From Nostoc carneum NIES-2107 (lineage in GTDB: Bacteria; Cyanobacteriota; Cyanobacteriia; Cyanobacteriales; Nostocaceae), in contig AP018182.1 in NCBI GenBank assembly GCA_002368155.1, positions 124,001-188,000 on the forward strand: DNA of 64,000 nucleotides, read 5' to 3'. The first letter of the stretch is position 1. Every line of letters begins with the position of its first letter. Shown here piece after piece: positions 1 to 64,000 of this stretch. The notes under the pieces were generated by a model. That model had not been told where the DNA came from, searched no databases, and worked only from the letters and a program-made list of their open reading frames with translations. Made by a program: the position numbers and the translations under genes.

Positions 1-1176
1 GGAGTTCGCCAGTCCACTCGGCGGCATAGCCGCACGTGTGGCTGGTCTCACAAACTTACTACCGCGTGAGCGACCTTCTAAAAACGCATATTCATCTGGG
101 TCAAAAAGCTGACCATGCCGTGCTGGTAAATACTCTGGTGTTTGTCCGCCGCCATCATAAACTAAGCGAAATAAACTCAACAGCCATGCCCACGCCCCAT
201 AACGCTGATCCATCGTGTCGGGGTAGTTTCCAGCATCTTCACGTAGCCGTTCATACAAGCCAGTTACAGAATAGTTACGCTGATAAATATCGTCTGGCGG
301 CATTAGCCCTTCGTCCTCAGCGTAAAGCAAAAATACCATCCGCATCAGCGTAGTGATTAATCCACCGTAAATGTGTTGTGAATCTGTAGCAGCAATTTCA
401 CCTAATAACTTACCATCAACTGCCGCATCCGCCATTTGAAACCCACGCAGCAGTTCCCACAAAGCATCCAACACTTGGTTAGCCAAGGTTGTAGAAACTT
501 CCGCTTGGTACTTACGGCTGTCTTCCAACAAATTTTTTAAAGAACGACCTGTAGTAGCACTAAACACCCGAAATGCCGATAGCAGCATTTCCATCGCCCC
601 CAAAATCAGCCTTCCAGACACCTCACACATCGCCTGCACTGGAAAGGTCAAGTGTCCAGAAGACTCGCCCCGTGGCGCATACACCAAACGCAGCAACCCG
701 CCATTACACAACAAACCTATGGGTATTTGCGTCTCCCGCAGCAACCGCTCAAACTTAGCTTGGGAGCTGGCGTGCCAACCACTGCTAGACTTAGTTAATT
801 CTGGTGCGACTACATCCAACTCAGTACCAGGAGAAATTATTTGCACCAAAATCTGCGGCTTGTCGCTATCTGGGTCAGGCACAATATAGGTAGGCGCAAG
901 AATTTCGCTGTAATCAGGTAAAGCTATCTCATATTCTGGTGATGGTTTAACAAGGTCGCTCTCAGCCCAGCCTAATACATTAACCGTAAAAGCGGGAAAA
1001 TCAGCAATCAAGCCATCTTCATCAACCGCAGCCAGCAAAGATTGTTGCAAATCTACAACATTCCGATTGACCACCGCCTGCGCCTTTACCAACGCCGGGG
1101 GAGATACCACCAACCCTACAGGCTGGAGAAAACCCAACCACTCTTTATGTCTGGTGATTTCTGGGTCAATTGCCAT
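1..1176 (-). CDS. drmMI: DISARM-type adenine-N6 DNA methylase, N-terminal 392 residues (partial)
   Basis: An open frame runs from ATG at 1176 to the window edge without a stop; the C-terminal part lies outside. The visible part opens with a conserved-looking stretch (EWLGFLQPVGLVVSPPAL, about residues 12-29). It later has FLLYAEDEGLMP and HGQLFDPDEYAFLEGR, the kind of N-terminal helical region seen in large Eco57I/PglX-like methylases. The catalytic NPPY motif would lie beyond the edge and cannot be checked. The SNF2 helicase upstream on the same strand (5656-2414) fits a class 1 DISARM drmD-drmMI pair, in which the methylase marks self DNA. Two plus-strand genes sit between the pair, which is unusual. 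Alternative: the methylase of another helicase-linked restriction system. The DISARM assignment is family recognition, not proven. Confidence 0.62.
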   Translation of the reverse strand, partial: MAIDPEITRHKEWLGFLQPVGLVVSPPALVKAQAVVNRNVVDLQQSLLAAVDEDGLIADFPAFTVNVLGWAESDLVKPSPEYEIALPDYSEILAPTYIVPDPDSDKPQILVQIISPGTELDVVAPELTKSSSGWHASSQAKFERLLRETQIPIGLLCNGGLLRLVYAPRGESSGHLTFPVQAMCEVSGRLILGAMEMLLSAFRVFSATTGRSLKNLLEDSRKYQAEVSTTLANQVLDALWELLRGFQMADAAVDGKLLGEIAATDSQHIYGGLITTLMRMVFLLYAEDEGLMPPDDIYQRNYSVTGLYERLREDAGNYPDTMDQRYGAWAWLLSLFRLVYDGGGQTPEYLPARHGQLFDPDEYAFLEGRSRGSKFVRPATRAAMPPSGLANS

Positions 1177-1266
1177 CGTTTCTCCTTTGCGGTCTTTGAG
1201 TCTGGTACAGTTTGTTTACTTAATCTGATAACATCAAAATCTGCTAATGCACACGATATTGGTGCG

Positions 1267-1821
1267 ATGCGAACAAAAATACAACTAATTCGCGGTCAAG
1301 ATAGCATGACCGTGGAAGCAGATTTAGTAGAATTAGTGCAAAAGCACGTCAATGATTATGCCTCAGAGTGGAAAGAACAATTAAGATTGTACGGACAAGA
1401 AGATAAATTTTGGGACTGGGAGTTTAAACTTCAGTTCGTTATTCACAGACAACCAAACCGCGAAGGCTATGCAATTGAGTACGAAAGCAAAACTCAAGGG
1501 TTAATGCTGATTGAAACTCAAATGCACGGTTCGCGTATCAGTGAGGGTAAACGGTTAGTATACATTGATGGAATTGCTTCTGCGCCTTGGAACCGGGAAT
1601 TTATTCAACGCCCGCCCAAATTAAAAGGCGTTGGTACTGCACTCTTAGCATTTGCCAGAAACCGCAGTATAGAACTAGGTTACGAGGGTAGAGTTGGGTT
1701 GCATTCGCTACCAGGAGCAGAAGAATTTTATGATAATCAAGGGATGATTGATTTAGGAGAGGATGAGGATTACGAAGACCTGGTTTATTTTGAGTATGGA
1801 ATTCGCCGTTCTTCTAAATAA
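1267..1821 (+). CDS. GNAT-like N-acetyltransferase
   Basis: Encodes about 184 residues from ATG 1267. The reading frame stays open further upstream, but an earlier start would overlap the oppositely directed methylase gene that begins at 1176, so 1267 is preferred. The C-terminal half has the GNAT signature: a beta strand (YIDGIASAPWNR), then KGVGTALLAFARNRS, which matches the acetyl-CoA pyrophosphate loop (R/K-x-x-G-x-G/A) and its helix, then a late block ending EEFYDNQGMIDLG that resembles the 'A..FY...GF' strand. The substrate cannot be told. The next gene starts about 18 bases downstream, so the two are probably co-transcribed. They run against both flanking DISARM genes. Confidence 0.7.
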   Translation: MRTKIQLIRGQDSMTVEADLVELVQKHVNDYASEWKEQLRLYGQEDKFWDWEFKLQFVIHRQPNREGYAIEYESKTQGLMLIETQMHGSRISEGKRLVYIDGIASAPWNREFIQRPPKLKGVGTALLAFARNRSIELGYEGRVGLHSLPGAEEFYDNQGMIDLGEDEDYEDLVYFEYGIRRSSK

Positions 1822-1839
1822 GGTAGTGAGGTGAAGTTA

Positions 1840-2376
1840 ATGAATCAGGAAGAACCTAATTATATTCAAAGCACTTTTAATCAAGAAAATGCGGTAAATC
1901 CAATGGATTTATTGTTTGATGAAAAATGGTTGAGAAAAGCTGTTGAAGCAGAAGATAAAGTAGGTGGTAATATTGGTGCTGGATTGGATTGGGGTTCTGG
2001 ATTTGGCGACCTCATGCTTAACTTTGAACTTTTAGGACGTTTAACAACTTTACGGGTTTCTCTTAATCGAGAAGTGCGGTTGCTGCTGAATAATTGGAAT
2101 TTAGGAACAGCTACAAAAATTGCGGTAAAAACTGCAAGAGATAGATTACTTCAAAGATTAAGACAACCTACACCAGAAGTCAGAGAACAGATACTCATTG
2201 TTTTGGGAAAAGATGAACTTTACGGGGAAGAGTTTATCTCTAATCGAGAGATACTGCGCGAATTGCTGGCGGTGTTGTTGAAACAAGAAGATTGGGAAAC
2301 TATTGCAGCAGTTGCAGCAGATTCGTTAAAAGAGACAATTATGTATCAAGTTTCTGTTGAAAAAATTTCAGCATAA
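1840..2376 (+). CDS. Hypothetical protein paired with the acetyltransferase
   Basis: About 178 residues. ATG 1840 is preferred over the in-frame GTG at 1831 because GAGGTG lies at ribosome-binding distance before it. The protein is mostly helical and acidic at the N-terminus (LFDEKWLRKAVEAEDKVGG). A glycine-rich turn follows (GAGLDWGSGFGD), then Leu-rich helices. I recognise no family, motif or membrane segment. It ends 38 bases before the convergent stop of the helicase gene. Its fixed pairing with the GNAT gene inside a defence locus suggests an accessory or self-protection role, but that is only positional inference. Confidence 0.6.
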   Translation: MNQEEPNYIQSTFNQENAVNPMDLLFDEKWLRKAVEAEDKVGGNIGAGLDWGSGFGDLMLNFELLGRLTTLRVSLNREVRLLLNNWNLGTATKIAVKTARDRLLQRLRQPTPEVREQILIVLGKDELYGEEFISNREILRELLAVLLKQEDWETIAAVAADSLKETIMYQVSVEKISA

Positions 2377-2413
2377 GTCATAGATTTAAGAATCAATTAC
2401 TGCAAATTAATAA

Positions 2414-5400
2414 CTAACCGCTAACTGGATACAAATAAACTATACCTACAGGTTCAACTCGTACTGCCTTCACTTCATAAATTGCTTCAATTCGTGCTGG
2501 TTCACGTACCAACTCTTGGGCTAACATATTTAGCCGCTTATCCCAATGGCGACGGTCTGCTTCTAACTGACGCAACTCTTCTTCAGGAAATAATGAAAGC
2601 TGTAGGGGTTGTTCGGTTTCTTGTTTAGTTTTAAGAATGCGATCGCGTTGTTCTTCTAAAATCTTCTTCATTTCCTCAGCTTCCTTTTCTCCCCTTGCTG
2701 TCAGCTTTTTCTTAGCGCGTTCAGCTAGCACCTCTGCGCGTTTGTGCAAATGTGGTGTTAACTCTCCCACATCCTGAGATGTAGCTTGACATAAGCGTTG
2801 TCTCACTGATGTGGGAACCTCTCGCAATCGGGGAGAAGCTAAGGAAGTTTCCAATAAAGCTAAAACATCATCTTTTTGTCCTTCTGGTAAAGCTTGTAAC
2901 TTTTTACGCCCTCTAGTTACTGAGTCTGACCACTCCGCAGCCACAGCAATTACTTCATCATGTAATCTAGTAGCGCGATCGCCATATAGAGATAAGCGTC
3001 CTAAAATTAACACTTTGGGTAAAGGTTCATCCGTGAGACACACGCAAGCACGAGTTAATTCATCATGGGTAAAACCCTGCGATAAAAAGCGTCCTAGCAA
3101 TCGCTGTACCAATCGGTGTTCCAAATGCAAGTGAACTACATCGCCATCCAACGTACCAGAGTCACGGAAGATTACCGGACGAATAGGAGCTTCCCGCCGC
3201 CATTCCCAAGGTTTTTGACCGTGTTTTCGCGGTATTCTTAAGGTATCAAGAGTACTAGCCCAGGTGGGGTCTGTTCCCAAGCGTTGGTTAAGAGATGGTA
3301 CTATCCAACGTGCAGTAGTAGGGTCATTAGCTGCCTCATTAGCATCCACAGGTGCAAGCGAACTGACTCCCAAAATTTCCAAAGAAGCGGAAATAGCATC
3401 CCGAAAATGGCGGTCATCCAGTCCCAACCAGTCCTGGGAAGTTTTGAGCATTTCTTGAAGTTGTGCTACTTGGTTCACCAATTGCTCTTTCCTGAGTCTA
3501 ATTTCCTCCAATTCTTCATCAACTACTTGGGAGAAAGCGTTGGCTTGAGTTTCAGACTGGTCTACTTTTTTGATCACCTCAGCAATTGAATTTGCTTGTT
3601 CATGGCGAATACCCCCTTCCAGCAATCTTGATAAATTCTTCTCTACTACTGGTGAAAGGCTACCCAGTTCTTTTTGTATAGTTGCTGTCTTTTTAATTAA
3701 GATATCTAATACTCGGTCTTCGGCTCGCTGTGGCAGTGCAAAATAGTAACAGCGAACAATAGGCGATCGTTGCAGTTTTCTATCAATCCGCCCATTTCGC
3801 TGTTCCATACGGCTGGGATTCCAGGGAACGTCAAAGTGGAACAAATCAGCACAGTTATTTTGTAAGTTTACCCCCTCCCGTGCTGCGTCGGTGGCAATGA
3901 GGATACGTAGAGGATGGCGAGACGGGTCAGTATTAAAAGCGAGTTTGATTGCTTCTCGACGTTCTTCGCTCATACCACCGTGAAATACATCAATACGTTC
4001 ATGCTCCTGGTCTGAGCCTGCAATCAACGCTTCTAATTGCTGTTGGAGGTAACGTTTTGTATCTGTATACTCAGTAAATATAATTACTCGACGGTCATTC
4101 CAAGTAGCCCCTGGTTCGCCCAAATTTGGACACAGATTACTACGAATCCAATTTTCTAGTTCTTTGATGCGGGGGTCTGGCTGATAACGTGCAGCATTTG
4201 CAGTCTCAGACATTTCTTCTAGTAGTTCTAATTCGCGGGCTGTAAGTGCAGAGATCGTAGCTTGACTAGTTGCTGCCATCATCTGAGCATCTTCTTCCGC
4301 CTGTACTTCTATTTCGTCAAGTTCAGCGCGGTCATCATCTGCACCTGGAGGTTCCCACAGTAGCGGTAAATTACGTGACAATTTAGTTGTATTAGAAGTA
4401 GAAGCAGCTTGCTTTTCAATTGCAGTACGATGCACCTTTAAAGTTCTAGCAAATGCTTCGATAGAGGACAGTAGGCGTTTTTGCAGAGAAGTGACAACAA
4501 GCATCGCTGACTTTTGAGTGGATTTGGATGTATCTTTTAGCCGTTCCTCACGTAGTTGGCGATATTCTTGTAACAATCGAGACAGCTTTAACTCTGGAGC
4601 ATTTGCAGGTAGCCCATCAATAACTATGGGAATAACTTGGCGATTAGGAAAATCTTCTCCTATTTCCCGGAGGTCGCGTTTTAATCGCCTTACCATCACA
4701 GTATCAAGTGATTTTGGGTTGCGAACGGGTACGCCTCGGCAAAACCGTTGTGGGTCAAGAATTTCTAGTAATGCGGCAAAGCTGTTAGAGTGGCCGTTGT
4801 GGGGAGTGGCAGACAGAAACAGCTTATGCTCAAACCGAGGTGCTAAGTCACGGACAGTTCGTGTCAGTTGAGAATCAACAGCATATTTGGCACCACTTGC
4901 TGGGGCGGCGTTATGAGCTTCATCAAGTATCAGCATTGATGCAGCAGAAAAATCACCTAACCAATCACGTAATGGTGCAGCATAGGTTTCATCTCGGAGT
5001 AGCGCATGAGAAATAATAAAGCGGTTGTGCGTTGTCCAAGGGTTAATTCCATAGCCGCGTTCTTGGCGACGCGAGGCAACAAACTCCCGGTCAAAAATTA
5101 TAAAAGTGAGTCCAAATCGGCTCTCCATTTCATCGCGCCATTGTCGTACCACCGATGGGGGACAGGAAATGATAACGCGCCTCACTTTTTGGCGCATCAA
5201 CATTTCACGCAGGATCAGCCCAGCTTCAATGGTTTTTCCTAAACCAACATCATCAGCAATAAACAAAGCCACTCTAGGCATCAGTAAGGCTTTACGTAAC
5301 GGCTCTAGCTGATAAGCTTTTACCTCAATTCCAGCTCTGTAAGGTGCTTGAAATAATTTTGGGTCTATTGAGGTAACACAGTTCCAACGCAATGTGTGCA

Positions 5401-5656
5401 GATAAGCAGAAAATAGCCGTGCATCGTCAAATCCTCGGCTGGCAACTACATCCCAATTAGTTGCACTTATGTACTGAGCATCAACTTCTCTCTCCCACAA
5501 AACTTCCAGGGGAGCTCCTAGTGCATCGTCATCTAGACACGAAAGGCGAACTAAGGTGTCTTCCTCAGCAGACGGCCCAAGAACTACATCTTCTACAAGA
5601 TACTGTCGGGAGCGTACCCGAACGATTTGTCCGGCTTCAAGGTTGATTGCTGGCAT
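2414..5656 (-). CDS. drmD: DISARM SNF2-like helicase DrmD
   Basis: 1080 residues, ATG at 5656. It is a superfamily 2 SNF2-type ATPase: Walker A GLGKT at residues 138-142, DEAH at 245-248, SATPHNG as motif III, then a helicase-C half with FTEYTDTK, ATDAAREGVNLQ and QRNGRIDR (motif VI). The N-terminal 60 residues (IVRVRSRQYLVEDVV, then a 'LSCLDDDALGAPLEVLWEREVDA'-like block read in two parts) resemble the conserved opening of DrmD proteins. The C-terminus is helical and coiled-coil-like. The known role is the helicase of class 1 DISARM, which blocks incoming phage DNA together with DrmA, DrmB, DrmC and the methylase; those would lie off the left edge. Family level is near certain; the DISARM assignment is about two in three. 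Confidence 0.78.
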   Translation of the reverse strand: MPAINLEAGQIVRVRSRQYLVEDVVLGPSAEEDTLVRLSCLDDDALGAPLEVLWEREVDAQYISATNWDVVASRGFDDARLFSAYLHTLRWNCVTSIDPKLFQAPYRAGIEVKAYQLEPLRKALLMPRVALFIADDVGLGKTIEAGLILREMLMRQKVRRVIISCPPSVVRQWRDEMESRFGLTFIIFDREFVASRRQERGYGINPWTTHNRFIISHALLRDETYAAPLRDWLGDFSAASMLILDEAHNAAPASGAKYAVDSQLTRTVRDLAPRFEHKLFLSATPHNGHSNSFAALLEILDPQRFCRGVPVRNPKSLDTVMVRRLKRDLREIGEDFPNRQVIPIVIDGLPANAPELKLSRLLQEYRQLREERLKDTSKSTQKSAMLVVTSLQKRLLSSIEAFARTLKVHRTAIEKQAASTSNTTKLSRNLPLLWEPPGADDDRAELDEIEVQAEEDAQMMAATSQATISALTARELELLEEMSETANAARYQPDPRIKELENWIRSNLCPNLGEPGATWNDRRVIIFTEYTDTKRYLQQQLEALIAGSDQEHERIDVFHGGMSEERREAIKLAFNTDPSRHPLRILIATDAAREGVNLQNNCADLFHFDVPWNPSRMEQRNGRIDRKLQRSPIVRCYYFALPQRAEDRVLDILIKKTATIQKELGSLSPVVEKNLSRLLEGGIRHEQANSIAEVIKKVDQSETQANAFSQVVDEELEEIRLRKEQLVNQVAQLQEMLKTSQDWLGLDDRHFRDAISASLEILGVSSLAPVDANEAANDPTTARWIVPSLNQRLGTDPTWASTLDTLRIPRKHGQKPWEWRREAPIRPVIFRDSGTLDGDVVHLHLEHRLVQRLLGRFLSQGFTHDELTRACVCLTDEPLPKVLILGRLSLYGDRATRLHDEVIAVAAEWSDSVTRGRKKLQALPEGQKDDVLALLETSLASPRLREVPTSVRQRLCQATSQDVGELTPHLHKRAEVLAERAKKKLTARGEKEAEEMKKILEEQRDRILKTKQETEQPLQLSLFPEEELRQLEADRRHWDKRLNMLAQELVREPARIEAIYEVKAVRVEPVGIVYLYPVSG

Positions 5657-6293
5657 TTTGTCCTACATAAGTACAATGGCACTTTGCGTTTTGTCATCCG
5701 AAAGGCATTGCTGCCATAGCATACACATCTAAAGTACCGGACTTCTCAACTAGTGTTAGTTATAAATTTTACCACTACCTGTCCGTGAGACGCAGCAATA
5801 TCAGACGATTATATTTTAATCTCAGACTATGGTAACCCGTGGCATTTTGCTATCAAAATCATCTTTTTGAGCTACTAACAATCAAATAATTTCAACATTT
5901 GAAATACATACTGTACTTATGATTATGAATTTTTCGGCATTACGATATTAAAACTGAAAGTTTACATATAGAAAAGTAACAGTTGATTTTGATGTAAATA
6001 ATTTCACTTTTGGCTATGAATTTCTGTTAAAGTGCTTTTTTCTCAAAAAAGTTATTTTTTCAATTTTTTACTCATATATACAAACGTGCTTGCATTATCA
6101 ACAGGCAGTATGTAACTTGGCTAGTGTGCAGTTTATTTGGAGATAGGTTGAAATGTAGATGTATTTGAGTTGAGCTATACCTGTACTAAACTGGCATATT
6201 TGGTAAATTATTTTCTAATTTATAAACAGTTTAGTAATTTGCTAGTTTAATTCGCTTCTCATTGATGTTGTCTTTCACTTGGAATTGAGTTTG
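5657..6293. other. AT-rich intergenic region upstream of drmD and the next cluster
   Basis: Divergent spacer of about 640 bases between the drmD start and the start of the HTH gene. It is strongly AT-rich with T-tracts near 6040-6070. It should hold the promoters for both directions. I see no convincing ORF, long inverted repeat or tRNA in it. Confidence 0.5.
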
Positions 6294-6692
6294 ATGATAT
6301 GTGAAAACGTTATCTACACCCAAAAAACACTTGCCGAAAGATACGGGATTTCAATCTCTGCTTTACAAAAGTGGTATCCCTATGCCGGTATAGTAAAACC
6401 GCGAAAGCGGGGAGGATATTTTGATGCAGCAACAGTTGAGATTGCTGATGTTTTTTACGTTGCTACCAAAATTCGGCGGTTGACGTATAAGGAATATTTA
6501 CAGCAAGTAATTCCTGCTGGTGGCTTAGATGCTTATTTACAAAAAGTTAATGGTCTAACCCTTTATAACTTTTTGACCAAGCACATATCTGATGAAGAAA
6601 AAAACAACCCAATTGTGCAATCAGTAATTAGGAGAATTGAGCGCAATGAAGCATATCAACAAAGTGGCAGAGACTTTGCAGGTGTCGCCTGA
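6294..6692 (+). CDS. Helix-turn-helix protein, first gene of the transfer-like cluster
   Basis: About 132 residues from ATG 6294 (an in-frame TTG at 6279 is possible). The N-terminal segment TQKTLAERYGISISALQKW reads as a MerR/excisionase-like helix-turn-helix, followed by a basic wing (KPRKRGGYFDAATVEI). The rest is helical. Being the first gene of a dense plus-strand cluster, it is a plausible regulator of it. It overlaps the next gene by 47 bases, which suggests translational coupling. No closer family assignment. Confidence 0.6.
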   Translation: MICENVIYTQKTLAERYGISISALQKWYPYAGIVKPRKRGGYFDAATVEIADVFYVATKIRRLTYKEYLQQVIPAGGLDAYLQKVNGLTLYNFLTKHISDEEKNNPIVQSVIRRIERNEAYQQSGRDFAGVA

Positions 6693-7266
6693 TGTAGTAC
6701 GTAACTGCTGTCGGTTGTTAGATTTAGCCTTACAGCCAAATGATACGCTTGACGAAACAATCGAACAGCAATTAGTTCAACTCAAAGAGATAGCTTCTCG
6801 TGAAAGTATGTCCCTTGAAGAAGCTGCCCAGCACTTGATTGCAATGCGCAATCGCAAATCAGAAGTAGGTGAACATAAGTTCGACAAGCGCGAGTATATT
6901 AAACAACGATTTGGCGTAGACCCAGAACAAGCTTCCCCCGATAGTTTTGTAGGAATACTGTACCGGGATGCAGACAGGGGTATTCAGTTAGGAGAATTAC
7001 GCCATAAAGTGGTGCTTGAATCTTCCACACTTGCTCTAGAAGAATTTGTTTTTCATGGCAGTAGTTCGCTGGCTGAAGGTAATACTTCCGTTCCATCTGG
7101 TTACGACCAGGCGCAAGAGCGAATCAATTCGCGCATTAATAACGATTTTTTCGGCAAGGTGAACTGGGGGGAAGAGACTCATCCTCTGTTGATCGGTACA
7201 TCGACACCACAGCCCAGACAGTTGAAGTCCTCGCATCTGAAAACCGGGCAATCTCCGAAGAAATAG
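6646..7266 (+). CDS. Hypothetical protein, probably continued by frameshift into the next frame
   Basis: About 206 residues from ATG 6646, which follows AGGAG at about 11 bases; the longer TTG start at 6637 is less likely. The N-terminus has an HTH-like stretch (VAETLQVSPDVVRNCCRLL) and a following long helix (ESMSLEEAAQHLIAMRN). After about residue 175 the sequence turns unprotein-like (STPQPRQLKSSHLKTGQSP). The -1 frame at that point reads an ordinary helical sequence (VDRYIDTTAQTVEVLASEN) that joins the membrane ORF at 7275. The switch falls at a run of six G (7166-7171). Either a programmed -1 frameshift or a recent indel is possible; see findings. Confidence 0.55.
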   Translation: MKHINKVAETLQVSPDVVRNCCRLLDLALQPNDTLDETIEQQLVQLKEIASRESMSLEEAAQHLIAMRNRKSEVGEHKFDKREYIKQRFGVDPEQASPDSFVGILYRDADRGIQLGELRHKVVLESSTLALEEFVFHGSSSLAEGNTSVPSGYDQAQERINSRINNDFFGKVNWGEETHPLLIGTSTPQPRQLKSSHLKTGQSPKK

Positions 7267-7274
7267 TTAGCCAG

Positions 7275-7529
7275 ATGCTACCCATCTGTTATCGAATACG
7301 GGATGAAAGTTTACTCAACTTGAAAAAAACATCTACCCAAGCAGTTGGTATAAATTTACTTTCGGTAGTAGCTGGTACTGTGGTTGGGACATGGGTAACG
7401 ATTCCCCCAACGCAGGATAAACAGGAGATTTACAGCATCCAGCCAATTTTGGTGGGTGTAGGCATAGGTGAATTAGTTGGTTTGATTCTGGCACTAGTAG
7501 TTATATGGTTTACCAGGGAGCAGGTATGA
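7275..7529 (+). CDS. Two-pass membrane protein (possible C-terminal half of the preceding gene)
   Basis: 84 residues from ATG 7275, which has no good ribosome-binding site; the frame stays open upstream to about 7140. Two hydrophobic helices are visible: INLLSVVAGTVVGTWVTI and ILVGVGIGELVGLILALVVIW. Its stop overlaps the next start (ATGA at 7526). If the upstream frameshift is real, this is the membrane anchor of a protein of roughly 290 residues with a soluble N-terminal domain. No family recognised. Confidence 0.5.
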   Translation: MLPICYRIRDESLLNLKKTSTQAVGINLLSVVAGTVVGTWVTIPPTQDKQEIYSIQPILVGVGIGELVGLILALVVIWFTREQV

Positions 7530-7744
7530 GTGCAGCATTTGACTTTTTGGTTAACACAGCAGGTGGTTTGTTAATGAATCTGGGTGTTTCTGGGATGGTG
7601 GGACAGCTATTAGGAGTGGGGGCTACTCTTGCCTTGCACCCTCTGTTACTACTAACCGGAATAGTTGTGGGTGGTGCGGGAATTGCGATCGCCCGCGAGT
7701 TAAACAAGCGTCCTCAGTTGCAGTTGGTTGTTGATAATACGTGA
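7526..7744 (+). CDS. Small hydrophobic membrane protein
   Basis: 72 residues. ATG 7526 follows GGGAGCAGGT and overlaps the previous stop as ATGA, so it is chosen over the in-frame 7505. Nearly the whole chain is hydrophobic and Gly/Leu-rich, with two membrane segments and a short polar tail (ELNKRPQLQLVVDN). Small size, two helices and position among envelope genes resemble pore or pilin-like subunits of transfer systems, but nothing specific is recognised. Confidence 0.55.
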   Translation: MSAAFDFLVNTAGGLLMNLGVSGMVGQLLGVGATLALHPLLLLTGIVVGGAGIAIARELNKRPQLQLVVDNT

Positions 7745-7751
7745 GGGGTAA

Positions 7752-8597
7752 ATGATGTTTACTCCTACACCTGTGCGAAATAAACAACCAAGCCGAAGAA
7801 GACAAAAGGTAAATGTCACCCTGTGGACGGTTTGTTCGACTGTTAGTGCGCTGTCTGTTATTGGGGCGGTTGCATTAATGGTTGGATGGAAGCAACAAAT
7901 TCCAAGTAATCAGATATCGGAGGTACAGCAAGTAAAGGCGCAAGTTGCCCAAATTCGAGAAGTGTACTTAGAAAAGCTTTCCCGTACTGACTACAATATA
8001 GACCATCTGTCCAGTTACTCCTCAGTAGAGGGTGCGCCTACTCTTACAGGCTGGCGACAGTTAGCGGCGGCATTGTGGGGACAGCAATTGCGGGGTGAAA
8101 TATCCAGAATGCAAGCTAATGAGAAATCTGGGTTTTACCGCCTTCATTATATGCCGGCACTGGAGATAGTTAAATTCAACTCACTGGATGTTTTACTAGA
8201 AGCGGCTTCTGGAAATAATAGTTTTTATTGGGGATACCGCAAAACCGATGGTACGAAAGTTGAGGAGAAGATACCAACCGGGGCTGCTGCTGTTTTGATC
8301 TTGGGTAAATTAGAGGCGATTGATTACGCCCAGAATTTGGAATCTCAACCATCGGTCGATCTCAATCAAATGCTAATTCAGATTAGGAATGCTCAAGAAC
8401 CATACTCGCTTGCACAGGCGCAGCTGTTACGGGCGCGAGGTTATTTAGACCCAGTAGAGCAGATGGCACAGGTGGCAGATATCCGCGAGAAAATACGCCA
8501 GAAAGAGGAGGAAAGGCGAATATATCTCCAACAAATGAAGAAGCAATTACCTAATCCAATTTCTAACAGAAAGCCTGCTAATAAATCAGGGGAGTGA
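7752..8597 (+). CDS. Single-pass membrane protein of the transfer-like cluster
   Basis: 281 residues, ATG 7752 directly after GAGGGG. A basic cytoplasmic N-terminus is followed by one membrane helix (about residues 24-46), then a long outward domain with heptad-like helices. It ends in a charged coiled-coil-like tail rich in Arg, Glu and Lys. Type II topology is likely. No domain recognised. It lies 8 bases after the previous gene and 4 before the next, so it is part of one transcription unit. Confidence 0.6.
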   Translation: MMFTPTPVRNKQPSRRRQKVNVTLWTVCSTVSALSVIGAVALMVGWKQQIPSNQISEVQQVKAQVAQIREVYLEKLSRTDYNIDHLSSYSSVEGAPTLTGWRQLAAALWGQQLRGEISRMQANEKSGFYRLHYMPALEIVKFNSLDVLLEAASGNNSFYWGYRKTDGTKVEEKIPTGAAAVLILGKLEAIDYAQNLESQPSVDLNQMLIQIRNAQEPYSLAQAQLLRARGYLDPVEQMAQVADIREKIRQKEEERRIYLQQMKKQLPNPISNRKPANKSGE

Positions 8598-8601
8598 TGT
8601 C

Positions 8602-9168
8602 ATGTATGTTAAGTTTGCTGCTGCGATAATTTGCATAGCTTTGTGTTCGCTCAATGTTGTAGCGGCAGTCAAACGTACCCCTATTCGTACTACCCTGGAA
8701 GGTTCAACTCGGACAACGGTTGAGATGATGCCATCTCCCAATTCAGAAGTGCATTGGATGAGTGCAGTTATATTTTTGGCTGGGTTTGCTTGTTTCTTGA
8801 GTTGGGGCATTTCTGACTATAACAATGCAGTTGAAGAAACAGATGCAGTGTCTGATAACTTGGGAAATTCTGGCAATCAACAACTTCATGTTGGTGTTTC
8901 TAATACTGATATTCAGCCTTCTTTAATCCCCCCAGTTTCGCCTCCTGGGATGAAATTCAATAACGAGTTTTCTGCTAAAAATGTCGTTCAATTTTCTCCT
9001 CGTTCTGCTGTTTCTGGATTAGGGCGAGTAGATAGTAGTCAGTTTGTTGAAGATGGAGTGCAAAATCAATCTGGAATGTTATCTCCAGAAGAGTTTTACG
9101 CCCAACTTCAAGATGAAGATTTTTGGGAAGATACTAATTCTCAAATAAATAATAAACCCGCCAGCTAG
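8602..9168 (+). CDS. Membrane protein with N-terminal signal and second membrane helix
   Basis: 188 residues, ATG 8602 after GGGGAGTG. The first 22 residues are hydrophobic like a signal peptide (FAAAIICIALCSLNVVAA). A second hydrophobic helix lies near residues 53-70 (SAVIFLAGFACFLSWGI). The rest is polar, Ser/Asn/Pro-rich and ends with an acidic segment (EEFYAQLQDEDFWEDT). No family recognised. Position in the cluster suggests an envelope component. Confidence 0.58.
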   Translation: MYVKFAAAIICIALCSLNVVAAVKRTPIRTTLEGSTRTTVEMMPSPNSEVHWMSAVIFLAGFACFLSWGISDYNNAVEETDAVSDNLGNSGNQQLHVGVSNTDIQPSLIPPVSPPGMKFNNEFSAKNVVQFSPRSAVSGLGRVDSSQFVEDGVQNQSGMLSPEEFYAQLQDEDFWEDTNSQINNKPAS

Positions 9169-9190
9169 TTAGTTAATTTGAGGTCATATT

Positions 9191-9679
9191 ATGAGTAGAA
9201 ATCAACGCCGTAATTTTGATGTTGATTATTCTGAAGGTGGAGCAATTGTGCCTGCCAATCGCTTGCAAAATATGTTGCAGCAGGTACAGCAAGGAGGAAT
9301 GGTAAATCAGCAACCTAGCGTTTCTCCTATGACCACTTATGATACTCAACCCGTAGAAGTTAGGTATATTAATGCACCTACTGCTTATAAGCCGAGAGTT
9401 CCTCAGATAGAAATTCCTTACATTGAGACTTGGAAAGCACATAGGTTGCATCCACAAAATCCCTGGAGATTTGGCTGGTATCCAGTATATTTTTTATCAG
9501 ATGTAATTAAATCTCCTGTGGGTGTCGCTGCTGTGGGAGTGTGGTTGTTAATAATGCTGTTGAATTTTCTCCTTAATGGCAGTTACACCGGGCCAGGATA
9601 TGCAGCTGGGAAGAAGATTGAAGTTGTACCCAAGGAAGTTCCTTCTTTTGCCCTGCCTGTGGTTAAACAATTGGAATAA
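9191..9679 (+). CDS. Hypothetical protein with one C-proximal membrane helix
   Basis: 162 residues, ATG 9191. A polar, disordered N-terminal half (Gln/Asn/Pro-rich) is followed by a Pro/Trp-rich stretch (HRLHPQNPWRFGWYPVYF) and one membrane helix (VGVAAVGVWLLIMLLNFLL). The stop overlaps the next ATG (TAATG at 9677-9681), so translation is coupled. No family recognised. Confidence 0.58.
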   Translation: MSRNQRRNFDVDYSEGGAIVPANRLQNMLQQVQQGGMVNQQPSVSPMTTYDTQPVEVRYINAPTAYKPRVPQIEIPYIETWKAHRLHPQNPWRFGWYPVYFLSDVIKSPVGVAAVGVWLLIMLLNFLLNGSYTGPGYAAGKKIEVVPKEVPSFALPVVKQLE

Positions 9680-10020
9680 TGTCGGTAAAGGCAATTTTTT
9701 GGTTCGTACTGCTGGTGTGGATTGCAGATATCTTGCAACCGGGGTATTTGCAGTTTTATAACTGGCGTAATGCTGTGGCGTTGGCACAAAAGCTTCAATT
9801 TTTATCGCCGACTGCTGTTTCTACTGCTGCACCTAGCGTGAATATATCTTCTAATTCTGTCTCTACGCGCTATTCCTCTAAAGTTAAGGAATCTGCAACA
9901 TCCGGAGATGGCCTAAATTCTCCTGATTGCCGTGTAGCTCAGAATGATTTTGAGGAAGTATTGAGTACTGCAAAGATTGGTTGTTGGCAGGTTTATCCTG
10001 CTAATGCAAAAAGGCGTTGA
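9679..10020 (+). CDS. Small membrane-anchored protein
   Basis: 113 residues starting at the ATG that overlaps the previous stop. An N-terminal hydrophobic helix (AIFWFVLLVWIADILQ) is followed by a Ser/Thr-rich linker and a short C-terminal part with two Cys (SPDCRV and IGCWQV) that could pair outside the membrane. It ends five bases before the peptidase start. Function unknown. Confidence 0.52.
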   Translation: MSVKAIFWFVLLVWIADILQPGYLQFYNWRNAVALAQKLQFLSPTAVSTAAPSVNISSNSVSTRYSSKVKESATSGDGLNSPDCRVAQNDFEEVLSTAKIGCWQVYPANAKRR

Positions 10021-10024
10021 GACA

Positions 10025-10675
10025 ATGCGAATAATCTTTGAAACTGACGGTAAAAAGGAGGTTAGTAATTCGACTGTAACTAGTTTGGATGAGACAGCCG
10101 ATACTAATTCGAGTGAAAGTTGGAGATATGCGATCGCAACCTCGGTTGTCATTGCAGCTATGGTCATTCCCCAGGTTTCTGGATGGATTGAATCTCAATT
10201 GTTAGTTAAATCTTTCCAGAGTCTAATACTACCTAGAACTGTTGTTAGCAATAAGGTTTTAAATAACGATCGAATTGCCTTTCCTACTGCTGCTGGTACT
10301 CCTGTAACTAGTGAATTTGGTTGGCGCACACACCCCATTACAGGCGATCGCAAGTTTCACAGGGGAATTGATTTTGGCGCAGCCAAGGGTACGCCAATTT
10401 ATGCGGTTGATGCTGGCCGAGTAGCTTTTGCGGATGACAGGGATGGTTACGGCAAAGCAGTTGTTATTCAGCATCAGGGAAGTTTATCTACTTTCTACGG
10501 TCATGCCAGTCAGCTGTATGTACAGCAGGGACAACTTGTTGTCCGTGGGCAGATGATTGCAGCAGTAGGTAGTACGGGGTTTTCGACGGGGCCGCATTTA
10601 CATTTTGAGGTTCACGTTAATGGTGTAGCGCAGAACCCCCGTCCTTATTTACACGAATATTTAGCTAATCGTTGA
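10025..10675 (+). CDS. Membrane-anchored M23 (LytM-type) peptidoglycan endopeptidase
   Basis: About 216 residues from ATG 10025, chosen because earlier in-frame starts (10004, 9977) overlap the previous gene. A short cytoplasmic part precedes one membrane helix (about residues 39-55). The LytM domain has the full metal-site pattern: SEFGWRTHP, HRGIDFG (first His and Asp), YGHAS and HLHFEVHVNG. This domain cleaves peptide cross-links of the cell wall. Together with the lytic transglycosylase that follows it could open the wall locally for a transfer channel. Family assignment is very secure; the transfer role is inference from context. Confidence 0.9.
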   Translation: MRIIFETDGKKEVSNSTVTSLDETADTNSSESWRYAIATSVVIAAMVIPQVSGWIESQLLVKSFQSLILPRTVVSNKVLNNDRIAFPTAAGTPVTSEFGWRTHPITGDRKFHRGIDFGAAKGTPIYAVDAGRVAFADDRDGYGKAVVIQHQGSLSTFYGHASQLYVQQGQLVVRGQMIAAVGSTGFSTGPHLHFEVHVNGVAQNPRPYLHEYLANR

Positions 10676-10701
10676 AAGTTATTTAGCTATTGGCAAGAGC
10701 A

Positions 10702-11529
10702 ATGCAAATTGTACCGATTTTTATATCAGGTGTGGTTGGTGCAGCCTGCTCTGTTGCATTTTCTTTCGGAGTAGCTTCACTGCCATGTGGATTGGTATCC
10801 AAGGGTGCGGATAGTGTTTGCCAAGTGCGTAGTTTCGGTAAGGCAGTTGATAGTTGGAAATTTGGGTTTATTGTTGGTGGTTTAGCAGGATTGATTTTCA
10901 GCCCTCGCCATCAATTTATATCCCGTTTTCAACCCATTCATTTGTCAACTGCTTCCTTAATTACTTTAGGCATTTATTTCTCAATTTCTCAAGGTAATAG
11001 TGTTTCTTCATTGTCGTCAAATAGTTTAAGAAGCAGAGTTAATACAAGTTCTTACTCACCACATCTTTATTCACCACGTTTGAGTGCTTTTTTAGCAACA
11101 ATTCGTTGGGCAGAAACAGGAACCAGTGAGTCAGAAAGTTATCGCAAATTAGTATTTAACGGAACTTTTAATGATTTTTCTACGCACCCGTTAAAGAAAC
11201 AGTGCGCTCCTATTAATGGTAAAAATGTTTGTTCGACTGCGGCTGGTGCTTATCAAATGTTGGATATAAGTTGGTATGATCTTCAGCCAAAGTTAAACTT
11301 AAAAGATTTTAGTCCAGCTTCTCAGGACAAGATGGCAATTGAATATATTCGTCGTAATAATGCTTTAAGTGACATTGAAGCAGGAAGGTTTGATACTGCT
11401 GTATGCAAAGTAGGTAGAATTTGGGCTTCGTTTCCTTGTAATAATTACAATCAAAATGCTAAATCAGTTGCTCAATTAAGAACTTATTATCAGCAACATT
11501 TACAAAAGTTTGAAATTTCTAGAAAGTGA
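10702..11529 (+). CDS. Membrane-anchored lysozyme-like lytic transglycosylase (lambda R / GH104 type)
   Basis: About 275 residues from ATG 10702 (TTG 10690 is an alternative). Two or three hydrophobic helices occupy the first 100 residues. The soluble domain then reads like the lambda R endolysin family: AFLATIRWAETG with the catalytic Glu, a conserved HP, GAYQMLDISW, DFSPASQDKMAIEYI, and WASFP near the end. These enzymes cut glycan strands. The four Cys in the domain could form disulphides outside the membrane. Paired with the M23 peptidase just upstream it makes a two-enzyme wall-remodelling set next to an FtsK-like translocase. Confidence 0.8.
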   Translation: MQIVPIFISGVVGAACSVAFSFGVASLPCGLVSKGADSVCQVRSFGKAVDSWKFGFIVGGLAGLIFSPRHQFISRFQPIHLSTASLITLGIYFSISQGNSVSSLSSNSLRSRVNTSSYSPHLYSPRLSAFLATIRWAETGTSESESYRKLVFNGTFNDFSTHPLKKQCAPINGKNVCSTAAGAYQMLDISWYDLQPKLNLKDFSPASQDKMAIEYIRRNNALSDIEAGRFDTAVCKVGRIWASFPCNNYNQNAKSVAQLRTYYQQHLQKFEISRK

Positions 11530-11538
11530 AACTTAGTA

Positions 11539-13719
11539 ATGTTACTACCATACAATAACACTAATGGTAATATTGAAATTCAAAAACAACAGCTTTGGAC
11601 TGCAATTGTACAGGCTAAACAAGATGGTTTGAGCAATGAAGAGATTGTAGAGAATGTACAGGAAGCTTTACCGGACGCAATGGTTTTTTATGCTGACACT
11701 GTTTTAAAGCAGATTGACTTTAGAGCAAAATTATCACGTCCAGTTGTTGAATTTAACTTAGAATTTTTATTTCAGGTGATATACGAATCAGTAATTGCAG
11801 GTACAAACGATGATGAAATATTATCAATATGTGCAGAACACTGTACTTTAAATCAGTACGAGTTTGTACGTTATGCACTTGAATATATCCATTTCAATCG
11901 AATGCCCTCACAGTGGGAGCAAAATAACGTGTATCAAAAAATGATTGAGATAGTTAGTAGCTCACCAATTGAATCTTTATTTGAATATATAGAATCAATC
12001 AAAAATATTTATCTCAAGCAGATTGGTTATAAAGTAGTTCAGGAGAATCTTTATAATTTATTTTTGAGCAATAAAGAAACTGGTTATTTTACTGATTTAG
12101 CAAATAAATCGAGAGATAACTTTATTAAAAACTATTGCTGTCGAACGGCAGTGCTTGTTGCGCGTGCCACAGGTAAACCATTAGATTTAAAAGTGACAGC
12201 TAATGGCTCAATTATTTTAAAAGAACCTAAATATTTAAATAGCGAAATTGCTAATAATGAGATTATTAACTCAAATCTTTTAACTATGGGGCAAGCAGGA
12301 AAACTATTAGTTGATACTTTAGAAGATTTTAATATTAATGCTAAGTATATTGATGCCAAAAATGGCCCTACTTTTAACCGTATTAGGGTAAAACTGGGAC
12401 GGGGTGTTAGTTACAAAAAAGTAGAAGATATCGGTAATGACTTAGTACAGCAGCTTGGTGAAGAATTAGGCTTAAAAGTTGCGCCAATGGTGAGTGTAGT
12501 GCCTGGGGGAGTTGTATTTGACATACCCAGGTTAGACAGACAATTTGCTTATTTCCGTGATTACTTTACTTTTGAGGGCGAACCTGACATTTATTCGGTG
12601 TCTATCCCCGGTGGTGTTGATGTTGATGGCACTTATGTCGAAATTCCGCTTTATAGCGATAACGTGACTCATATCCTGGGTGGTGGGCGGACGCGGGGTG
12701 GAAAATCGCAGTTTGAGAAAGCCGCAATCTTATACTTAGTGCGACGATATCCCCCTTCTGTTGTGCGATTGGCACTTTCAGATGTTAAGCGCGTGACCTT
12801 TGGTAAATTTGATGGGCTTCCCCATCTTGTAGCCCCAGTTGCGCGTGATGCAGAGTCTACCGCTAACTTACTCGATTACTTGGTGGCAGAAATGGAATTG
12901 CGCTACCAGGAATTTGAGCGCCACAGCAGCATTGAAACGATCGCACAGTACAACTCACGGTTCGCACCTAATTGTGTTATGCCACGAGTGATTTGTCTAA
13001 TTGACGAGTGTTTTGACCTACTTTCTGATGATAACTACTGCGATCGCATTGAGACTGCGCTGATGAAGTTGCTTGCAAAAGCGGGTGGTGCGGGGATTCA
13101 TGTATTGTTATATACTCAACGACCTGACAAAAATGTGATAGACCCGTTGATTCGCTCAAACTTTCCAGCGAAGACAGCCTTTGTTACAACCCGTCCTGAA
13201 GATAGTTGTATTATCCTGGGGGACGATAAAGACAAGCGTGCAGTTTATTTGTTAGGATACGGTGATTTTTTGTACAAGACGACTGAAGTTTTACGACTCC
13301 AAGCTTTATATGTTGCTGACGATGAAGACCCTGAATACTTCCAGCAATTACTCTTGGAAGCAAAAAACCAGAACGATCCTTATACAGCATGGAAATCCGG
13401 GTTAGACTTTGATGAATTTGTCCCTAGTCTGTATGGCGAGAGTAGTAGTAATGATAATGGCAAATCTAAAGCCACTACTGCTACTAAAACTAAGCAGTCT
13501 AAGACTGATTTTGAGAGCAGTTTTAGTTTTAAGGTGCAGCTTGACGAAGAAGCAAGAAACTCAATTATGAATTTGCATCAAAAGGGCTATCAACTTGATG
13601 AAATTGTCAAAGCAGTATTCAATTTATCCCGTCAAGATGGTAGGTCATACAAGAAATTTAGAAACGTTGTCGAAGAATTTTTAAATAACTTTAAAGGTGG
13701 CGGTGAAGATGATATTTGA
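11539..13719 (+). CDS. FtsK/SpoIIIE-like DNA translocase
   Basis: 726 residues, ATG 11539. The motor domain carries Walker A GRTRGGKS with Lys389 and Walker B VICLIDE with Asp489-Glu490. An LYTQRPDKNVIDPLIRSNF block follows, typical of the FtsK/SpoIIIE/TraB group. The first 200 residues are helical and unlike FtsK; no membrane segments are visible, so membrane contact may be through the neighbouring anchors. The C-terminal 60 residues look like a winged-helix or gamma-like DNA-reading domain. Such a motor can pump double-stranded DNA, as TraB does in actinobacterial conjugation. It overlaps the RusA-like gene by 11 bases. Confidence 0.88.
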   Translation: MLLPYNNTNGNIEIQKQQLWTAIVQAKQDGLSNEEIVENVQEALPDAMVFYADTVLKQIDFRAKLSRPVVEFNLEFLFQVIYESVIAGTNDDEILSICAEHCTLNQYEFVRYALEYIHFNRMPSQWEQNNVYQKMIEIVSSSPIESLFEYIESIKNIYLKQIGYKVVQENLYNLFLSNKETGYFTDLANKSRDNFIKNYCCRTAVLVARATGKPLDLKVTANGSIILKEPKYLNSEIANNEIINSNLLTMGQAGKLLVDTLEDFNINAKYIDAKNGPTFNRIRVKLGRGVSYKKVEDIGNDLVQQLGEELGLKVAPMVSVVPGGVVFDIPRLDRQFAYFRDYFTFEGEPDIYSVSIPGGVDVDGTYVEIPLYSDNVTHILGGGRTRGGKSQFEKAAILYLVRRYPPSVVRLALSDVKRVTFGKFDGLPHLVAPVARDAESTANLLDYLVAEMELRYQEFERHSSIETIAQYNSRFAPNCVMPRVICLIDECFDLLSDDNYCDRIETALMKLLAKAGGAGIHVLLYTQRPDKNVIDPLIRSNFPAKTAFVTTRPEDSCIILGDDKDKRAVYLLGYGDFLYKTTEVLRLQALYVADDEDPEYFQQLLLEAKNQNDPYTAWKSGLDFDEFVPSLYGESSSNDNGKSKATTATKTKQSKTDFESSFSFKVQLDEEARNSIMNLHQKGYQLDEIVKAVFNLSRQDGRSYKKFRNVVEEFLNNFKGGGEDDI

Positions 13720-14173
13720 ACTAACCATGCCTTTACCCCCTTGTATGAACGAAATTATTAACCAGGCACGGTCAAGTTGGCAAGCAAGTGCTGAACTTAA
13801 GAAGTACTGGACAAACTTAATTGGTGAATTTGTTAGACAATGTGAATTTTGTTTGGATAGTACAGTGTGGATTGAGTTCCATTGGTATCTCAAAAATTTT
13901 GCACGAGATAGTGATAATGTAGCTGCTGCCGCTAAATTTATCATGGATGGGCTAGTTACAGGGCGAGCAATTCGTAACGATAACCTGACAGTTATCCAAT
14001 CACCCGTTGTTCATTACTATCATCGCAGTAGTGGTGATGATGGTGTGCTGTTAAGACTTTCACAATCACCTGATTTTTTATTAGATAATTTTATTATATC
14101 TAACCAATTTTCTAAAAAAAGTTTAGAAAGACACAATCAAAAAATCACACATTTAATCTCAAGCCAATTGTAG
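13709..14173 (+). CDS. RusA-like Holliday-junction resolvase
   Basis: 154 residues from ATG 13709; this start overlaps the translocase stop. The fold pattern of RusA is present: an N-terminal beta strand with LPPCMNE, then RDSDN (Asp67, Asp69, Asn70), Lys76 and Asp80 on the following helix (MDGL), then a strand with RNDNLTV. These are the acidic residues expected to bind metal. RusA cuts four-way junctions and is common on phages and plasmids. Overlap with the FtsK-like gene suggests a shared job in DNA processing during transfer or dimer resolution. Confidence 0.75.
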   Translation: MIFELTMPLPPCMNEIINQARSSWQASAELKKYWTNLIGEFVRQCEFCLDSTVWIEFHWYLKNFARDSDNVAAAAKFIMDGLVTGRAIRNDNLTVIQSPVVHYYHRSSGDDGVLLRLSQSPDFLLDNFIISNQFSKKSLERHNQKITHLISSQL

Positions 14174-14194
14174 TTTATATAAAGGATAATAGTA

Positions 14195-14674
14195 ATGTTA
14201 CGTTATAAAGAATATACTTGGTTAATTGGTAAAATAAATGCAGGCAAGAATGTTAATTTATGGGGTAAACAGGATATTGGTAAGACTTTTACTGTTAAAA
14301 ACTGTTTACTAAAAGATATTACTTTAAAGTCTGTTTATCTCAATCTTGAATATCCTTTTAGTGTGGCTCATCTCTTTGATGTTATTCCTATGAGTTTTGA
14401 TTTGTACTACCAGCAGGATTGGCAAAATATAGTAACCGAATTATCTGATGGATTAAATAGACTACTTGTGATTGATAATTTTGATAGATTGCACTTTGTT
14501 AGCGATAGTTTTAGCAACGATTTATTGAGATTACAACAGTTGGCTAAACTAGAAAATTTTTCTTTACTATTAATATCTCGGATGCAGCTAAGATGTTTCC
14601 ATTTTACGGATTTTGCTAACTGTTTTGAAGAATTGGAATTAAACGAAACTAATACTTGGACTTTTGGAAAGTAG
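14195..14674 (+). CDS. Small P-loop ATPase
   Basis: 159 residues, ATG 14195. Walker A GKQDIGKT lies at residues 24-31 and Walker B LLVIDNFD near residue 90, with a sensor-1-like LLLISRM strand after it. It is shorter than a normal AAA+ protein and lacks a lid domain or arginine finger that I can identify. It most resembles the truncated ATPases that accompany plasmid or transposition functions. Last gene of the transfer-like cluster; the tRNA-like sequence follows 28 bases later. Confidence 0.6.
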   Translation: MLRYKEYTWLIGKINAGKNVNLWGKQDIGKTFTVKNCLLKDITLKSVYLNLEYPFSVAHLFDVIPMSFDLYYQQDWQNIVTELSDGLNRLLVIDNFDRLHFVSDSFSNDLLRLQQLAKLENFSLLLISRMQLRCFHFTDFANCFEELELNETNTWTFGK

Positions 14675-14701
14675 ATATGAGATTTCTAGATATTGTTATT
14701 T

Positions 14702-14769
14702 GGTGATATTCCAGTTCGGTTAGATTGTTGTTTTAAGCAACAAAGCAAGTTCGACTCTTGCTATCACCA
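14702..14769 (+). tRNA. Degenerate tRNA-like gene with anticodon UUA (would read UAA stop)
   Basis: The acceptor arms GGTGATA (14702-14708) and TATCACC (14762-14768) pair over seven bases, with A as discriminator. The T-arm is perfect: GCAAG, loop TTCGACT, CTTGC (14745-14761). The anticodon arm TGTTG / CAACA encloses the 7-base loop TTTTAAG, giving U33, anticodon UUA (14733-14735) and A37. The D region keeps the usual loop-like AGTTCGGTTAGA but the D stem is reduced to one or two pairs, and the variable region has only two bases. Total length 68. No CCA is encoded. Either an unusual ochre-suppressor-like tRNA or a decayed or mimic tRNA. A tRNA-like fold is clear; function is not. Confidence 0.55.
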
Positions 14770-14945
14770 TTGGGAATGAAACTACTACTGAGACTGAAAA
14801 TTAACTATTACGAATCTATTAAATAGTTTTGGAATGGTTAATAGAGTAAGGGGTAGGTTAGTAGCGTAGTTCTCAGCAAATCCCAATTTGTGCCGGGGCG
14901 AGAGTAATTAAAAACCTTGTGACCTGCATTTTGGAGGGATAAATT

Positions 14946-16211
14946 ATGTTGAAGAAGTTTGTGTTTAGTTGCTTGAGAAACCTTAATGCTGCTTTTGGAA
15001 TGGTGTCTTTAACTGCTATTGCTTTAGGCACTGTAGCAACTTTTTCTGGTTTGGGCTTATTGTATTTAGCTAAGGGCGGATTCCCAATAGTTGAGGAAGA
15101 ACGCTCTGAACAAATTGCCTATATTGGCACTGGTGCTATTGTATTGGGCTTTACCGGAATTATTCTTGCTTCCTTGGGCGGTGCTTTCTTCAGCATTGTT
15201 GAACAATCGGAGGAAACTAATTCGAGTAGAAAAACTGCAAAAATAGCTGACATAAAACTGCTTGTATTAACAAAAACTGAGAGCTTTGAAAATTTTGATT
15301 GTCTGCCTTCAATTTACACTTACAAGGTGATGAATTTTGAGGGACATCCTGATTCAAAGTGCTTGGTTATTTGTAGGTTTGAGGAAAAAGCATATCGGAA
15401 ATTCGTACTTTACGAAGAACTACGTTCTCACCAAATTGACGACTTGGCAGTAATCTATGATGAAACAGATCCAGACAGATTAATTGGACAAACATTCTCC
15501 TCATATAAACCTTTACCTTGTGAAGCTTTAGAGGAGCATTTAGATATACACCGACGCTATATTAATGCAGTTAATAGCGAAGAATTTAGTTCTTGCTATT
15601 TGCGAGTATGTGCTGGGTGTAAGTTACTGCATGGTGCCAATAATATTGTTTGTGGGATTCATCCACATGGATGGTTTAAAAATGGTTGCTGTCCAGATAA
15701 ACAATGGGATGAACGTAAGGCGTTGTTTCCATTTGAAGATGATGCTGTTGTCGAAAATTTAAATAGAGAAATATCGTCCAATCAAGCGAATATTTACAAA
15801 TTTTACGGCAATCTTATCTTGTGGGATGAATACGCTAACCGTAGGTTTTCTTTTTCTTATTCCGGTATCTTGCTTAAACATTCTGACAGACTGCTTGAGC
15901 TTGGTATGGAAGCAACACTTCTTTCTTACATCCAGTATTTCCGTACTCGAAATGTAGTGGTCTTTGACTACGTAGCATCAGGACGAGTTTTAGAGTTTGC
16001 AAAGGAACTCAAGGGCATAGCTCAAATCGAAGTTGATGGAGATGAAATATCTATCTTTTTTGATATATATGCGCCCTGTCATCGCTTTCGCCGTGATGGT
16101 GTATCACTGCATCCTTACTCAACTTTCGTTCCTCAAGAACTCAGATATAACTACAACTTGGTTAGCTACGTTAACTACCTTAAGAGTAAAAAATCTGGAG
16201 TGCTGAGATGA
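14946..16211 (+). CDS. Membrane protein with Cys/His-rich insert, unknown function
   Basis: 421 residues, ATG 14946 after GGAGGG. Two membrane helices lie at about residues 18-42 and 58-82, then a soluble domain. A Cys/His cluster, CAGCKLLHG, then CGIHPHGW and GCCPD (about residues 221-252), could bind zinc. I recognise no family. It stands alone between the tRNA-like gene and a small coupled ORF, outside the packed transfer cluster, with a 175-base leader. Confidence 0.6.
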   Translation: MLKKFVFSCLRNLNAAFGMVSLTAIALGTVATFSGLGLLYLAKGGFPIVEEERSEQIAYIGTGAIVLGFTGIILASLGGAFFSIVEQSEETNSSRKTAKIADIKLLVLTKTESFENFDCLPSIYTYKVMNFEGHPDSKCLVICRFEEKAYRKFVLYEELRSHQIDDLAVIYDETDPDRLIGQTFSSYKPLPCEALEEHLDIHRRYINAVNSEEFSSCYLRVCAGCKLLHGANNIVCGIHPHGWFKNGCCPDKQWDERKALFPFEDDAVVENLNREISSNQANIYKFYGNLILWDEYANRRFSFSYSGILLKHSDRLLELGMEATLLSYIQYFRTRNVVVFDYVASGRVLEFAKELKGIAQIEVDGDEISIFFDIYAPCHRFRRDGVSLHPYSTFVPQELRYNYNLVSYVNYLKSKKSGVLR

Positions 16212-16309
16212 ATAAGGAAGTTTCTAAAAGCTGCGAGTACAAGCCGGAAAAATCGCATTTCGCATTTTTGCAATTTCTGTATCTTGAACTGGTAATTTCT
16301 CCAATTTAA
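16208..16309 (+). CDS. Possible small coupled ORF (33 residues)
   Basis: The ATG at 16208 overlaps the stop of the previous gene as ATGA, a typical coupling arrangement. The peptide starts MNKEVSKSCEYKPEKSH and ends with a hydrophobic stretch (FAFLQFLYLELVISPI). No independent evidence of expression, and chance is possible. Confidence 0.3.
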   Translation: MNKEVSKSCEYKPEKSHFAFLQFLYLELVISPI

Positions 16310-16411
16310 CAACTGCAAATTTTGGAAAACTTAGTTCATCTAATTGCTTAAAAAGGCAATTTACCCTCCTTCCTCCTGCTATCAGTTGGGATACGTATAA
16401 AAGCTTTCACT

Positions 16412-16437
16412 CAGTACGGGGGTTTCCCCCGCTACTG
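16412..16437 (+). repeat. Strong GC hairpin before the SAP-like gene
   Basis: CAGTA plus CGGGGG, loop TTT, CCCCCG, one bulged C, then TACTG: an 11-base-pair stem 54 bases upstream of the 16491 start. No T-tract follows, so it is not a standard terminator. It could be an attenuator, an RNA-stability element or a dispersed cyanobacterial palindrome. Its GC content stands out in AT-rich surroundings. Confidence 0.6.
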
Positions 16438-16490
16438 GGTGGTAAGTCGCTATAACGCCGCCCATCAGTAATTCATGGAGGAACCACATT

Positions 16491-16997
16491 ATGTCTGCTT
16501 TTGCAATATCGCCTTTTGTGCAATCTGTTAATGATGTTTTGTTTCCAATCGAGTTGTTTTTGATGGTCTTCCCAATCTTCTATGTGATATTTGTCCCTGC
16601 TCAATCAGTATCACTTCAAGTTAGTAATAGCGTTGGGGTGATTTCTGAAGAGTTGCCAGTTTTGGAAACTCATGGGAATTTGACTAGTGTTGGTGCTGTT
16701 TCTGTTCGGGAAGAATTATCCAAACCAGAATCTTCCATTATTGAAACTGCGCCGCCAGTTGTTGAAACTGGGGTTGCGGATGAAGCTAGACAGCTTGTGC
16801 TAGTAGACGTTAAGGAAGAAAGGAAGAAGCTTTTGGATTTAGGTGCGCGGAAGCTGCGACAGTTCTGCAAAGAACGCCGAATTCAAGGCTATTCTACCGT
16901 CTACAACCATAAAAAACTCGATGGACTCGTTGACTTTCTAATCGCGCAACAAGTGACCTCTGCTCAAGTGGTCGAGTGTGTGGAAATGCTTGCTTAG
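16491..16997 (+). CDS. Membrane-anchored protein with C-terminal SAP/Rho-N-like domain
   Basis: 168 residues, ATG 16491 after GGAGGAACC. An N-terminal hydrophobic segment (about residues 19-36) is followed by an acidic, Val/Glu/Ser-rich linker. The C-terminal 55 residues (LLDLGARKLRQFCKERRI, then YNHKKLDGLVDFLI) have the helix-turn-helix pattern of SAP or Rho-N domains that bind nucleic acid. A membrane-tethered DNA-binding protein on a mobile element could position DNA at the envelope. The domain call is from pattern only. Confidence 0.55.
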   Translation: MSAFAISPFVQSVNDVLFPIELFLMVFPIFYVIFVPAQSVSLQVSNSVGVISEELPVLETHGNLTSVGAVSVREELSKPESSIIETAPPVVETGVADEARQLVLVDVKEERKKLLDLGARKLRQFCKERRIQGYSTVYNHKKLDGLVDFLIAQQVTSAQVVECVEMLA

Positions 16998-17088
16998 AAT
17001 TAAAATTTGGTGAAAAGCCTCGGTAAAAACTGGGATTGCAAAACTACTCCCTTGGGATAGGATAATACTTGCTTGATGACTCTTTCTA

Positions 17089-17541
17089 TTAAGGTTGAGC
17101 TTCTAAAATGCGTCCTATACTTCTTGGCGATAGTGTTGGTAAACCTCTCCTAGCGGCTTCTTCTGCTACCTGCATATGGTAGTGGTGCTTTGAGCGACTA
17201 GGTTTTCGGTTCTTGCTCCATTCGCTGATTTCGACAATTTTGCTTGCCTCTGTACTTTTGCACTTCTTAGGTCTGCCTACGTTGACACCCAATACTTCAT
17301 TAGCTTTTGCGATCGCTGACTCCTGGGTTTCTGACAAGATGGTACTTGATGTCCATCTTTTCTTCCACTTTGCTATTGAGTTTTCGGTTACACCAATCTC
17401 TTGGGCTAAAGCTACATATTTTTTGCCTTCGTTTAGCCCTAGCAGAATTTTCGCTCTTTTGCTAACTTCATCGCTGCTCGTTGCCGCTATGTGTTCTAGT
17501 GCTTGTTTTTCAAGAGAATTTAATATCTGAAGATGAGGCAT
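17089..17541 (-). pseudogene. N-terminal DNA-binding part of an IS630-type transposase
   Basis: 150 residues, ATG 17541. It has the usual IS630 opening: SKRAKILLGLNEGKKYVALA, an HTH (EIGVTENSIAKWKKRW), a second HTH and LSPRSIGRILEA near the end. There it stops, at the point where the catalytic DDE domain normally begins. No DDE part lies downstream (toward 17000). It is most likely a truncated transposase remnant; a retained stand-alone DNA-binding protein is possible. No terminal inverted repeats seen nearby. Confidence 0.6.
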
Positions 17542-17636
17542 CTAAAAATTTACCCCTCTTTACTGTACAATTTTGCCAAATGGAATGAAGCCTGATATAC
17601 TCTTTTTGTAGCGTTCATTTTTTCTAAAAACCCACC

Positions 17637-17663
17637 CAAAGCCCTGTTTGCACCAGGGCTTTG
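17637..17663. repeat. Perfect 10-bp stem-loop
   Basis: CAAAGCCCTG, 7-base loop, CAGGGCTTTG. Located in the leader region upstream of the parB-like gene and downstream (on the other strand) of the transposase remnant's start. Followed by AGGAGAAAAC, not a T-run, so it is probably not an ordinary terminator on the plus strand. Confidence 0.6.
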
Positions 17664-17741
17664 AGGAGAAAACAAGCCACCTGTTAGTAAAACAAGGCGG
17701 AACATTGTTTTGTCAATTTAATTAACTAGAGACATCATATC

Positions 17742-17936
17742 ATGAGTTTAGCCAGTTTTACAAATCTTTCTTTCGGTAGATGTATTTTTCCCAAAAATAA
17801 CACCAAAAAATATCTCTTCAATGAAATTGGTTTTAAATGGGTTAATAATAATAGTTTTCTACTGCAAAAATTCTCTTCGGGAGATTGTTTGATAATTAAT
17901 TGTTCATTATTTACAAAAATTAATTATTTTTTTTAA
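17742..17936 (+). CDS. Doubtful small ORF before parB
   Basis: 64 residues, basic and aromatic (SFGRCIFPKNNTKKYLF), with no clear ribosome-binding site. No family recognised. The surrounding segment 17542-18057 otherwise holds only the hairpin at 17637 and a short stem-loop CACTTTC / GAAAGTG (17942-17961). Listed for completeness. Confidence 0.22.
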   Translation: MSLASFTNLSFGRCIFPKNNTKKYLFNEIGFKWVNNNSFLLQKFSSGDCLIINCSLFTKINYFF

Positions 17937-18057
17937 AATATCACTTTCACAGTAGAAAGTGCCATCAGTCCTGCTGCTTGAGTTTTTCTACTTTCTGCTT
18001 AAGCTTTTCAAAATTGAACTTATCTTTTTTAGGCAATTTGTGACCCGGAGTATCAAT

Positions 18058-19242
18058 ATGTCTGAGGTGCATAATCCGGCAATTGTATATATTTCTCCTG
18101 CGGAGTTGGTAGTTCATCCGAAGCTGATAGAAATATATGGTGAATATGAGGATCGTCCCGCTTTAGAAAAAAGTATCTCGGAAAAAGGGATTCTGGAATC
18201 TTTAAAGGTATCTGCACGCACTGGTGTAAATGTTGTCTTGGCAGGTAAGTGCCGCTTGCAGATAGCCCGCCAGTTGGGAATTTCTGCTGTGAAAGTAGAA
18301 TTTGTCGAGTCTAGTTCGCCTGAAGAAGATTTGAAATTAGTGCTGGATTTTAATCTTCATCGAGAAGGCGGAAAGACTCATTACCAAAAATTTCACGAGG
18401 GGCAGTACTGGGAGAGCGTACTTCGTCCCCAAGCGAAAGAAAGACAACGCGAAAGTGCCCGTCGTTTGAATGAAACGAAGTATTCAAATTTGAACACTTC
18501 GATAGATGAAAATAAAACTCAATTAAATAAGGGTAAACCTGTGATTCAGGAGGTTTCAGAGAATCTAAGGATAAGTGTTGGCAGTTATCACAAGGGTAAA
18601 AAAGTATTTGAATATATTTCTCAATTAAGGGAACTGCAAAAATTTAAGGCAGTTGTTGCACTGGAGGCGGAATTTAACCGAAGTATTGATGCAGCGTACA
18701 AGTTTGTTTGCAATCAAGATATCTGTGACCAGGTGATAGACCTGATTGAAACAGACGAGATAGGTAGTATAAGTGATGGTATCGCTTGGATGCGGAATGG
18801 CGATCGCAATCCGTTTCGGCGTTTCCAAGTTGGTCAAGTATATCAATTTAAGGAAAGACTGCGGACAAAGTTGGAAATCGTGGGGCGTGTTATTGGTATA
18901 ACTAATGAATTTGTTGTGTTTGGATTAAGGAATTTAGTAAATATGAACCTAGAAATCGTGAATCTACGCCCGCGACAGATTGATGCAGAGTTGCAAGATG
19001 AACCATCTGCTGAACAGAGAGCAAGAATTCTTCACTTAATGGAAAAGTTTAGTGATGTTTTCCCAGTTCAGGTATCTTTAGCTGAATTGTTAAAACTACC
19101 AAATTTAACTGATAAAGAGGAGGTTTTATTGCGGATGTATGAGTCTGACGTATTTGAAAAAACTTGGGAGGACTATAAGAGCCAAATGCAAGCAATGGAA
19201 ATGTCTACAAATAGAAAAAAGGATAATATTCGTGCTGCATAG
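18058..19242 (+). CDS. ParB-like partition / nuclease-domain protein
   Basis: About 394 residues from ATG 18058; the in-frame extension to 17959 has no protein-like character. The N-terminal domain shows the ParB fold: ISPAELVVHPKL, RPALEKSISEKGILESL (box I-like) and VLAGKCRLQIARQLG, which corresponds to the 'GHRRL.A...LG' box II. A later block (VSENLRISVGSYHKGKKVFEYI) resembles the ParB HTH. The C-terminal third is unfamiliar. It likely binds a centromere-like site. A 26-base palindrome that recurs elsewhere in the window lies inside this gene. It is not adjacent to a parA; two ParA-like genes lie about 6 kb away. Confidence 0.72.
   Translation: MSEVHNPAIVYISPAELVVHPKLIEIYGEYEDRPALEKSISEKGILESLKVSARTGVNVVLAGKCRLQIARQLGISAVKVEFVESSSPEEDLKLVLDFNLHREGGKTHYQKFHEGQYWESVLRPQAKERQRESARRLNETKYSNLNTSIDENKTQLNKGKPVIQEVSENLRISVGSYHKGKKVFEYISQLRELQKFKAVVALEAEFNRSIDAAYKFVCNQDICDQVIDLIETDEIGSISDGIAWMRNGDRNPFRRFQVGQVYQFKERLRTKLEIVGRVIGITNEFVVFGLRNLVNMNLEIVNLRPRQIDAELQDEPSAEQRARILHLMEKFSDVFPVQVSLAELLKLPNLTDKEEVLLRMYESDVFEKTWEDYKSQMQAMEMSTNRKKDNIRAA
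18476..18501. repeat. 26-bp palindrome, copy 1 (inside parB-like gene)
   Basis: CGAAGTATTCAAA followed by its near-perfect reverse complement TTTGAACACTTCG (one mismatch). The same sequence occurs at 38079-38104, and a perfect version at 39862-39887. Here it encodes part of the linker around residues 140-148 of the ParB-like protein. It may be a binding site for that protein. Confidence 0.8.
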
Positions 19243-19799
19243 GTAGCTGTGAGCAGTTAATCTAGCAGAGAATTTATCCCACAATTTAACGTTACCTAAT
19301 AGATTAGCATCTCAATACTGATTGCAGTACGAGTTCATATTTTGGGTGCCGAACTCGTATGGATGTATTTGACTGTTTTTTGTCTTTAAATTCGTTGGTG
19401 GAGTGTAATTTCATCTTCACCCATTGTACTAATCTCTGCCAATTTTTGGTGACACTTTCAGGTGTTACTAGCTTTGGATTCTTATTCCAAAACTATTTTC
19501 TAGATTTAGTAACAACCTTGCTAGAACTGACGTATTTAAATAGCTCTCAAAAAAAAGTTGGGTAGCCGCATTGTTGTTGGTGAAGCGTGGTGGACTAAAT
19601 CTTAGCCTAAGCCTACGTATGTCTAAGCCTAAACAAGTATAACCTCTGTTTGCTTTCAACCATGAGACGATTACCAGTCGCCTCCAACAAGCGGATAACC
19701 AACCGCTTCTTAATAAAACAAAAATTTCAAATTTAGGCTAACACATTTTGACCAACAGCGAGGCTACCTGATGCACTAAAACCATCAGGACAGTCACTC
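19243..19799. other. Intergenic region with inverted and direct repeats upstream of the Rep-like gene
   Basis: Holds a 9-bp inverted repeat TACGAGTTC / GAACTCGTA (19328-19359, spacer 14). Near 19600-19630 there are short direct repeats of (T)TAGCCTAAGCCTA / TCTAAGCCTAAA, with an inverted copy TTAGGCTA near 19735. Repeats placed directly before a primase-like replication gene are what an origin or copy-control region would show. No convincing gene; ORFs here look random. Confidence 0.45.
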
Positions 19800-22016
19800 A
19801 TGTTCCAAGAAGATTTCGGGGCAGATGTTGATAACAGGCCCCAATTAAGTCTTTCACAGCCTGCAAAAAAGAAAATCAAACCCCACCTACCCTCAGAATC
19901 ATTGGGTAAACGCTACGTAGAGCGTTTTTGGCATCCATTTGGGGCGATAGTTGCCCCTTCTTTAGTAGAAGGTGCAAAACCAGCATGGCGCACTATCGAT
20001 TACTATCTGCAACCTTCCCAACTGTGGAAGCTGCACCAAGATAAGTCAAAATTAGTAGGTCTGCGTTTTGACAACACAACCCGTTACGCCACAATCGATT
20101 TAGATTGTTTTGGCGACTACCATAACATTGAATCCATAAATCGCATCAAAGCGGCACTAGAGGAAATCGGCATAGTCGATATCGTCATTCTCCAGTCCAG
20201 CTTTAGTGGTGGTTATCACTTGATTTTAAACTTTGCATCTCCCCTGCCTACCTTTGCCGTAGCTTGCGCCTTAGAAATTACTTTGAGAAATGCAGGCTTT
20301 ATCCTGCGTCAAGGACATCTAGAAATCTTCCCCAACACTAAACCATATAGTGCCAAACAAATAACCAACTACAAAGCCATCCGTTGTCCCATGCAACCGG
20401 GTAGCGGGTCATTTTTACTTGATGATGATTTACAAGCAATTAGCGACTCAGTTTTTATCTTCCTTGACTATTGCGATCGCGCAGCAAGTCGGCAAGATTT
20501 AACCAAATTAAAACGGGTAGCGAACAAAGCCAAAAAACAAATTGCACAGGAGAGATATCGTAAGCAAGAGTCTGCTGATGCTGCACAGTGGCGTGCCAAC
20601 TGGGAAGAAACAATAGCGATCGGTTGGACGGGACAAGGACAAACAAACACCCTCCTACAAATCTTTGCAGGCTACGGAATCGTCTTTCTAGACTTAAGAA
20701 GCGATAAATTAGTCGAATTTTGCCTCTCCACTGCAATTAACGCCCCTGGCTATAAGCAATATTGCCGACACCAACATGAAATCGAAGCTAGAGTACGGCA
20801 TTGGGTAGAATGCACGATTCGTAACAAATGGTACAGTGCCTACGTTAGTTATCCCGAACGGCTGTTGGGTACATTCGTCAACACATTTGCAGAAGCCATA
20901 GCAGGTGTTAGCAGGATTGATCAACCCAAAGATAACGTAATTTCATTTGACCGCCGCCACCAGCAGAACTGGGAACGTAGCCAACAAGCCCAAAGACGCA
21001 TCCAGATAGTAGTAACAGCAATAGAGTGGGGTAGTGGGTTACCAGCAGGGGCTACTGAACGGGCAAAAGCTATACGTGCTGAGTATAAACGCCGCTTTAA
21101 CAAAACTATTTCCCAAGAGACTCTACAAAAGCACTTACATTTGTGGCATCCCACACGCTACATTTTAGATCCTTGGGCAGAAAATAGCTCAAACCCTTAT
21201 CAATCAAGAGAGAACGGGCAATTTTACGAATTTCAAAGCTTATTTGTAAAACAAAAGACTCAAAATCCTTGTGGAGTAAAGAGTTACGCTCATTCTTTCT
21301 ATATGAAGGTTTTTTGTAACCTTTTACCTCCTGCTGCCGATGCCCCTACAGGGCATCAGGCAGCTTCTAGTCTTCACGACGTTGCTAATTCTCAAGGGCA
21401 ACCATTTGTTTCACAGCGAAGAGCTGAATCTAGTGAATTTATTGATATTAATTTTGAGCAGTTGAGTTTATTACAGTCAGAAGATTTGTCTTTAAATTCA
21501 GCTGTTAATAATTCTAATAATTCATTAGCTTCTTCAAATATTATACAATTACCTGAAAATGTTAGTGAAAGTAATTCAGATAAGGATTTTAAATACTTTT
21601 CTAACTCCAGCACAGATGAAAATTGTAATAATAAAAACTTATTAATTAATTCTGTTAGTATTCCACCTACTACTTTACCGCCTGATACCTCACAAAAAGC
21701 TGAAGTTAGCAACCAAAATATATTTTCAAGCGACTCAACTGAAACTCTTACTTTGTCAGAACTAAAAAAACTGACTAAGTTGCGACTCCAGTCCACATCT
21801 CACGCTAAGCGTGTAGTTAGAGAGTATTGCTTGATTGCACGACGCTTAATTGGCGGCAAGGAGCGCGATCGCTTAGAGCAACGTGCCAAAATGCAATTCT
21901 ACCTCGATTCGGGTAACGAAACTCTAATTGCAGAAGCTAAGGAGTGGGCGACTGCCAATCCTGGATGTTTACCATTTTCCTTGGAGTTAGAGAGCGAAAA
22001 ATTTTGGGAAAGATGA
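19800..22016 (+). CDS. Archaeo-eukaryotic-primase-like putative plasmid replication protein
   Basis: 738 residues, ATG 19800. Residues 90-180 carry the AEP primase pattern: IDLD with Asp100 and Asp102, SGGYHL with His140, and LEIFPN with Glu175. This three-motif order (DxD, sxH, hE) is the hallmark of the catalytic core. Residues 200-450 are a helical region. Residues 480-620 are low-complexity, Ser/Asn-rich, and include a translated GC palindrome at 21333-21364. The C-terminus (about 625-738) is a basic helical segment. As the only replication-type gene in a window full of partition genes it is the best candidate initiator. No helicase Walker motif seen, so the helicase is supplied by another protein or by the host. 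Confidence 0.65.
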   Translation: MFQEDFGADVDNRPQLSLSQPAKKKIKPHLPSESLGKRYVERFWHPFGAIVAPSLVEGAKPAWRTIDYYLQPSQLWKLHQDKSKLVGLRFDNTTRYATIDLDCFGDYHNIESINRIKAALEEIGIVDIVILQSSFSGGYHLILNFASPLPTFAVACALEITLRNAGFILRQGHLEIFPNTKPYSAKQITNYKAIRCPMQPGSGSFLLDDDLQAISDSVFIFLDYCDRAASRQDLTKLKRVANKAKKQIAQERYRKQESADAAQWRANWEETIAIGWTGQGQTNTLLQIFAGYGIVFLDLRSDKLVEFCLSTAINAPGYKQYCRHQHEIEARVRHWVECTIRNKWYSAYVSYPERLLGTFVNTFAEAIAGVSRIDQPKDNVISFDRRHQQNWERSQQAQRRIQIVVTAIEWGSGLPAGATERAKAIRAEYKRRFNKTISQETLQKHLHLWHPTRYILDPWAENSSNPYQSRENGQFYEFQSLFVKQKTQNPCGVKSYAHSFYMKVFCNLLPPAADAPTGHQAASSLHDVANSQGQPFVSQRRAESSEFIDINFEQLSLLQSEDLSLNSAVNNSNNSLASSNIIQLPENVSESNSDKDFKYFSNSSTDENCNNKNLLINSVSIPPTTLPPDTSQKAEVSNQNIFSSDSTETLTLSELKKLTKLRLQSTSHAKRVVREYCLIARRLIGGKERDRLEQRAKMQFYLDSGNETLIAEAKEWATANPGCLPFSLELESEKFWER
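21333..21364. repeat. GC-rich palindrome inside the Rep-like gene
   Basis: GCTGCC and GATGCCC pair with GGGCATC and GGCAGC around a CTACA loop with one bulged A: a 13-bp stem. It lies in the low-complexity linker (PPAADAPTGHQAAS), so it is translated without harm. It looks like a dispersed palindromic repeat that landed in frame. Confidence 0.65.
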
Positions 22017-22236
22017 GGGACATCAAGCGGGAAGATGTTTGTTATTTTAGATTTTAACTGCACAAAAAGAGGTGATTCAGCTTTACAGAAGTTATTATAC
22101 TTGTGAGTAAAATTTGGTACAAAAATATAGAAGGAGATATGAAAGATATCTTAATGGAAAAACTGTTTAATCAAGCAGTTGAACTAATCTTCCAAACCAA
22201 CAATTTAACTAAATATTCAGCACTCATACCAATTCT

Positions 22237-22788
22237 TTATGAAGCTGCGCCAAATAAAGCCTCAAGAATAAAGTCGTAGGAAGTGAGAGAGGCAATCATC
22301 GAAGGTGTAATTTCTTTAAGAACATCAGTTAACTTGTGCTGTAGTTGTGTGAGTGTTTTACAATTTTCCCATTGCAGTTTAGATTTGAGAAATTCCCAAA
22401 ACCGCTCAATGGGGTTGAGTTCAGGAGAGTGAGGAGGTTGAAAAATCGGGATGATGTTATCTGGAATATCGAGAGATTTGGCTTTGTGGAAAGATCCTTG
22501 GTCGAACTGGATAACTGCGATATCATCACCAAGGTCAGCAGACAGTAACTCCAAAAAGTGTTGAAAACAATCACCATTCAGGTAGGGGAATTCATAGAAA
22601 AAGCTGTATCCATTTAAGGGTTCTACGACTCCGTATAAGTAAAAATTTTCGCGTTGCCATTGGCTCAAACCCACAGGTTTAACTCCTCTAGCTGTAATTA
22701 AACGTCCTGAAATTGTTTTTAATCCTAAACGTGTTTCATCCTGACACAAGTACCTCAATCGTTTCCCCGATCCAAATTCCTCCTGCAA
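22237..22788 (-). CDS. IS630 transposase, catalytic DDE frame (OrfB)
   Basis: 183 residues as an independent ORF, but the frame continues upstream to the slippery run near 22815. It is most likely translated only as the OrfA-OrfB fusion by -1 frameshifting. DDE triad visible: LCQDETRLGL, VIQFDQGSFHK and SPELNPIERFWE. The stop lies just inside the left terminal repeat. Confidence 0.85.
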   Translation of the reverse strand: MQEEFGSGKRLRYLCQDETRLGLKTISGRLITARGVKPVGLSQWQRENFYLYGVVEPLNGYSFFYEFPYLNGDCFQHFLELLSADLGDDIAVIQFDQGSFHKAKSLDIPDNIIPIFQPPHSPELNPIERFWEFLKSKLQWENCKTLTQLQHKLTDVLKEITPSMIASLTSYDFILEALFGAAS

Positions 22789-22799
22789 GAATTTGAATG

Positions 22800-23318
22800 C
22801 TAGAGGCAGTTTTTTTTAAAGTGAGATAGACTTTCTGAATGTTGTTTGGTGCTTTGAGGACGAGGCACTTTTAATTTCGCACCCAAACGACTGCGAACCA
22901 CTTCATAGACTGTTTTATAGGCAAGTGAAAGCCCTAATTCGCTTTGAAGCCATTGTTGAATTTGACCATAGCTAGTAAATCCAGATGGTTCCTGCAACCG
23001 CCTTTCCAAGCGTTCTAAGTCTGAACCACTAATACTCGCGGCTTTGCCGGGTGCATGTTTGACTTCCAGCAAGCCCCTTTTGCCTTCATCCTTATACTTT
23101 CTCACCCAACGAGTTATGGTTGCTTCATCACGCCCTAAACGTTCTGCCAACGATCGCCTACTGCTGACTTGACCACTCTTGAGCCAATAAAGCATTTGTA
23201 ATCTTTCTTTGCTGCTTGCTGTTGTAGCATGTTTGAGAGCTTTTTCTAATTCTTTTTGGCTTTCTGATATCTCGACTTGGAATGGACGACTCATCACAAA
23301 ATTACTCAATGCACTCAT
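22800..23318 (-). CDS. IS630 transposase, N-terminal frame (OrfA)
   Basis: 172 residues from ATG 23318; a start at 23294 (MSRPFQVEIS) is equally good. It contains two helix-turn-helix units (SRRSLAERLGRDEATITRWV and SYGQIQQWLQSELGLSLAYK) that bind the IS ends. The frame ends just after a slippery A8 run (TTTAAAAAAAAC on the coding strand, which includes the heptamer A-AAA-AAC). A -1 shift there enters OrfB without a stop, giving a full transposase of about 350 residues. Confidence 0.85.
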   Translation of the reverse strand: MSALSNFVMSRPFQVEISESQKELEKALKHATTASSKERLQMLYWLKSGQVSSRRSLAERLGRDEATITRWVRKYKDEGKRGLLEVKHAPGKAASISGSDLERLERRLQEPSGFTSYGQIQQWLQSELGLSLAYKTVYEVVRSRLGAKLKVPRPQSTKQHSESLSHFKKNCL

Positions 23319-23628
23319 TTATCAGTTTGACGCAGTTTGGCGCATCTTCATACAGAATTGGTATCAAACAAAGAGAGGATGAATTTAAATCACTGTTTAA
23401 TATTGAATTAGCAGAATACGTGGACTCGAAAAGAGGATTTAATTTTTCTCTATTTATTCGTAACTTTTTAAGTGAAGATTGCTTGCCGTACAGGGACGCT
23501 ATTCAACAAAAATATGGAGAGCGGGCAGCAGATTTGATTGGGGAATTAATTTGTATTTGAAAGCAAAAAAAGTTAGCTGGTAGTTAGAATTTATGACTAT
23601 ACGGTCAGCGTTCCTTGCAGCTTTAACA

Positions 23629-24570
23629 CTATGTATCTGTATTTTCTTGACTTAATTGTTGCTCAAACTCAGATATTGAACCTGTAGTTACTGCTTTTTC
23701 TAACAATTGATTCAATAACTCAATATCATATAATTTATTTAATTTTTCTACTAATTCAGTAGAAACATCTTTAAATCGAATTGTTAGGATTTGAGCAATA
23801 TATCTCTGGGTAGCTTCTGCTATACCTATGCGTTCTACGCTTGTTATGTATGTCATTTGCTGTTCAGCCTCAAAACGCTCCAATTCTGCTTTGAAATTTA
23901 AGTCTAACTCCGGTGGTAGAGTCATTAATCTATCTAGCAACCGGAAGATTTGCTGGATTTTATCTCTACTATAGCCTAACTCATACATTCGTTTAATTAA
24001 GCTCAACTTCCACTGCAAACGACCAGTTAAATCTTGAGTTGTCGCTTGTGTTCGCAGGTGCGCCATCACCAGAACGGCAAAAGGACTATCACTTTGTTCT
24101 AATTCTGACCAACGAGATTCATAGTCCAGTAGCTTGACAATGGGAAACTGAAGACTCAATCGACATCCCCAACGACCATAACTATATTCTTGTGGTCGCC
24201 AATTGGCTTGATTATCCCCCAGAATTGCCAAGCTAACAACTTCTTGGTTATAACGGTCAAAGATTCTGTAGTGATATGAAAACATCCGTTTAGGGAAGTT
24301 GGTATCTACTTGGCTTTGGATTTCCAGGTGAATAAGCAACCAAGTTTCCTTTCCATCTTTTAGCCAAACTTTGATTAGCTTATCAACAAATTGTTTACCA
24401 ATTTCAGATTCTCTTATCAATTGTTGCAATTCTTGATCGAGAAAATCATAGCCTCGTTGCCAATCAATTTCTGCTTGAATCTCTGGAAAGAAAAATGCAA
24501 GAAACGCTTCAAAATATTGTTCTACACCTTCCTTCCAAGCACCATCATAATCAGCTCGTACTTCACTCAT
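23629..24570 (-). CDS. Rpn-family recombination-promoting nuclease (PD-(D/E)XK) with DUF4351-like tail
   Basis: 313 residues, ATG 24570. The N-terminal nuclease pattern is Asp in FVDKLIKVW, then ETWLLIHLEIQSQ, the D...hhEhQ motif of the Rpn/PDDEXK_4-like proteins. The C-terminal 55 residues (AQILTIRFKDVSTELVEKLN, then LLNQLLEKAVTTGSISEFEQ) match the DUF4351 helical tail common in cyanobacteria. These proteins cut DNA and promote recA-independent recombination; many cyanobacteria carry dozens. It is a stand-alone gene between the split gene and the ParA pair. Confidence 0.85.
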   Translation of the reverse strand: MSEVRADYDGAWKEGVEQYFEAFLAFFFPEIQAEIDWQRGYDFLDQELQQLIRESEIGKQFVDKLIKVWLKDGKETWLLIHLEIQSQVDTNFPKRMFSYHYRIFDRYNQEVVSLAILGDNQANWRPQEYSYGRWGCRLSLQFPIVKLLDYESRWSELEQSDSPFAVLVMAHLRTQATTQDLTGRLQWKLSLIKRMYELGYSRDKIQQIFRLLDRLMTLPPELDLNFKAELERFEAEQQMTYITSVERIGIAEATQRYIAQILTIRFKDVSTELVEKLNKLYDIELLNQLLEKAVTTGSISEFEQQLSQENTDT

Positions 24571-24886
24571 AGATTATTTCCGATCAAAATATCATAATGC
24601 CTTTTTTGAAAGTCAAGTTACTTTAAACGACATAAAATTTATGACTAATTTACATATCAACAAATGTTGGTTTAATGTGGAATTTTGTTGCTTGGCTTTT
24701 TGAACGAAAGGTTACATACTCAAAGTAGTTTATTCAAAATAAATTAGGAAAACTTTGTTGAGCAATATAGTTGCTAATTTCTTTATTTCATTAATTTAAT
24801 CTATTGATTTTGTGTTTACAAATTTAAAATTTTAGATTGACATTAATCTAATACAACAAAGTTTATTTACTTTGCAAAAAAATATT
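24571..24886. other. AT-rich intergenic region before the ParA pair
   Basis: Spacer of 316 bases, very AT-rich, presumed to carry the divergent promoters of the Rpn gene and the ParA-like genes. No hairpin or ORF worth naming seen. Confidence 0.4.
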
Positions 24887-25795
24887 ATGCCTCAAAAAAA
24901 TAAAGAACAACCAGCCATGTCAAATAATACTTCCTCCAATACTAATAGTAAGCCTCAAAAGCGGCTGATAATTATAACAGGTGATAAAGGTGGCGTAGGT
25001 AAAAGTACCTTTGCAAGAGCAATATTTCAACTTTACATTAATAAAAATTTACCCTGTATTGCTTATGAAGCTGACTTAAGGAATCCTCAGATAGAAAGAT
25101 ATTTTCAAAAAGATTACCGTCCTATAATACGTTATATTGATATTTTTCATAGAGGTGGTGCTGACGATTTATTAATTAATCTAGATGAGAGTGATTGTCC
25201 TATCACATTATTAGACTTACCTGCACAATCTGGAGGTTTCTTTGAAAGTTATGTCAAAGAGTTTGCATTTTTTGAAGTTCTGAAAACTGAAATTAATTGT
25301 CGAGTGACAATGGTTTCAGTGATTAGTAGAGTTCTTGATTCTATAAATGTTTTAGAAAAACTCCGTGAACTTTGTAAAGACCAAGTAGATTATATTGTTG
25401 TCAAAAATCTCTTTCATGGTGAAGAAGAAAAGTTTGAGCGATATAATGACTCTTCCCTACGTCAGAATATGCTTGCAGAAGGTCTAATAGAACTTGTAAT
25501 GCCAGATTTATTCTACAAGTCTTATGACTTTATTGACCGCCATGCTTTAACCTTTAATGAAGGTCAGACTCATAGAGAGACAAATATTGTAATTAAGTCA
25601 AGAATTAAATCTTGGCTTGCTGAGTTTGAAACGCAAATTAAGCCAGCATTTAATTTATTGGGTTTTGATATACAACCAGATGACTGTTACTACCCAGCAG
25701 TTGTGGAAAAATCTAAAGAGCTTAGAGAAAACGAAGAAAAAGAAAAAGCTAAAAACCAAGATGCAAATTTACCATCTGAAGATATAGCTGCTTAA
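24887..25795 (+). CDS. ParA-like deviant Walker ATPase
   Basis: About 302 residues from ATG 24887; an in-frame TTG at 24872 and ATG at 24917 are alternatives. Deviant Walker A KGGVGKST at residues 34-41, as in ParA/MinD/Soj. A switch-like strand ITLLDLPAQSGG follows, where D-L-P-A replaces the usual DxPP. The C-terminal 40 residues are charged. Probably the partition ATPase, or a related P-loop ATPase, of this replicon. Followed 22 bases later by a second, related ATPase. Confidence 0.75.
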   Translation: MPQKNKEQPAMSNNTSSNTNSKPQKRLIIITGDKGGVGKSTFARAIFQLYINKNLPCIAYEADLRNPQIERYFQKDYRPIIRYIDIFHRGGADDLLINLDESDCPITLLDLPAQSGGFFESYVKEFAFFEVLKTEINCRVTMVSVISRVLDSINVLEKLRELCKDQVDYIVVKNLFHGEEEKFERYNDSSLRQNMLAEGLIELVMPDLFYKSYDFIDRHALTFNEGQTHRETNIVIKSRIKSWLAEFETQIKPAFNLLGFDIQPDDCYYPAVVEKSKELRENEEKEKAKNQDANLPSEDIAA

Positions 25796-25817
25796 TTGAA
25801 TAGGTTGCTTGGTTTTT

Positions 25818-26624
25818 ATGTTTGGAAAGCGTTTTGTAATTACATCGGGTGATGCTCGTGTGGGTAAGTCCACAGTTTCTAGGCTCTTGCTGGAATTGTA
25901 CTTGAAAAGTAAATGCAATGCGCGTGTTTTCTACCACGGTTATCGTAACAAGCTATCGATGTATAAAACAAAAGGTTTTGAAATAAACCATTTGGGATTG
26001 TCTAGGGGCGATTCGGATAGATTATTACTTGACTTAGAAATGTTTCCAAATATTGATGTAGTTTTGACAGATATGCCAGGTCAAAACCATCAAGAGTTCA
26101 AGTTTTTTGATAAAGATGTTTCACTGATAGGGAATCTTAACCATCTCGGATATCGTGTTACTTTCTTGCACCCGATATCACACCGTAAAGACTGTGTTGA
26201 AGATTATCTTGAGGATTTATACAACCATTTTGGTAGTCAAGTTGACTATGTTGTTATCAAAAATTATTACTTTGGCAAGCAATTTCGATGCTATGAAGGT
26301 AGTAGATTCCAAGCTGATATTAAAAAATTAAATGGCTTGGAGCTAGTTTTGGGGGGTTTGTATAACGACTTTTACCAGTTGCTTGAGGATACTGGTTTAC
26401 CCTATGCTCAACTTATTGAAACTGACTCCCCTCTTAATACTATTCAGCGTTCGATAGTATTTAACTGGATGGAGAATTTTAATAATTCTATTGTTTCTAA
26501 TGAGATTGCTTCTAATTATTTAGGGCTAAGTAAGAACTGTACAGAACAAGCTTCTGTAGGTACAAATCAACAACATCCTTCCAATTTTGATGTAAATGAA
26601 GATATTGAATCTGAAGAATGGTAA
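25818..26624 (+). CDS. Second, divergent ParA-like P-loop protein
   Basis: 268 residues from ATG 25818. Walker A DARVGKST (residues 12-19) keeps the second lysine, but the first 'signature' lysine of ParA (K in KGG) is replaced by alanine or arginine. A Walker B-like strand VVLTDMPGQNHQEF follows. Both this and the preceding protein share a later strand (VDYVVIKNYYFG versus VDYIVVKNLFHG), so they are tandem paralogues. The divergent one may act as a regulatory partner. The tail is Asn/Glu-rich. Confidence 0.62.
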   Translation: MFGKRFVITSGDARVGKSTVSRLLLELYLKSKCNARVFYHGYRNKLSMYKTKGFEINHLGLSRGDSDRLLLDLEMFPNIDVVLTDMPGQNHQEFKFFDKDVSLIGNLNHLGYRVTFLHPISHRKDCVEDYLEDLYNHFGSQVDYVVIKNYYFGKQFRCYEGSRFQADIKKLNGLELVLGGLYNDFYQLLEDTGLPYAQLIETDSPLNTIQRSIVFNWMENFNNSIVSNEIASNYLGLSKNCTEQASVGTNQQHPSNFDVNEDIESEEW

Positions 26625-26679
26625 GTATGAGCATTACCAAATTGACAGTGAGGTTTTAAATTAACTGTTTAAACAACCT

Positions 26680-27300
26680 ATGACCAATATTGCAAAAGTT
26701 GTTGAAAAAGTAATTGCAGAATATTCTGAAGAAAAGAAAGCAGAGGTCACTGATTGGATACTTAAATTGGGTGTTCGACCTGATGACCCCTTGTTTAACC
26801 TATACGCGGAACTAGGTACAACCCAATTTGCGTTGCAGCAGCTACCCGGTAGGCTTGACTCGCTTGTGGTGGGTTGGACTGACATGGTGGACGATAAGCT
26901 TAATAGTGCTTCTAAGGTGGCAATACAGCAACAAAAAAGTGCGATCGCCCAAGCCGCTAAGGATTTAATTAATATGACTAAGCAAGCTGGCGGGGCGTTG
27001 CCTCTGTTGGGTGTAAGTAATTGGCGATTGGCACAAGTAGCGGGAGTGTTGGGTTTTGTACTGGCTTTGGGATCTGTAATTGGTGTTTTTACATACAAAA
27101 CTATTGCTGGAAGTGTAACTTTTCAACAGGCGGCTTCTGGAACTGCTATTTTACAACCCGAAGATAAAAAGCTTCTGGATTGGGCTAAATCCAATGAAGG
27201 TAAGGTAGCACGTAGTATTTATGTTAGAAACGCTGCCATTATCAAAACTTGCCGCCAGCAGAAGAAGTATTCAGGCGGCTGCATAATTGCAGTTGATTAA
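26680..27300 (+). CDS. DUF6753-like plasmid protein with C-proximal membrane helix
   Basis: 206 residues, ATG 26680. The N-terminal 60 residues (VEKVIAEYSEEKKAEVTDWI, then LGVRPDDPLFNLYAELGTTQ) match what I recall of DUF6753, a family seen on cyanobacterial plasmids close to ParA genes. One membrane helix lies near residues 125-145 (QVAGVLGFVLALGSVIGVF), and a short C-terminal domain follows with two Cys. It could tether the ParA-like machinery to the membrane; that is inference. Confidence 0.58.
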   Translation: MTNIAKVVEKVIAEYSEEKKAEVTDWILKLGVRPDDPLFNLYAELGTTQFALQQLPGRLDSLVVGWTDMVDDKLNSASKVAIQQQKSAIAQAAKDLINMTKQAGGALPLLGVSNWRLAQVAGVLGFVLALGSVIGVFTYKTIAGSVTFQQAASGTAILQPEDKKLLDWAKSNEGKVARSIYVRNAAIIKTCRQQKKYSGGCIIAVD

Positions 27301-27304
27301 TTTT

Positions 27305-28093
27305 CTAGGCAACCCAGCCTTTGTATCCCTTATTACTTGTTTTAACTGTATCTTTTTGACTATTTTGGTTGGTTTTGACTCTTGTGTGGGTTGCTTGAGT
27401 AACTTCTTCTTCGATTTTCATGTCTGCAAAGCTGAGGATTCCCAGGCGGATAGCTTCACGGATAGCGTTTAATCTATCTTTGACTCCTAACTTGATAAAT
27501 GAATTATGTAAATATGACCTGACTGTACCTTCGGAAACATACATGACATTAGCAATTTCATTATTTTTCATGCCACCAGCCGCTAATTTGAGAACTGTAA
27601 TTTCTTTATTAGAGAAATCACTTAACAAATCTAGTGAATTTTTATCGGCTGTGTCATTTGACCTAAGATTATCAATCAAAATACGATTAATAGTTGGGTC
27701 AATCCATGATTCATTATTGTATGCAGCCATTACTGCTTCAATGAATCTTTCTCCTACTTCTTCTCTGGCATTATTTTTACAGTAGTAGCAGTCTGCGCCA
27801 TTACTAATTGCTGCGTTAATGGTATCTCGACTGCTATTTGCAGTCATAACTACTATTTTAATTGACGTGTGTTTGCATTTAATTAAACTTATGACCTCAG
27901 TGCCATTGATATCAGGTAAATCAATATTTATCACCACGATATCTGGCTTTTGTTGGTCAACAGTTTCTATTCCTTCCTTTCCGGTTTTAGCAAGGCCACA
28001 TACCTGGATTTTACCAGTTTCAGATAATATTGTCGCCGCACCAAACCTAGATATGTTCTCATTTTCAATGATGACAACATTAATAGGTTTCAT
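27305..28093 (-). CDS. NarL-type response regulator lacking the phospho-acceptor Asp
   Basis: 262 residues, ATG 28093. The receiver domain (1-125) is followed by a LuxR-type HTH (LAAGGMKNNEIANVMYVSEG, then TVRSYLHNSFIKLGVKDR) and a polar 45-residue tail. In the strand that normally reads hh-D-h, the sequence is PDIVVINIDLPD, so Asn56 stands where the phosphorylated Asp is expected. The acidic pocket (usually DD) is EN at 10-11. The Thr (VMTAN) and Lys (YYCKN) remain. It is therefore probably an atypical, phosphorylation-independent regulator. No kinase gene nearby. It converges on the DUF6753-like gene with four bases between stops. Confidence 0.8.
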   Translation of the reverse strand: MKPINVVIIENENISRFGAATILSETGKIQVCGLAKTGKEGIETVDQQKPDIVVINIDLPDINGTEVISLIKCKHTSIKIVVMTANSSRDTINAAISNGADCYYCKNNAREEVGERFIEAVMAAYNNESWIDPTINRILIDNLRSNDTADKNSLDLLSDFSNKEITVLKLAAGGMKNNEIANVMYVSEGTVRSYLHNSFIKLGVKDRLNAIREAIRLGILSFADMKIEEEVTQATHTRVKTNQNSQKDTVKTSNKGYKGWVA

Positions 28094-28349
28094 ATTACAT
28101 ACTGTTTGGTTTAGTATTGTCCCTGATAGTAATACTTATAGCACGTACTTTTTAGTGTTTCTTAATCTTTACAGTTACTATAAATTAATCAGCTTATTTA
28201 AAAACTTTATTACCATTTTTTAAAAATTTATAAAGTGATAGGATGGTTTGTGTAGTTTTCATTAAGCAATCTATTTACTAGGCAACTTTATTGATCGGTT
28301 TTAGTTTTAATAGTATTTATCAAGTTTAGGGAGTAATAAACGATTTTTT

Positions 28350-28595
28350 ATGAATATCAATAAACTTTTAGTATGGATAGAAAATATTGTTGTTTGGTCT
28401 TTAATAACAATGCTATGTTTGGTCGGGTTAGGTAGATTACCTATTAACCCAACGAGTTTGTTTGACTTTACTGCGTCTTTTTACTATTTTTCTGTTGCGG
28501 TTATTATTTGCCCCAAAACTCCCTTGAGTTTTAATAACAAGCTAGTTTTGGGGTTTATAGCTTTTTCGTATGGTGTGTGCTTTGGGTTGATTTAA
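28350..28595 (+). CDS. Small membrane protein, unknown
   Basis: 81 residues, ATG 28350. Two to three hydrophobic segments (VVWSLITMLCLVGLG, FYYFSVAVIIC, KLVLGFIAFSYGVCFGLI). It ends one base before the convergent stop of the next gene. No family recognised. The 256-base spacer on its left (28094-28349) is AT-rich and should carry promoters for it and the response regulator. Confidence 0.5.
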   Translation: MNINKLLVWIENIVVWSLITMLCLVGLGRLPINPTSLFDFTASFYYFSVAVIICPKTPLSFNNKLVLGFIAFSYGVCFGLI

Positions 28596-28596
28596 T

Positions 28597-29367
28597 TTAA
28601 TCTATCTCTTGAACAGCATCCTGGTTTTTGAATTGTTGTTGGTTCTGTTCGCGGCGTGCTTGTTGCTCATCGAACAGAGCCTTAAACCGTTCAAATTCAT
28701 TATGGGTAAGGTTATTGATGATGATAGAGTAATTCTCTGAGCTATTATTACGAGATGCTAGGAGTGCTTCTTGGCTTGCTTCTGAATCAGGCGAATTTCT
28801 ATCAAGGCTAAGAGTTTGTGAATCTTCTTCTAATTTTAGGCTTGCAGTATATGCCTCGCCTTTACAAAGGATACTTTGTGTCTCTTTGTCTGGTTTTCCA
28901 AATAGATTTAAGCGGTCTAAAATTACAGGTATAACAAATTGTTGAATTTGAAAATTAGCGATAATAGATTGTACTTTATCGTGTTGACTATCTTCTACTA
29001 AGTTGCCATTATTGTCGTCATTTTTATTTGTAAAGTTTTTTAGAACGTCTGGTTCAATTGTATTGTCTTTAGACTGGTTTACTTCAGGTTGTAAAGATGA
29101 CTCTGGACTAGCTGGATTAATAAAATTGACAGTTTCAATTTCTGTCGAATTTACTTTTACTTCCTCTTGTGCTATTTCACTGATTCTATTCATTTCTGAA
29201 TTTAACTTTAACACAGCCTCTTGTCGTTCCTCAGCAGTTGGAGGATTTTTTGCATATTCTTCAAATTTCTCATCAGGTATATTAAGCTGTGCGATTAATT
29301 CTCTGAGGAGACAAGCTTGCATTGCTGGCGTTAAACCTTCTACTGGAAACTCGATTAGTTCTTTCAT
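28597..29367 (-). CDS. Partner protein of the giant RNAP-like protein, unknown
   Basis: 256 residues, ATG 29367 after AGGTAA, only seven bases downstream of the giant gene's stop, so translated from the same message. The N-terminal 60 residues are helical (LTPAMQACLLRELIAQLNIP, then AEERQEAVLKLNSEMNRIS). The middle is Asn/Ser/Glu-rich and disordered-looking. The C-terminus is a charged Gln-rich helix (FERFKALFDEQQARREQNQQ). No family recognised. Its fixed position suggests a subunit or adaptor. Confidence 0.65.
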   Translation of the reverse strand: MKELIEFPVEGLTPAMQACLLRELIAQLNIPDEKFEEYAKNPPTAEERQEAVLKLNSEMNRISEIAQEEVKVNSTEIETVNFINPASPESSLQPEVNQSKDNTIEPDVLKNFTNKNDDNNGNLVEDSQHDKVQSIIANFQIQQFVIPVILDRLNLFGKPDKETQSILCKGEAYTASLKLEEDSQTLSLDRNSPDSEASQEALLASRNNSSENYSIIINNLTHNEFERFKALFDEQQARREQNQQQFKNQDAVQEID

Positions 29368-29374
29368 AGTAAAA

Positions 29375-32300
29375 TTACCTTTCTACTAAATCTTTTTTGA
29401 CATCTTTGAGTGCATTATTGATGCGATCGCTCATAACTTGAAAATCTTGTAATGTTTCATCACTAATATTACTTACTTGAGTTTTTCCTTGTTTGACATA
29501 TAACAAGATATTATCTTTTTTATCCTTAACTAAATAAGTTTGGTTTTGAGTTTGAGTAGCAATCTGATATTTTTCTGTTTGGACTGTCATAATGCCATTA
29601 ATATCTTCTTGTCCAATCGTCTTAACTACACGTTGAGCAAGACTGGTCATCTCATTAACTTTTTCTAAATCTTTAATGTCTTGTTCCATTGCCTTAAAAG
29701 CATTCTCAAGACTAATATTTTCTTGAATGTATAAATTAGTTATCTCCTGAATTCTATTGAGATATGTGTCTGATTTACCGAGTTTTTCAGCCGCCATATA
29801 CCAGTCTTGGAGATTTTGCACTGTATTAGCTTTCATCCGCTCGATAATACTATCCATCGCTCCAACCTGCTGCATTTTGGGTTGAGCAGGTGATGCGAGT
29901 GCTTGGTGAATATTTGGTTGTTGGCTTTGTTGTGATGAAAAAATGTTCTTGTCTTTAGCAATTAATGAGTTATCTGATACTTGTGTATTGGTAGAAATAA
30001 TATCGCTACTAACTTTGGTGTTTTCTACAGGATTAAATACTGCATATCCTTGGGAAGTTTGTTCTACTTTGTACCCTTTTTCTTGAAGATAATTTTGAAC
30101 TAATTGGTCAGTTCCTTGTGCATTTCCGACTAGAAAAGAGCTTTTCACTGCTATTGCCTTATCAAGTAAGGGTTTATAGTGATTTTCAAATGTTTGGGCA
30201 ATTTGCTCGCTTGTTACTCCACGCCACGGGCCAGATCCGGACACCATAATCATGTCTTCTTTTGAGTAATTTCCTGTGTTGGTGCGTTCCCCCCATGCTT
30301 GCTCGTAATTTCGTGTGCTTGAAGGTGTACCGGGGGGTGCAGCTGATTTACCGATAAACTGGGTAGCTATTTGGGCCATCGCAATGTCTTTTTTCATGTG
30401 TTCAGCGACGGCGGCGTTTATAGGTTCGAGTTGGGAGACTGGATTTGTGGGCCACAGAGCAGTCTGTTGAGACTTGTCCTGCTGGGTTTGTACTGTAGTT
30501 TGTTGTGATTTTGCAATTACATATATATACGCTTCGCTAAGGGCTTGAATAAATGCCGATTCTTTACCCTTACCCTGCCACTGTTGATCCTGGGCATTAG
30601 TAATGCTTGTACAGTTCTCTAACCAATTGACTCCCCCTCGTTTGGCGATCGCTTCAGTTAGCCGGGGATGTTGTTCAAGTTTAGCCTGAAGCACTTCTAC
30701 CATTAGCTGGTATTTATCAACTGATGGATACAACTGCTTTTGATGATTAAATGCGTGTTCGGCGGATGCGTATGCTACCCCTTGAGGTTTTTGGACATGG
30801 GTTTCTACTCCATACTGCCCGGCGGGGGCTTCTGGATTATTTTTGACTGAAACTTGGTAATCGTTTTGCAGCTTGCCTTGTTCTTTGGCGAGTGCAGTGG
30901 CAAGGCTGAGTGCTACTCCCAGCCCATCTTTAGAGTCTGGGCTGATATTTACTGGAGTTGCAGCTTGTTTTTCGATGGTTAGGAACGGAACAATTTTGCC
31001 ATTGACATAATCTCCTAGTGGCTCCATGAATAAGCCATATACCTGACTCTTACTCGCTTGAGTTTGGGTAAGTTCTTTTGGTGAATGCTTCTCCCATCTC
31101 GCCCAGGCTTGCTGGTAACTTGGGTCTTGAATCATTTGGGTGGTAATTTTGTATTGTTTACCTGCCCGAAAAGCAACTTGCTCGCCGTTTTTACCAAGGG
31201 CGATCGCAATATCTCCCTCATTGATACCATAAGTTTTTTGGTAGTCTACACCTCTGGTAGTGTGTATCCTACCGTGTCCGCGCATAGCATCAATGGTTGT
31301 ATCAACTGGTAGTGCGGCAGCTTCGCCGTGCAGATGCAGCGAATAAACCATTGGTACTGGTTTGCCAGATATAGTCGCGTTGTCTGGAATCTGAGAATTA
31401 GCAGCGCGTGCCGCAGTAGAGTTCCCGATGGCGATAATTTCTTCGACAGTTGGTTGGTTTGAAGGGTGTGAGGGTATGTTTTGGGTGAATTCTCTGAGGC
31501 TGGTATAACTGCGCTCTACTTTAATTTCTCCCCCTGGTGTCCACTCGTTAGCTTTGATGGTGAGGTCGTTGTTGCTTTGGACTACCGCACGCGGAGGTTG
31601 GTTTGAGGTGAGGAAGTTTTCAAATTTTTGGCGAACGCTGTTTTCTCTGCCCAGGTCATTTTTAATTGACCAGATGTTGATAGACCATCTGCCAGCCTCA
31701 GTATTCAGTGCGGCGTGTTCGTTCTTGCAGTTGAAGCGGGTTACTGTACCCGACTCAAGTTTAAACTCTTGGTATGGTGCGTCCTGATTCTCTTCCCTAG
31801 TCCATGCCATTCGTTCCTTAGCAGCACGATAGCCCCAGTCAGAATTTCCGATATTAATGCTGCGGGCTTCCGTCGCGGCGTAGGAGTCATCGCGGTGGTA
31901 GTTAATCCCAGCACCAGGGTTCTCAGAATAAGTTACCAGCACAATATCAGCGTCAGGATATACTTGTTTGACAAGTTCCATCAAAGAGTCGTCCTGTACC
32001 CCTGGCTTGAAGTCTTTATCCTTCAAATCCCATTTTGCACCGATCCAGGCGACTTGTCTCAGTAATGCGTAGTTGGATTTGTCATTTTCAAGTATAGGTT
32101 TGAGGTGGGTTTCAAGATACGATCGCAATTGTTCTACTTTTTCCTCGCTTACCTTACCCAATATTTCGATAGCTTTAGTTGGATCGGCTTGACGCGAGTT
32201 GGGTAGTAATATTGGTTGATTCTTAGCTTCTAATTTTGTATTATTTACTACTTGTATCTCACCCGTGTTTTGATAGACTTGTGAAATTCCTGCAACTGTG

Positions 32301-35300
32301 GCATTAGTATTTAATTGAATATTAGTTATATTCTTTTCTGGTAAAGCTTTAGCAGGAACAATTGGTACTGGAGAATCTTCTTGATTGAGTTCTCTTGGAC
32401 GGTTAGGAAGTGCTTTTAGAGCTTTTTGGTAATCACTATTTTCTGGAATTTGGTTTAATTGTAAACCGCTACCTTCAGTTGCAATTTTTTGATTTAACTC
32501 TGCACTAAACTGTTCGTAGCGGTCAAAACCATCAACTTCACCAATATTAATAGCTTCTCCAAGTAAACTATTAAATTCTTTCTTTATTTCCTCACTAATT
32601 TCATTTTTATTAAAAATAAATGTAGCAGTGTTACTCTCAATAAAATAGTCGTTTTCAGTAGACTTTGATTCTAACCAAGTGGCTACAGCGATCGCGTCTT
32701 GTGCGGGAACTACTAATCCAAAAGCTTCTTTAGTTTCTAAGAGCGAACCATCCGAGGAAGTATATTGTTGATTTGGATTATAAAAATATACAGTTTGTTG
32801 AGGAATGATTGGAGTGGGTTGTGATGGTGTATCTGCACTTTTGATATGACCACCAGCACGGTTAATAAAGGTTTGTCTTAATTCGCTGCTGATAGTAGTT
32901 TCATCAAGTATGAATACAGTCATTCCTTTTTTGGCTTCTAACCTAGCTTGTGATACAGGAAGCTGTTCGTATGATACTCCTACTTTTTCGAGATACTTTT
33001 TGGTTTTTTCAGTTAGATTTTCATCAACTGCTAATCCTAAAAGCCCTACTAATTTTTGTTCTTTATCTTGGAACATTATTGTAGGGCGTTCGTTTATTTT
33101 ACCGAGTATTTGATTGCGTTTTTCTTGCTGCTCGGTTATGACAGGCTTTTCATTACTTATAAGCTGACTGCGTTTAACCCATTTGTCAGGATATTGTACT
33201 GTTTCTGGATTAATAATTATTTTACAGGTACTTTCATTACTGGTAATCTGTGCAGGGATAGTGGTTCGTTGTTGGTTTGGGCGAATAATACCCGTATCAA
33301 TTAATTTTTGTACAGTGCTAGTTTCTTTCCTTTGCCACTGTTTTTGTATATTTCCTTTATTTAAATCAGCTTCGAGACGTTCATTATGCTGACCAATAAT
33401 ACCGAGTGATTGGTCGCCAATTTTAGCAATATAAACGTGCTTTTTGTCAAATGCCCTAACTAAAGTTTCTTGAAATGCTTGGTTGTTAATCTCCTGTTTT
33501 TTGTACTTTGGATTCGTAATATTAATTCGTAACAGATTGTTCTGAGATGTTTCTGCTATAACATAGGCATTTTGTCCAGTGATAATAGTTTGAATTTTAA
33601 GATGTAACTTTTGCCCATTCCCAGGCTTTTCTGCTAGCCAGCCTTGGGCAATACCTTCTTTGATTGATTCTTTATCAATATTGCCTAGTTTTTCAGGTTT
33701 GTTACCATTTTGAAGATAAATAGTATAGTCTTCCCGGATCAGGTCAACCTTTTCGATTGTTAACATTACACGTTCATTATTAAACCTTTGAGAATTCCCA
33801 AACTTATTAACTTCGCCTACTTTGAAAGTTAGTTCTGGTAGTCCGGGTACTTTGGTTGTAACAGAGGTGGTATATACTTCACCTCTTTCAACACTGCCAA
33901 TAGCAATAGTACCAATTGGTAGCCGGGCGTTACTTTGTTCAATATTTCCAAATGTTTCGTAATTACCCTCTTGATTCTGGATTTCAATTACACTTTTTCC
34001 ATCTTCAGCTAGATTAAATTGAATACTCTGAGGTTGCTTTTCATTAAAAAACTCACTATTCCGGTCAAATCCAGTGATACTAAACTCGGTAAACTTGAGT
34101 GTATCTAACTGACTGATAATCTCTTGAGGAAAGGCAGCAAAGGCGAAATTAGAAACTTTATTTTGGCGATCGCTACTTTTATCATTACTATTCTCACGAG
34201 TAGTTGATACCGCCCAGGTGGCAGCTGCCATTGCTAGCTTTTGGTCTTCTGGAATCGAATTAGAAAATTCCTCTGCTATCTGGTAAGCTTTTTGGTAAAG
34301 AAGTTTAATTTGACCTTCGCTTAGTTCAGGTTGGAATGATATCTTGTTAGATTTTAATTCTTGTCCAACTGTAATTCCTATCTCTTCAAGTTTATTTTCT
34401 TGCTCCCTCGCTAGGGTTCCTAATTTTTTAAACTTGGGTTTACCATTCTCAGTTTCATCGTTAATTTGAGCATAAACTAAATATTTATGCGGACGGTTAT
34501 TGTTGCGCTTATCTTCGGGGATTTCTGTGAATTTTATTGTAATTGTATTAGCTTTCCAGATAAATTCATTATCATACTGTAGAAGATTAATTATACTTAC
34601 TTGATTACCATTAGCAAGGGTAATATTTGCAGACGGCCCTTTTTCAGTTTCTTTTTGTTTAGATAGCTCACTTGCTCGGTTGAATGATTTGTCGAATTCT
34701 TTTTTGATGAGGGTAGCTCTTAATCGCTGTTCGTGAGAAAATTCAACCCCTTTAAATAAAGCTTGAAATTGAACGATTTCACGCGATTCGAGGCGAGCTT
34801 TTTCAAAATACTGGTTGGTTTGAGCAATTAGTAACTCAACAGGTGAGTATCCCGTCGGTTGAATTGTGTTGTCAATATAGACATCTTTTTTCTTATCCTT
34901 AATATAGTTGACTTCACGGTGAAGAATCCGACTGTTGTTGCGAATAATTTCAATTTCAGGTTTTTTGGCACTCTTGAAAAGGTCAACTGCAATTTGATTT
35001 TGAAATGCTGCCTCGGCAATCATTTCACGGTACATTTGGGTATTAATATTCATCGCCACTAGTGTATTGGCGGGTTCTTGCCGAACAGTTTTGATGAACT
35101 CTTCCATGTAACTGCGATACTTGCTTGGAATCTCCTTCCCTTCAATACCCTTGGATTTTGCCCAGGCTTCTGTTTTGAATAAATCTTCGTAGTGTTTGGC
35201 TACCTGCTGCACGTACTCAATTGAGTCTTTCTCGCTACTAAAGTTTTTTAGAATCGTAATTTCTGACTCTAACGCCTCAATTGCGGTAAGGTGATTGTTG

Positions 35301-37120
35301 ATAACACCTACACTAATGCCATCGCTCATGTGGATGGCGATTTCCTCAAATTCTGGCTGACTGCCATCTTCTTGGTAAAAAGATTGTTTTTTAAGTTTGA
35401 CAGTTGGAGCGTAGGCGTTTTCAGGAAGGTTGCGCTCCTTTGCTTCGGTGGTGAGGTTGGGATACTTGCTTGCCCGCTCGAAGCCGATACAATCACCATC
35501 GTAGTCGCGTGCTTGACGCTCTTGTTCGGACTCTTGAGGGAGAATCTCTAATTCATAACCAACTGATTTTAGTTCTAAAATATACTGATTAAATTTGTTA
35601 GTAAACTCGATTTTATCCTTATTTTCGAGCTTATTAATATTTTGGTCTAAGTAATTTTCAATACCTTCTAACTGGATATTTTTTCCTTGAGCTTCTGGCA
35701 GGATAGATTTAATTTGCTCATTGAGGCGGTTGTAAATGCGATCGCTTGTTTCGTCCGAGACAGCGATCGCACCAGCGAGAGGTTGACCATCAGGCCCAAG
35801 GATATCTTCTACAATTGTGTTAGTTGAGACGCACAGACCATTTGAGTTGAGGAAAGGGGAGCGGAAGTTGAGAACTTCTTCGCCGTCTTGATAATGGGGT
35901 ATGGAAATTTCCTCATTTCGCAGGTCTTTGGAGGGAATGACCATTGCTCGCTCAAACGTTAACGTCTTGCCGATGGCGATTTCTTTCCACTCGTTTTGGA
36001 CGAACCGGGCGAGTTCGCGCTGTACTTTCTCAGTTTCGAGAAGTTGCCCCTCTCCTTGCAGGTCAGCTTTGATGAGTTTGTAAATAAACGAGTCAGTAGC
36101 AATGCGATCGCGCAAAGTTTCTAACTCTTCTGCTAATGTTGGATCTTCTGCTGCTTGTTCTTCTAGTGTGGTTGCTTGTTCTTCTAAAAAGGCTTTCCGT
36201 TTCTCGTACTTTTCGCAGTAAAGTTGTGCAAGTTGCCGAGGATCATCCTGTGCTTCTTTAAGCTTTTTGGCTTCAAGTTCTAGCTGTTCAGTAAAGTCTT
36301 TCAGTCCATTAGGGAATGAAGCGAGTAACTGCGATATAGCTGTCTTGCCGAGTTCAGACTGTGATTTTTCACCTAGCCAGATATTTTGTCGGTACAATCC
36401 AGGTTGAATTTGAGGCTTAGTCGGGCCATTAGGATTATCTTTATCAGTTCCCTTGAACGCAGATAAGGGAAGAATTAGATCAATTTTAATTAAGTTATTG
36501 GGGTCTTGATAATTGAGGATTTGCTCAAGGTTAGCAGGGCGTAGTGTACCTTTACCAAAGCGGTATTTATTGTCATCTCCGTCTCGATCAGTCCAACCGA
36601 AGCGGTGCTGAATTACTCGATATTTATCACCTTTTTGATGCTTGGTTAATTCGTGATACAGTTCTTTTGATATTTGTCCGTAACAGTCTCCTGTTAGCCG
36701 ATATGCTTGGTCATTACTGATAATGCCACCATTTTCACCATTATTATCATCAACTATTAAAATAGTTAACTCTTTATTGACAGCATTTCTACATGAACCA
36801 AGAAAGATAGACCCGTAAGCACCTCTATCTTTGTTATCAGGGCATAGTTGTCTAATTGTATCTAGACATTCTTCGGGGCCATATAACAACCGAGTTTTTG
36901 ATGATAATAATAATTTATGACCTTCAGGATGATTAGTTAATTGTTCCACGGTAGACTTTTCGTCCATATGCCCGAACGAAAAGTTTACCCCAGGAGAGAA
37001 ATGTTCTAGTAGAGTATTATGAAGTTCTTCTTTTAACAGCGAATCTGGATTATTTGTATTACCATCTGTATGAATCCATTGATTTAATCTAGTGTCAAAA
37101 TGTTTAGCTTGAATTGTCAT
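29375..37120 (-). CDS. Giant multidomain protein with single-chain RNA-polymerase-like core, AlkB-, NADAR- and SLOG-like regions
   Basis: 2581 residues, ATG 37120. Residues 1-560: GKGTLRP (Lys190), FRSPFLN (Arg420) and ARDYDGDCIGFE (Asp539, 541, 543) appear in the order of the polymerase features Lys-loop, R-x-P and metal-binding DxDGD of double-psi-barrel RNA polymerases (beta-prime, QDE-1, YonO, crAss-like). Residues about 560-1600 have no family I recognise. Residues about 1690-1820: AlkB-like 2OG-Fe(II) dioxygenase pattern, NYHRDD (His1742, Asp1744), NEHAA (His1802) and GRWSINIW (Arg1811). Around 2115-2200: NADAR-like (ASAEHAF with Glu2121, then WLENCTS and DQQWQGKG). Around 2290-2370: SLOG-like (VSGSGPWRGVT and VGNAQGTDQLV). 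The C-terminal 200 residues are helical. Likely cytoplasmic. The start codon lacks a clear ribosome-binding site. Domain calls come from motifs read by eye; the catalytic activity is unproven. Confidence 0.7.
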   Translation of the reverse strand: MTIQAKHFDTRLNQWIHTDGNTNNPDSLLKEELHNTLLEHFSPGVNFSFGHMDEKSTVEQLTNHPEGHKLLLSSKTRLLYGPEECLDTIRQLCPDNKDRGAYGSIFLGSCRNAVNKELTILIVDDNNGENGGIISNDQAYRLTGDCYGQISKELYHELTKHQKGDKYRVIQHRFGWTDRDGDDNKYRFGKGTLRPANLEQILNYQDPNNLIKIDLILPLSAFKGTDKDNPNGPTKPQIQPGLYRQNIWLGEKSQSELGKTAISQLLASFPNGLKDFTEQLELEAKKLKEAQDDPRQLAQLYCEKYEKRKAFLEEQATTLEEQAAEDPTLAEELETLRDRIATDSFIYKLIKADLQGEGQLLETEKVQRELARFVQNEWKEIAIGKTLTFERAMVIPSKDLRNEEISIPHYQDGEEVLNFRSPFLNSNGLCVSTNTIVEDILGPDGQPLAGAIAVSDETSDRIYNRLNEQIKSILPEAQGKNIQLEGIENYLDQNINKLENKDKIEFTNKFNQYILELKSVGYELEILPQESEQERQARDYDGDCIGFERASKYPNLTTEAKERNLPENAYAPTVKLKKQSFYQEDGSQPEFEEIAIHMSDGISVGVINNHLTAIEALESEITILKNFSSEKDSIEYVQQVAKHYEDLFKTEAWAKSKGIEGKEIPSKYRSYMEEFIKTVRQEPANTLVAMNINTQMYREMIAEAAFQNQIAVDLFKSAKKPEIEIIRNNSRILHREVNYIKDKKKDVYIDNTIQPTGYSPVELLIAQTNQYFEKARLESREIVQFQALFKGVEFSHEQRLRATLIKKEFDKSFNRASELSKQKETEKGPSANITLANGNQVSIINLLQYDNEFIWKANTITIKFTEIPEDKRNNNRPHKYLVYAQINDETENGKPKFKKLGTLAREQENKLEEIGITVGQELKSNKISFQPELSEGQIKLLYQKAYQIAEEFSNSIPEDQKLAMAAATWAVSTTRENSNDKSSDRQNKVSNFAFAAFPQEIISQLDTLKFTEFSITGFDRNSEFFNEKQPQSIQFNLAEDGKSVIEIQNQEGNYETFGNIEQSNARLPIGTIAIGSVERGEVYTTSVTTKVPGLPELTFKVGEVNKFGNSQRFNNERVMLTIEKVDLIREDYTIYLQNGNKPEKLGNIDKESIKEGIAQGWLAEKPGNGQKLHLKIQTIITGQNAYVIAETSQNNLLRINITNPKYKKQEINNQAFQETLVRAFDKKHVYIAKIGDQSLGIIGQHNERLEADLNKGNIQKQWQRKETSTVQKLIDTGIIRPNQQRTTIPAQITSNESTCKIIINPETVQYPDKWVKRSQLISNEKPVITEQQEKRNQILGKINERPTIMFQDKEQKLVGLLGLAVDENLTEKTKKYLEKVGVSYEQLPVSQARLEAKKGMTVFILDETTISSELRQTFINRAGGHIKSADTPSQPTPIIPQQTVYFYNPNQQYTSSDGSLLETKEAFGLVVPAQDAIAVATWLESKSTENDYFIESNTATFIFNKNEISEEIKKEFNSLLGEAINIGEVDGFDRYEQFSAELNQKIATEGSGLQLNQIPENSDYQKALKALPNRPRELNQEDSPVPIVPAKALPEKNITNIQLNTNATVAGISQVYQNTGEIQVVNNTKLEAKNQPILLPNSRQADPTKAIEILGKVSEEKVEQLRSYLETHLKPILENDKSNYALLRQVAWIGAKWDLKDKDFKPGVQDDSLMELVKQVYPDADIVLVTYSENPGAGINYHRDDSYAATEARSINIGNSDWGYRAAKERMAWTREENQDAPYQEFKLESGTVTRFNCKNEHAALNTEAGRWSINIWSIKNDLGRENSVRQKFENFLTSNQPPRAVVQSNNDLTIKANEWTPGGEIKVERSYTSLREFTQNIPSHPSNQPTVEEIIAIGNSTAARAANSQIPDNATISGKPVPMVYSLHLHGEAAALPVDTTIDAMRGHGRIHTTRGVDYQKTYGINEGDIAIALGKNGEQVAFRAGKQYKITTQMIQDPSYQQAWARWEKHSPKELTQTQASKSQVYGLFMEPLGDYVNGKIVPFLTIEKQAATPVNISPDSKDGLGVALSLATALAKEQGKLQNDYQVSVKNNPEAPAGQYGVETHVQKPQGVAYASAEHAFNHQKQLYPSVDKYQLMVEVLQAKLEQHPRLTEAIAKRGGVNWLENCTSITNAQDQQWQGKGKESAFIQALSEAYIYVIAKSQQTTVQTQQDKSQQTALWPTNPVSQLEPINAAVAEHMKKDIAMAQIATQFIGKSAAPPGTPSSTRNYEQAWGERTNTGNYSKEDMIMVSGSGPWRGVTSEQIAQTFENHYKPLLDKAIAVKSSFLVGNAQGTDQLVQNYLQEKGYKVEQTSQGYAVFNPVENTKVSSDIISTNTQVSDNSLIAKDKNIFSSQQSQQPNIHQALASPAQPKMQQVGAMDSIIERMKANTVQNLQDWYMAAEKLGKSDTYLNRIQEITNLYIQENISLENAFKAMEQDIKDLEKVNEMTSLAQRVVKTIGQEDINGIMTVQTEKYQIATQTQNQTYLVKDKKDNILLYVKQGKTQVSNISDETLQDFQVMSDRINNALKDVKKDLVER

Positions 37121-37760
37121 ATATGAACAATTAAACTTATAAAATTAAAGATAAATTTTTACTTTTTGGCACTAAAATATCCGTAGAGTTTAATTTTACT
37201 TTCTCTTTATCAGTAATCTATTCAACAAATTTCTAATTTTTACTAACAATTTATTAGTAATTAAAAGTACCTTTTTATAAGGTTTTTACTTAGCTTAGTC
37301 TTTATGAAAGCTTATCCTGTGTGATTTCATAATTTAAGTATGACAAAAAATATACAAACTTATTAATTACTTTTTACTTAGTTATAAATCAGTAGTAACT
37401 TTTGTAATGTTTGCGATTCTGGTTGTATTTTACGTAAATCCCTACAACCTAATCAGTCAACTAGTACGATTAGTCAATTTACACCTTTAGTTTAAAGAAA
37501 GGATATCCAAAAAACCTTTCACCCCATCAATTTCTGAATATCCAGACAAAACAAATAACTCTTGCGATCGCCCGCAGAGATTGTTAGCGATCGCTATCGC
37601 TAAATTAAGTCCCTGCCCTTAAAAATTTTAAATTTTGGAACTTTATTTTAAACGTACACTACAAGATTAAGCCAAAATTTTAGGATTGCCCTTTGTTCTA
37701 GCTGTTCTTTTTTTGTTCTAGTTACTTTTATAATTTTATATAGCTAGAACAAAGAGGTTT
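37121..37760. promoter_or_regulatory. Intergenic region with three TTTGTTCTAG boxes
   Basis: Of this 640-base spacer, 37121-37690 is AT-rich with two HIP1-like sites near 37565-37600 and nothing else notable. At 37691-37703 CTTTGTTCTAGCT faces its exact complement AGCTAGAACAAAG at 37742-37754, and a third direct copy TTTGTTCTAG lies between, near 37711. This 13-bp inverted repeat sits immediately before the small ORF at 37761, as an operator for autoregulation would. Confidence 0.5.
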
Positions 37761-37955
37761 ATGGGCAAGATAAACGATGTTAGAATTTTTGCGCCTGAGC
37801 AAGATATTGCGTCGTGGCAGTCGTTGTTTGAGAAGATGGAAGCGCAGTGACTGGTTGAAATTGTCCAAAAACCAGATAAATTTTATGAAGTCAGGGAAAG
37901 TGAGAAACTTAAACGAAGGTATTTCAAGATTAAGTTGTTGCGCTCTGGTTTATAA
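37761..37955 (+). pseudogene. 64-codon small gene interrupted by an in-frame TGA
   Basis: From ATG 37761 (after AAAGAGGTTT) the frame reads MGKINDVRIFAPEQDIASWQ and on to a TGA at 37848. It then continues with coding-like sequence (LVEIVQKPDKFYEVRESEKL, then KRRYFKIKLLRSGL) to TAA at 37953. Both halves look like one small basic protein. Either a nonsense mutation, a readthrough case, or a genuine 29-residue peptide. Resembles the first gene of a small toxin-antitoxin or control unit by its operator; no family known. Confidence 0.4.
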
Positions 37956-38076
37956 AAACATAACATAACTCATGACTTAGAACCAGAAAAATCTATTATG
38001 ACTCGGATGTACAAATTTTGGCACTAATACGTAGTGGAATTGCTTAAAACATCAACCTAGATGTATTAATGCTTTC

Positions 38077-38106
38077 TACGAAGTATTCAAATTTGAACAC
38101 TTCGTA
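38077..38106. repeat. Palindrome, copy 2 (downstream of relaxase)
   Basis: TACGAAGTATTCAAA followed by TTTGAACACTTCGTA, 30 bases with a single mismatch pair. The 26-base core at 38079-38104 is identical to the copy in the parB-like gene. It lies 60 bases beyond the relaxase stop. The rest of 37956-38165 shows no gene. Confidence 0.8.
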
Positions 38107-38165
38107 TTTCATATATCAACACTAGGAATTCTCAGTAGATTAAATTCTCTCCCCTAACAGATTTA

Positions 38166-39671
38166 CTACTGCTCAATACCTGTTTGCGATCGCTGTTGAT
38201 TAATTAATGCTTGTTGGGTAAAGAAACGCAAACTTTCAATCTGCTCAATTTCGTTTGTGGTTAGTCGAGTTGGTATCTCTTCGTACCAGGTTCTCTGACT
38301 GTAGCAGGTTTGCATCACAGGAGTATTATCCCCATGACGGTAAACACTCAGAGTATTTCTATCTAAGCTGGCACTCAACTCCTGTCCTTTGATACGGAAG
38401 TTATTGGTAACAAGCATATAGTCAGTGATTATAGAAGGCAAATGTTTGAGAGTAGAAGGCAGAAGGTTAAGAGAAGGAGGAACAGGGGAAGATTGCTCTT
38501 CCAGGAGTTGTTTAGCAGTAAGACCATTTTCTTCTGAAATATCCTGTTGTGGGTACTGTTTTTGGGGATGTGGCTGAACTTTTTTCTTAGTGTTATTTGC
38601 TTTCAATGTGGGGTTGTCTTCCAATTTGGATTGTATTACTGGAATCTCACTTGGATAATTACTGTTTAGTGTATATGTACTAACAAGTGTTTTGGAGTTA
38701 CTATCGGTATCACCATTGCTATCACTTGCACTGCTGCTAGTAGTTTTATCACTATATAAGTAATTATTATTAATTAGTGTGTTGCAATTTATGCGGTTAA
38801 TTGCTCTGGCTTTAGCTTGTTGAATTACTTCTTTATCTTTATCTGGGTCGTACATGATTCCATATTCAGACCGCAGTTTGTTCCAGCTATAAGGTTTGTA
38901 TACTTGATAACCAGCAATTTTTACATCATTATGAATGTAGGTAAAGCCTAGTAGTTCTTCCCCCTGCATCTTAGGCAATACTCCAATGTTGTTTTCCTCC
39001 AGGCGTTCAATGAACGTAGAGACGGTGGGACTGTCCTTAATGGCTTCCCCTATTGCTTGGCGAATAATTTCCTTACTGGTTGGGGTTTTGTGCTTACTGT
39101 TGACTGCTCTAATGCTTTTTGATCGGTTGGGGCTGGTGAGTGTAATAATCCCGTACTCTTGCTCTAACTTAGAGGCCACAGCTTCATTTGTTGTCGGTGT
39201 TACTTCCAATCCTAGTTCCGCCGCTATGCGTCTAGTTGAGACTTGGGAGTTGAAATAATCATAGGAATCATTAACTAAGCTGCCATCTAACCGAATCCGG
39301 GAGGCGATTATATGCAGGTGTTCGTGGTTGCGATCCTGGTGGCGTACTGCAACGAATTGACTGGTAGCTCCTACAGATGATTCTTCCTTGGGCAAGTATC
39401 CCATATCCTTGAGATATTCTCTTGCTACATAACTGTACTGACTGTCTGATAAATGCTCGTGGTAGTTGGGACGATGTGCGATTGAGATGATGAGGTGAGC
39501 GCACTGCCGTTTAACTGCTTTGTTGGTGTACTTGATGGTGAGAAACTGCTGGTTAAATTCATCTGGCTTTGTTCCCATCATATTAGTATTGACAATCGCA
39601 GCATCATCTTTCCCCAAGACATACTTGAGCGTGTCGAGAAAATTGGGTTTTTTGTAGATGACGGGAATCAA
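38166..39671 (-). CDS. Relaxase (MobP/VirD2-like mobilisation nuclease)
   Basis: 501 residues. The N-terminus starts with a TTG at 39671 (MIPVIYKKPNFLDTLKYVLG); the next Met would remove the conserved first motif. Tyr17 is the candidate nicking residue. The metal triad motif III is RNHEHLHII with His116, His118 and His120. Residues 140-290 look like a conserved accessory domain; the remainder is Ser/Asn/Pro-rich linker and a short C-terminal domain. It nicks oriT and pilots the strand in conjugation. The MobC-like gene lies upstream in the same direction. It is flanked on both sides by the long palindromes. Confidence 0.88.
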   Translation of the reverse strand: MIPVIYKKPNFLDTLKYVLGKDDAAIVNTNMMGTKPDEFNQQFLTIKYTNKAVKRQCAHLIISIAHRPNYHEHLSDSQYSYVAREYLKDMGYLPKEESSVGATSQFVAVRHQDRNHEHLHIIASRIRLDGSLVNDSYDYFNSQVSTRRIAAELGLEVTPTTNEAVASKLEQEYGIITLTSPNRSKSIRAVNSKHKTPTSKEIIRQAIGEAIKDSPTVSTFIERLEENNIGVLPKMQGEELLGFTYIHNDVKIAGYQVYKPYSWNKLRSEYGIMYDPDKDKEVIQQAKARAINRINCNTLINNNYLYSDKTTSSSASDSNGDTDSNSKTLVSTYTLNSNYPSEIPVIQSKLEDNPTLKANNTKKKVQPHPQKQYPQQDISEENGLTAKQLLEEQSSPVPPSLNLLPSTLKHLPSIITDYMLVTNNFRIKGQELSASLDRNTLSVYRHGDNTPVMQTCYSQRTWYEEIPTRLTTNEIEQIESLRFFTQQALINQQRSQTGIEQ

Positions 39672-39857
39672 GTTGAGTTTAGGGTTTAGTAGCTAAGAAC
39701 GTTTTTTCAACCTAGCAATTCTACTTAGAAATGCAAAGAACTTGACTGTAAAGATTTGAACAAAGTTTAATGATTACCTACTCTCAACTAATATCAATAA
39801 ACAAAATAGAGATTTATCGCTTCTAAATTTTTCTACTTTCTATATATATCGGCACTT

Positions 39858-39891
39858 ATATCGAAGTATTCAAATTTGAATACTTCGATAT
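39858..39891. repeat. Perfect 34-bp palindrome, copy 3 (between mobC and relaxase)
   Basis: ATATCGAAGTATTCAAA and its exact reverse complement, with no mismatch. It lies in the 245-base spacer between MobC-like stop and relaxase start, together with AT-rich sequence. Could be a protein-binding site controlling the relaxase gene, a centromere copy or part of oriT. Confidence 0.85.
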
Positions 39892-39916
39892 TGATTAGTA
39901 TAAGTTCTCAACAAGC

Positions 39917-40312
39917 TTATTTTTCAACTTCTTGGTTGTGTAGAGGATTCCCAGCGTCTTGTTTAGAGCCTGCGAGCTCTATATTAAATGCAGCAGCAAT
40001 GGTTTTATCTACGAGTGCGATCGCAATTTCGACTTGGTTAATAATTTGCTGGTTGTTTGTTTCCTTGGCAAGGTGAGATAACATCATCAGTTCGCTTTTG
40101 AGGGTTCCTGCCGTAGCACGGATGGTTATTACATCTGCGGGTGGTTTTACTGCTAGCACTCGTCTTAACCCACATGAACGTAGATACTCAGATGCCGTTT
40201 GTCCTGTGGCGGTGGCTTTCTCCTCAATGGCGTTTTTTTCTTCCTCAAAGACGTATACCTTAACTAATTTGGTTCGTTTAGCAGGCCTATTTACCATACC
40301 TTGTTTAATCAT
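39917..40312 (-). CDS. MobC-like relaxosome accessory protein
   Basis: About 131 residues from ATG 40312; the upstream extension to 40402 looks non-coding. An N-terminal basic strand (KRTKLVKVYVFEEEKNAIEE) and KATATGQTASEYLRSCGLRR give the ribbon-helix-helix pattern of MobC/MbeC proteins. A helical C-terminal half follows (KSELMMLSHLAKETNN). These proteins bind oriT and help the relaxase to melt the nick site. Positioned directly upstream of the relaxase gene, as usual. Confidence 0.82.
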   Translation of the reverse strand: MIKQGMVNRPAKRTKLVKVYVFEEEKNAIEEKATATGQTASEYLRSCGLRRVLAVKPPADVITIRATAGTLKSELMMLSHLAKETNNQQIINQVEIAIALVDKTIAAAFNIELAGSKQDAGNPLHNQEVEK

Positions 40313-40827
40313 TGGACTGGGGGAAGTATGACGCTTTTCTGTAATGTGCCAAGGAACTCGTCGGACAACCAAAAATTCCACTTTTCTCACGCACACTACC
40401 ATTGCGGATAATATAGCCGTTATCCTTGGTATAACTGAAATTGCGGTTATATGACTTTAGTAATAGTACTGCAACTGCTGTGAAATCGCTTTTACAAGCA
40501 TTATGCTGTTAGGGTCGAACTATGCGATCGCAGATTATTGTCTATGTAAAAATACTTACTTTATTATAAAATCTATTCTTTATTTCCTGTCCTTGACTAG
40601 AGAACGAGAATATTGTGTTTTTTGTTAAAAATAATACATATCTTATTTATCGTAGAATGCTGAGAGCAGTGCAGTAATCGTGCCATTGTAGTTAGGAAAA
40701 AGATTATCAGTCAATAATCAAGTGTGCGATCGTGAAATTTCATCTATGTATATAAACTTAAATTAATGTATAAAATAAGCTGTAAGCGATTTGTTTAAAA
40801 TTGAGCGTATGTTAACTGGATTAGACT

Positions 40828-40857
40828 TATACTACAATTTTGTATTTTTGTAGTATA
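40828..40857. repeat. 10-bp perfect inverted repeat upstream of mobC (candidate oriT element)
   Basis: TATACTACAA, ten-base spacer, TTGTAGTATA. It lies in the roughly 1.07-kb gene-free region 40313-41385 between the mobC and parR-like starts. Inverted repeats upstream of mobC are where oriT of MobP plasmids is often found. Confidence 0.55.
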
Positions 40858-40880
40858 TAACAATATGAGTCGTATAGAAC

Positions 40881-40913
40881 TTATTATCAATTAATTGTAG
40901 TTATTGATAATAA
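40881..40913. repeat. 11-bp perfect inverted repeat next to the previous one
   Basis: TTATTATCAAT, 11-base spacer, ATTGATAATAA. Only 23 bases from the preceding inverted repeat. No nick-region consensus can be named with confidence. Confidence 0.55.
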
Positions 40914-40999
40914 ATCTAGTTTGAAATAGGCCCATTTGCCATACCTTGTTTACTAGCCTGATTGCACCAAGTGCGAGGGTAGGACGTAGTAGAGCGTGC

Positions 41000-41182
41000 A
41001 GTGAGTACGGGAGAAGTAAGCAGAGAGTAAGCGGTGAGTACTAGGGAAGTGCGTGTGTCTTATGCAGGTCTAATTTAAATGGAAAAAGTATATCAAATCA
41101 ATAATTTAACTAACAAATAGAGATTTTTCACCACTTAGTCAGTGAGTACTCGGCAAGTTGCGGGAGAGTACTGAGGAAGTAG
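41000..41182 (+). repeat. Four imperfect direct repeats (candidate parC centromere)
   Basis: Copies of a GTGAGTACTnGGGAAGT-like unit at about 41001-41017, 41034-41050, 41141-41158 and 41164-41181 (the last as GAGAGTACTGAGGAAGT). They lie upstream of the 41386 gene and the ParM-like actin. Direct repeats at this place are how parC centromeres and promoter-operators of type II partition loci look. They could also be replication iterons. Confidence 0.6.
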
Positions 41183-41385
41183 CCTGGGGCGTACAGATAT
41201 AGTAATTTTAATCACTTCTACATTACTGGAAATGTAGATTAAGCCTATCGAATAAGTGGTTTAAATATTACTAACTACTACAGTATGTAATATAAAATTG
41301 GCTAATTGTAATTTGAGTTAATTAGGTTAAAAGTTGAGATTGTTTTATTACTGTTGATTGTTGTAACTAACTCGGAGGGGGAATT

Positions 41386-41970
41386 ATGCCAAGGAAGGTG
41401 CAATCAGATTATGTAGAATTGTCAGTGGCAAGAAAGAAAGGTTCTAGTGAAGCGAGATTGTTGCAATACCTGAAGGACAGTGAAAAGGGAGGGGGGGATA
41501 TGATAATGGAGGCGATAATTCCTCTCTATCTCCCCTATATGCTCTACTCAGAGGGTGTAAGGGGTGAAAAATTATCTTCGTGCGTATTGGATGCGATCGC
41601 GCAGTTGGAAGTACAAATAATTAAGATGAAACGGGCTTTCGGGATGGAGGGACTTGCCCAAGTAGTGCTAGTGCAGCCTTATGGTAGTGGACTTCCCACT
41701 TCTGCTGCAATTACCACACAACCTCATGGTAGTGGAGTTTTTTCTCTGATGGCTACAACTGATATTCAGGCTCAAGCAGAGAAGAGTGCGAGTTTTTTTA
41801 CGGGCGTAGTTTCGACCAATGATGTTTCTGTTTCATCAGAGGTGCCGCTTGTTGTGGAGGAACAGTCTTTTCAAGAGGAAGATTTGGATGATGATTTCTT
41901 CAATGATGATGAAGATGATGTGATTGCTAAAGCAGAGATAGAAGTTGATCCGGGATTTCGTTTAGAGTAA
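41386..41970 (+). CDS. ParR-like DNA-binding partner of ParM (putative)
   Basis: 194 residues, ATG 41386 after CGGAGGGGG. The N-terminal 75 residues contain a beta-like strand (DYVELSVARKKGSSEARLL) and helices, then a conserved-looking core (IMEAIIPLYLPYMLY). They are followed by a variable linker and a strongly acidic tail (EEDLDDDFFNDDEDD). Arrangement and size fit a ribbon-helix-helix ParR with a C-terminal ParM-capping tail, although here it precedes parM while in R1 it follows. Assignment is mostly by context. Confidence 0.52.
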   Translation: MPRKVQSDYVELSVARKKGSSEARLLQYLKDSEKGGGDMIMEAIIPLYLPYMLYSEGVRGEKLSSCVLDAIAQLEVQIIKMKRAFGMEGLAQVVLVQPYGSGLPTSAAITTQPHGSGVFSLMATTDIQAQAEKSASFFTGVVSTNDVSVSSEVPLVVEEQSFQEEDLDDDFFNDDEDDVIAKAEIEVDPGFRLE

Positions 41971-42192
41971 GGAAACTGTATCCAGCGATCTCATTTGTAG
42001 ATTGTCCATCCTATAAATTTGGGTATCAAGGTGTGAGGTCATCGTCTGCGCTGCAAAAAAATGGATGATAATTGTAAAATTTTTTCTAAGACAGGGTAAT
42101 ACTGCTATAAAGTAAGCCTTTTTCCATACCGAGTTAATACTTATAAAGGTTAAATTGTAAGTAATAGCAGAGATGAATTGAAACCTTTATAT

Positions 42193-43437
42193 ATGCCCAA
42201 AACTAAGGAGAAATCAGATTTAAAAAAGATAGTAATTACGATTGACATGGGTGCAAGTAAAACCAAGGCTATCGTTCAGGAGTATCCAGAAGGAAAGCCT
42301 GTTGTATTACTTTTAGACTCAGAAATAGCGGATGTTGCTAAAGCCTCAGTTGAAAGCGTCCAACCTGAAGGTAGTCCTGAATCTCGTGCTTGGGTAGGGA
42401 TAGGCGATGAGTATTTCGCCTTGGGAGAACTTGCTCGTCGTCGGTTTGGGGGTATATCGCAACTGAGGGAGTTAAAATACGAACTAGCACTTCCCAAAAT
42501 TTGCGGTGCATTTTGGCTGGCTAAGGAGAAGTTGAACCTGGCTAATGATGTTGCAGCTTACTTGAGTGTCCTGCTGCCGCCGGGTGAAGTGCAAGATAAG
42601 GAACAGTTACAAATTCGATTGAAGGATGTGTTTCGGGGGTTTGATACACCAGCAGGTAAGATGCGGGTGAAAATGCTTCGTTATGATGCAGCTTCTGAAG
42701 GTAGTGGAATATTTTTCCACCGTAGGCGAACGCTTGGCGATCGTGTACCTGTTTCGATGTACGTAATGCTTGGTTATCGCAATGCGAGTATTTTCACCTT
42801 TCGGAGTGGTTCGATTGGCGCAGGAATAACCAGCAATTTTGGTATGTCTTGGTTAGTAAATAATTTGATTTCCAAAACATCGGGACTAAGCCCTGATAAT
42901 TCCAATATTATTGAGGTTCTGATAGAAGCTGGAGCCAGTTGTGACCCCAAGGTGATGCAAAAACTCTCCCGCAAGCGCAAAGGTGATGAGATTCAACTTG
43001 ATGGAGAGTCGATGTCCAAAGCTTTATTACTTGCTAGAGACGAATATTGGCGTGCGATCGCTAGGTGGTTGCGCTCAAAGATGGATGAGGATATTGAAGA
43101 ACTGGTATTTTGCGGAGGAACTGCGGATTACATTCGTCCTGAAATAGATGCTTACTTCCAGAAAGAGGGGATTAAAGTATCCTGGCACGGTAATATTTTC
43201 ATACCTGATAAAATATCTTTTGGTATGGGCAATCGGATAGCAGATGTCTGGGCTTTCCACCAGCACATGATTATTCAGTTTGATAAGTTGACTGGTTATA
43301 TACGCTCTGAGGTTGTACCGCTAACTAAATCTGTTGAAGCTAATACAAATAATACAGGTGAAGAAGTCAAACATAAGTATAACTTTACGCCTTGTGAGCG
43401 ACCAAGCACCTTTATTGCTGTGAACGAGAATGTTTGA
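42193..43437 (+). CDS. parM: ParM/StbA-type plasmid-segregation actin
   Basis: 414 residues from ATG 42193 (an upstream in-frame TTG at 42178 is less likely). Actin-fold motifs: phosphate-1 ITIDMGASKTKAIV with Asp18, a phosphate-2-like SGSIGAG region and the adenosine motif VFCGGTADYI near the end, followed by SFGMGNRIADVWAF. ParM filaments push plasmid copies apart when ParR-parC complexes cap their ends. The repeats and the putative parR lie immediately upstream. The gene is followed by a bidirectional terminator. Confidence 0.82.
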   Translation: MPKTKEKSDLKKIVITIDMGASKTKAIVQEYPEGKPVVLLLDSEIADVAKASVESVQPEGSPESRAWVGIGDEYFALGELARRRFGGISQLRELKYELALPKICGAFWLAKEKLNLANDVAAYLSVLLPPGEVQDKEQLQIRLKDVFRGFDTPAGKMRVKMLRYDAASEGSGIFFHRRRTLGDRVPVSMYVMLGYRNASIFTFRSGSIGAGITSNFGMSWLVNNLISKTSGLSPDNSNIIEVLIEAGASCDPKVMQKLSRKRKGDEIQLDGESMSKALLLARDEYWRAIARWLRSKMDEDIEELVFCGGTADYIRPEIDAYFQKEGIKVSWHGNIFIPDKISFGMGNRIADVWAFHQHMIIQFDKLTGYIRSEVVPLTKSVEANTNNTGEEVKHKYNFTPCERPSTFIAVNENV

Positions 43438-43461
43438 TTAGCTCAGACAAAAATCAGTGTA

Positions 43462-43526
43462 GTAAAAAAAGAATCAGTTAGAATGAGGTGCTGCATAAAA
43501 CAGTACTTTCTAACTGAATCTTTTAA
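43462..43526. terminator. Bidirectional terminator between parM and the convergent gene
   Basis: An A-tract and TCAGTTAGAA on the left pair with TTCTAACTGA and TTTT on the right (one mismatch beyond the 10-bp core), so both strands show a stem followed by a U-run. It sits exactly between the two convergent stops. Confidence 0.7.
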
Positions 43527-43529
43527 AGT

Positions 43530-43973
43530 TTAGTATGGCTGTTGATTTAGCATTTGGGAGCAATCAACATAAAAATTGGTAATTTCTGAAAAGTGTTTAG
43601 CTACAGGATGAATTTGCTCCATTTCTGCATATTGTTGTTCCCGTTTTTTGCGAAGTTCCCATGACTTACGGTTATAAGCTAACAAATCTTCCAAACCCAT
43701 GTTGAACTTATATTTTGCGAAAGTCAACAATTGTTCTGTGGTATAACGACAATCTTCAGGACGACCAAAACAAATTTCAAACTGAATTTTAAAAGCCTTC
43801 CAATCGAAATTGTCAGACCCCAGTTGTCGTTGTGATTCGCGTCCGTAAAGGTCACGAATTGAATAGAAAATTGTGTTGTATTTACGCACGTCGAATGATT
43901 CAATCTTGAATTGCTCCATTGTTGAATCATCGACTGTAGCAGATTGAGCTTTAGTAGATTTATTAGCAGCCAT
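43530..43973 (-). CDS. Hypothetical protein, paralogue of its upstream neighbour
   Basis: 147 residues from ATG 43973; the frame upstream to 44039 lacks a ribosome-binding site. Shares a pattern with the protein encoded at 44082-44423: 'Y.R+.N..FY.++', a 'W.AFK..F...FG' core, then YTTEQLLTFAKYKFNMGLEDLL and 'NR+SW..R+'. Tandem duplication is clear. Soluble, helical, no known motif. The extra C-terminal 30 residues contain His and Cys. Function unknown. Confidence 0.6.
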   Translation of the reverse strand: MAANKSTKAQSATVDDSTMEQFKIESFDVRKYNTIFYSIRDLYGRESQRQLGSDNFDWKAFKIQFEICFGRPEDCRYTTEQLLTFAKYKFNMGLEDLLAYNRKSWELRKKREQQYAEMEQIHPVAKHFSEITNFYVDCSQMLNQQPY

Positions 43974-44081
43974 AGTTTTTTCCTTGATGAGTGTTTCGCT
44001 TTTAGCTGCGTCAGCATTAGTCAAAAAAATAAATCCCACTCTGTATGAGCGAGATTTTCTGTAAAATCAGATGATTTGTGA

Positions 44082-44423
44082 TTATTTTGCTAATAAACGT
44101 TCACGTTGTAACCAAGTACGTTTGTTGACTTCGAGTAGTTCTTCTAAGCCTTTGTTGAAGTGTTTAATGGAATAGTCAACCATTTGTTGTACACTGTATT
44201 TGGGGTTGTCAACTGAGCCAAATGTAGCAATAAATCTGGCTTTAAAAGCATCCCATTGTGTTTTATTCCAGTTAGTCTGTGACTGCGCTTGAATAGTTTT
44301 AGCCCAGGTTTCTTGTAGCCCGTAGTAGACTGCTTTAAACTTGCGCTCGTTGTAGTCAGCAATTTTGTAAACACCCATTGCGTTATCATCAATTAAACTA
44401 ACTTTTTTAGTTTTAGTAGCCAT
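44082..44423 (-). CDS. Hypothetical protein, upstream member of the tandem pair
   Basis: 113 residues, ATG 44423 behind a strong AGGAGATAAGT ribosome-binding site. The core QWDAFKARFIATFGSVDNPK and YSVQQMVDYSIKHFNKGLEE aligns with the next gene. The good ribosome-binding site and small size suggest high expression. A basic N-terminus (MATKTKKVS) might contact nucleic acid. No family known. Confidence 0.62.
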   Translation of the reverse strand: MATKTKKVSLIDDNAMGVYKIADYNERKFKAVYYGLQETWAKTIQAQSQTNWNKTQWDAFKARFIATFGSVDNPKYSVQQMVDYSIKHFNKGLEELLEVNKRTWLQRERLLAK

Positions 44424-45119
44424 ACTTATCTCCTGTATAATACATAGGTTTTTCTTGAAGGAACAGTGTCAACCTAAGTGCTGTTTCTCATTTATTTGGA
44501 CGTTAGTCCGTGTCAAAAAATCAATGATAGTTGTCTAAGAAATAGCATTTTTGTTTTTATAATTCTATTTTTTGTGTAATAAACTATAATTTATTTTTTA
44601 TTTTTAGGTTTTTACTGGATGTAAAAATGCTATTTTAAATGACAATTGATAATAATATATATAAGATTTATTGTAGATAAAATAGTGAGATAAATTACTT
44701 AAATTAGAATAATTAATTATATGAGTTACTTCAAATATTATTTGAAGTAATCTATAATTTTTAAAATTTATGCGTCAGTAGTAATTTTTATTTTAAATAA
44801 TTAATATATATTTTCCAGCTATTGCCTTTATTCTGCGATTGAAAGATAGTATTGTTTTCGTACACTACATAAGCTATTTGCGGATTGTTAAGAGCGATCG
44901 CTAGTTTCATAATTAGTCCATTAGTTTCCGTCCAAAGTTGCTCCTATGTCTTACATAATCATTACCGCGATAAACACTGGGCACTGGCTTGAGGAAATGA
45001 TAGCTATCCTGGTTGACCTTGAATTCTTTAGCAATTAGTTAAATCAGTGTTTCGGCGAGACTTCTCTAAAAATTTATAATTTTTTCTAACATTTCAAATT
45101 CATATGTGTGTCTCGCCGA
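44424..45119. other. AT-rich intergenic region with an inverted repeat at the IS border
   Basis: About 700 bases, extremely AT-rich between 44500 and 44800, with no credible ORF. TCGGCGAGAC (45052-45061) and GTCTCGCCGA (45110-45119) form a 10-bp inverted repeat, and the insertion sequence entered exactly at its right arm. This spacer separates the plasmid-maintenance part from the metal-resistance part. Confidence 0.5.
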
Positions 45120-46507
45120 CTTATATCTTGCACCTGTAAACTTGGATGTCAATTCCATGACTAAGTGCCAAGTTTCTCAGGCGTTCAATATCTTGTAAAA
45201 GAAATAACACCAATAATTGTGGAAAGATAGTTTGAAATGCAATTTCTGCGGCTTGTCCCCAATTTGGTAAACTTGTGGATGTTTTCGTTGTAGATAAGTA
45301 AGCCCAATGGGCCAATATGTAGGAAATCAAAGACAGTATCAACCAACGGTAAACGCCTAAAAGTGTTCCTTGCCCAAAGCGGTGTAAGCCGAAACGATGC
45401 TTGGCAGTCTTAAACCAGCCCTCTATTTGCCAACGGCGTTTACCCCACCAAGAAATAGTACTGGCTTTAAGAGCTTTGGTGGAAACGACAAATCGTTTTT
45501 CATACTTGCCATCATCACGTTTAAAATAATACCAAGATACATAAACAGGAAACTTTAACCCTTTGAGGTGCAGGTGTTGTCCGCGTTTATATAGTTGAGA
45601 AACGCTGTATCCCGAAGTTAATTTCCGCTTTTTTGCGATACCAGCAATGACGTGATACTTAAGTTTTCTCACACCATGTAGAAATTCCACACTGCCGAAT
45701 GCAGTATCTACAAGAATCATCACCTGAAAGCGCTGGGTTAATTTTTGAGGTAAACATTTGACCAACTTTAAAGCCAACTGTGCAGGCGATGAAGTGCCTT
45801 TCCCCCTCCAGACACGGAAACTCCAAGGGACTCGCCACTGACCGACAACTAAATACACGACAACTAAATGCAAGCCTCGTTTTCCGTTGTAGACGCGGAT
45901 TAAGTCCTGAAATTGTGGAAATTTGCCGCATTTCTCTAAAGTTGTCAGGTCAATAATCACTTGTAGACAAGGTTTGCGTCCTTTTGGACAGTGAGACAAA
46001 ATCTCCTCAATGATACGATTGCGAGCAGTGCGAATTACACTACGGGTTGACCAATCATAAATATTGAGAAATCGGCTTAAAGCACTAGCAGACTTACTTT
46101 TAGAATGTTCTGGTAAAGGTTGGCCTTGTGCTTCTAAGAACAATCCCAACATTGCTTCTAAATTTTGTTGCTGATATCTAGAAGGCATTAACGACAACAG
46201 AGTGTAAACTAGCCCTTGGGCGTGGGCAAGAATTGAAATCATTTTTCTTGCTTTTCTATATGCTTTTAACGCCCTTTTTTCTCATACTTCTACCCTTGTG
46301 TGCAAATCGAACTTCTGTTTCAAGTTAGTGTTCGTCAAAGACGTTGGCGCAGCTATCGCCTGTTTCCTGGTAATTTACGTAATTTAAACAATCATTTTAG
46401 TTAACAATATTACTTACTTTACTTGAATGGATTCTCGTTTATGAAGTAACTTTTTTACACTTCTATTTGCGTATTAGTGGTTTATCCCGACAGGTGCAAG
46501 ATATAAG
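45120..46507 (-). mobile_element. DDE insertion sequence with 18-bp perfect inverted repeats and 4-bp target duplication
   Basis: Left end CTTATATCTTGCACCTGT (45120-45137) is the exact complement of the right end ACAGGTGCAAGATATAAG (46490-46507). Both ends are flanked by CCGA (45116-45119 and 46508-46511). One transposase gene fills most of it; about 260 bases on the right (46243-46507) are non-coding. Complete by all visible criteria. IS4-superfamily by transposase type; the family is not fixed. Confidence 0.9.
45121..46242 (-). CDS. IS4-superfamily DDE transposase
   Basis: 373 residues, ATG 46242. DDE residues can be placed at VIIDLTTLEKCG (Asp), MILVDTAFGS (Asp) and RRWQIEGWFKTAKHRFGLHR (Glu in a YREK-like block). 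Its stop codon lies inside the left inverted repeat. Full length, no internal stop, so potentially active. Confidence 0.88.
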   Translation of the reverse strand: MISILAHAQGLVYTLLSLMPSRYQQQNLEAMLGLFLEAQGQPLPEHSKSKSASALSRFLNIYDWSTRSVIRTARNRIIEEILSHCPKGRKPCLQVIIDLTTLEKCGKFPQFQDLIRVYNGKRGLHLVVVYLVVGQWRVPWSFRVWRGKGTSSPAQLALKLVKCLPQKLTQRFQVMILVDTAFGSVEFLHGVRKLKYHVIAGIAKKRKLTSGYSVSQLYKRGQHLHLKGLKFPVYVSWYYFKRDDGKYEKRFVVSTKALKASTISWWGKRRWQIEGWFKTAKHRFGLHRFGQGTLLGVYRWLILSLISYILAHWAYLSTTKTSTSLPNWGQAAEIAFQTIFPQLLVLFLLQDIERLRNLALSHGIDIQVYRCKI

Positions 46508-46526
46508 CCGAGGGATTTATCAAGCT

Positions 46527-46820
46527 CTATTTTGATGGATTATCCTGGTTGTTTATCATTCCTGGCTTGTGATTCATCATTGCTTGGCAACACTTACATC
46601 CTGTTTGCTCTGGCTGCTGTGGCATTTGATTTGTTGGCGTTGTTCTTTGACTTGTGAGCACTTGGATTAGCTTTGCTTCGTTTATAGCCCTGGCGGATTG
46701 ATTCGGGGTTACAGCTTCCTTGGGTGTGTTTGCAAAGGAAGCTGTAGTGGTTAATGTAAGCAATGCAAAACTAGCTACAGCTCCGCTCAATACTGTCTTA
46801 ACGCCTGTAATAATATTCAT
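46527..46820 (-). CDS. Small secreted Cys/Met/His-rich protein, metal-related
   Basis: 97 residues from ATG 46820, which has GGAGAG eight bases ahead; the in-frame ATG at 46835 overlaps that site. Signal peptide GAVASFALLTLTTTASFA, with cleavage likely after ASFA. The mature part ends with GCKCCQAMMNHKPGM, a cluster of three Cys, three Met and a His suited to soft metals. A MerR-type promoter (class A) lies upstream. No named family. Confidence 0.62.
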   Translation of the reverse strand: MNIITGVKTVLSGAVASFALLTLTTTASFANTPKEAVTPNQSARAINEAKLIQVLTSQRTTPTNQMPQQPEQTGCKCCQAMMNHKPGMINNQDNPSK

Positions 46821-46881
46821 TGTTTTACTCTCCATTGTTCTATCAAGCTAGTAGTTTCTGAAAAACTAAGACTATGCTAAA

Positions 46882-46905
46882 GTCTCTATTCGGCTATAGA
46901 GTCAA
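46882..46905 (-). promoter_or_regulatory. MerR-type promoter/operator, class A, for the secreted Cys-rich protein
   Basis: Read on the minus strand: -35 TTGACT (46905-46900), then a 19-base spacer holding the dyad CTATAG...AATAGAG, then TTAGCA/TAGCAT as -10. The over-long spacer is the mark of MerR-activated promoters. Confidence 0.7.
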
Positions 46906-46917
46906 GTAATAAATTTA

Positions 46918-47406
46918 CTAACTTCGTAAATTGTGAATGGGTATATCAGAGCAAGCAACTTCCTCAATCAAGCTACAAAGCTCTTTATTACAAGGATTAT
47001 CCAAGGGTCGGGTTGCCCAACGTTGTTGATATGCTTCTAGCTCATGCTTCAGCTCCTTCATGCGATAAATCTGCTCCTCAAGATGAGCAATTTTCTGCTT
47101 AAGTAAGTCCCGAACTAATGGGCAAGCAGGGTCTCCTTGAGAACGAATGCCTAGCACTTGTTGAATTTCGGACAGAGAAAACTGTAAAAATTGAGCTTTT
47201 TTGATAAATTGCAATCGTTTGATTGCCTCGCAATCGTAATAACGGTAGCCACTTTCGCTTCTTTCTACTGGTTTTATCAAGCCCAGTCCTTCATAATAGC
47301 GGATTGTTCCCACTGTCACATCAGTTTGCTTTGCTAGCTCACCAATTTTCAGCAGCTTTTTTAGGGATGATACTTCACAACAAACTTGTTTTATGACAGC
47401 GACCAT
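46918..47406 (-). CDS. MerR-family heavy-metal-responsive regulator (first)
   Basis: 162 residues, ATG 47406. The HTH is IGELAKQTDVTVGTIRYYEG, followed by the conserved GYRYYDCEAIKRLQFIKKAQ and the long dimerisation helix. Candidate metal ligands are Cys95 (DPACPL), Cys139, Cys144 and Cys152; the CNKELC pair near the C-terminus is typical of metal-sensing MerR proteins. Its own promoter and the two neighbouring ones carry the class A operator, so autoregulation plus control of the secreted Cys-rich protein and the thioredoxin-like gene is likely. The metal is not known. Confidence 0.85.
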   Translation of the reverse strand: MVAVIKQVCCEVSSLKKLLKIGELAKQTDVTVGTIRYYEGLGLIKPVERSESGYRYYDCEAIKRLQFIKKAQFLQFSLSEIQQVLGIRSQGDPACPLVRDLLKQKIAHLEEQIYRMKELKHELEAYQQRWATRPLDNPCNKELCSLIEEVACSDIPIHNLRS

Positions 47407-47443
47407 AGTTATTTACTACTATGTGTCGCTTTAACTTTAAAGT

Positions 47444-47465
47444 CTATAGTCTGCTGTAGAGTCAA
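47444..47465 (-). promoter_or_regulatory. MerR-type promoter/operator, class A, for the first merR gene
   Basis: On the minus strand TTGACT (47465-47460), a 19-base spacer CTACAGCAGACTATAGACT, then TTAAAG as a weak -10. Same half-sites as the other class A operators (CTAYAG and CTATAGA). Confidence 0.65.
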
Positions 47466-47680
47466 GCCTTAGAAATAAAAGTTTTGTAAAAAGATGTTAT
47501 CAAAACTTTTATTTATATTGAGTATTTATGTTTATTAATTTGATTGCAATAAGTAAAAACATCAGTGCGATCGCGTCTTGTTAATAAGAACTTTTCAATT
47601 TCAATAAAACCTAAATATTCGCATTGATAAAGTTTTAGGCAATTATTTTAACTCTTGGAAAATTAGGTTTGCCTCTGGGG

Positions 47681-47711
47681 TTGACTCTATAGCCAACTAG
47701 AGGTTTCAGAA
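47681..47711 (+). promoter_or_regulatory. MerR-type promoter/operator, class A, for the thioredoxin-like gene
   Basis: TTGACT (47681-47686), 19-base spacer CTATAGCCAACTAGAGGTT, then a -10 near TCAGAA (47706-47711). Transcription should start near 47718, after the ATG at 47711, which argues for the later ATG 47744 as the true start of the gene. Confidence 0.68.
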
Positions 47712-47743
47712 TGAATGAGTCAGAAAAATTTTTGGTAGACACC

Positions 47744-47995
47744 ATGACAAAACGTCAAATTGAGATTTTTACGGCTGACTGTCCTCTTTGTGATGAGACA
47801 GTGCAAATGGTGCAAGAACTGACTTGCCCTGATTGTGAAATATCAGTTTATAACCTGCGACAAGAGCAGGAGAAAGCCCAGCAGTATGGAGTGAAGGCAG
47901 TACCAGCGATCGCAATTAATGGAAGACTTGTTTTAACTGGTAAACCGAATTTAGAACAGTTGCGAGCAGCTGGTATAGGTCAACCACTAAATTAG
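47744..47995 (+). CDS. Small thioredoxin/glutaredoxin-like protein with CPLC motif
   Basis: 83 residues from ATG 47744; the ATG at 47711 lies at the promoter's -10 and is rejected. The fold pattern is IEIFTADCPLCDETVQMV (CxxC at the helix start), a middle strand, YGVKAVPAIAINGRLV with the cis-proline, and a C-terminal helix. A second pair (CPDC) follows. Such proteins reduce or pass on soft metals in resistance loci. Class A promoter upstream implies metal induction. Confidence 0.78.
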   Translation: MTKRQIEIFTADCPLCDETVQMVQELTCPDCEISVYNLRQEQEKAQQYGVKAVPAIAINGRLVLTGKPNLEQLRAAGIGQPLN

Positions 47996-48121
47996 AAGCA
48001 GTAATAAAGAGGGATTTACCACCAAAATGGGTGGTAAATTCACATAAGGTACTATGTACATATAAAGTTAGAAACACAACCGTTTTGCATTTCTCGTTTT
48101 ACTAATAAAACATTAGCTAAA

Positions 48122-49003
48122 TTAGACAGCATCGATCCAAAAATCAGCTGTGATGATTTTGCCATTGCGATTAAACTGACCCCAAAGCTTATACTTTCCT
48201 GGTTGCGGAAAGTTAGTCATAAAATGAACTTGTCCAGCCGGAGTATTTTTTAGTGCGTGAGCATGGATGTAATCTGCTGCTGTTAAAGAAGTTGACTGTC
48301 GCAGTATAACTAAATGTCCCTTTTCTCCCAAGTAAGGCTCTAAGTCTGTAAGCGATTGATTATTAGAAGTATCTTGTAATTTAAACATTAAAGTAACTTC
48401 TTTACCTGCTTTTACAGTGGGTTCAGAAAGAGCAAGATTGACTTTAGTATCATTGAAAGTTTTACTACGATTTAAGTCAATTGCTGGAGCAGCAATACTA
48501 TTTCCAGTAACTTGTGTTTTTAAGACTGAGACTTGCTCGGTTTGACCAGTAGGTTTATAGTCACTAAAAAATGTGTAACCACCTGCTTGCGGAAAACTGG
48601 CTGCAATTTCAAATTGTCCATTATCTTTATAGGTAGGATGAAGATGGCTAAAATGCTGAAGATCATTGCTGACAATAATCAAGTGCATGAGCTTTTCTTG
48701 AAAAGTGTCAAACTTTGTAATCTTCTTGCCTTCCAAATCCTGAACATCAATTAATATCGAAATACTTTTATTTGGAATGATGTTACTGGGAACTTTGAGT
48801 TCTGCTTGAGTCAATGCTTTTTTCTCACTATGAACTGTTCCACTTGTTGAATGTTCTCCATGATGGCTTTCACTCATTGAAATTTCCTCATGTTGATGTG
48901 TGCTAACAGACATTGCTTTTTCTTGAGCTTTAGGTAATGATGAGCAACTTTGAACTAGAACCAAAGTTGTAGTTATAGCAATCGCATTTAGAAATCTCTT
49001 CAT
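48122..49003 (-). CDS. His-rich lipoprotein, putative periplasmic copper binder
   Basis: 293 residues, ATG 49003. Lipoprotein signal ending VQSC (Cys20). The mature N-terminus is packed with His and Met (STHQHEEISMSESHHGEHS). Two beta-sandwich-like halves follow, each with an 'MH+..V' strand and 'P..G.Y' ending (LMHLIIVSNDLQHFSHLHP; SFPQAGGYTF and later NFPQPGKYKLWGQF). Class B MerR promoter upstream, so probably copper-induced. No exact family name recalled; an FixH/YtkA-like or DUF-type metal protein is possible. Confidence 0.65.
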   Translation of the reverse strand: MKRFLNAIAITTTLVLVQSCSSLPKAQEKAMSVSTHQHEEISMSESHHGEHSTSGTVHSEKKALTQAELKVPSNIIPNKSISILIDVQDLEGKKITKFDTFQEKLMHLIIVSNDLQHFSHLHPTYKDNGQFEIAASFPQAGGYTFFSDYKPTGQTEQVSVLKTQVTGNSIAAPAIDLNRSKTFNDTKVNLALSEPTVKAGKEVTLMFKLQDTSNNQSLTDLEPYLGEKGHLVILRQSTSLTAADYIHAHALKNTPAGQVHFMTNFPQPGKYKLWGQFNRNGKIITADFWIDAV

Positions 49004-49063
49004 TGGTTTTACTCCATTAATGAATTTATGCTTTATCTACTCAACATAAAATCACTTTAAATT

Positions 49064-49085
49064 GTCTAGTTAACTGGAGAGTCAA
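49064..49085 (-). promoter_or_regulatory. MerR-type promoter/operator, class B, for the His-rich lipoprotein
   Basis: Minus strand: TTGACT (49085-49080), spacer CTCCAGTTAACTAGACAAT of 19 bases, then TTAAAG as -10. The left half-site CTCCAGTTA matches the other class B sites. Confidence 0.68.
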
Positions 49086-49107
49086 GAGGAAAAACAATAA
49101 ATTATTA

Positions 49108-50232
49108 TAGCAATCCTAAATGAGTTGTGAAAAAAATGAACCATACATAAATATTTTGGGAAAATTAAAAACTTGATGATTAGTAACGAGTTCAAATAAT
49201 CTCTTGACCTGAGAAAAGGATTTACATAAGTGGTAAAACTCTCGAATAAATTTTTTAGCGTACAACCAGATGTCTTCTACAGGATTTTGCGTTGGGTCAT
49301 TGGGTGCAAATCTCATACAAGTAACTTTCCATTCATCTTCACTTAATCCTTGATTCAGATTATCTAAGTAAGCTTTAAATTCAGCAGAACGATGATAACT
49401 AGCTCCATCCCAAATTAAAGCAATACGGCTTTTTGGATACTGGGAAATTAAATATTGTACAAAAGCAATCGCGTTGCTAGAATCACCTTTTTTACAAGGC
49501 TTAATTAGAAACTCTTGTGTGTAATAATTTAGAGCGCCAAAATAGGTTTGTCTTTGTCGTTCATTGATCACTGGAACTTCAATCCGTTCTTTCGTATTTC
49601 CCCAAATATAACCACAAATATCTCCCCATAATAGGTGACATTCATCTTCAAAAAAAACTATGAGTTCCCCAGATACTATCTCACGCTCATGTGCCGTCAG
49701 CCATGCGGTTATTTCTAGTTTTTTTTTAGCTACTAGTTCTGCGTCTTTTTTAGGATTCTTTTTTTGTGTTTTTTTCCAACTTATATTAGCGTCTTTAAAG
49801 AGATCGTAATAGCTTTGATTTGACTCAAATACAACATCAAAATTATCTTCTACGTACTCCTTTAATTCTGATAAATGCCAATAGTTTTTCTGTTGAAGCC
49901 AGTTTAATACTACTTGTCTTTGTGCAGAGTCAAGATAACTTTTTGACCCTTTGTATTTTAGCCTCAATCCGGTTATACCCTGTTCTATAAATATATATTT
50001 CCATTTGTTTACAAAACCAACAGACACTCCGAGAATATTTCCAATCTTTGAATGTTTATAGTTTTGCATCACCATTTGTACTGCCAGTGCCCGTTTTAGT
50101 TCTCTGGAGTCTGAGGTAGCCTGAATGAACTCTATCAACTCTTCCATTTGTGCTGCCATGCACCCTATCAATGACTTCTAATGTTCACCATATCAACAAC
50201 TGTGATTTTTCACAAATGATTTAGGATTGCTA
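49108..50232 (-). mobile_element. Second IS630-family insertion sequence (about 1.1 kb)
   Basis: Ends TAGCAATCCTAAAT (left) and ATTTAGGATTGCTA (right) are exact complements. After a few mismatches the pairing resumes with TTGTGAAAAA. Flanking TA dinucleotides (49106-49107 and 50233-50234) fit the IS630 target duplication. It inserted between the lipoprotein promoter and the second merR gene. Different from the IS630 at 22228 in ends and transposase. Confidence 0.82.
49116..50159 (-). CDS. IS630-type transposase
   Basis: 347 residues from ATG 50159 (TTG 50171 is in frame). N-terminal HTH (NYKHSKIGNILGVSVGFVNK), then the DDE domain: VFFEDECHLLWG, ALIWDGASYHRS and NDPTQNPVEDIWLYAK. A single intact frame, unlike the two-frame IS630 transposase further left. 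Confidence 0.9.
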   Translation of the reverse strand: MAAQMEELIEFIQATSDSRELKRALAVQMVMQNYKHSKIGNILGVSVGFVNKWKYIFIEQGITGLRLKYKGSKSYLDSAQRQVVLNWLQQKNYWHLSELKEYVEDNFDVVFESNQSYYDLFKDANISWKKTQKKNPKKDAELVAKKKLEITAWLTAHEREIVSGELIVFFEDECHLLWGDICGYIWGNTKERIEVPVINERQRQTYFGALNYYTQEFLIKPCKKGDSSNAIAFVQYLISQYPKSRIALIWDGASYHRSAEFKAYLDNLNQGLSEDEWKVTCMRFAPNDPTQNPVEDIWLYAKKFIREFYHLCKSFSQVKRLFELVTNHQVFNFPKIFMYGSFFSQLI

Positions 50233-50319
50233 TAGCTGATTTTTTATTAATGCAAAAGCACGTTCATATCAAAGATAAACGTGCCTGAAAATTTGATATT
50301 TCAAATCAACCCTGAATTT

Positions 50320-50727
50320 TCAATTAATAATAGGACAAATTGTTGAATGATATGTTTCAGATTCCATTTCCCAACCTGAAAGCATTCCTTCTAAATCTTG
50401 CCTTAGCATGAGTAATTGCTGGATCTGTTCATCAATAGCTTGTACCTTATCCTCTAGCTTAGTTTTTATATGTTCACAGGGTAATTCTCCCTCATCATGA
50501 ACATTCAAGAATTCTTTGATTTCTGCTAAAGATAAGCCCAGGCTTTGGGCACGTTTAATAAAGTGGAGACGAGCTAAAACATCAGAGTTAAATAATCTAA
50601 AGCCACCTTCTGTTCTTCCTGATGATTTGAGTAGACCAAGCTCTTCATAGTAGCGAATAGTTTTAATGGGTACGCCGCTTTCTTTGGCAACTGAACCAAT
50701 CTGTTTTGCTTGTTCTTGGGCTAACAT
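50320..50727 (-). CDS. MerR-family regulator (second, CueR/ZntR-like)
   Basis: 135 residues from ATG 50727, which follows GAGGG; an in-frame TTG at 50736 is less likely. HTH IGSVAKESGVPIKTIRYYEE, then GGFRLFNSDVLARLHFIKRA and the dimer helix. Candidate metal ligands are Cys84 (LPCEHIK) and Cys131 (STICPII) near the C-terminus, one fewer cluster than the first MerR. The most perfect class B operator lies at its own promoter, so it is the probable activator of the class B copper genes. Confidence 0.85.
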   Translation of the reverse strand: MLAQEQAKQIGSVAKESGVPIKTIRYYEELGLLKSSGRTEGGFRLFNSDVLARLHFIKRAQSLGLSLAEIKEFLNVHDEGELPCEHIKTKLEDKVQAIDEQIQQLLMLRQDLEGMLSGWEMESETYHSTICPIIN

Positions 50728-50773
50728 ACTTACCAAACCCTCAGTGAGATATGATTGCTACTCTTATCCTAAA

Positions 50774-50797
50774 CTCTCCAGTCAACTGGAGAGTCAA
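50774..50797 (-). promoter_or_regulatory. MerR-type promoter/operator, class B, best copy
   Basis: CTCTCCAGT and ACTGGAGAG form a 9-bp perfect dyad (50774-50793). On the minus strand TTGACT (50797-50792), a 19-base spacer, then TTAGGA/TAGGAT. Confidence 0.75.
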
Positions 50798-50823
50798 GCA
50801 TAAAAAGTATCATTTCATCAAGC

Positions 50824-51762
50824 TCATGAGAAACTAACTTGAGTAGCAGCTATTTCTTTACCAGCATCTGCGGCTTGAACTGAAATTGTGCCGCGAAACA
50901 TATTCATGCCGCAACTGAAAGTATATTCGCCTGGTTTTTCGGGTATAAACTCAATTGAGGTCAATTCATTGAGCGGTAAATCAGCAGCAATACCAAAATC
51001 AGGAATTAACACTTTTGCAAGGCAATTGCTGGGATTTTTACGCAGAAAGTTGAGTTGTACTCTTTGCCCTGCTTTGACAACAACACGATTCGGTATGTAT
51101 CCTTTATCTACATTGATGGTAGCTTTCTGGATTCCTTGCTCTACAGTTGTTTCATGCTCATCAATTGAACTGAAAGATTTGGGCTGAGATTCTATAATCG
51201 TTTCATCTTTCTTTACAACTGTTGATTGAGTGTCTGATGCTTCGGCTTGAATTTCACCGCGAAACATATTCATACCACAGGTAAAGACATAAGTTCCAGC
51301 TTGTTTGGGTGTAAATTCCACAGTTGTGACTTGATTAAGCGGTAAATCTGCGGCAATGTGAAAGTCTGGAATCACTACTTGTTCTAAGCAGCTGCTAGGA
51401 TCTTTGCGTTCAAATTTAAGTCGTACTGGTATCCCAGCTTGCACCACAACTCTACTTGGATCGTATCCCCCATCAACGGTGACGCTTACTTCCTGAATAT
51501 TTCCGCCTGTTGCAACTGCTTTCTGAGACTTAGGTTTACTCAGCAAGAACCACCAAAGTTCTAAGCCAATTAGTCCCAATCCACCAAGGGTGACAGCCAC
51601 CTTACTCCCTAGTGGTTGCTCAATACGTTGAAATTGATTGGTTTGGACTGTTGCAGATGAGTGCGTTTCATGAGATTTTTGTGCTGCTGCTTCACCAGAG
51701 GCAATTCCTAATAAAATTCCTAAACTAGCTATACTGCCGATGAGTGCTATTTTGTTCAGCAT
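50824..51762 (-). CDS. Membrane-anchored protein with two cupredoxin domains
   Basis: 312 residues, ATG 51762. Signal-like N-terminus, a membrane helix at about residues 55-73, then two homologous cupredoxin domains (about 88-175 and 210-300). Each ends with CGMNMFRG, giving the Cys and Met ligands, and each has PDFxIAADLPLN before it. The tandem copies are very similar, so a recent internal duplication is likely. Probably binds or buffers copper at the periplasmic face. Last gene of the copZ-copA-like operon. Confidence 0.85.
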   Translation of the reverse strand: MLNKIALIGSIASLGILLGIASGEAAAQKSHETHSSATVQTNQFQRIEQPLGSKVAVTLGGLGLIGLELWWFLLSKPKSQKAVATGGNIQEVSVTVDGGYDPSRVVVQAGIPVRLKFERKDPSSCLEQVVIPDFHIAADLPLNQVTTVEFTPKQAGTYVFTCGMNMFRGEIQAEASDTQSTVVKKDETIIESQPKSFSSIDEHETTVEQGIQKATINVDKGYIPNRVVVKAGQRVQLNFLRKNPSNCLAKVLIPDFGIAADLPLNELTSIEFIPEKPGEYTFSCGMNMFRGTISVQAADAGKEIAATQVSFS

Positions 51763-51799
51763 TGAAAAACCTCCTACGTAAATGTGATTAATTTGCTAA

Positions 51800-51880
51800 C
51801 TAAACTAAAGTTCCTGAAATCACTCCCAGCAGAAATCCAAATCCTGCTAAAGCCCCGAAAAATATGGTTTGATTGAACAT
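51800..51880 (-). CDS. 26-residue membrane peptide between the cupredoxin and P-ATPase genes
   Basis: ATG 51880 is preceded by AGGAAATAATT. The peptide MFNQTIFFGALAGFGFLLGV plus ISGTLV is one amphipathic or membrane helix with a Gly-x3-Gly-like face. It starts 11 bases after the P-ATPase stop in the same direction. Placement and ribosome-binding site make it a believable small protein, perhaps a regulator or subunit of the copper pump. Confidence 0.6.
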   Translation of the reverse strand: MFNQTIFFGALAGFGFLLGVISGTLV

Positions 51881-51891
51881 AATTATTTCCT

Positions 51892-54153
51892 CTATGCGAG
51901 TGTTTTAGGTTGGAAGTTACGTAACCGCAGCGCATTAGTGACTACAGAAACCGAGCTAAAGGCCATTGCTGCACCGGCGATAATAGGGTTCAGTAACCAA
52001 CCAAAGATGGGGAAAAGAATCCCGGCGGCGATGAGAATACCCGCAACGTTGTAAATGAAAGCGAAGAATAGATTTTGGCGAATGTTGCGAATTGTGGCGC
52101 GGCTGAGTTGAATTGCTGTAACTATGCCTTGCAAATCACCAGAAATCAGGGTGATGTCACTAGCGGCGATCGCTACATCTGTACCAGTGCCAATTGCAAT
52201 TCCCACATCGGCTTGAGCTAAAGCTGGTGCATCATTGATACCATCACCAACCATCGCGACAATTTTGCCTTCTGCTTGTAATGCTTGTACTGTCGTGGCT
52301 TTTTGGTCGGGGCGGACTTCTGCTAAGACTCTTTTAATACCAACCTCACGGGCAATACTTTCTGCGGTGCGACGGTTATCACCTGTGAGCATCACAACTT
52401 CTAAACCGAGTTTTTGCAATGCTTTGACCGCTTGGGTGGAAGTGGGTTTAATGGCATCAGCAATCCCCATCACTCCTTTGATTTGGCCGTCAACTGCTAA
52501 CCACACGGCTGTTTTACCCAGGTATTCTAAGCGTTCTTTATCTTGTTGCAAAGCTTGAGTGTCAATACCCAATTCTTCCAGCCAGCGTTGTGTACCAATT
52601 TGCACAAGACGGTTAGAAACTATCCCTTGGACACCACTACCTGCCACGGCTTCAAAATCTCTAACATCTGCTAAGGTTACTTCCTGAGATTGGGCGTATC
52701 TGACAACTGCTTCTGCCAAGGGGTGTTCAGAATTGCGTTCTACCGAGGCGGCTAGTTGTATCAGCTTAATTTCGTTACCGTTGAGCGTACCGTTAACTGT
52801 GACAAAATCTGTAACTGTTGGTTTACCTTGGGTAATCGTGCCAGTTTTGTCTAACACAATTGTTTGAATTTGGTGTGCCAGTTCTAAGCTTTCGGCTCCC
52901 TTAATTAAGATGCCGTTTTCTGCACCTTTACCCGTACCAACCATCACAGAGGTTGGTGTAGCTAAACCCAAGGCACAAGGACAAGCGATGATTAACACCC
53001 CAACTGTGGTAATCAACGCCAGGGTGACATTACCCATGATGTTGTACCAAATGATAAAGGTGAGGATAGCGATCGCAATTACCGCTGGGACAAACCACCC
53101 AGTAACTTGGTCTGCTAATCTTTGAATGGGGGCTTTTGAACCTTGAGCCTGCTGCACTAATTGGACAATCTGTGCCAGTACAGTATCCTTACCTACTCTT
53201 GTTGCCCGGAATTTAAAGCTACCAGTTTTGTTAATAGTGGCTCCAATGACTTCATCTCCTGGTTGCTTTTTGGTCGGTACACTTTCGCCAGTCACCATTG
53301 CTTCATCAACGGTAGATGTCCCCTCAACCACTTCCCCATCAACAGGAACTTTCTCTCCAGGGCGAACCAGCACTACATCGCCAATCTGTACCTGTTCAAT
53401 CGGTACATCTACTTCTCGTCCATTACGAATCAACCGTGCTGTTTTCGCTTGCAAACCAACTAGCTTACGGATAGCTTCTGAAGTTTGCCCTTTGGCGCGG
53501 TTTTCTAGCCACCGTCCCAAAAGAATTAAAGCAATAATTACAACTGCTGCTTCGTAATATACATCCGGCTTTAATCCTTGAGCCACAAAGAAACTGGGGA
53601 AAGCTGTGGCAAATAAAGAATAGGTATATGCTGCTCCTGTGCCTAGAGCAACTAGGGTATCCATTGTGGCAGCGTGACGCTTTAAAGCTTTCCAGGCATT
53701 TTTAAAGAAATCGGCACCGCACCAAAATAGTGCTGGAGTTGTCAGCACCATCTGTACCCAAGAATTATGCAACCATGTCGGAATGAAAGGTAAATTCAAT
53801 CCGAGCATCATGGGTAACGACCCAATTACAAGCACAGCACCAATCGCTCCAGCAACAATCACTTTTCGCAGTAGATAACGTGATTCTCGTAAACGTGCCG
53901 TTTTCTCAGCATCATCTTCTCCTGCCATCAGGTTTTGTTCTTGGAGTGGATAGGCAGAGTAACCTGCCCCGTCCACTGCATCCTGGATGGTTTGTACATC
54001 AGTGGTTCTAGGGTCATACTCAACTGTTGCTTGTTCCGCTCCAAAGTTCACACTACATTCATTTACACCTGGGACAGAACTGATTGCTTCTTCGATACTT
54101 TTTGCACAAGAGGCGCAACTCATGCCGCGCAGTTTCAGTGTGGCTGTTTCCAT
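51892..54153 (-). CDS. copA: Copper-translocating P1B-type ATPase
   Basis: 753 residues, ATG 54153. An N-terminal HMA domain GMSCASC (Cys13, Cys16), eight predicted membrane helices, TGES in the actuator domain, CPC at 391-393 in helix 6, DKTGT with Asp435, SEHPLAEA, and [13 protein letters not shown] and the single MxCxxC point to Cu(I) export. Lies in one direction with the chaperone gene upstream and the 26-residue and cupredoxin genes downstream. No own MerR operator is seen in the 218-base gap to the chaperone, so it is likely read through from the class B promoter at 54604. Confidence 0.95.
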
Positions 54154-54371
54154 TCTTCTTTTTCCTTAACACTCAGTTGTTTTGACAAGATAGGAAAGTT
54201 CAATTTGAACAGGGTGTAGGGGGTGGGGACGGCGCTCTTAAAGGTATTCTGACCCCTTCCAATGCAAGCGCCTTAAAAAGGCGGGGCGTATGTTTCCCAC
54301 CAAGAGTGTTGGGGCTGTATTTTCTCCACACCCAAACCTGCAACCCCACACCCTGCCCCAACAGGGCTTGG

Positions 54372-54566
54372 TCATGCGACCGAATAGCCAGCAGCTGTAA
54401 TTGCTTCTTTTACTGCTGCTTCGGTTGTCTGAGTTTCGACGCTGACTAGCTTTGTTTTCGGATCGGCCTCAACCTTAGCTGTGGGGTCAACTGCTTGGAT
54501 GGCTTTTGTAATCGTTTCTCCACAAGCAGAACAAGCCATGTTAGGAACTGTTAGTTGAAGTGTCAT
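54372..54566 (-). CDS. Copper chaperone with HMA domain (CopZ/Atx1-like)
   Basis: 64 residues from ATG 54566, which has AAAGGAG ahead; the longer frame from 54596 begins at the -10 element and is rejected. The single HMA domain has MACSACGETI as metal site and ends AAGYSVA. It hands Cu(I) to the P-ATPase. First gene of the copper operon, under a class B MerR promoter. The 218-base spacer on its downstream side holds a GCGCCTT / AAGGCG stem that may trim the message. Confidence 0.92.
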   Translation of the reverse strand: MTLQLTVPNMACSACGETITKAIQAVDPTAKVEADPKTKLVSVETQTTEAAVKEAITAAGYSVA

Positions 54567-54603
54567 CTTTACTCTCCTTTTATGAACTAATTCCATTGTG
54601 AAA

Positions 54604-54626
54604 TCTCCATTTCACTGGAGAGTCAA
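54604..54626 (-). promoter_or_regulatory. MerR-type promoter/operator, class B, for the copper operon
   Basis: Minus strand: TTGACT (54626-54621), spacer CTCCAGTGAAATGGAGATT of 19 bases with dyad TCTCCA / TGGAGA, then TCACAA as -10. Start of transcription near 54590. Confidence 0.7.
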
Positions 54627-55574
54627 GAGGGGGAAGAAAATTTTTTTTAGGCTCTGGTTAGAAACTTGGAATGGCTGAAACCATATAAAAATAAATCTCT
54701 AGGCTGTAGCCCTTATGGAGTAAAGATTTATTTTTTCTTAAAAAACTAAGATTAAGTTTCGCTGCTCATATTCGACTTCAGTAGTACAAGAGAAGTGTTT
54801 TATGCTGTCCGTAACTATAGATACTTACGTTAAGAATCAAGTTAAACTAATCCCGATCGCTGAGGTTTATAGCTAAATCAGACAAGAAAATTAGAATAAA
54901 CTAGGTGAGTAGTGTTAGGAGCAATCGCTCCACGTCTGGTAAACAATTTAGTGGTAGCTAGGTTAGGAACTTCTGTTTAGACGATCGCATTGTAGTAATT
55001 TCAATATATGTTCACATGAAGCAGTATTTATGCCTCCGCGCCCTTACATTAAAAAATTACTAATATGCTTACGTCTACCTAGTGGCATATTAAATATTTA
55101 TTACTAATTAAACAGAAAATTTCATCCTAATTTCATTTGGGTATGCATAACTAATTTTTTATTGAAATTGCAAAAATTTCATAATAATTTTATTGCTTCA
55201 TGAAAAGAAATATAGGGATATATAGCATGATTAAAAAATTTAAATGTTCAGGAAAGCATGATGAGGCATGGTATTCAACTGGTATTCATCCTTCAGCAGC
55301 AGAAGAATTTTTTACCTTATGCTGATTTTTGGAACTCTAAGTGTAAACTTCATCTTCCTAATGGCATGGTTATAATTTCTTTCTAAGGGCTGATAATCAT
55401 TTCATCTTAATTTCATCTTGATATGTATAAATATTTGATTATGTTTTAATCAATTTAATTTTTAATTAAATAAAGACAATATAGAATTAATAGCAAAAAT
55501 TTGTCATTGCCAAATTTTTGAAACTAGCTTTTGAAAAATTATCATCAGATAAAATAATTTAAATTTATCAAACA
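54627..55574. other. Gene-free region of about 950 bp
   Basis: AT-rich, between the copper operon and the deacetylase. It holds one marginal 32-residue ORF on the plus strand at 55227-55325 (MIKKFKCSGKHDEAWYSTGI and on) without a ribosome-binding site. Several ATTTCATCCTAATTTCAT-like words near 55120-55145 and 55400-55420 resemble direct repeats that also occur near 56980 and 58010. Nothing else supportable. Confidence 0.4.
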
Positions 55575-55730
55575 GAATTCAGGAGTCAGGAGCCAGAATT
55601 TTCCAATTGAATTCTGTGCGAGTGGCGGATGAATAATTGGCTTTAAGACCCCCGCTAAATCTTCAATTTAGCGGCCTACAATCAGTGGCGGGTTTGAATC
55701 CCCTACTGATTGATTCTGACTCCTGAATTC
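55575..55730. repeat. MITE-like dispersed repeat, about 156 bp
   Basis: GAATTCAGGAGTCAG at the left end and CTGACTCCTGAATTC at the right are perfect 15-bp inverted repeats. Inside is a second stem CCGCTAAAT / ATTTAGCGG. The outer sequence is the kind repeated many times in Nostoc-type genomes. Non-autonomous; no ORF. It overlaps the region just downstream of the deacetylase gene. Confidence 0.75.
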
Positions 55731-55750
55731 AGTTGGGGCTGAATTCTTCT

Positions 55751-56650
55751 TCAAGTACCTTTATCCCCTTTATGAAAGTGCGCTGTTGTTAAGGATGAAT
55801 TTTGTGCCTGAATTCCTAACAATTCTGGGATGGTTACAAACTTATAACCTTGCTGTTTAAGTGCAGTAATAATTTGCGGTAAAGCTTTAACTGTATGTGA
55901 GCGATCGCCACCACCATCATGCATCAATACTATACCACCAGGTTTAGCCTCCTTTAGCACATTATTGACGAGTCTAGATACTGAAGGCCGACGATAGTCT
56001 ATTGAGTCATCTGACCACATGAGAACAGAGTAATTATTCTTTTTAGCGTAATCAGCTACACCATTGTTGAGGATGCCGTAAGGAGGACGAAACAGAAAAG
56101 TTTTTACACCCATAGTTTGGTAAATAGCTGTTGCGGTGGACTCAATTTCACGCGCAGCAACAGACGGATTCATCTTTCGATACCAGTGATGCCAAGTATG
56201 GTTACCAATCGCATGTCCATCGGCTACCTCTAGTTTGGCAATCTGGGGAAAATAATGCACCATCTCTCCCACACAGAAGAACGTTGCTTTAATATTTTGT
56301 TCTTTTAAGATTTGTAATACCTGTTGGGTATATTTAGGTGCGGGACCATCATCAAAAGTTAGTGCGATGAGTTTATCTGGTTTACCCAGTTGTGCCTGTT
56401 GAATAATTTTTCCTTGAAACTCATTAGGAACTGTAAAAATGTGATTGTTTAGTTGTGCAGCACTGGCTTTATTGGATACCAAACCATGCTGAGTGCTGAC
56501 TGCGTTGGCACTGGGTTGTTCTGATTTTTTGCCTAATGCCTGATAATTTGAGCGTTCTAGAAACCAAAATCTTCCGAAACCAAAGTCGCATAGGACTACG
56601 ACTAGTGGGATGAATACTAGTCCTCCAATCAATAATTTAAGCTTTAGCAT
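55751..56650 (-). CDS. Polysaccharide (peptidoglycan-type) deacetylase, NodB domain
   Basis: 299 residues, ATG 56650. One N-terminal membrane or signal segment (about 3-22), a linker, then the NodB domain: LTFDDGP with Asp100 and Asp101, HTWHH (His151, His155) completing the metal site, RPPYG, WSDDSIDYR, and GGIVLMHDGGG. Removes acetyl groups from cell-wall or extracellular polysaccharide. Stand-alone between two repeat regions. Its link to the metal genes is unclear. Confidence 0.9.
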   Translation of the reverse strand: MLKLKLLIGGLVFIPLVVVLCDFGFGRFWFLERSNYQALGKKSEQPSANAVSTQHGLVSNKASAAQLNNHIFTVPNEFQGKIIQQAQLGKPDKLIALTFDDGPAPKYTQQVLQILKEQNIKATFFCVGEMVHYFPQIAKLEVADGHAIGNHTWHHWYRKMNPSVAAREIESTATAIYQTMGVKTFLFRPPYGILNNGVADYAKKNNYSVLMWSDDSIDYRRPSVSRLVNNVLKEAKPGGIVLMHDGGGDRSHTVKALPQIITALKQQGYKFVTIPELLGIQAQNSSLTTAHFHKGDKGT

Positions 56651-57093
56651 ATTAAATTTACTTATATTTACTACTAATGCAATTTAGTTTAAATAGATAT
56701 GTTACTTCTATAACATGATTATTTGCCATATTTTGAACTTTGGAGCTAGATAGGCAAACCGACACAATGTACTATACCTGTAGTGCAAAACTACAGCTTT
56801 TTAGTTCCTTATAGCTCCCGTCGCAGGCGGAACGCCTTCCCGTAGGGTATGCGAACTCCCTTACTCCTTAGGAGAACCCGAAGGGTATCCGGAGAGCTTC
56901 CCGTATCGCCCTTTGAGCATAGCTGCGCTTCCCGCTGAAAGCGTTCCGAAGCTTCTGCATAAGTCATACCTTAATTTCACCCTAATTTCATCCTTGGCTG
57001 TCAAACTATTTAGTAAGTACAACAGTTGCATTGCAAGCAACCAGTTACCTGGGTGATTTTATTACCTAAGCAAAAAATAAATCACCATTAGGG
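56651..57093. repeat. Intergenic region with GC-rich dispersed repeat
   Basis: From about 56815 to 56960 the sequence is a chain of short GC-rich palindromes (GCAGGCGGAACGCC, TCCTTAGGAGAACCCGAAGG, GAAAGCGTTCCGAAGC) like the repeats found widely in heterocyst-forming genomes. The flanks are AT-rich. No gene. Confidence 0.5.
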
Positions 57094-57124
57094 TTGACTC
57101 TCCAGCTAGGTAGAGATTTAAAAA
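57094..57124 (+). promoter_or_regulatory. MerR-type promoter/operator, class B, for the DUF305 gene
   Basis: TTGACT (57094-57099), 19-base spacer CTCCAGCTAGGTAGAGATT, then TAAAAA (57119-57124) as -10. Gives a leader of about 25 bases before ATG 57154. Confidence 0.7.
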
Positions 57125-57153
57125 TTAAATCAGGAAATATTTAGATAATCCCT

Positions 57154-57876
57154 ATGCAACTTTCTACTCTGAAAAACAACTTTTTGTCATTAACCTTAAT
57201 AGCGATCGCCTCTTTAAGCAGTAGCGTGTTGGCAGCCTGTTCTACAACCAATTCCCAAAACCAAGCATCAAACCCTACTACCACTGCTACTGATACTAGT
57301 GACAAGCAACCGATGAATCATGACGGTGGCATGATGAATCATGGTGCTGGCACGATGAACCACAATATGACAATGGATTTAGGTTCAGCCGATGATAATT
57401 ATGATTTGCGCTTTATTGATGCGATGATTCCGCACCATCAAGGGGCGGTAGAAATGGCAAAACAAGCACAGCAGAAATCAAAACGTTCTGAAATCAAAAA
57501 GCTAGCTTCGGAAATCATCTCTTCTCAAGATCAAGAAATAGCCCAGTTGAAACAATGGCGCACCGCTTGGTATCCCAAAGCAAGCAGTACCCCAGTGGCT
57601 TATGATGCGAAAACAGATAAAACAGTCCCCATGCCTCACGAGCAGATGCAAGGCATGATGATGAATATGGACTTAGGATCTGCTGATACTGAGTTTGACT
57701 TGCGGTTCATAAATGCAATGATTCCCCACCATGAAAGTGCTATCACAATGGCTAAAGATGCATTGAGTAAGTCTCAGCGTCCTGAGATCAAGAAATTGGC
57801 TCAAAGTATAATTGATTCGCAGCAAGCAGAGATTAACCAAATGAAACAGTGGCGCAAGTCTTGGTATAACCAGTAA
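57154..57876 (+). CDS. Lipoprotein with two DUF305 (ferritin-like) domains
   Basis: 240 residues, ATG 57154. Signal peptide with lipobox VLAAC (Cys28). The linker is Met/His-rich (MNHDGGMMNHGAGTMNHNM). Two DUF305 domains follow, each starting DLRFI(D/N)AMIPHH and ending QMKQWR-like, near residues 85-150 and 175-238. DUF305 proteins often accompany copper resistance genes. Probably a periplasmic copper sink; class B promoter supports copper induction. Confidence 0.88.
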   Translation: MQLSTLKNNFLSLTLIAIASLSSSVLAACSTTNSQNQASNPTTTATDTSDKQPMNHDGGMMNHGAGTMNHNMTMDLGSADDNYDLRFIDAMIPHHQGAVEMAKQAQQKSKRSEIKKLASEIISSQDQEIAQLKQWRTAWYPKASSTPVAYDAKTDKTVPMPHEQMQGMMMNMDLGSADTEFDLRFINAMIPHHESAITMAKDALSKSQRPEIKKLAQSIIDSQQAEINQMKQWRKSWYNQ

Positions 57877-58081
57877 GCAAAATTATCTGTGTCAAGCATA
57901 AAGTAAGAGTGCAATATCAATAAACATGAGTATTGTAAACATGAGTATTGTTTCACCTTTAAATTCCAGGTATGTGTAGGGTGATTTCAGGAATTGTTCA
58001 AGCTTGATTTCATCCTAATTTCATTTCTAAATGAAAGACTAGTAAAAAAGTGCATTTGGTGAAACTTAAAAGCACTTTTGA

Positions 58082-58168
58082 GCGATTGCAAGGGAGCGCA
58101 GTGCCGTAAAGCTCTGCGGGTATAGCTGCGCTTACCGCGTAGCGTCTCCGACAGGAGAAGGCAATCGC
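58082..58168. repeat. Hairpin-type dispersed repeat between DUF305 and RND genes
   Basis: GCGATTGC at the left and GCAATCGC at the right enclose a GC-rich core with smaller palindromes (GTAAAGCTCTGCGGGTATAG, GTCTCCGACAGGAGAAGG). Same class as the repeat near 56815-56960. It separates the DUF305 gene from the exporter genes and may weaken read-through. Confidence 0.6.
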
Positions 58169-58206
58169 AATTCCTTCCGTCCCATATCCAAGGACTTTTA
58201 ATAGCG

Positions 58207-59877
58207 ATGTCTAACTCTCTGCGTTCTCAAACACCTACAGCTATTGGTTGTGTTTCTGGCACATTACTGAGCCTGCTGTTATTAACAAGTCCTACAGTTG
58301 TTCTGGCTCATGGCGGACATGGAAATGAATTTCAAGGAGGAAGTGAAGCCACTTCAACTAATAATTCTATTCAAGTTGATGCCGACACAGCCAAACGGCT
58401 AGGGATTAAAGTCGAGCCAGTTCAACGTCAAAGGTTAGCCATTGGCATTAAAACTACTGGGCAAATCGAAACTCTTCCCAGCCAAAAAGTAGAAGTAACT
58501 ACTCCAATACAGGGGGCGAAAGTAGTTGAATTGTTGGTAGAACCTGGTGCATCAGTCAAAAAAGGTCAGCCTGTTGCTGTTGTTACCAGCCCAGATTTAG
58601 TGACATTGCGCGTAGAATCTCAGGATAAATTAGCACAAGGTCAAGCTGATTTAAAGCAGGCAGAAGCCGACTTGAGACTAGCTCAACAAAATTATCAAAG
58701 ATATCAACAAATAGCCGACTCGGAAATTGCCCAAGCACAAAGTCAAGTTGACTTTGCTCAAGAGAAGTACAACAAAGACAAGCAGTTAGCTGATGCAGGC
58801 GCTTTACCCCGTCGCAATGCCTTGGAATCTCAAACTCAGTTAGCGCAAGCGCAAGCCGAACTCACTAAAGCCAAAAGCCGCCGGGATGTTATCGGAGCCG
58901 AAAATCAACTCAAACGCGCTCAAGCATCAGTCGAGCTAGCAAAGTCAAATATTAATCGTAGTAATACTAATTATCAAACTCGACTTACTCAACTGGGAAA
59001 TCTTCCCAATGCTAAAGGACTAGTGACAGTGACCGCACCTATCTCCGGTAAGGTTGCTGATAGAGAAGTTACTATTGGCCAAACTTTTAATGATGCGGGT
59101 GGCAAATTAATGACGATTGTCAACGACAGTCGGCTTTTTGCTACAGCTAACATATATGAAAAAGATTTAAGCAAGGTAAGAACTGGCCAGAGAATTAGTT
59201 TAAAAGTTGCTAGTATGCCAGATCGTACATTCTCTGGGCGAATTTCTCGAATTGGTACAGCTGTAGAAGGAGAAACAAGAGTTGTACCAGTTCAAGCAGA
59301 AGTAAATAATTCAAGCGGACAACTCAAACCAGGAATGTTCGCGGAGCTAGAAGTCTTAACAGACCAAACGTCCTCTGCTACTTTAGCTATTCCTACCTCA
59401 GCAGTGGTTGAGGCGAATGGTAAAAAAGTTGTGTATCTGCAAAATGGTAATGCTTTCCAATCTGCTGAAGTTACATTAGGGCAAACCTCCACAGATATGG
59501 TTGAGGTTAAGAGTGGCTTATTCGAGGGGGATATGATTGTCACTCAGCGTGCACCGCAACTTTATGCACAATCATTGCGGGGTGATACTAAGACAACAGC
59601 AGACGAACATACACAAGCTCCATCCCAGACAACAGAGGTGAAAACATCTACCTTACCAGTACCGTTGTGGTTGCTAGTAGTGGGTGGAGGAGCTGCAATA
59701 GCTGTTGTAGCTTTCATGGCAGGTCGTCGCAGCAAGCCTCAACTGGTTGGAGTAACGTCAGAACTTGCCTACAACGTACCAGAAAATTCTGCCAATGATT
59801 CGATAAACCTAGATGATAACCATCGTGCGCCTGAAGATTCAAAGGTCATAATCATCACTAAAAATACTCAACAATAA
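58207..59877 (+). CDS. RND efflux periplasmic adaptor (CusB/CzcB type)
   Basis: 556 residues, ATG 58207. N-terminal signal/anchor (about 20-36), then a His-rich HGGHGNEF. The adaptor body has a lipoyl-like half (VKKGQPVAVVTSPDLVTLRV), a long coiled-coil hairpin (about 140-270, Gln/Ala-rich), the second lipoyl half (APISGKVADREVTIGQ), a beta-barrel and a membrane-proximal domain. Unusually, a C-terminal membrane helix (PVPLWLLVVGGGAAIAVVAF) and 45-residue tail follow. It links the RND pump to an outer-membrane channel, which is not encoded here. Confidence 0.9.
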   Translation: MSNSLRSQTPTAIGCVSGTLLSLLLLTSPTVVLAHGGHGNEFQGGSEATSTNNSIQVDADTAKRLGIKVEPVQRQRLAIGIKTTGQIETLPSQKVEVTTPIQGAKVVELLVEPGASVKKGQPVAVVTSPDLVTLRVESQDKLAQGQADLKQAEADLRLAQQNYQRYQQIADSEIAQAQSQVDFAQEKYNKDKQLADAGALPRRNALESQTQLAQAQAELTKAKSRRDVIGAENQLKRAQASVELAKSNINRSNTNYQTRLTQLGNLPNAKGLVTVTAPISGKVADREVTIGQTFNDAGGKLMTIVNDSRLFATANIYEKDLSKVRTGQRISLKVASMPDRTFSGRISRIGTAVEGETRVVPVQAEVNNSSGQLKPGMFAELEVLTDQTSSATLAIPTSAVVEANGKKVVYLQNGNAFQSAEVTLGQTSTDMVEVKSGLFEGDMIVTQRAPQLYAQSLRGDTKTTADEHTQAPSQTTEVKTSTLPVPLWLLVVGGGAAIAVVAFMAGRRSKPQLVGVTSELAYNVPENSANDSINLDDNHRAPEDSKVIIITKNTQQ

Positions 59878-59879
59878 AG

Positions 59880-62800
59880 ATGCTCAGTGCAATTATTAAA
59901 TGGGCGATCGCTCGCCGTTGGTTAGTTATCCTGGGTACAATTATCCTGACAATTTGGATATTTCGGACGATTATCCAAATGCCTTTGGATGTTTTCCCTA
60001 GCTTTGCACCGCCCCAAGTCGAAATCCAAACTGAAGCACCAGGACTCGCCCCTGAAGAATTAGAATCCCTGGTAACTTTACCAATTGAAAGTGCAATTAA
60101 CGGTACTCCTGGAGTTACAGCAGTACGCTCATCTTCAGCGGCGGGAATTTCTGTTGTCAAAGTCATTTTTGACTGGAACACTGATATTTATCAAGCTCGC
60201 CAGTTGGTGACAGAGCGATTACAACAAGCTCAAAGTAAGCTGCCATCAGGGGTAGAAACTCCGCAAATTTCTCCTACAAGCTCTCCTATCGGCACTGTAT
60301 TACAATATGCCTTCACCTCCCAAAGCACTCCATTAATGGAAGTGCGGCGAATTGTTGATTGGCAAGTGACAAATCGTCTGTTAGCTGTGCCTGGTGTCAG
60401 TCAAGTTGTGGCGTATGGTGGCGATGTTCGCCAATATCAAGTATTAGTCGATCCAGCGAAACTCAGAGCCTTTAATGTCACTTTAGAAGATGTAGAACAA
60501 GCTGCCTCTGCTGCTAATATTAATGCTCCTGGTGGCTATTTAATTACTCCTGACCGAGAAAAGTTAATTCGAGGGATTGGAAGAATTGAATCTATTGAAG
60601 AATTACAGCAATCAGTAATTACTGCTCGCAATGGTACGCCTGTCAAAATTTCTGATGTAGCTGATGTGCAAATTGGTGCAGCTATTAAACGGGGTGATGG
60701 TAGTTTTAACGGACAAAAGGCAATTATTGTGATGATTAATAAACAGCCTCAAGCCGATACTCCTACTGTGACTCGTGCTATAGAGCAGGCAATGTCAGAG
60801 ATTCAAGCAGGATTGCCCAAAGATATCAAAGTTACACCTACTTTTCGTCAAGAAAACTATATTGATTCTTCTATTGAAAATGTTCGAGAAGCTTTAATTG
60901 AAGGCAGTATCATTGTTGCTTTAATTCTGATTCCTTTTTTAATGAATTGGCGGAATCTAGCTATTTGTTTGACTGCCCTTCCTTTATCTTTATTATTAGG
61001 AGTGCTACTACTAAATTGGCTTGGGCAAGGTTTAAATACCATGACCTTGGGAGGGTTAGCAGTAGCAATTGGTTCAGCGGTTGATGATGCGATTGTAGAT
61101 GCTGAAAACGTCTATCGGAATCTGCGAGAAAATAAATATTCTCCCAACCCTCGCCCGGTTTTAGATGTTGTATTTGACGGTTGTCAAGAGGTACGTGATT
61201 CGGTATTTGGAGCTACCATCATTACCATAGTTGTGTTCTCGCCAGTATTTGCTTTGGCTGGTGTAGAAGGTAGCATTTTTATCCCTATGGGATTAGGGTA
61301 TATGGCAGCAGTGATCGCCTCAAGTATCACGGCATTGACTATAACTCCAGCTTTATGTGCTATCTTGCTGCCTTATGGTCGCTTGCCAGAGACAGAACCT
61401 TGGGTGGCGAGATTTTTTAAGGGGCTGTATCGTCCTCTACTAACATTTTCTCTGCGGCGTTCTGGAATTATTATAGGTGCTGCGATCGCTAGTTTGGTGG
61501 CTGCGACTGTAATTGTTCCCTCCTTCGGCAGAATATTTTTACCAGAGTTTCAAGAGCAAACTTTGGTGAATACACTCACTCTTTATCCTGGGGTTTCTCT
61601 GGAAGCTACTAATGCAGCTGGTGAAACACTCCAGCACGCACTTAAGGGAGACTCTAGATTTCCCTACGTGCAATTGCGTTCTGGACGTGCGCCGGGAGAT
61701 GGAGACGCAGCCGGAGTGAATTTGGCACATTTGGATATTGAGTTAAGCGAAGCAGGGATGAAAGACAGGGAAGGGACAATTGAAAAATTACGCCAAGAAT
61801 TCGCTAAATTACCAGGGGTAGCACCAAACATTGGTGGTTTTATTTCCCACCGCATGGATGAGGTGTTGTCTGGAGTTAGGAGTGCGATCGCTGTCAAAAT
61901 TTTCGGTTCTGATTTAGAACAACTCCGTATCATTGGGCAACAAGTTGATAATGTAATGAAAACCGTGAATGGGATTGTAGATTTACAGCTAGAACCCCAA
62001 ATACCGATCGAACAAATACAAATTAAGTTCAACCGAATAGCTGCTTCACGATATGGTTTGACAGTAGGCAAACTTTCAGAAATTATTGAAACTGCTCTTA
62101 ATGGACGAGTAGTATCTCAAGTTTTAGAGAAACAACAAACTTTTGATTTAGCTGTGTGGTTAAAGCCAGATGCACGACAAAACTTAGATACAATTCGCAA
62201 TTTATTAATTGATACTCCTGACGGTCAAAAAATTCCTTTGGCACAGGTTGCTGCAATTGAAAATGGCACTGGGCCTAATACTATAAATAGAGAAAATGTA
62301 TCCCGTTTGATTGTTGTTTCTGCAAATGCTAATGGCAGAGATTTACGCTCTATCGTTAATGAGATTCAAACTAAAGTTAAACAGCAAGTTCAGATACCTG
62401 CTGGTTATTATATTCAATATGCAGGGCAATTTGAGGCGGAAGAAAGAGCAACTCAAAATATCTTAATTTCGAGTGCTATAGCTTTTGTAGCCATTACAGT
62501 CATCATGTATCTGTCAGTGAAATCTATTCCTTATACTGCCATGATTATGATTAATTTGCCTTTAGCATTAGTAGGAGGAGTATTTTCAGTAGCTTTGACA
62601 GGTGGAGTTTTATCTATTGCTTCTTTAGTTGGTTTTGTGACTTTATTTGGAGTTGCTACCCGCAATGGTTTGTTACTTGTAGATAATTACAATACCAAGT
62701 TTGCTGAAGGTATCCCACTGAAAGAAGTTTTGATTAGAGGGTCAATGGAACGCCTAAATGCAATTTTGATGACAGCTTTTACCTCTGCTTTAGGATTAGC

Positions 62801-63005
62801 ACCGTTAGTAATTGAGAGTGGACCCGGAAAAGAAATCTTACAACCACTTTCGATAGTGGTGTTAGGTGGTTTATTTACTTCTACGGCATTAACTCTAGTC
62901 GTTCTACCAGCTTTATATGCTAAGTTTGGTAAGTTCTTATTGCCTAAACGTACTATCTCAGTTGTAGAGGATGTCAAAGTACCAAAAGCAGTTTTTGAGC
63001 AATGA
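59880..63005 (+). CDS. Heavy-metal RND efflux pump (CusA/CzcA type)
   Basis: 1041 residues, ATG 59880, two bases after the adaptor stop. Typical RND topology with twelve helices and two large periplasmic loops. The HME-RND helix-4 pattern AVAIGSAVDDAIVDAENVYR carries the proton-relay Asp pair and Glu. DVFPSFAPPQVEIQTEAPGL near the N-terminus and RNGLLLVDNYNTKF in the second half also fit. Exports copper or other divalent metals from periplasm or cytoplasm. No own MerR operator seen; probably transcribed with the adaptor. Confidence 0.93.
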   Translation: MLSAIIKWAIARRWLVILGTIILTIWIFRTIIQMPLDVFPSFAPPQVEIQTEAPGLAPEELESLVTLPIESAINGTPGVTAVRSSSAAGISVVKVIFDWNTDIYQARQLVTERLQQAQSKLPSGVETPQISPTSSPIGTVLQYAFTSQSTPLMEVRRIVDWQVTNRLLAVPGVSQVVAYGGDVRQYQVLVDPAKLRAFNVTLEDVEQAASAANINAPGGYLITPDREKLIRGIGRIESIEELQQSVITARNGTPVKISDVADVQIGAAIKRGDGSFNGQKAIIVMINKQPQADTPTVTRAIEQAMSEIQAGLPKDIKVTPTFRQENYIDSSIENVREALIEGSIIVALILIPFLMNWRNLAICLTALPLSLLLGVLLLNWLGQGLNTMTLGGLAVAIGSAVDDAIVDAENVYRNLRENKYSPNPRPVLDVVFDGCQEVRDSVFGATIITIVVFSPVFALAGVEGSIFIPMGLGYMAAVIASSITALTITPALCAILLPYGRLPETEPWVARFFKGLYRPLLTFSLRRSGIIIGAAIASLVAATVIVPSFGRIFLPEFQEQTLVNTLTLYPGVSLEATNAAGETLQHALKGDSRFPYVQLRSGRAPGDGDAAGVNLAHLDIELSEAGMKDREGTIEKLRQEFAKLPGVAPNIGGFISHRMDEVLSGVRSAIAVKIFGSDLEQLRIIGQQVDNVMKTVNGIVDLQLEPQIPIEQIQIKFNRIAASRYGLTVGKLSEIIETALNGRVVSQVLEKQQTFDLAVWLKPDARQNLDTIRNLLIDTPDGQKIPLAQVAAIENGTGPNTINRENVSRLIVVSANANGRDLRSIVNEIQTKVKQQVQIPAGYYIQYAGQFEAEERATQNILISSAIAFVAITVIMYLSVKSIPYTAMIMINLPLALVGGVFSVALTGGVLSIASLVGFVTLFGVATRNGLLLVDNYNTKFAEGIPLKEVLIRGSMERLNAILMTAFTSALGLAPLVIESGPGKEILQPLSIVVLGGLFTSTALTLVVLPALYAKFGKFLLPKRTISVVEDVKVPKAVFEQ

Positions 63006-63152
63006 TAAATATCATAGTAATTTTATCTTTTAGAATCCTTGATGAAACGTCTAAATATAATTGTTAACCTTGAGTAACTTTTGAGTAATCTTGATGCTTT
63101 CAGTACAAAAGGTGTTAATAATCAGGTTAATGAGGAGTTCCATATATTTACT

Positions 63153-63779
63153 ATGAGCGAAACCAAAGTTCGCCAGCAGTATGACAAGCTAGCAGCAATA
63201 TATGACCAACGCTGGAATAGTTATGTTGCAAATACGCTTTCATTTCTAAAAGACTGGGCGCAAATATCTCCATCAACAACTGTGCTGGATGTTGCCTGTG
63301 GAACAGGTGAATTTGAACGGTTATTGTTAACTGAGAACCCAACGCAACGCATAACTGGAGTAGACATTTCAGAGAAGATGCTGCTTGTAGCTCAAAAAAA
63401 ACTTCAAGCGTATCCTCATGTCTCGTTTCACACTGCTAGCGCATCGACTTTGCCATTTGAAAATGATAGTTTCGATGTAGTTATATCTGCCAATTCGTTC
63501 CATTATTTTGATGACCCAACTGCTGCATTAGTAGAGATGAAACGTGTATTGAAACCTGACGGTAAAGTAATTATTTTGGATTGGTGCAAAGATTATTTAT
63601 TGTGCCGCCTTTGCGATTTTATATTAAAGTTGGTTGATCCTGCTTATAAGCAGTGTTATTCCCAATTTGAATTTCACAATTTACTCAAATATGCACAGTT
63701 TGATATTGAGCGAACGACAAAATTTAATTTTGGTGTTGTCTGGGGAATAATGGTTGCTACAGTAACACCACAACTATGA
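63153..63779 (+). CDS. Class I SAM-dependent methyltransferase
   Basis: 208 residues from ATG 63153; the in-frame TTG at 63081 gives an unlikely N-terminus. Motif I is VLDVACGTGEFERLL, then TGVDISEKMLLVAQKK (motif II acidic), STLPFENDSFDVVISANSFHYF (motif III) and LKPDGKVIILDWCKDY. UbiE/Methyltransf_11 type. The substrate is unknown. Such genes sometimes lie next to arsenic or metal genes, but ArsM's conserved Cys pattern is not seen. Confidence 0.85.
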   Translation: MSETKVRQQYDKLAAIYDQRWNSYVANTLSFLKDWAQISPSTTVLDVACGTGEFERLLLTENPTQRITGVDISEKMLLVAQKKLQAYPHVSFHTASASTLPFENDSFDVVISANSFHYFDDPTAALVEMKRVLKPDGKVIILDWCKDYLLCRLCDFILKLVDPAYKQCYSQFEFHNLLKYAQFDIERTTKFNFGVVWGIMVATVTPQL

Positions 63780-64000
63780 ATAAAAAATACTAATTTTCTT
63801 CCATAAAATAGCATTATAGCAACTTTTTTAAAGTAATCTTTAATGGTTTTTTTAAAGTTTACCCCTCTGAAAATGAGTAAGATAATAAATTTAAATACTC
63901 AAATTTATTTGGATTTTACTAAATAGGTAACTAAATTTTATTTAAAAGCAGCATGAATTTTCTCCTTGTGCAGCTTCATAATAAAGTTCTTAAGCCTTGA
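63780..64000. other. Right-edge intergenic sequence
   Basis: 221 AT-rich bases with no ORF on either strand that I would support. Near the end TATGAAGCTGCACAAGG (minus strand) partly resembles the inverted repeat of the IS630 at 22228, so an IS border may lie just beyond the window. Confidence 0.3.

Follow-up and report, generated by a model that had tools for sequence, protein, structure and literature searches.

Large cyanobacterial plasmids carry a family of proteins, some of them giant and modular, whose N-terminal part is, by sequence, homologous to the single-chain two-barrel RNA polymerases: phage YonO and the family of eukaryotic RNA-dependent RNA polymerases (RdRPs). The member described here lies in the window, a stretch of 64,000 nucleotides of Nostoc carneum NIES-2107 (contig AP018182.1, positions 124,001 to 188,000), where it occupies an open reading frame (ORF) of 2581 codons. 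The enzyme class, RNA polymerase, is well supported on the same sequence grounds. Single-chain two-barrel polymerases are related to both the cellular RNA polymerases and the polymerases of RNA interference. Our tentative reading, with a probability of about 0.43, is a plasmid-borne member of the YonO/QDE-1 superfamily of RNA polymerases, with a "polyvalent" architecture, acting around transfer or establishment. Up to now, this very large gene has been annotated as hypothetical almost throughout.

The polymerase core and its motifs

The original prediction consisted of the giant ORF and three motifs read from it: GKGTLRP (Lys190), FRSPFLN (Arg420) and DYDGD (Asp539/541/543). The ORF is confirmed, with an ATG start, and all three motifs are found at these residues (Table 1). 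Basic first-barrel residues, then R-x-P, then DxDGD follow one another in that order and in one chain, as in the single-chain two-barrel enzymes.

Table 1. Features of the polymerase gene, its product and its surroundings in the window.
Feature	Coordinates	Strand	Basis
Modular protein of 2581 aa, RNA polymerase core of two-barrel type at the N-terminus (putative)	29375..37120	minus	ORF; relatives match over full length
Polymerase core aligned across the family, residues 1-760, conserved blocks about 65-435 and 525-720	34841..37120	minus	family alignments; hhalign to YonO
Putative first barrel with basic residues, 144-224: GDCxGxIS ... QxR ... K190GT ... K223G	36449..36691	minus	conservation counts; motif order as in YonO alignment A7
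R420-S-P422	35855..35863	minus	conservation counts; pairs with YonO LRSPHL
DYDGD 539-543, putative metal-binding aspartates	35492..35506	minus	conservation counts; pairs with YonO DNDGD
QIAVDLFKSA 709-718	34967..34996	minus	alignments, compared by eye
Optional module, residues 1634-1830	31631..32221	minus	9/16 members; no Pfam match; 2OG-Fe(II) oxygenase look by eye only
Module, residues 1917-2050	30971..31372	minus	module comparison: 12/16 members, order varies
Module, residues 2050-2222	30455..30973	minus	11/16 members, twice in 6; NADAR-like at best
Module, residues 2222-2372	30005..30457	minus	module comparison: 5/16 members
C-terminal tail, residues 2397-2581	29378..29932	minus	module comparison: whole or partial in 12/16 members
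256-aa partner ORF, no known domain	28597..29367	minus	27/29 close loci; 0/32 distant loci (tblastn)
Relaxase (MobA/VirD2-like)	38166..39671	minus	PF03432, E 9.7e-22
NikA-like mobilisation protein	39917..40402	minus	PF21983, E 5.5e-14; same-strand upstream in 22/31 close loci
LuxR-type response regulator (helix-turn-helix), neighbour in close loci	27305..28093	minus	Pfam scan
DUF6753 protein	26680..27300	plus	PF20538, E 1.6e-28
ParA-like ATPase	24872..25795	plus	CbiA 2.5e-4, below Pfam cut-off; also 3/8 intermediate loci
ParM-like actin-type partition protein	42178..43437	plus	ALP_N 0.0015, below cut-off; 4/8 intermediate loci

The family profile matches 115 ORFs, 109 of which span more than 450 of 678 positions; 49 are left below 90% identity. 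Among these members, gathered and aligned with the profile of the polymerase family itself, Q171 is retained in 49/49 and R173, K190 and K223 in 48/49 each. R420 is kept in 42/49 and P422 in 49/49, and the aspartates D539, D541 and D543 in 47/48, 47/48 and 48/48, respectively. There are two exceptions: in relative L049 NFGGD replaces DxDGD, with the loss of two aspartates, and in L034 the first ORF stops before the motif. In the 18-row alignment A1, the eight most distant rows are 21-27% identical to the window protein and two more are 32-34% identical. The conservation of the three motifs in the family is far beyond chance. Purifying selection acts on the gene: five pairs compared across residues 1-760 give Ka/Ks of 0.07-0.16.

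K190 and K223 are probably the catalytic basic residues. Further along the core, QIAVDLFKSA resembles by eye the D-x-x-K element (VIDYAKTL) that YonO-type proteins have beyond their catalytic motif; a parallel may be drawn with eukaryotic RdRPs as well.

Homology to known polymerases

The proposal of a single-chain two-barrel-type RNA polymerase finds support in two profile libraries and in a direct profile comparison. Of 386 genomes scanned with the Pfam RdRP family, PF05183, eight score above its cut-off, seven of them at loci that the family profile also finds; none of 14 controls does. Its matches to the family are partial, covering about positions 267-539 or 379-539 of a model of 582. Among trimmed cores it matches 2 of 18 (best 1.2e-6); at full length, relatives L084 and L050 match below the cut-off and the other seven of the nine relatives scanned give no match. 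With the window protein itself, PF05183 scores worse than E 1, and its own genome gives no match either. The second library contributes phrog_4291, named "RNA-dependent RNA polymerase", on 2 of 8 members (best 1.4e-8).

A profile comparison with YonO, one of the checks suggested along with the prediction, is significant. Using hhalign, the family aligns to YonO-type RNA polymerases at 96.4% and E 1.1e-9 over 507 columns, against 0.1% and E 0.48 for the negative control. Window-type rows only reach 91.6% (E 8.4e-7), and the compact subfamily alone, whose L084-type proteins have 870-900 residues, 28.9% (E 5.9e-4). In the alignment of the whole family R-S-P and DxDGD pair with their YonO counterparts.

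Taken alone, the window protein matches no polymerase family in Pfam, NCBIfam or PHROG; in the same three libraries, T7/N4-type RNA polymerase, Toprim and AEP primase families match neither it nor the relatives scanned. Sequence and profile searches of the PDB with the full protein and with alignments A1, A2, A3 and A4 gave nothing significant. RNA polymerase IV subunit 1, which appeared over the catalytic-motif region in the A1 search, stands at E 0.68 behind unrelated proteins and is not counted.

AlphaFold was run on two parts of the chain. Residues 1-1180, from a shallow alignment of 27 rows that excludes the divergent relatives, reach a pLDDT of 59.1 and a pTM of 0.35, with core residues 380-440 and 527-609 below pLDDT 50; residues 1595-2581, also from 27 rows, reach 47.9 and 0.27. 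Both models being poor, and Foldseek returning no PDB match to either at E <= 0.001, they do not bear on the fold either way.

A C-terminus built of exchangeable modules

The C-terminus is a cassette region: modules are swapped between relatives, and a conserved tail usually comes last. The window protein's own cassettes have no Pfam name. Relatives join to the polymerase core an SF1 helicase (4/16), an RNase H-like domain (2/16) or a SLOG domain, so that several unrelated domains share one large chain, as in polyvalent proteins. The SLOG domain, of the cpYpsA type, is found in six members; as all six are devoid of the 2222-2372 module, the latter may be an alternative cassette to it.

Three names were considered for the window's modules and set aside. 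Residues 2222-2372 looked by eye like SLOG at first, a guess that Pfam does not support in the window protein. An AlkB-like oxygenase at residues 1634-1830 has no Pfam match, and the module profile missed an AlkB-annotated gene in L052. For residues 2050-2222 as NADAR, Pfam gives no support in the window; of 27 C-termini scanned, one matches PF08719, with E 0.048.

The fused RNase H matches Pfam; by eye it seems to be missing its first catalytic Asp, and therefore we do not claim primer removal. Also by eye, an RNase HI-like ORF lies near the RNA polymerase on the viral contig L089.

Plasmid setting and spread

The 256-residue gene predicted seven bases downstream of the polymerase gene is there, on the same strand. 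Equally in line with the prediction, no sigma factor or polymerase subunit gene occurs among the 20 other window ORFs that were Pfam-scanned, out of 63 ORFs of at least 100 aa.

In the close subfamily, the polymerase gene is part of the plasmid backbone, between relaxase and partition genes. The relaxase gene lies upstream on the same strand in the window and in 24 of 31 close loci; the remaining seven have none in the flank covered. With the window relaxase as tblastn query, none is found in 10 compact and 14 Planktothrix-type loci, 24 in all, and among eight intermediate loci only L057 is positive, apart from a weak hit in L045 that falls within the ORF of the polymerase. The relaxase link is thus a trait of the close subfamily. 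MobV relaxase genes are annotated about 6-7 kb from the intermediate members L046 and L058. Trichormus variabilis ATCC 29413 has a homologue of the polymerase gene on its plasmid C (AVA_RS28855). As for partition, the ATCC 29413 homologue of the ParM-like protein is annotated ParM/StbA.

The same contig also holds a match to a coupling-protein family of type IV secretion (C3, at E 4.3e-18). Of the VirB4-type families, PF03135 and PF19044 were sought in this genome and gave no match. Mobility typing of the 83 family-related plasmid records assigns 38 as conjugative, 15 as mobilizable and 30 as non-mobilizable; among the matches listed (60), all are cyanobacterial. Phage records give no match at E <= 1 in tblastn with residues 1-721, nor at E <= 0.01 with a compact-type query. 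From viral contigs, the window core and the A1 and A4 queries retrieve no relative, and the A3 query retrieves one compact relative.

Possible roles

We propose that the core would make RNA on plasmid DNA, most likely single-stranded or newly arrived, around conjugative transfer or establishment. It would thereby supply early transcripts, primers from which the complementary strand is made, or both; the attached modules may act on nucleic acid, by processing or protecting it, or work against the defences of the host. The available part of PMC5512222 describes polyvalent proteins of conjugative elements that carry Toprim or PrimPol primases, and the core could take their job. A more specific version, in which the donor cell produces the polymerase and sends it across together with the strand being transferred, priming and/or transcribing the incoming single-stranded plasmid while its modules serve post-entry tasks, appears doubtful to us. 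If active, the protein would give a bacterial plasmid an RNA-making enzyme of its own, and could answer how priming or first expression of plasmid DNA takes place in cyanobacteria. The family places two-barrel-type polymerases, joined to shuffling modules, on dozens of large plasmids, and in those of the Nostoc type the gene adjoins transfer genes; with it, a very large hypothetical gene gains a name.

The absence of the relaxase from distant loci lowers the transfer reading and raises two others. One is a plasmid-specific transcriptase, serving a dedicated set of plasmid genes from promoters of its own and not linked in any particular way to transfer or priming. We hold it to be possible, if on balance unlikely. 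It would act as does its closest characterised relative, YonO, a processive DNA-dependent RNA polymerase for the late genes of phage SPbeta according to the part of PMC5467207 at hand. A LuxR-type regulator gene is kept alongside in close loci, the 30 plasmids typed as non-mobilizable carry the gene too, and by tblastn distant members have no relaxase; on the other hand, a plain transcriptase would not be expected to carry the modules seen in relatives, namely helicase, RNase H-like and SLOG. The second is a primase or initiator of vegetative replication, working on large plasmids in every cell cycle and not at transfer. DUF6753, ParA and ParM genes reach further into the family than the relaxase, which fits plasmid maintenance as well. 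In close loci the polymerase gene adjoins those for the ParA-like (27/29) and DUF6753 (28/29) proteins, the latter also in 5/8 intermediate loci. In two relatives, genes for subunits of DNA polymerase III are no more than 10 kb away, and SF1 helicase and RNase H-like modules would suit primer handling. We nonetheless judge a replicative role unlikely: of the phylum's 386 genomes, 347 show no family member at E <= 0.001, and PLSDB assigns a replicon type to several of the plasmid records.

An enzyme that copies RNA like the eukaryotic RdRPs, and for example blunts RNA-targeting defences or signals through SLOG-type modules, is suggested by the RdRP name of the matched families and by the SLOG domains of relatives. 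That name is uninformative about the template, because the YonO orthologue L101 also matches PF05183 and YonO is DNA-dependent; such a function is quite improbable. Least probable of all is a catalytically dead polymerase fold kept as a scaffold or nucleic-acid clamp: L049 has indeed lost two of the aspartates, yet their retention in nearly all members and the purifying selection argue against it.

Relation to known systems

The original prediction spoke of an undescribed system. Cyanobacterial YonO-like proteins are already mentioned in the accessible portion of PMC5467207, so this holds only for the plasmid-borne modular form, which was not found in the literature searched; earlier papers on these polymerases may list members. 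What is new is the setting: cyanobacterial plasmids and a modular C-terminus. In the sources as far as they were available, the characterised prokaryotic examples, YonO, P23-45 and crAss-like, are derived from phages.

YonO shares with the window protein a single chain, the order DGxG, KG, R-S-P, DxDGD and a significant profile-profile match. That of Goe12, however, has 839 residues and is phage-borne, whereas the window protein has 2581, resides on a plasmid and bears swappable C-terminal modules. Eukaryotic cell-type RdRPs (QDE-1, RDR; PF05183) resemble the seven family members above the cut-off, but the match is partial in relatives and falls short of E 1 in the window protein. NCgl1702-type enzymes, likened here by their description in the available text, are likewise single-chain two-barrel proteins that do not belong to the cellular core and are carried by mobile elements. 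Compared in the same way from the available part of PMC7281927, the fused RNA polymerases of fungal cytoplasmic linear plasmids are also plasmid-encoded, two-barrel and in one chain; they are fungal, while the window's is bacterial.

Two parallels concern the giant architecture. Thermus phage P23-45 gp96, as presented in the portion of PMC10770324 at hand, also carries a two-barrel RNA polymerase as the N-terminal part of a giant multidomain protein from a mobile element; it differs in being a virion protein, fused to a tape-measure protein, without a clamp and not plasmid-borne. Polyvalent proteins (PMC5512222) are similarly giant and multidomain, with mixed enzymatic modules, and the window type stands beside a relaxase in the close subfamily. 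The RNA polymerase modules covered by the available text of that paper are, by contrast, N4-like and confined to phages and prophages.

A family of probable single-chain RNA polymerases on cyanobacterial plasmids

Taken alone, the 2581-residue window protein finds no useful match in Pfam, NCBIfam, PHROGs or PDB sequences. The original prediction, made from the sequence alone, was of a plasmid-encoded polymerase or primer-making enzyme; its motifs GKGTLRP, FRSPFLN and DYDGD are all present at the predicted residues of the translated ORF, as is the 256-residue partner ORF seven bases downstream.

The relationship to polymerases emerges from the family. The Pfam RdRP family PF05183 matches two of 18 trimmed family cores (best E 1.2e-6) and two of nine full-length relatives, both of these under the cut-off. 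Of 386 genomes, ten are matched by PF05183 at E <= 0.001, and in eight of these it passes the curated cut-off; 14 control genomes gave none. Seven of those eight places are members independently found by the family profile, and the eighth (L101) is an orthologue of the SPbeta-type phage polymerase YonO, sharing 45% identity with the YonO annotated in Bacillus phage Goe12. The genome that carries L101 belongs to the window's phylum, and a terminase-like ORF (by eye) lies about 3 kb downstream of the orthologue. PHROG 4291, ‘RNA-dependent RNA polymerase’, matches two of eight family members (best 1.4e-8).

Profile comparison of the family with eight YonO-type polymerases gives a probability of 96.4% (E 1.1e-9); the alignment spans 507 columns and brings R-x-P and DxDGD into register. 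Window-type rows only reach 91.6% (8.4e-7), the Planktothrix-type branch 90.6% (1.3e-6) and the compact branch alone 28.9% (5.9e-4); against the window type, however, the compact branch scores 99.95% (1.2e-38). As a negative control, the C-terminal half of these proteins stays at 0.1% (E 0.48). These PF05183, PHROG 4291 and YonO matches bear out the predicted polymerase relationship as homology. According to PMC5467207, YonO is a processive DNA-dependent RNA polymerase with an essential aspartate triad; because of this, the name ‘RdRP’ is silent on the template.

Polymerase ancestry is accompanied by retention of active-site residues. Among 49 members below 90% identity, gathered and aligned by the family profile and thus biased toward conserved members, Q171 is kept in 49/49, and R173, K190 and K223 in 48/49 each. 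R420 is found in 42/49, P422 in 49/49 and N434 in 47/47, followed by D539 and D541 (47/48 each), D543 (48/48) and K578 (47/48). Ka/Ks over residues 1-760 is 0.07-0.16 (five pairs); over residues 1917-2050 and 2222-2372 it is 0.43-0.77, from few changes in the two closest pairs. An AlphaFold model of residues 1-1180, from a shallow 27-row alignment, is of low confidence (pLDDT 59.1, pTM 0.35), and Foldseek returned nothing meaningful with it. We place the family among the single-chain two-barrel RNA polymerases with a probability of about 0.95, and predict that polymerase activity has very likely been retained.

In a member from a Leptolyngbya boryana plasmid (L049), NFGGD replaces DxDGD and two aspartates are gone; judged by its residues, it is possibly a dead polymerase. 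The viral family phrog_34895 (function unknown, 1093 positions) matches seven of eight members of alignment A2 (best 5.6e-70) and, on this similarity, could probably be renamed a single-chain RNA polymerase.

Features of the polymerase gene, its modules, its surroundings and related loci
Feature	Location	Strand	Remarks
Polymerase ORF	29375-37120	minus	2581 codons from ATG
NikA-like (PF21983) and relaxase (PF03432) genes	upstream of polymerase gene	same as polymerase gene	
LuxR-type regulator, DUF6753 and ParA-like genes	downstream of polymerase gene		
ParM-like gene	past relaxase, seen from polymerase gene		
Cassette	residues 1634-1830		9/16 members
Cassette	residues 1917-2050		12/16 members
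Cassette	residues 2050-2222		11/16 members; doubled in 6
Cassette	residues 2222-2372		5/16 members
cpYpsA-type SLOG			6/16 members; never with cassette 2222-2372
SF1 helicase			4/16 members
RNase H-like domain			2/16 members
Tail	residues 2397-2581		whole or partial in 12/16 members
1080-residue ORF	2414-5656	minus	
M23 peptidase and FtsK/SpoIIIE-type translocase	9977-13719	plus	
Heavy-metal P-type ATPase (HMA, E1-E2 ATPase)	51892-54153	minus	
CusB/AcrB-type efflux pair	58207-63005	plus	
T4SS coupling-protein family, window's contig	C3:29816-30922		E 4.3e-18
Second family copy, genome G000	C1:7975948-7981953		L040-L042
L049 polymerase	7938-10709		NFGGD
L089 polymerase (viral contig)	3954-8679		903 residues
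L101 YonO orthologue (G297 C87)	5005-7473		

The C-terminus is modular

Sixteen members, the window protein included, share a recurring order of core (1-1150), middle (1150-1430), cassette region and tail, within which cassettes are swapped; in L038 two of them have exchanged places. Pfam yields no significant match for any of the window protein's own cassettes. Relatives carry an SF1 helicase (AAA_19, 7.5e-23 and 5.5e-24), an RNase H-like domain (RVT_3, 8.6e-12 and 1.2e-16) and cpYpsA (8.6e-30), the last in 6 of 27 C-termini; NADAR appears weakly in one of the 27 (E 0.048).

Distribution of the family

Residues 1-721 match 83 of 72,556 plasmid records (tblastn, E <= 0.01), typed as 38 conjugative, 15 mobilizable and 30 non-mobilizable. 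The 60 matches listed are cyanobacterial throughout and annotated almost everywhere as ‘hypothetical protein’, two Gloeothece copies being named ‘ribonuclease H’. Searched against 50,697 phage records, the same residues find no match at E <= 1. With the full-length query, nine Nodularia phage records match, solely through a C-terminal module (residues 1641-1825), and four Variovorax plasmid records are counted. A scan of genome contigs gave 38 loci. The profile built from 18 cores has matches in 39 of the 386 genomes searched, all from the window's phylum.

The window occupies C3:124001-188000, contig C3 being one of four in a 9.36-Mb genome. Plasmid C of Trichormus variabilis ATCC 29413 aligns to window positions 1-25000 at 96.4% identity over 87%, and its homologue is 94.8% identical to the window protein. 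A second, more distant copy in genome G000 (about 30% identical) is split into ORFs of 851 and 519 residues with about 3 kb between; some 16 kb from this copy there is a coupling-protein family. The compact relative on viral contig L089 possibly represents a phage or prophage branch of the family; close by are a separate ORF that resembles RNase HI by eye and another that clusters with an HU-type protein.

Gene neighbourhood and a possible role in transfer

In the close subfamily of Nostoc-type plasmids, the gene occupies a plasmid-backbone position beside transfer genes. Where at least 7 kb upstream is available (n=31), a relaxase is present in 24 loci and NikA in 22, on the same strand; no relaxase was found upstream in L001, L004, L009, L013, L017, L034 and L038. 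With at least 13.5 kb downstream (n=29), the partner occurs in 27, DUF6753 in 28 and ParA in 27. Given the close kinship of these loci, the counts cannot be taken as independent; members at 54-68% identity (L022, L030, L032, L036) likewise have the relaxase, the partner and DUF6753.

The relaxase link fades outside this subfamily. Tblastn with the window genes (E <= 0.001) over loci of 11-21 kb each found the relaxase in none of 10 compact and none of 14 Planktothrix-type loci, a search that relaxases of other families may evade. Among eight intermediate loci it occurs only in L057, apart from a weak match within the L045 polymerase ORF; relaxase genes of another family, MobV, are annotated near L046 and L058. 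None of the 32 distant and intermediate loci has NikA or the partner, and the intermediate ones have DUF6753 in 5/8, ParM in 4/8 and ParA in 3/8. The window's contig has a T4SS coupling-protein family, but a search of the genome for VirB4-type families came back empty. Compact members adjoin a conserved ORF of 440-560 residues (8/10 loci) and a second conserved ORF (8/10), an HU-type protein in L104. Planktothrix-type loci have a conserved second ORF of 390-800 residues, some cut by the locus end, downstream of the polymerase in 7/11 (L047, L050, L051 and others); Pfam gave no notable domain in three of them.

We infer that the core would synthesise RNA on plasmid DNA, perhaps acting at transfer or establishment through priming or early transcription. 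Such a role is favoured because relatives carry helicase and RNase H-like modules and Nostoc-type plasmids show the relaxase link; the relaxase not being found in distant loci lowers our confidence, and we hold the role tentatively, at slightly less than even odds. In PMC5512222, polyvalent proteins of conjugative elements do this job with primases, and their RNA polymerase modules are N4-like and phage-only. Full-text searches of the open literature, older surveys aside, yielded neither this plasmid family nor its modules nor its relaxase link.

Other genes of the window

The 1080-residue ORF lies in a stretch matching the ATCC 29413 plasmid, whose annotations there include the DISARM helicase DrmD; the correspondence is by stretch, not by ORF. 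The peptidase and translocase genes, together with lysozyme and terminase large-subunit names annotated in the matching plasmid regions, hint at a phage-like or transfer module. The P-type ATPase and the efflux pair are probably metal-resistance cargo.
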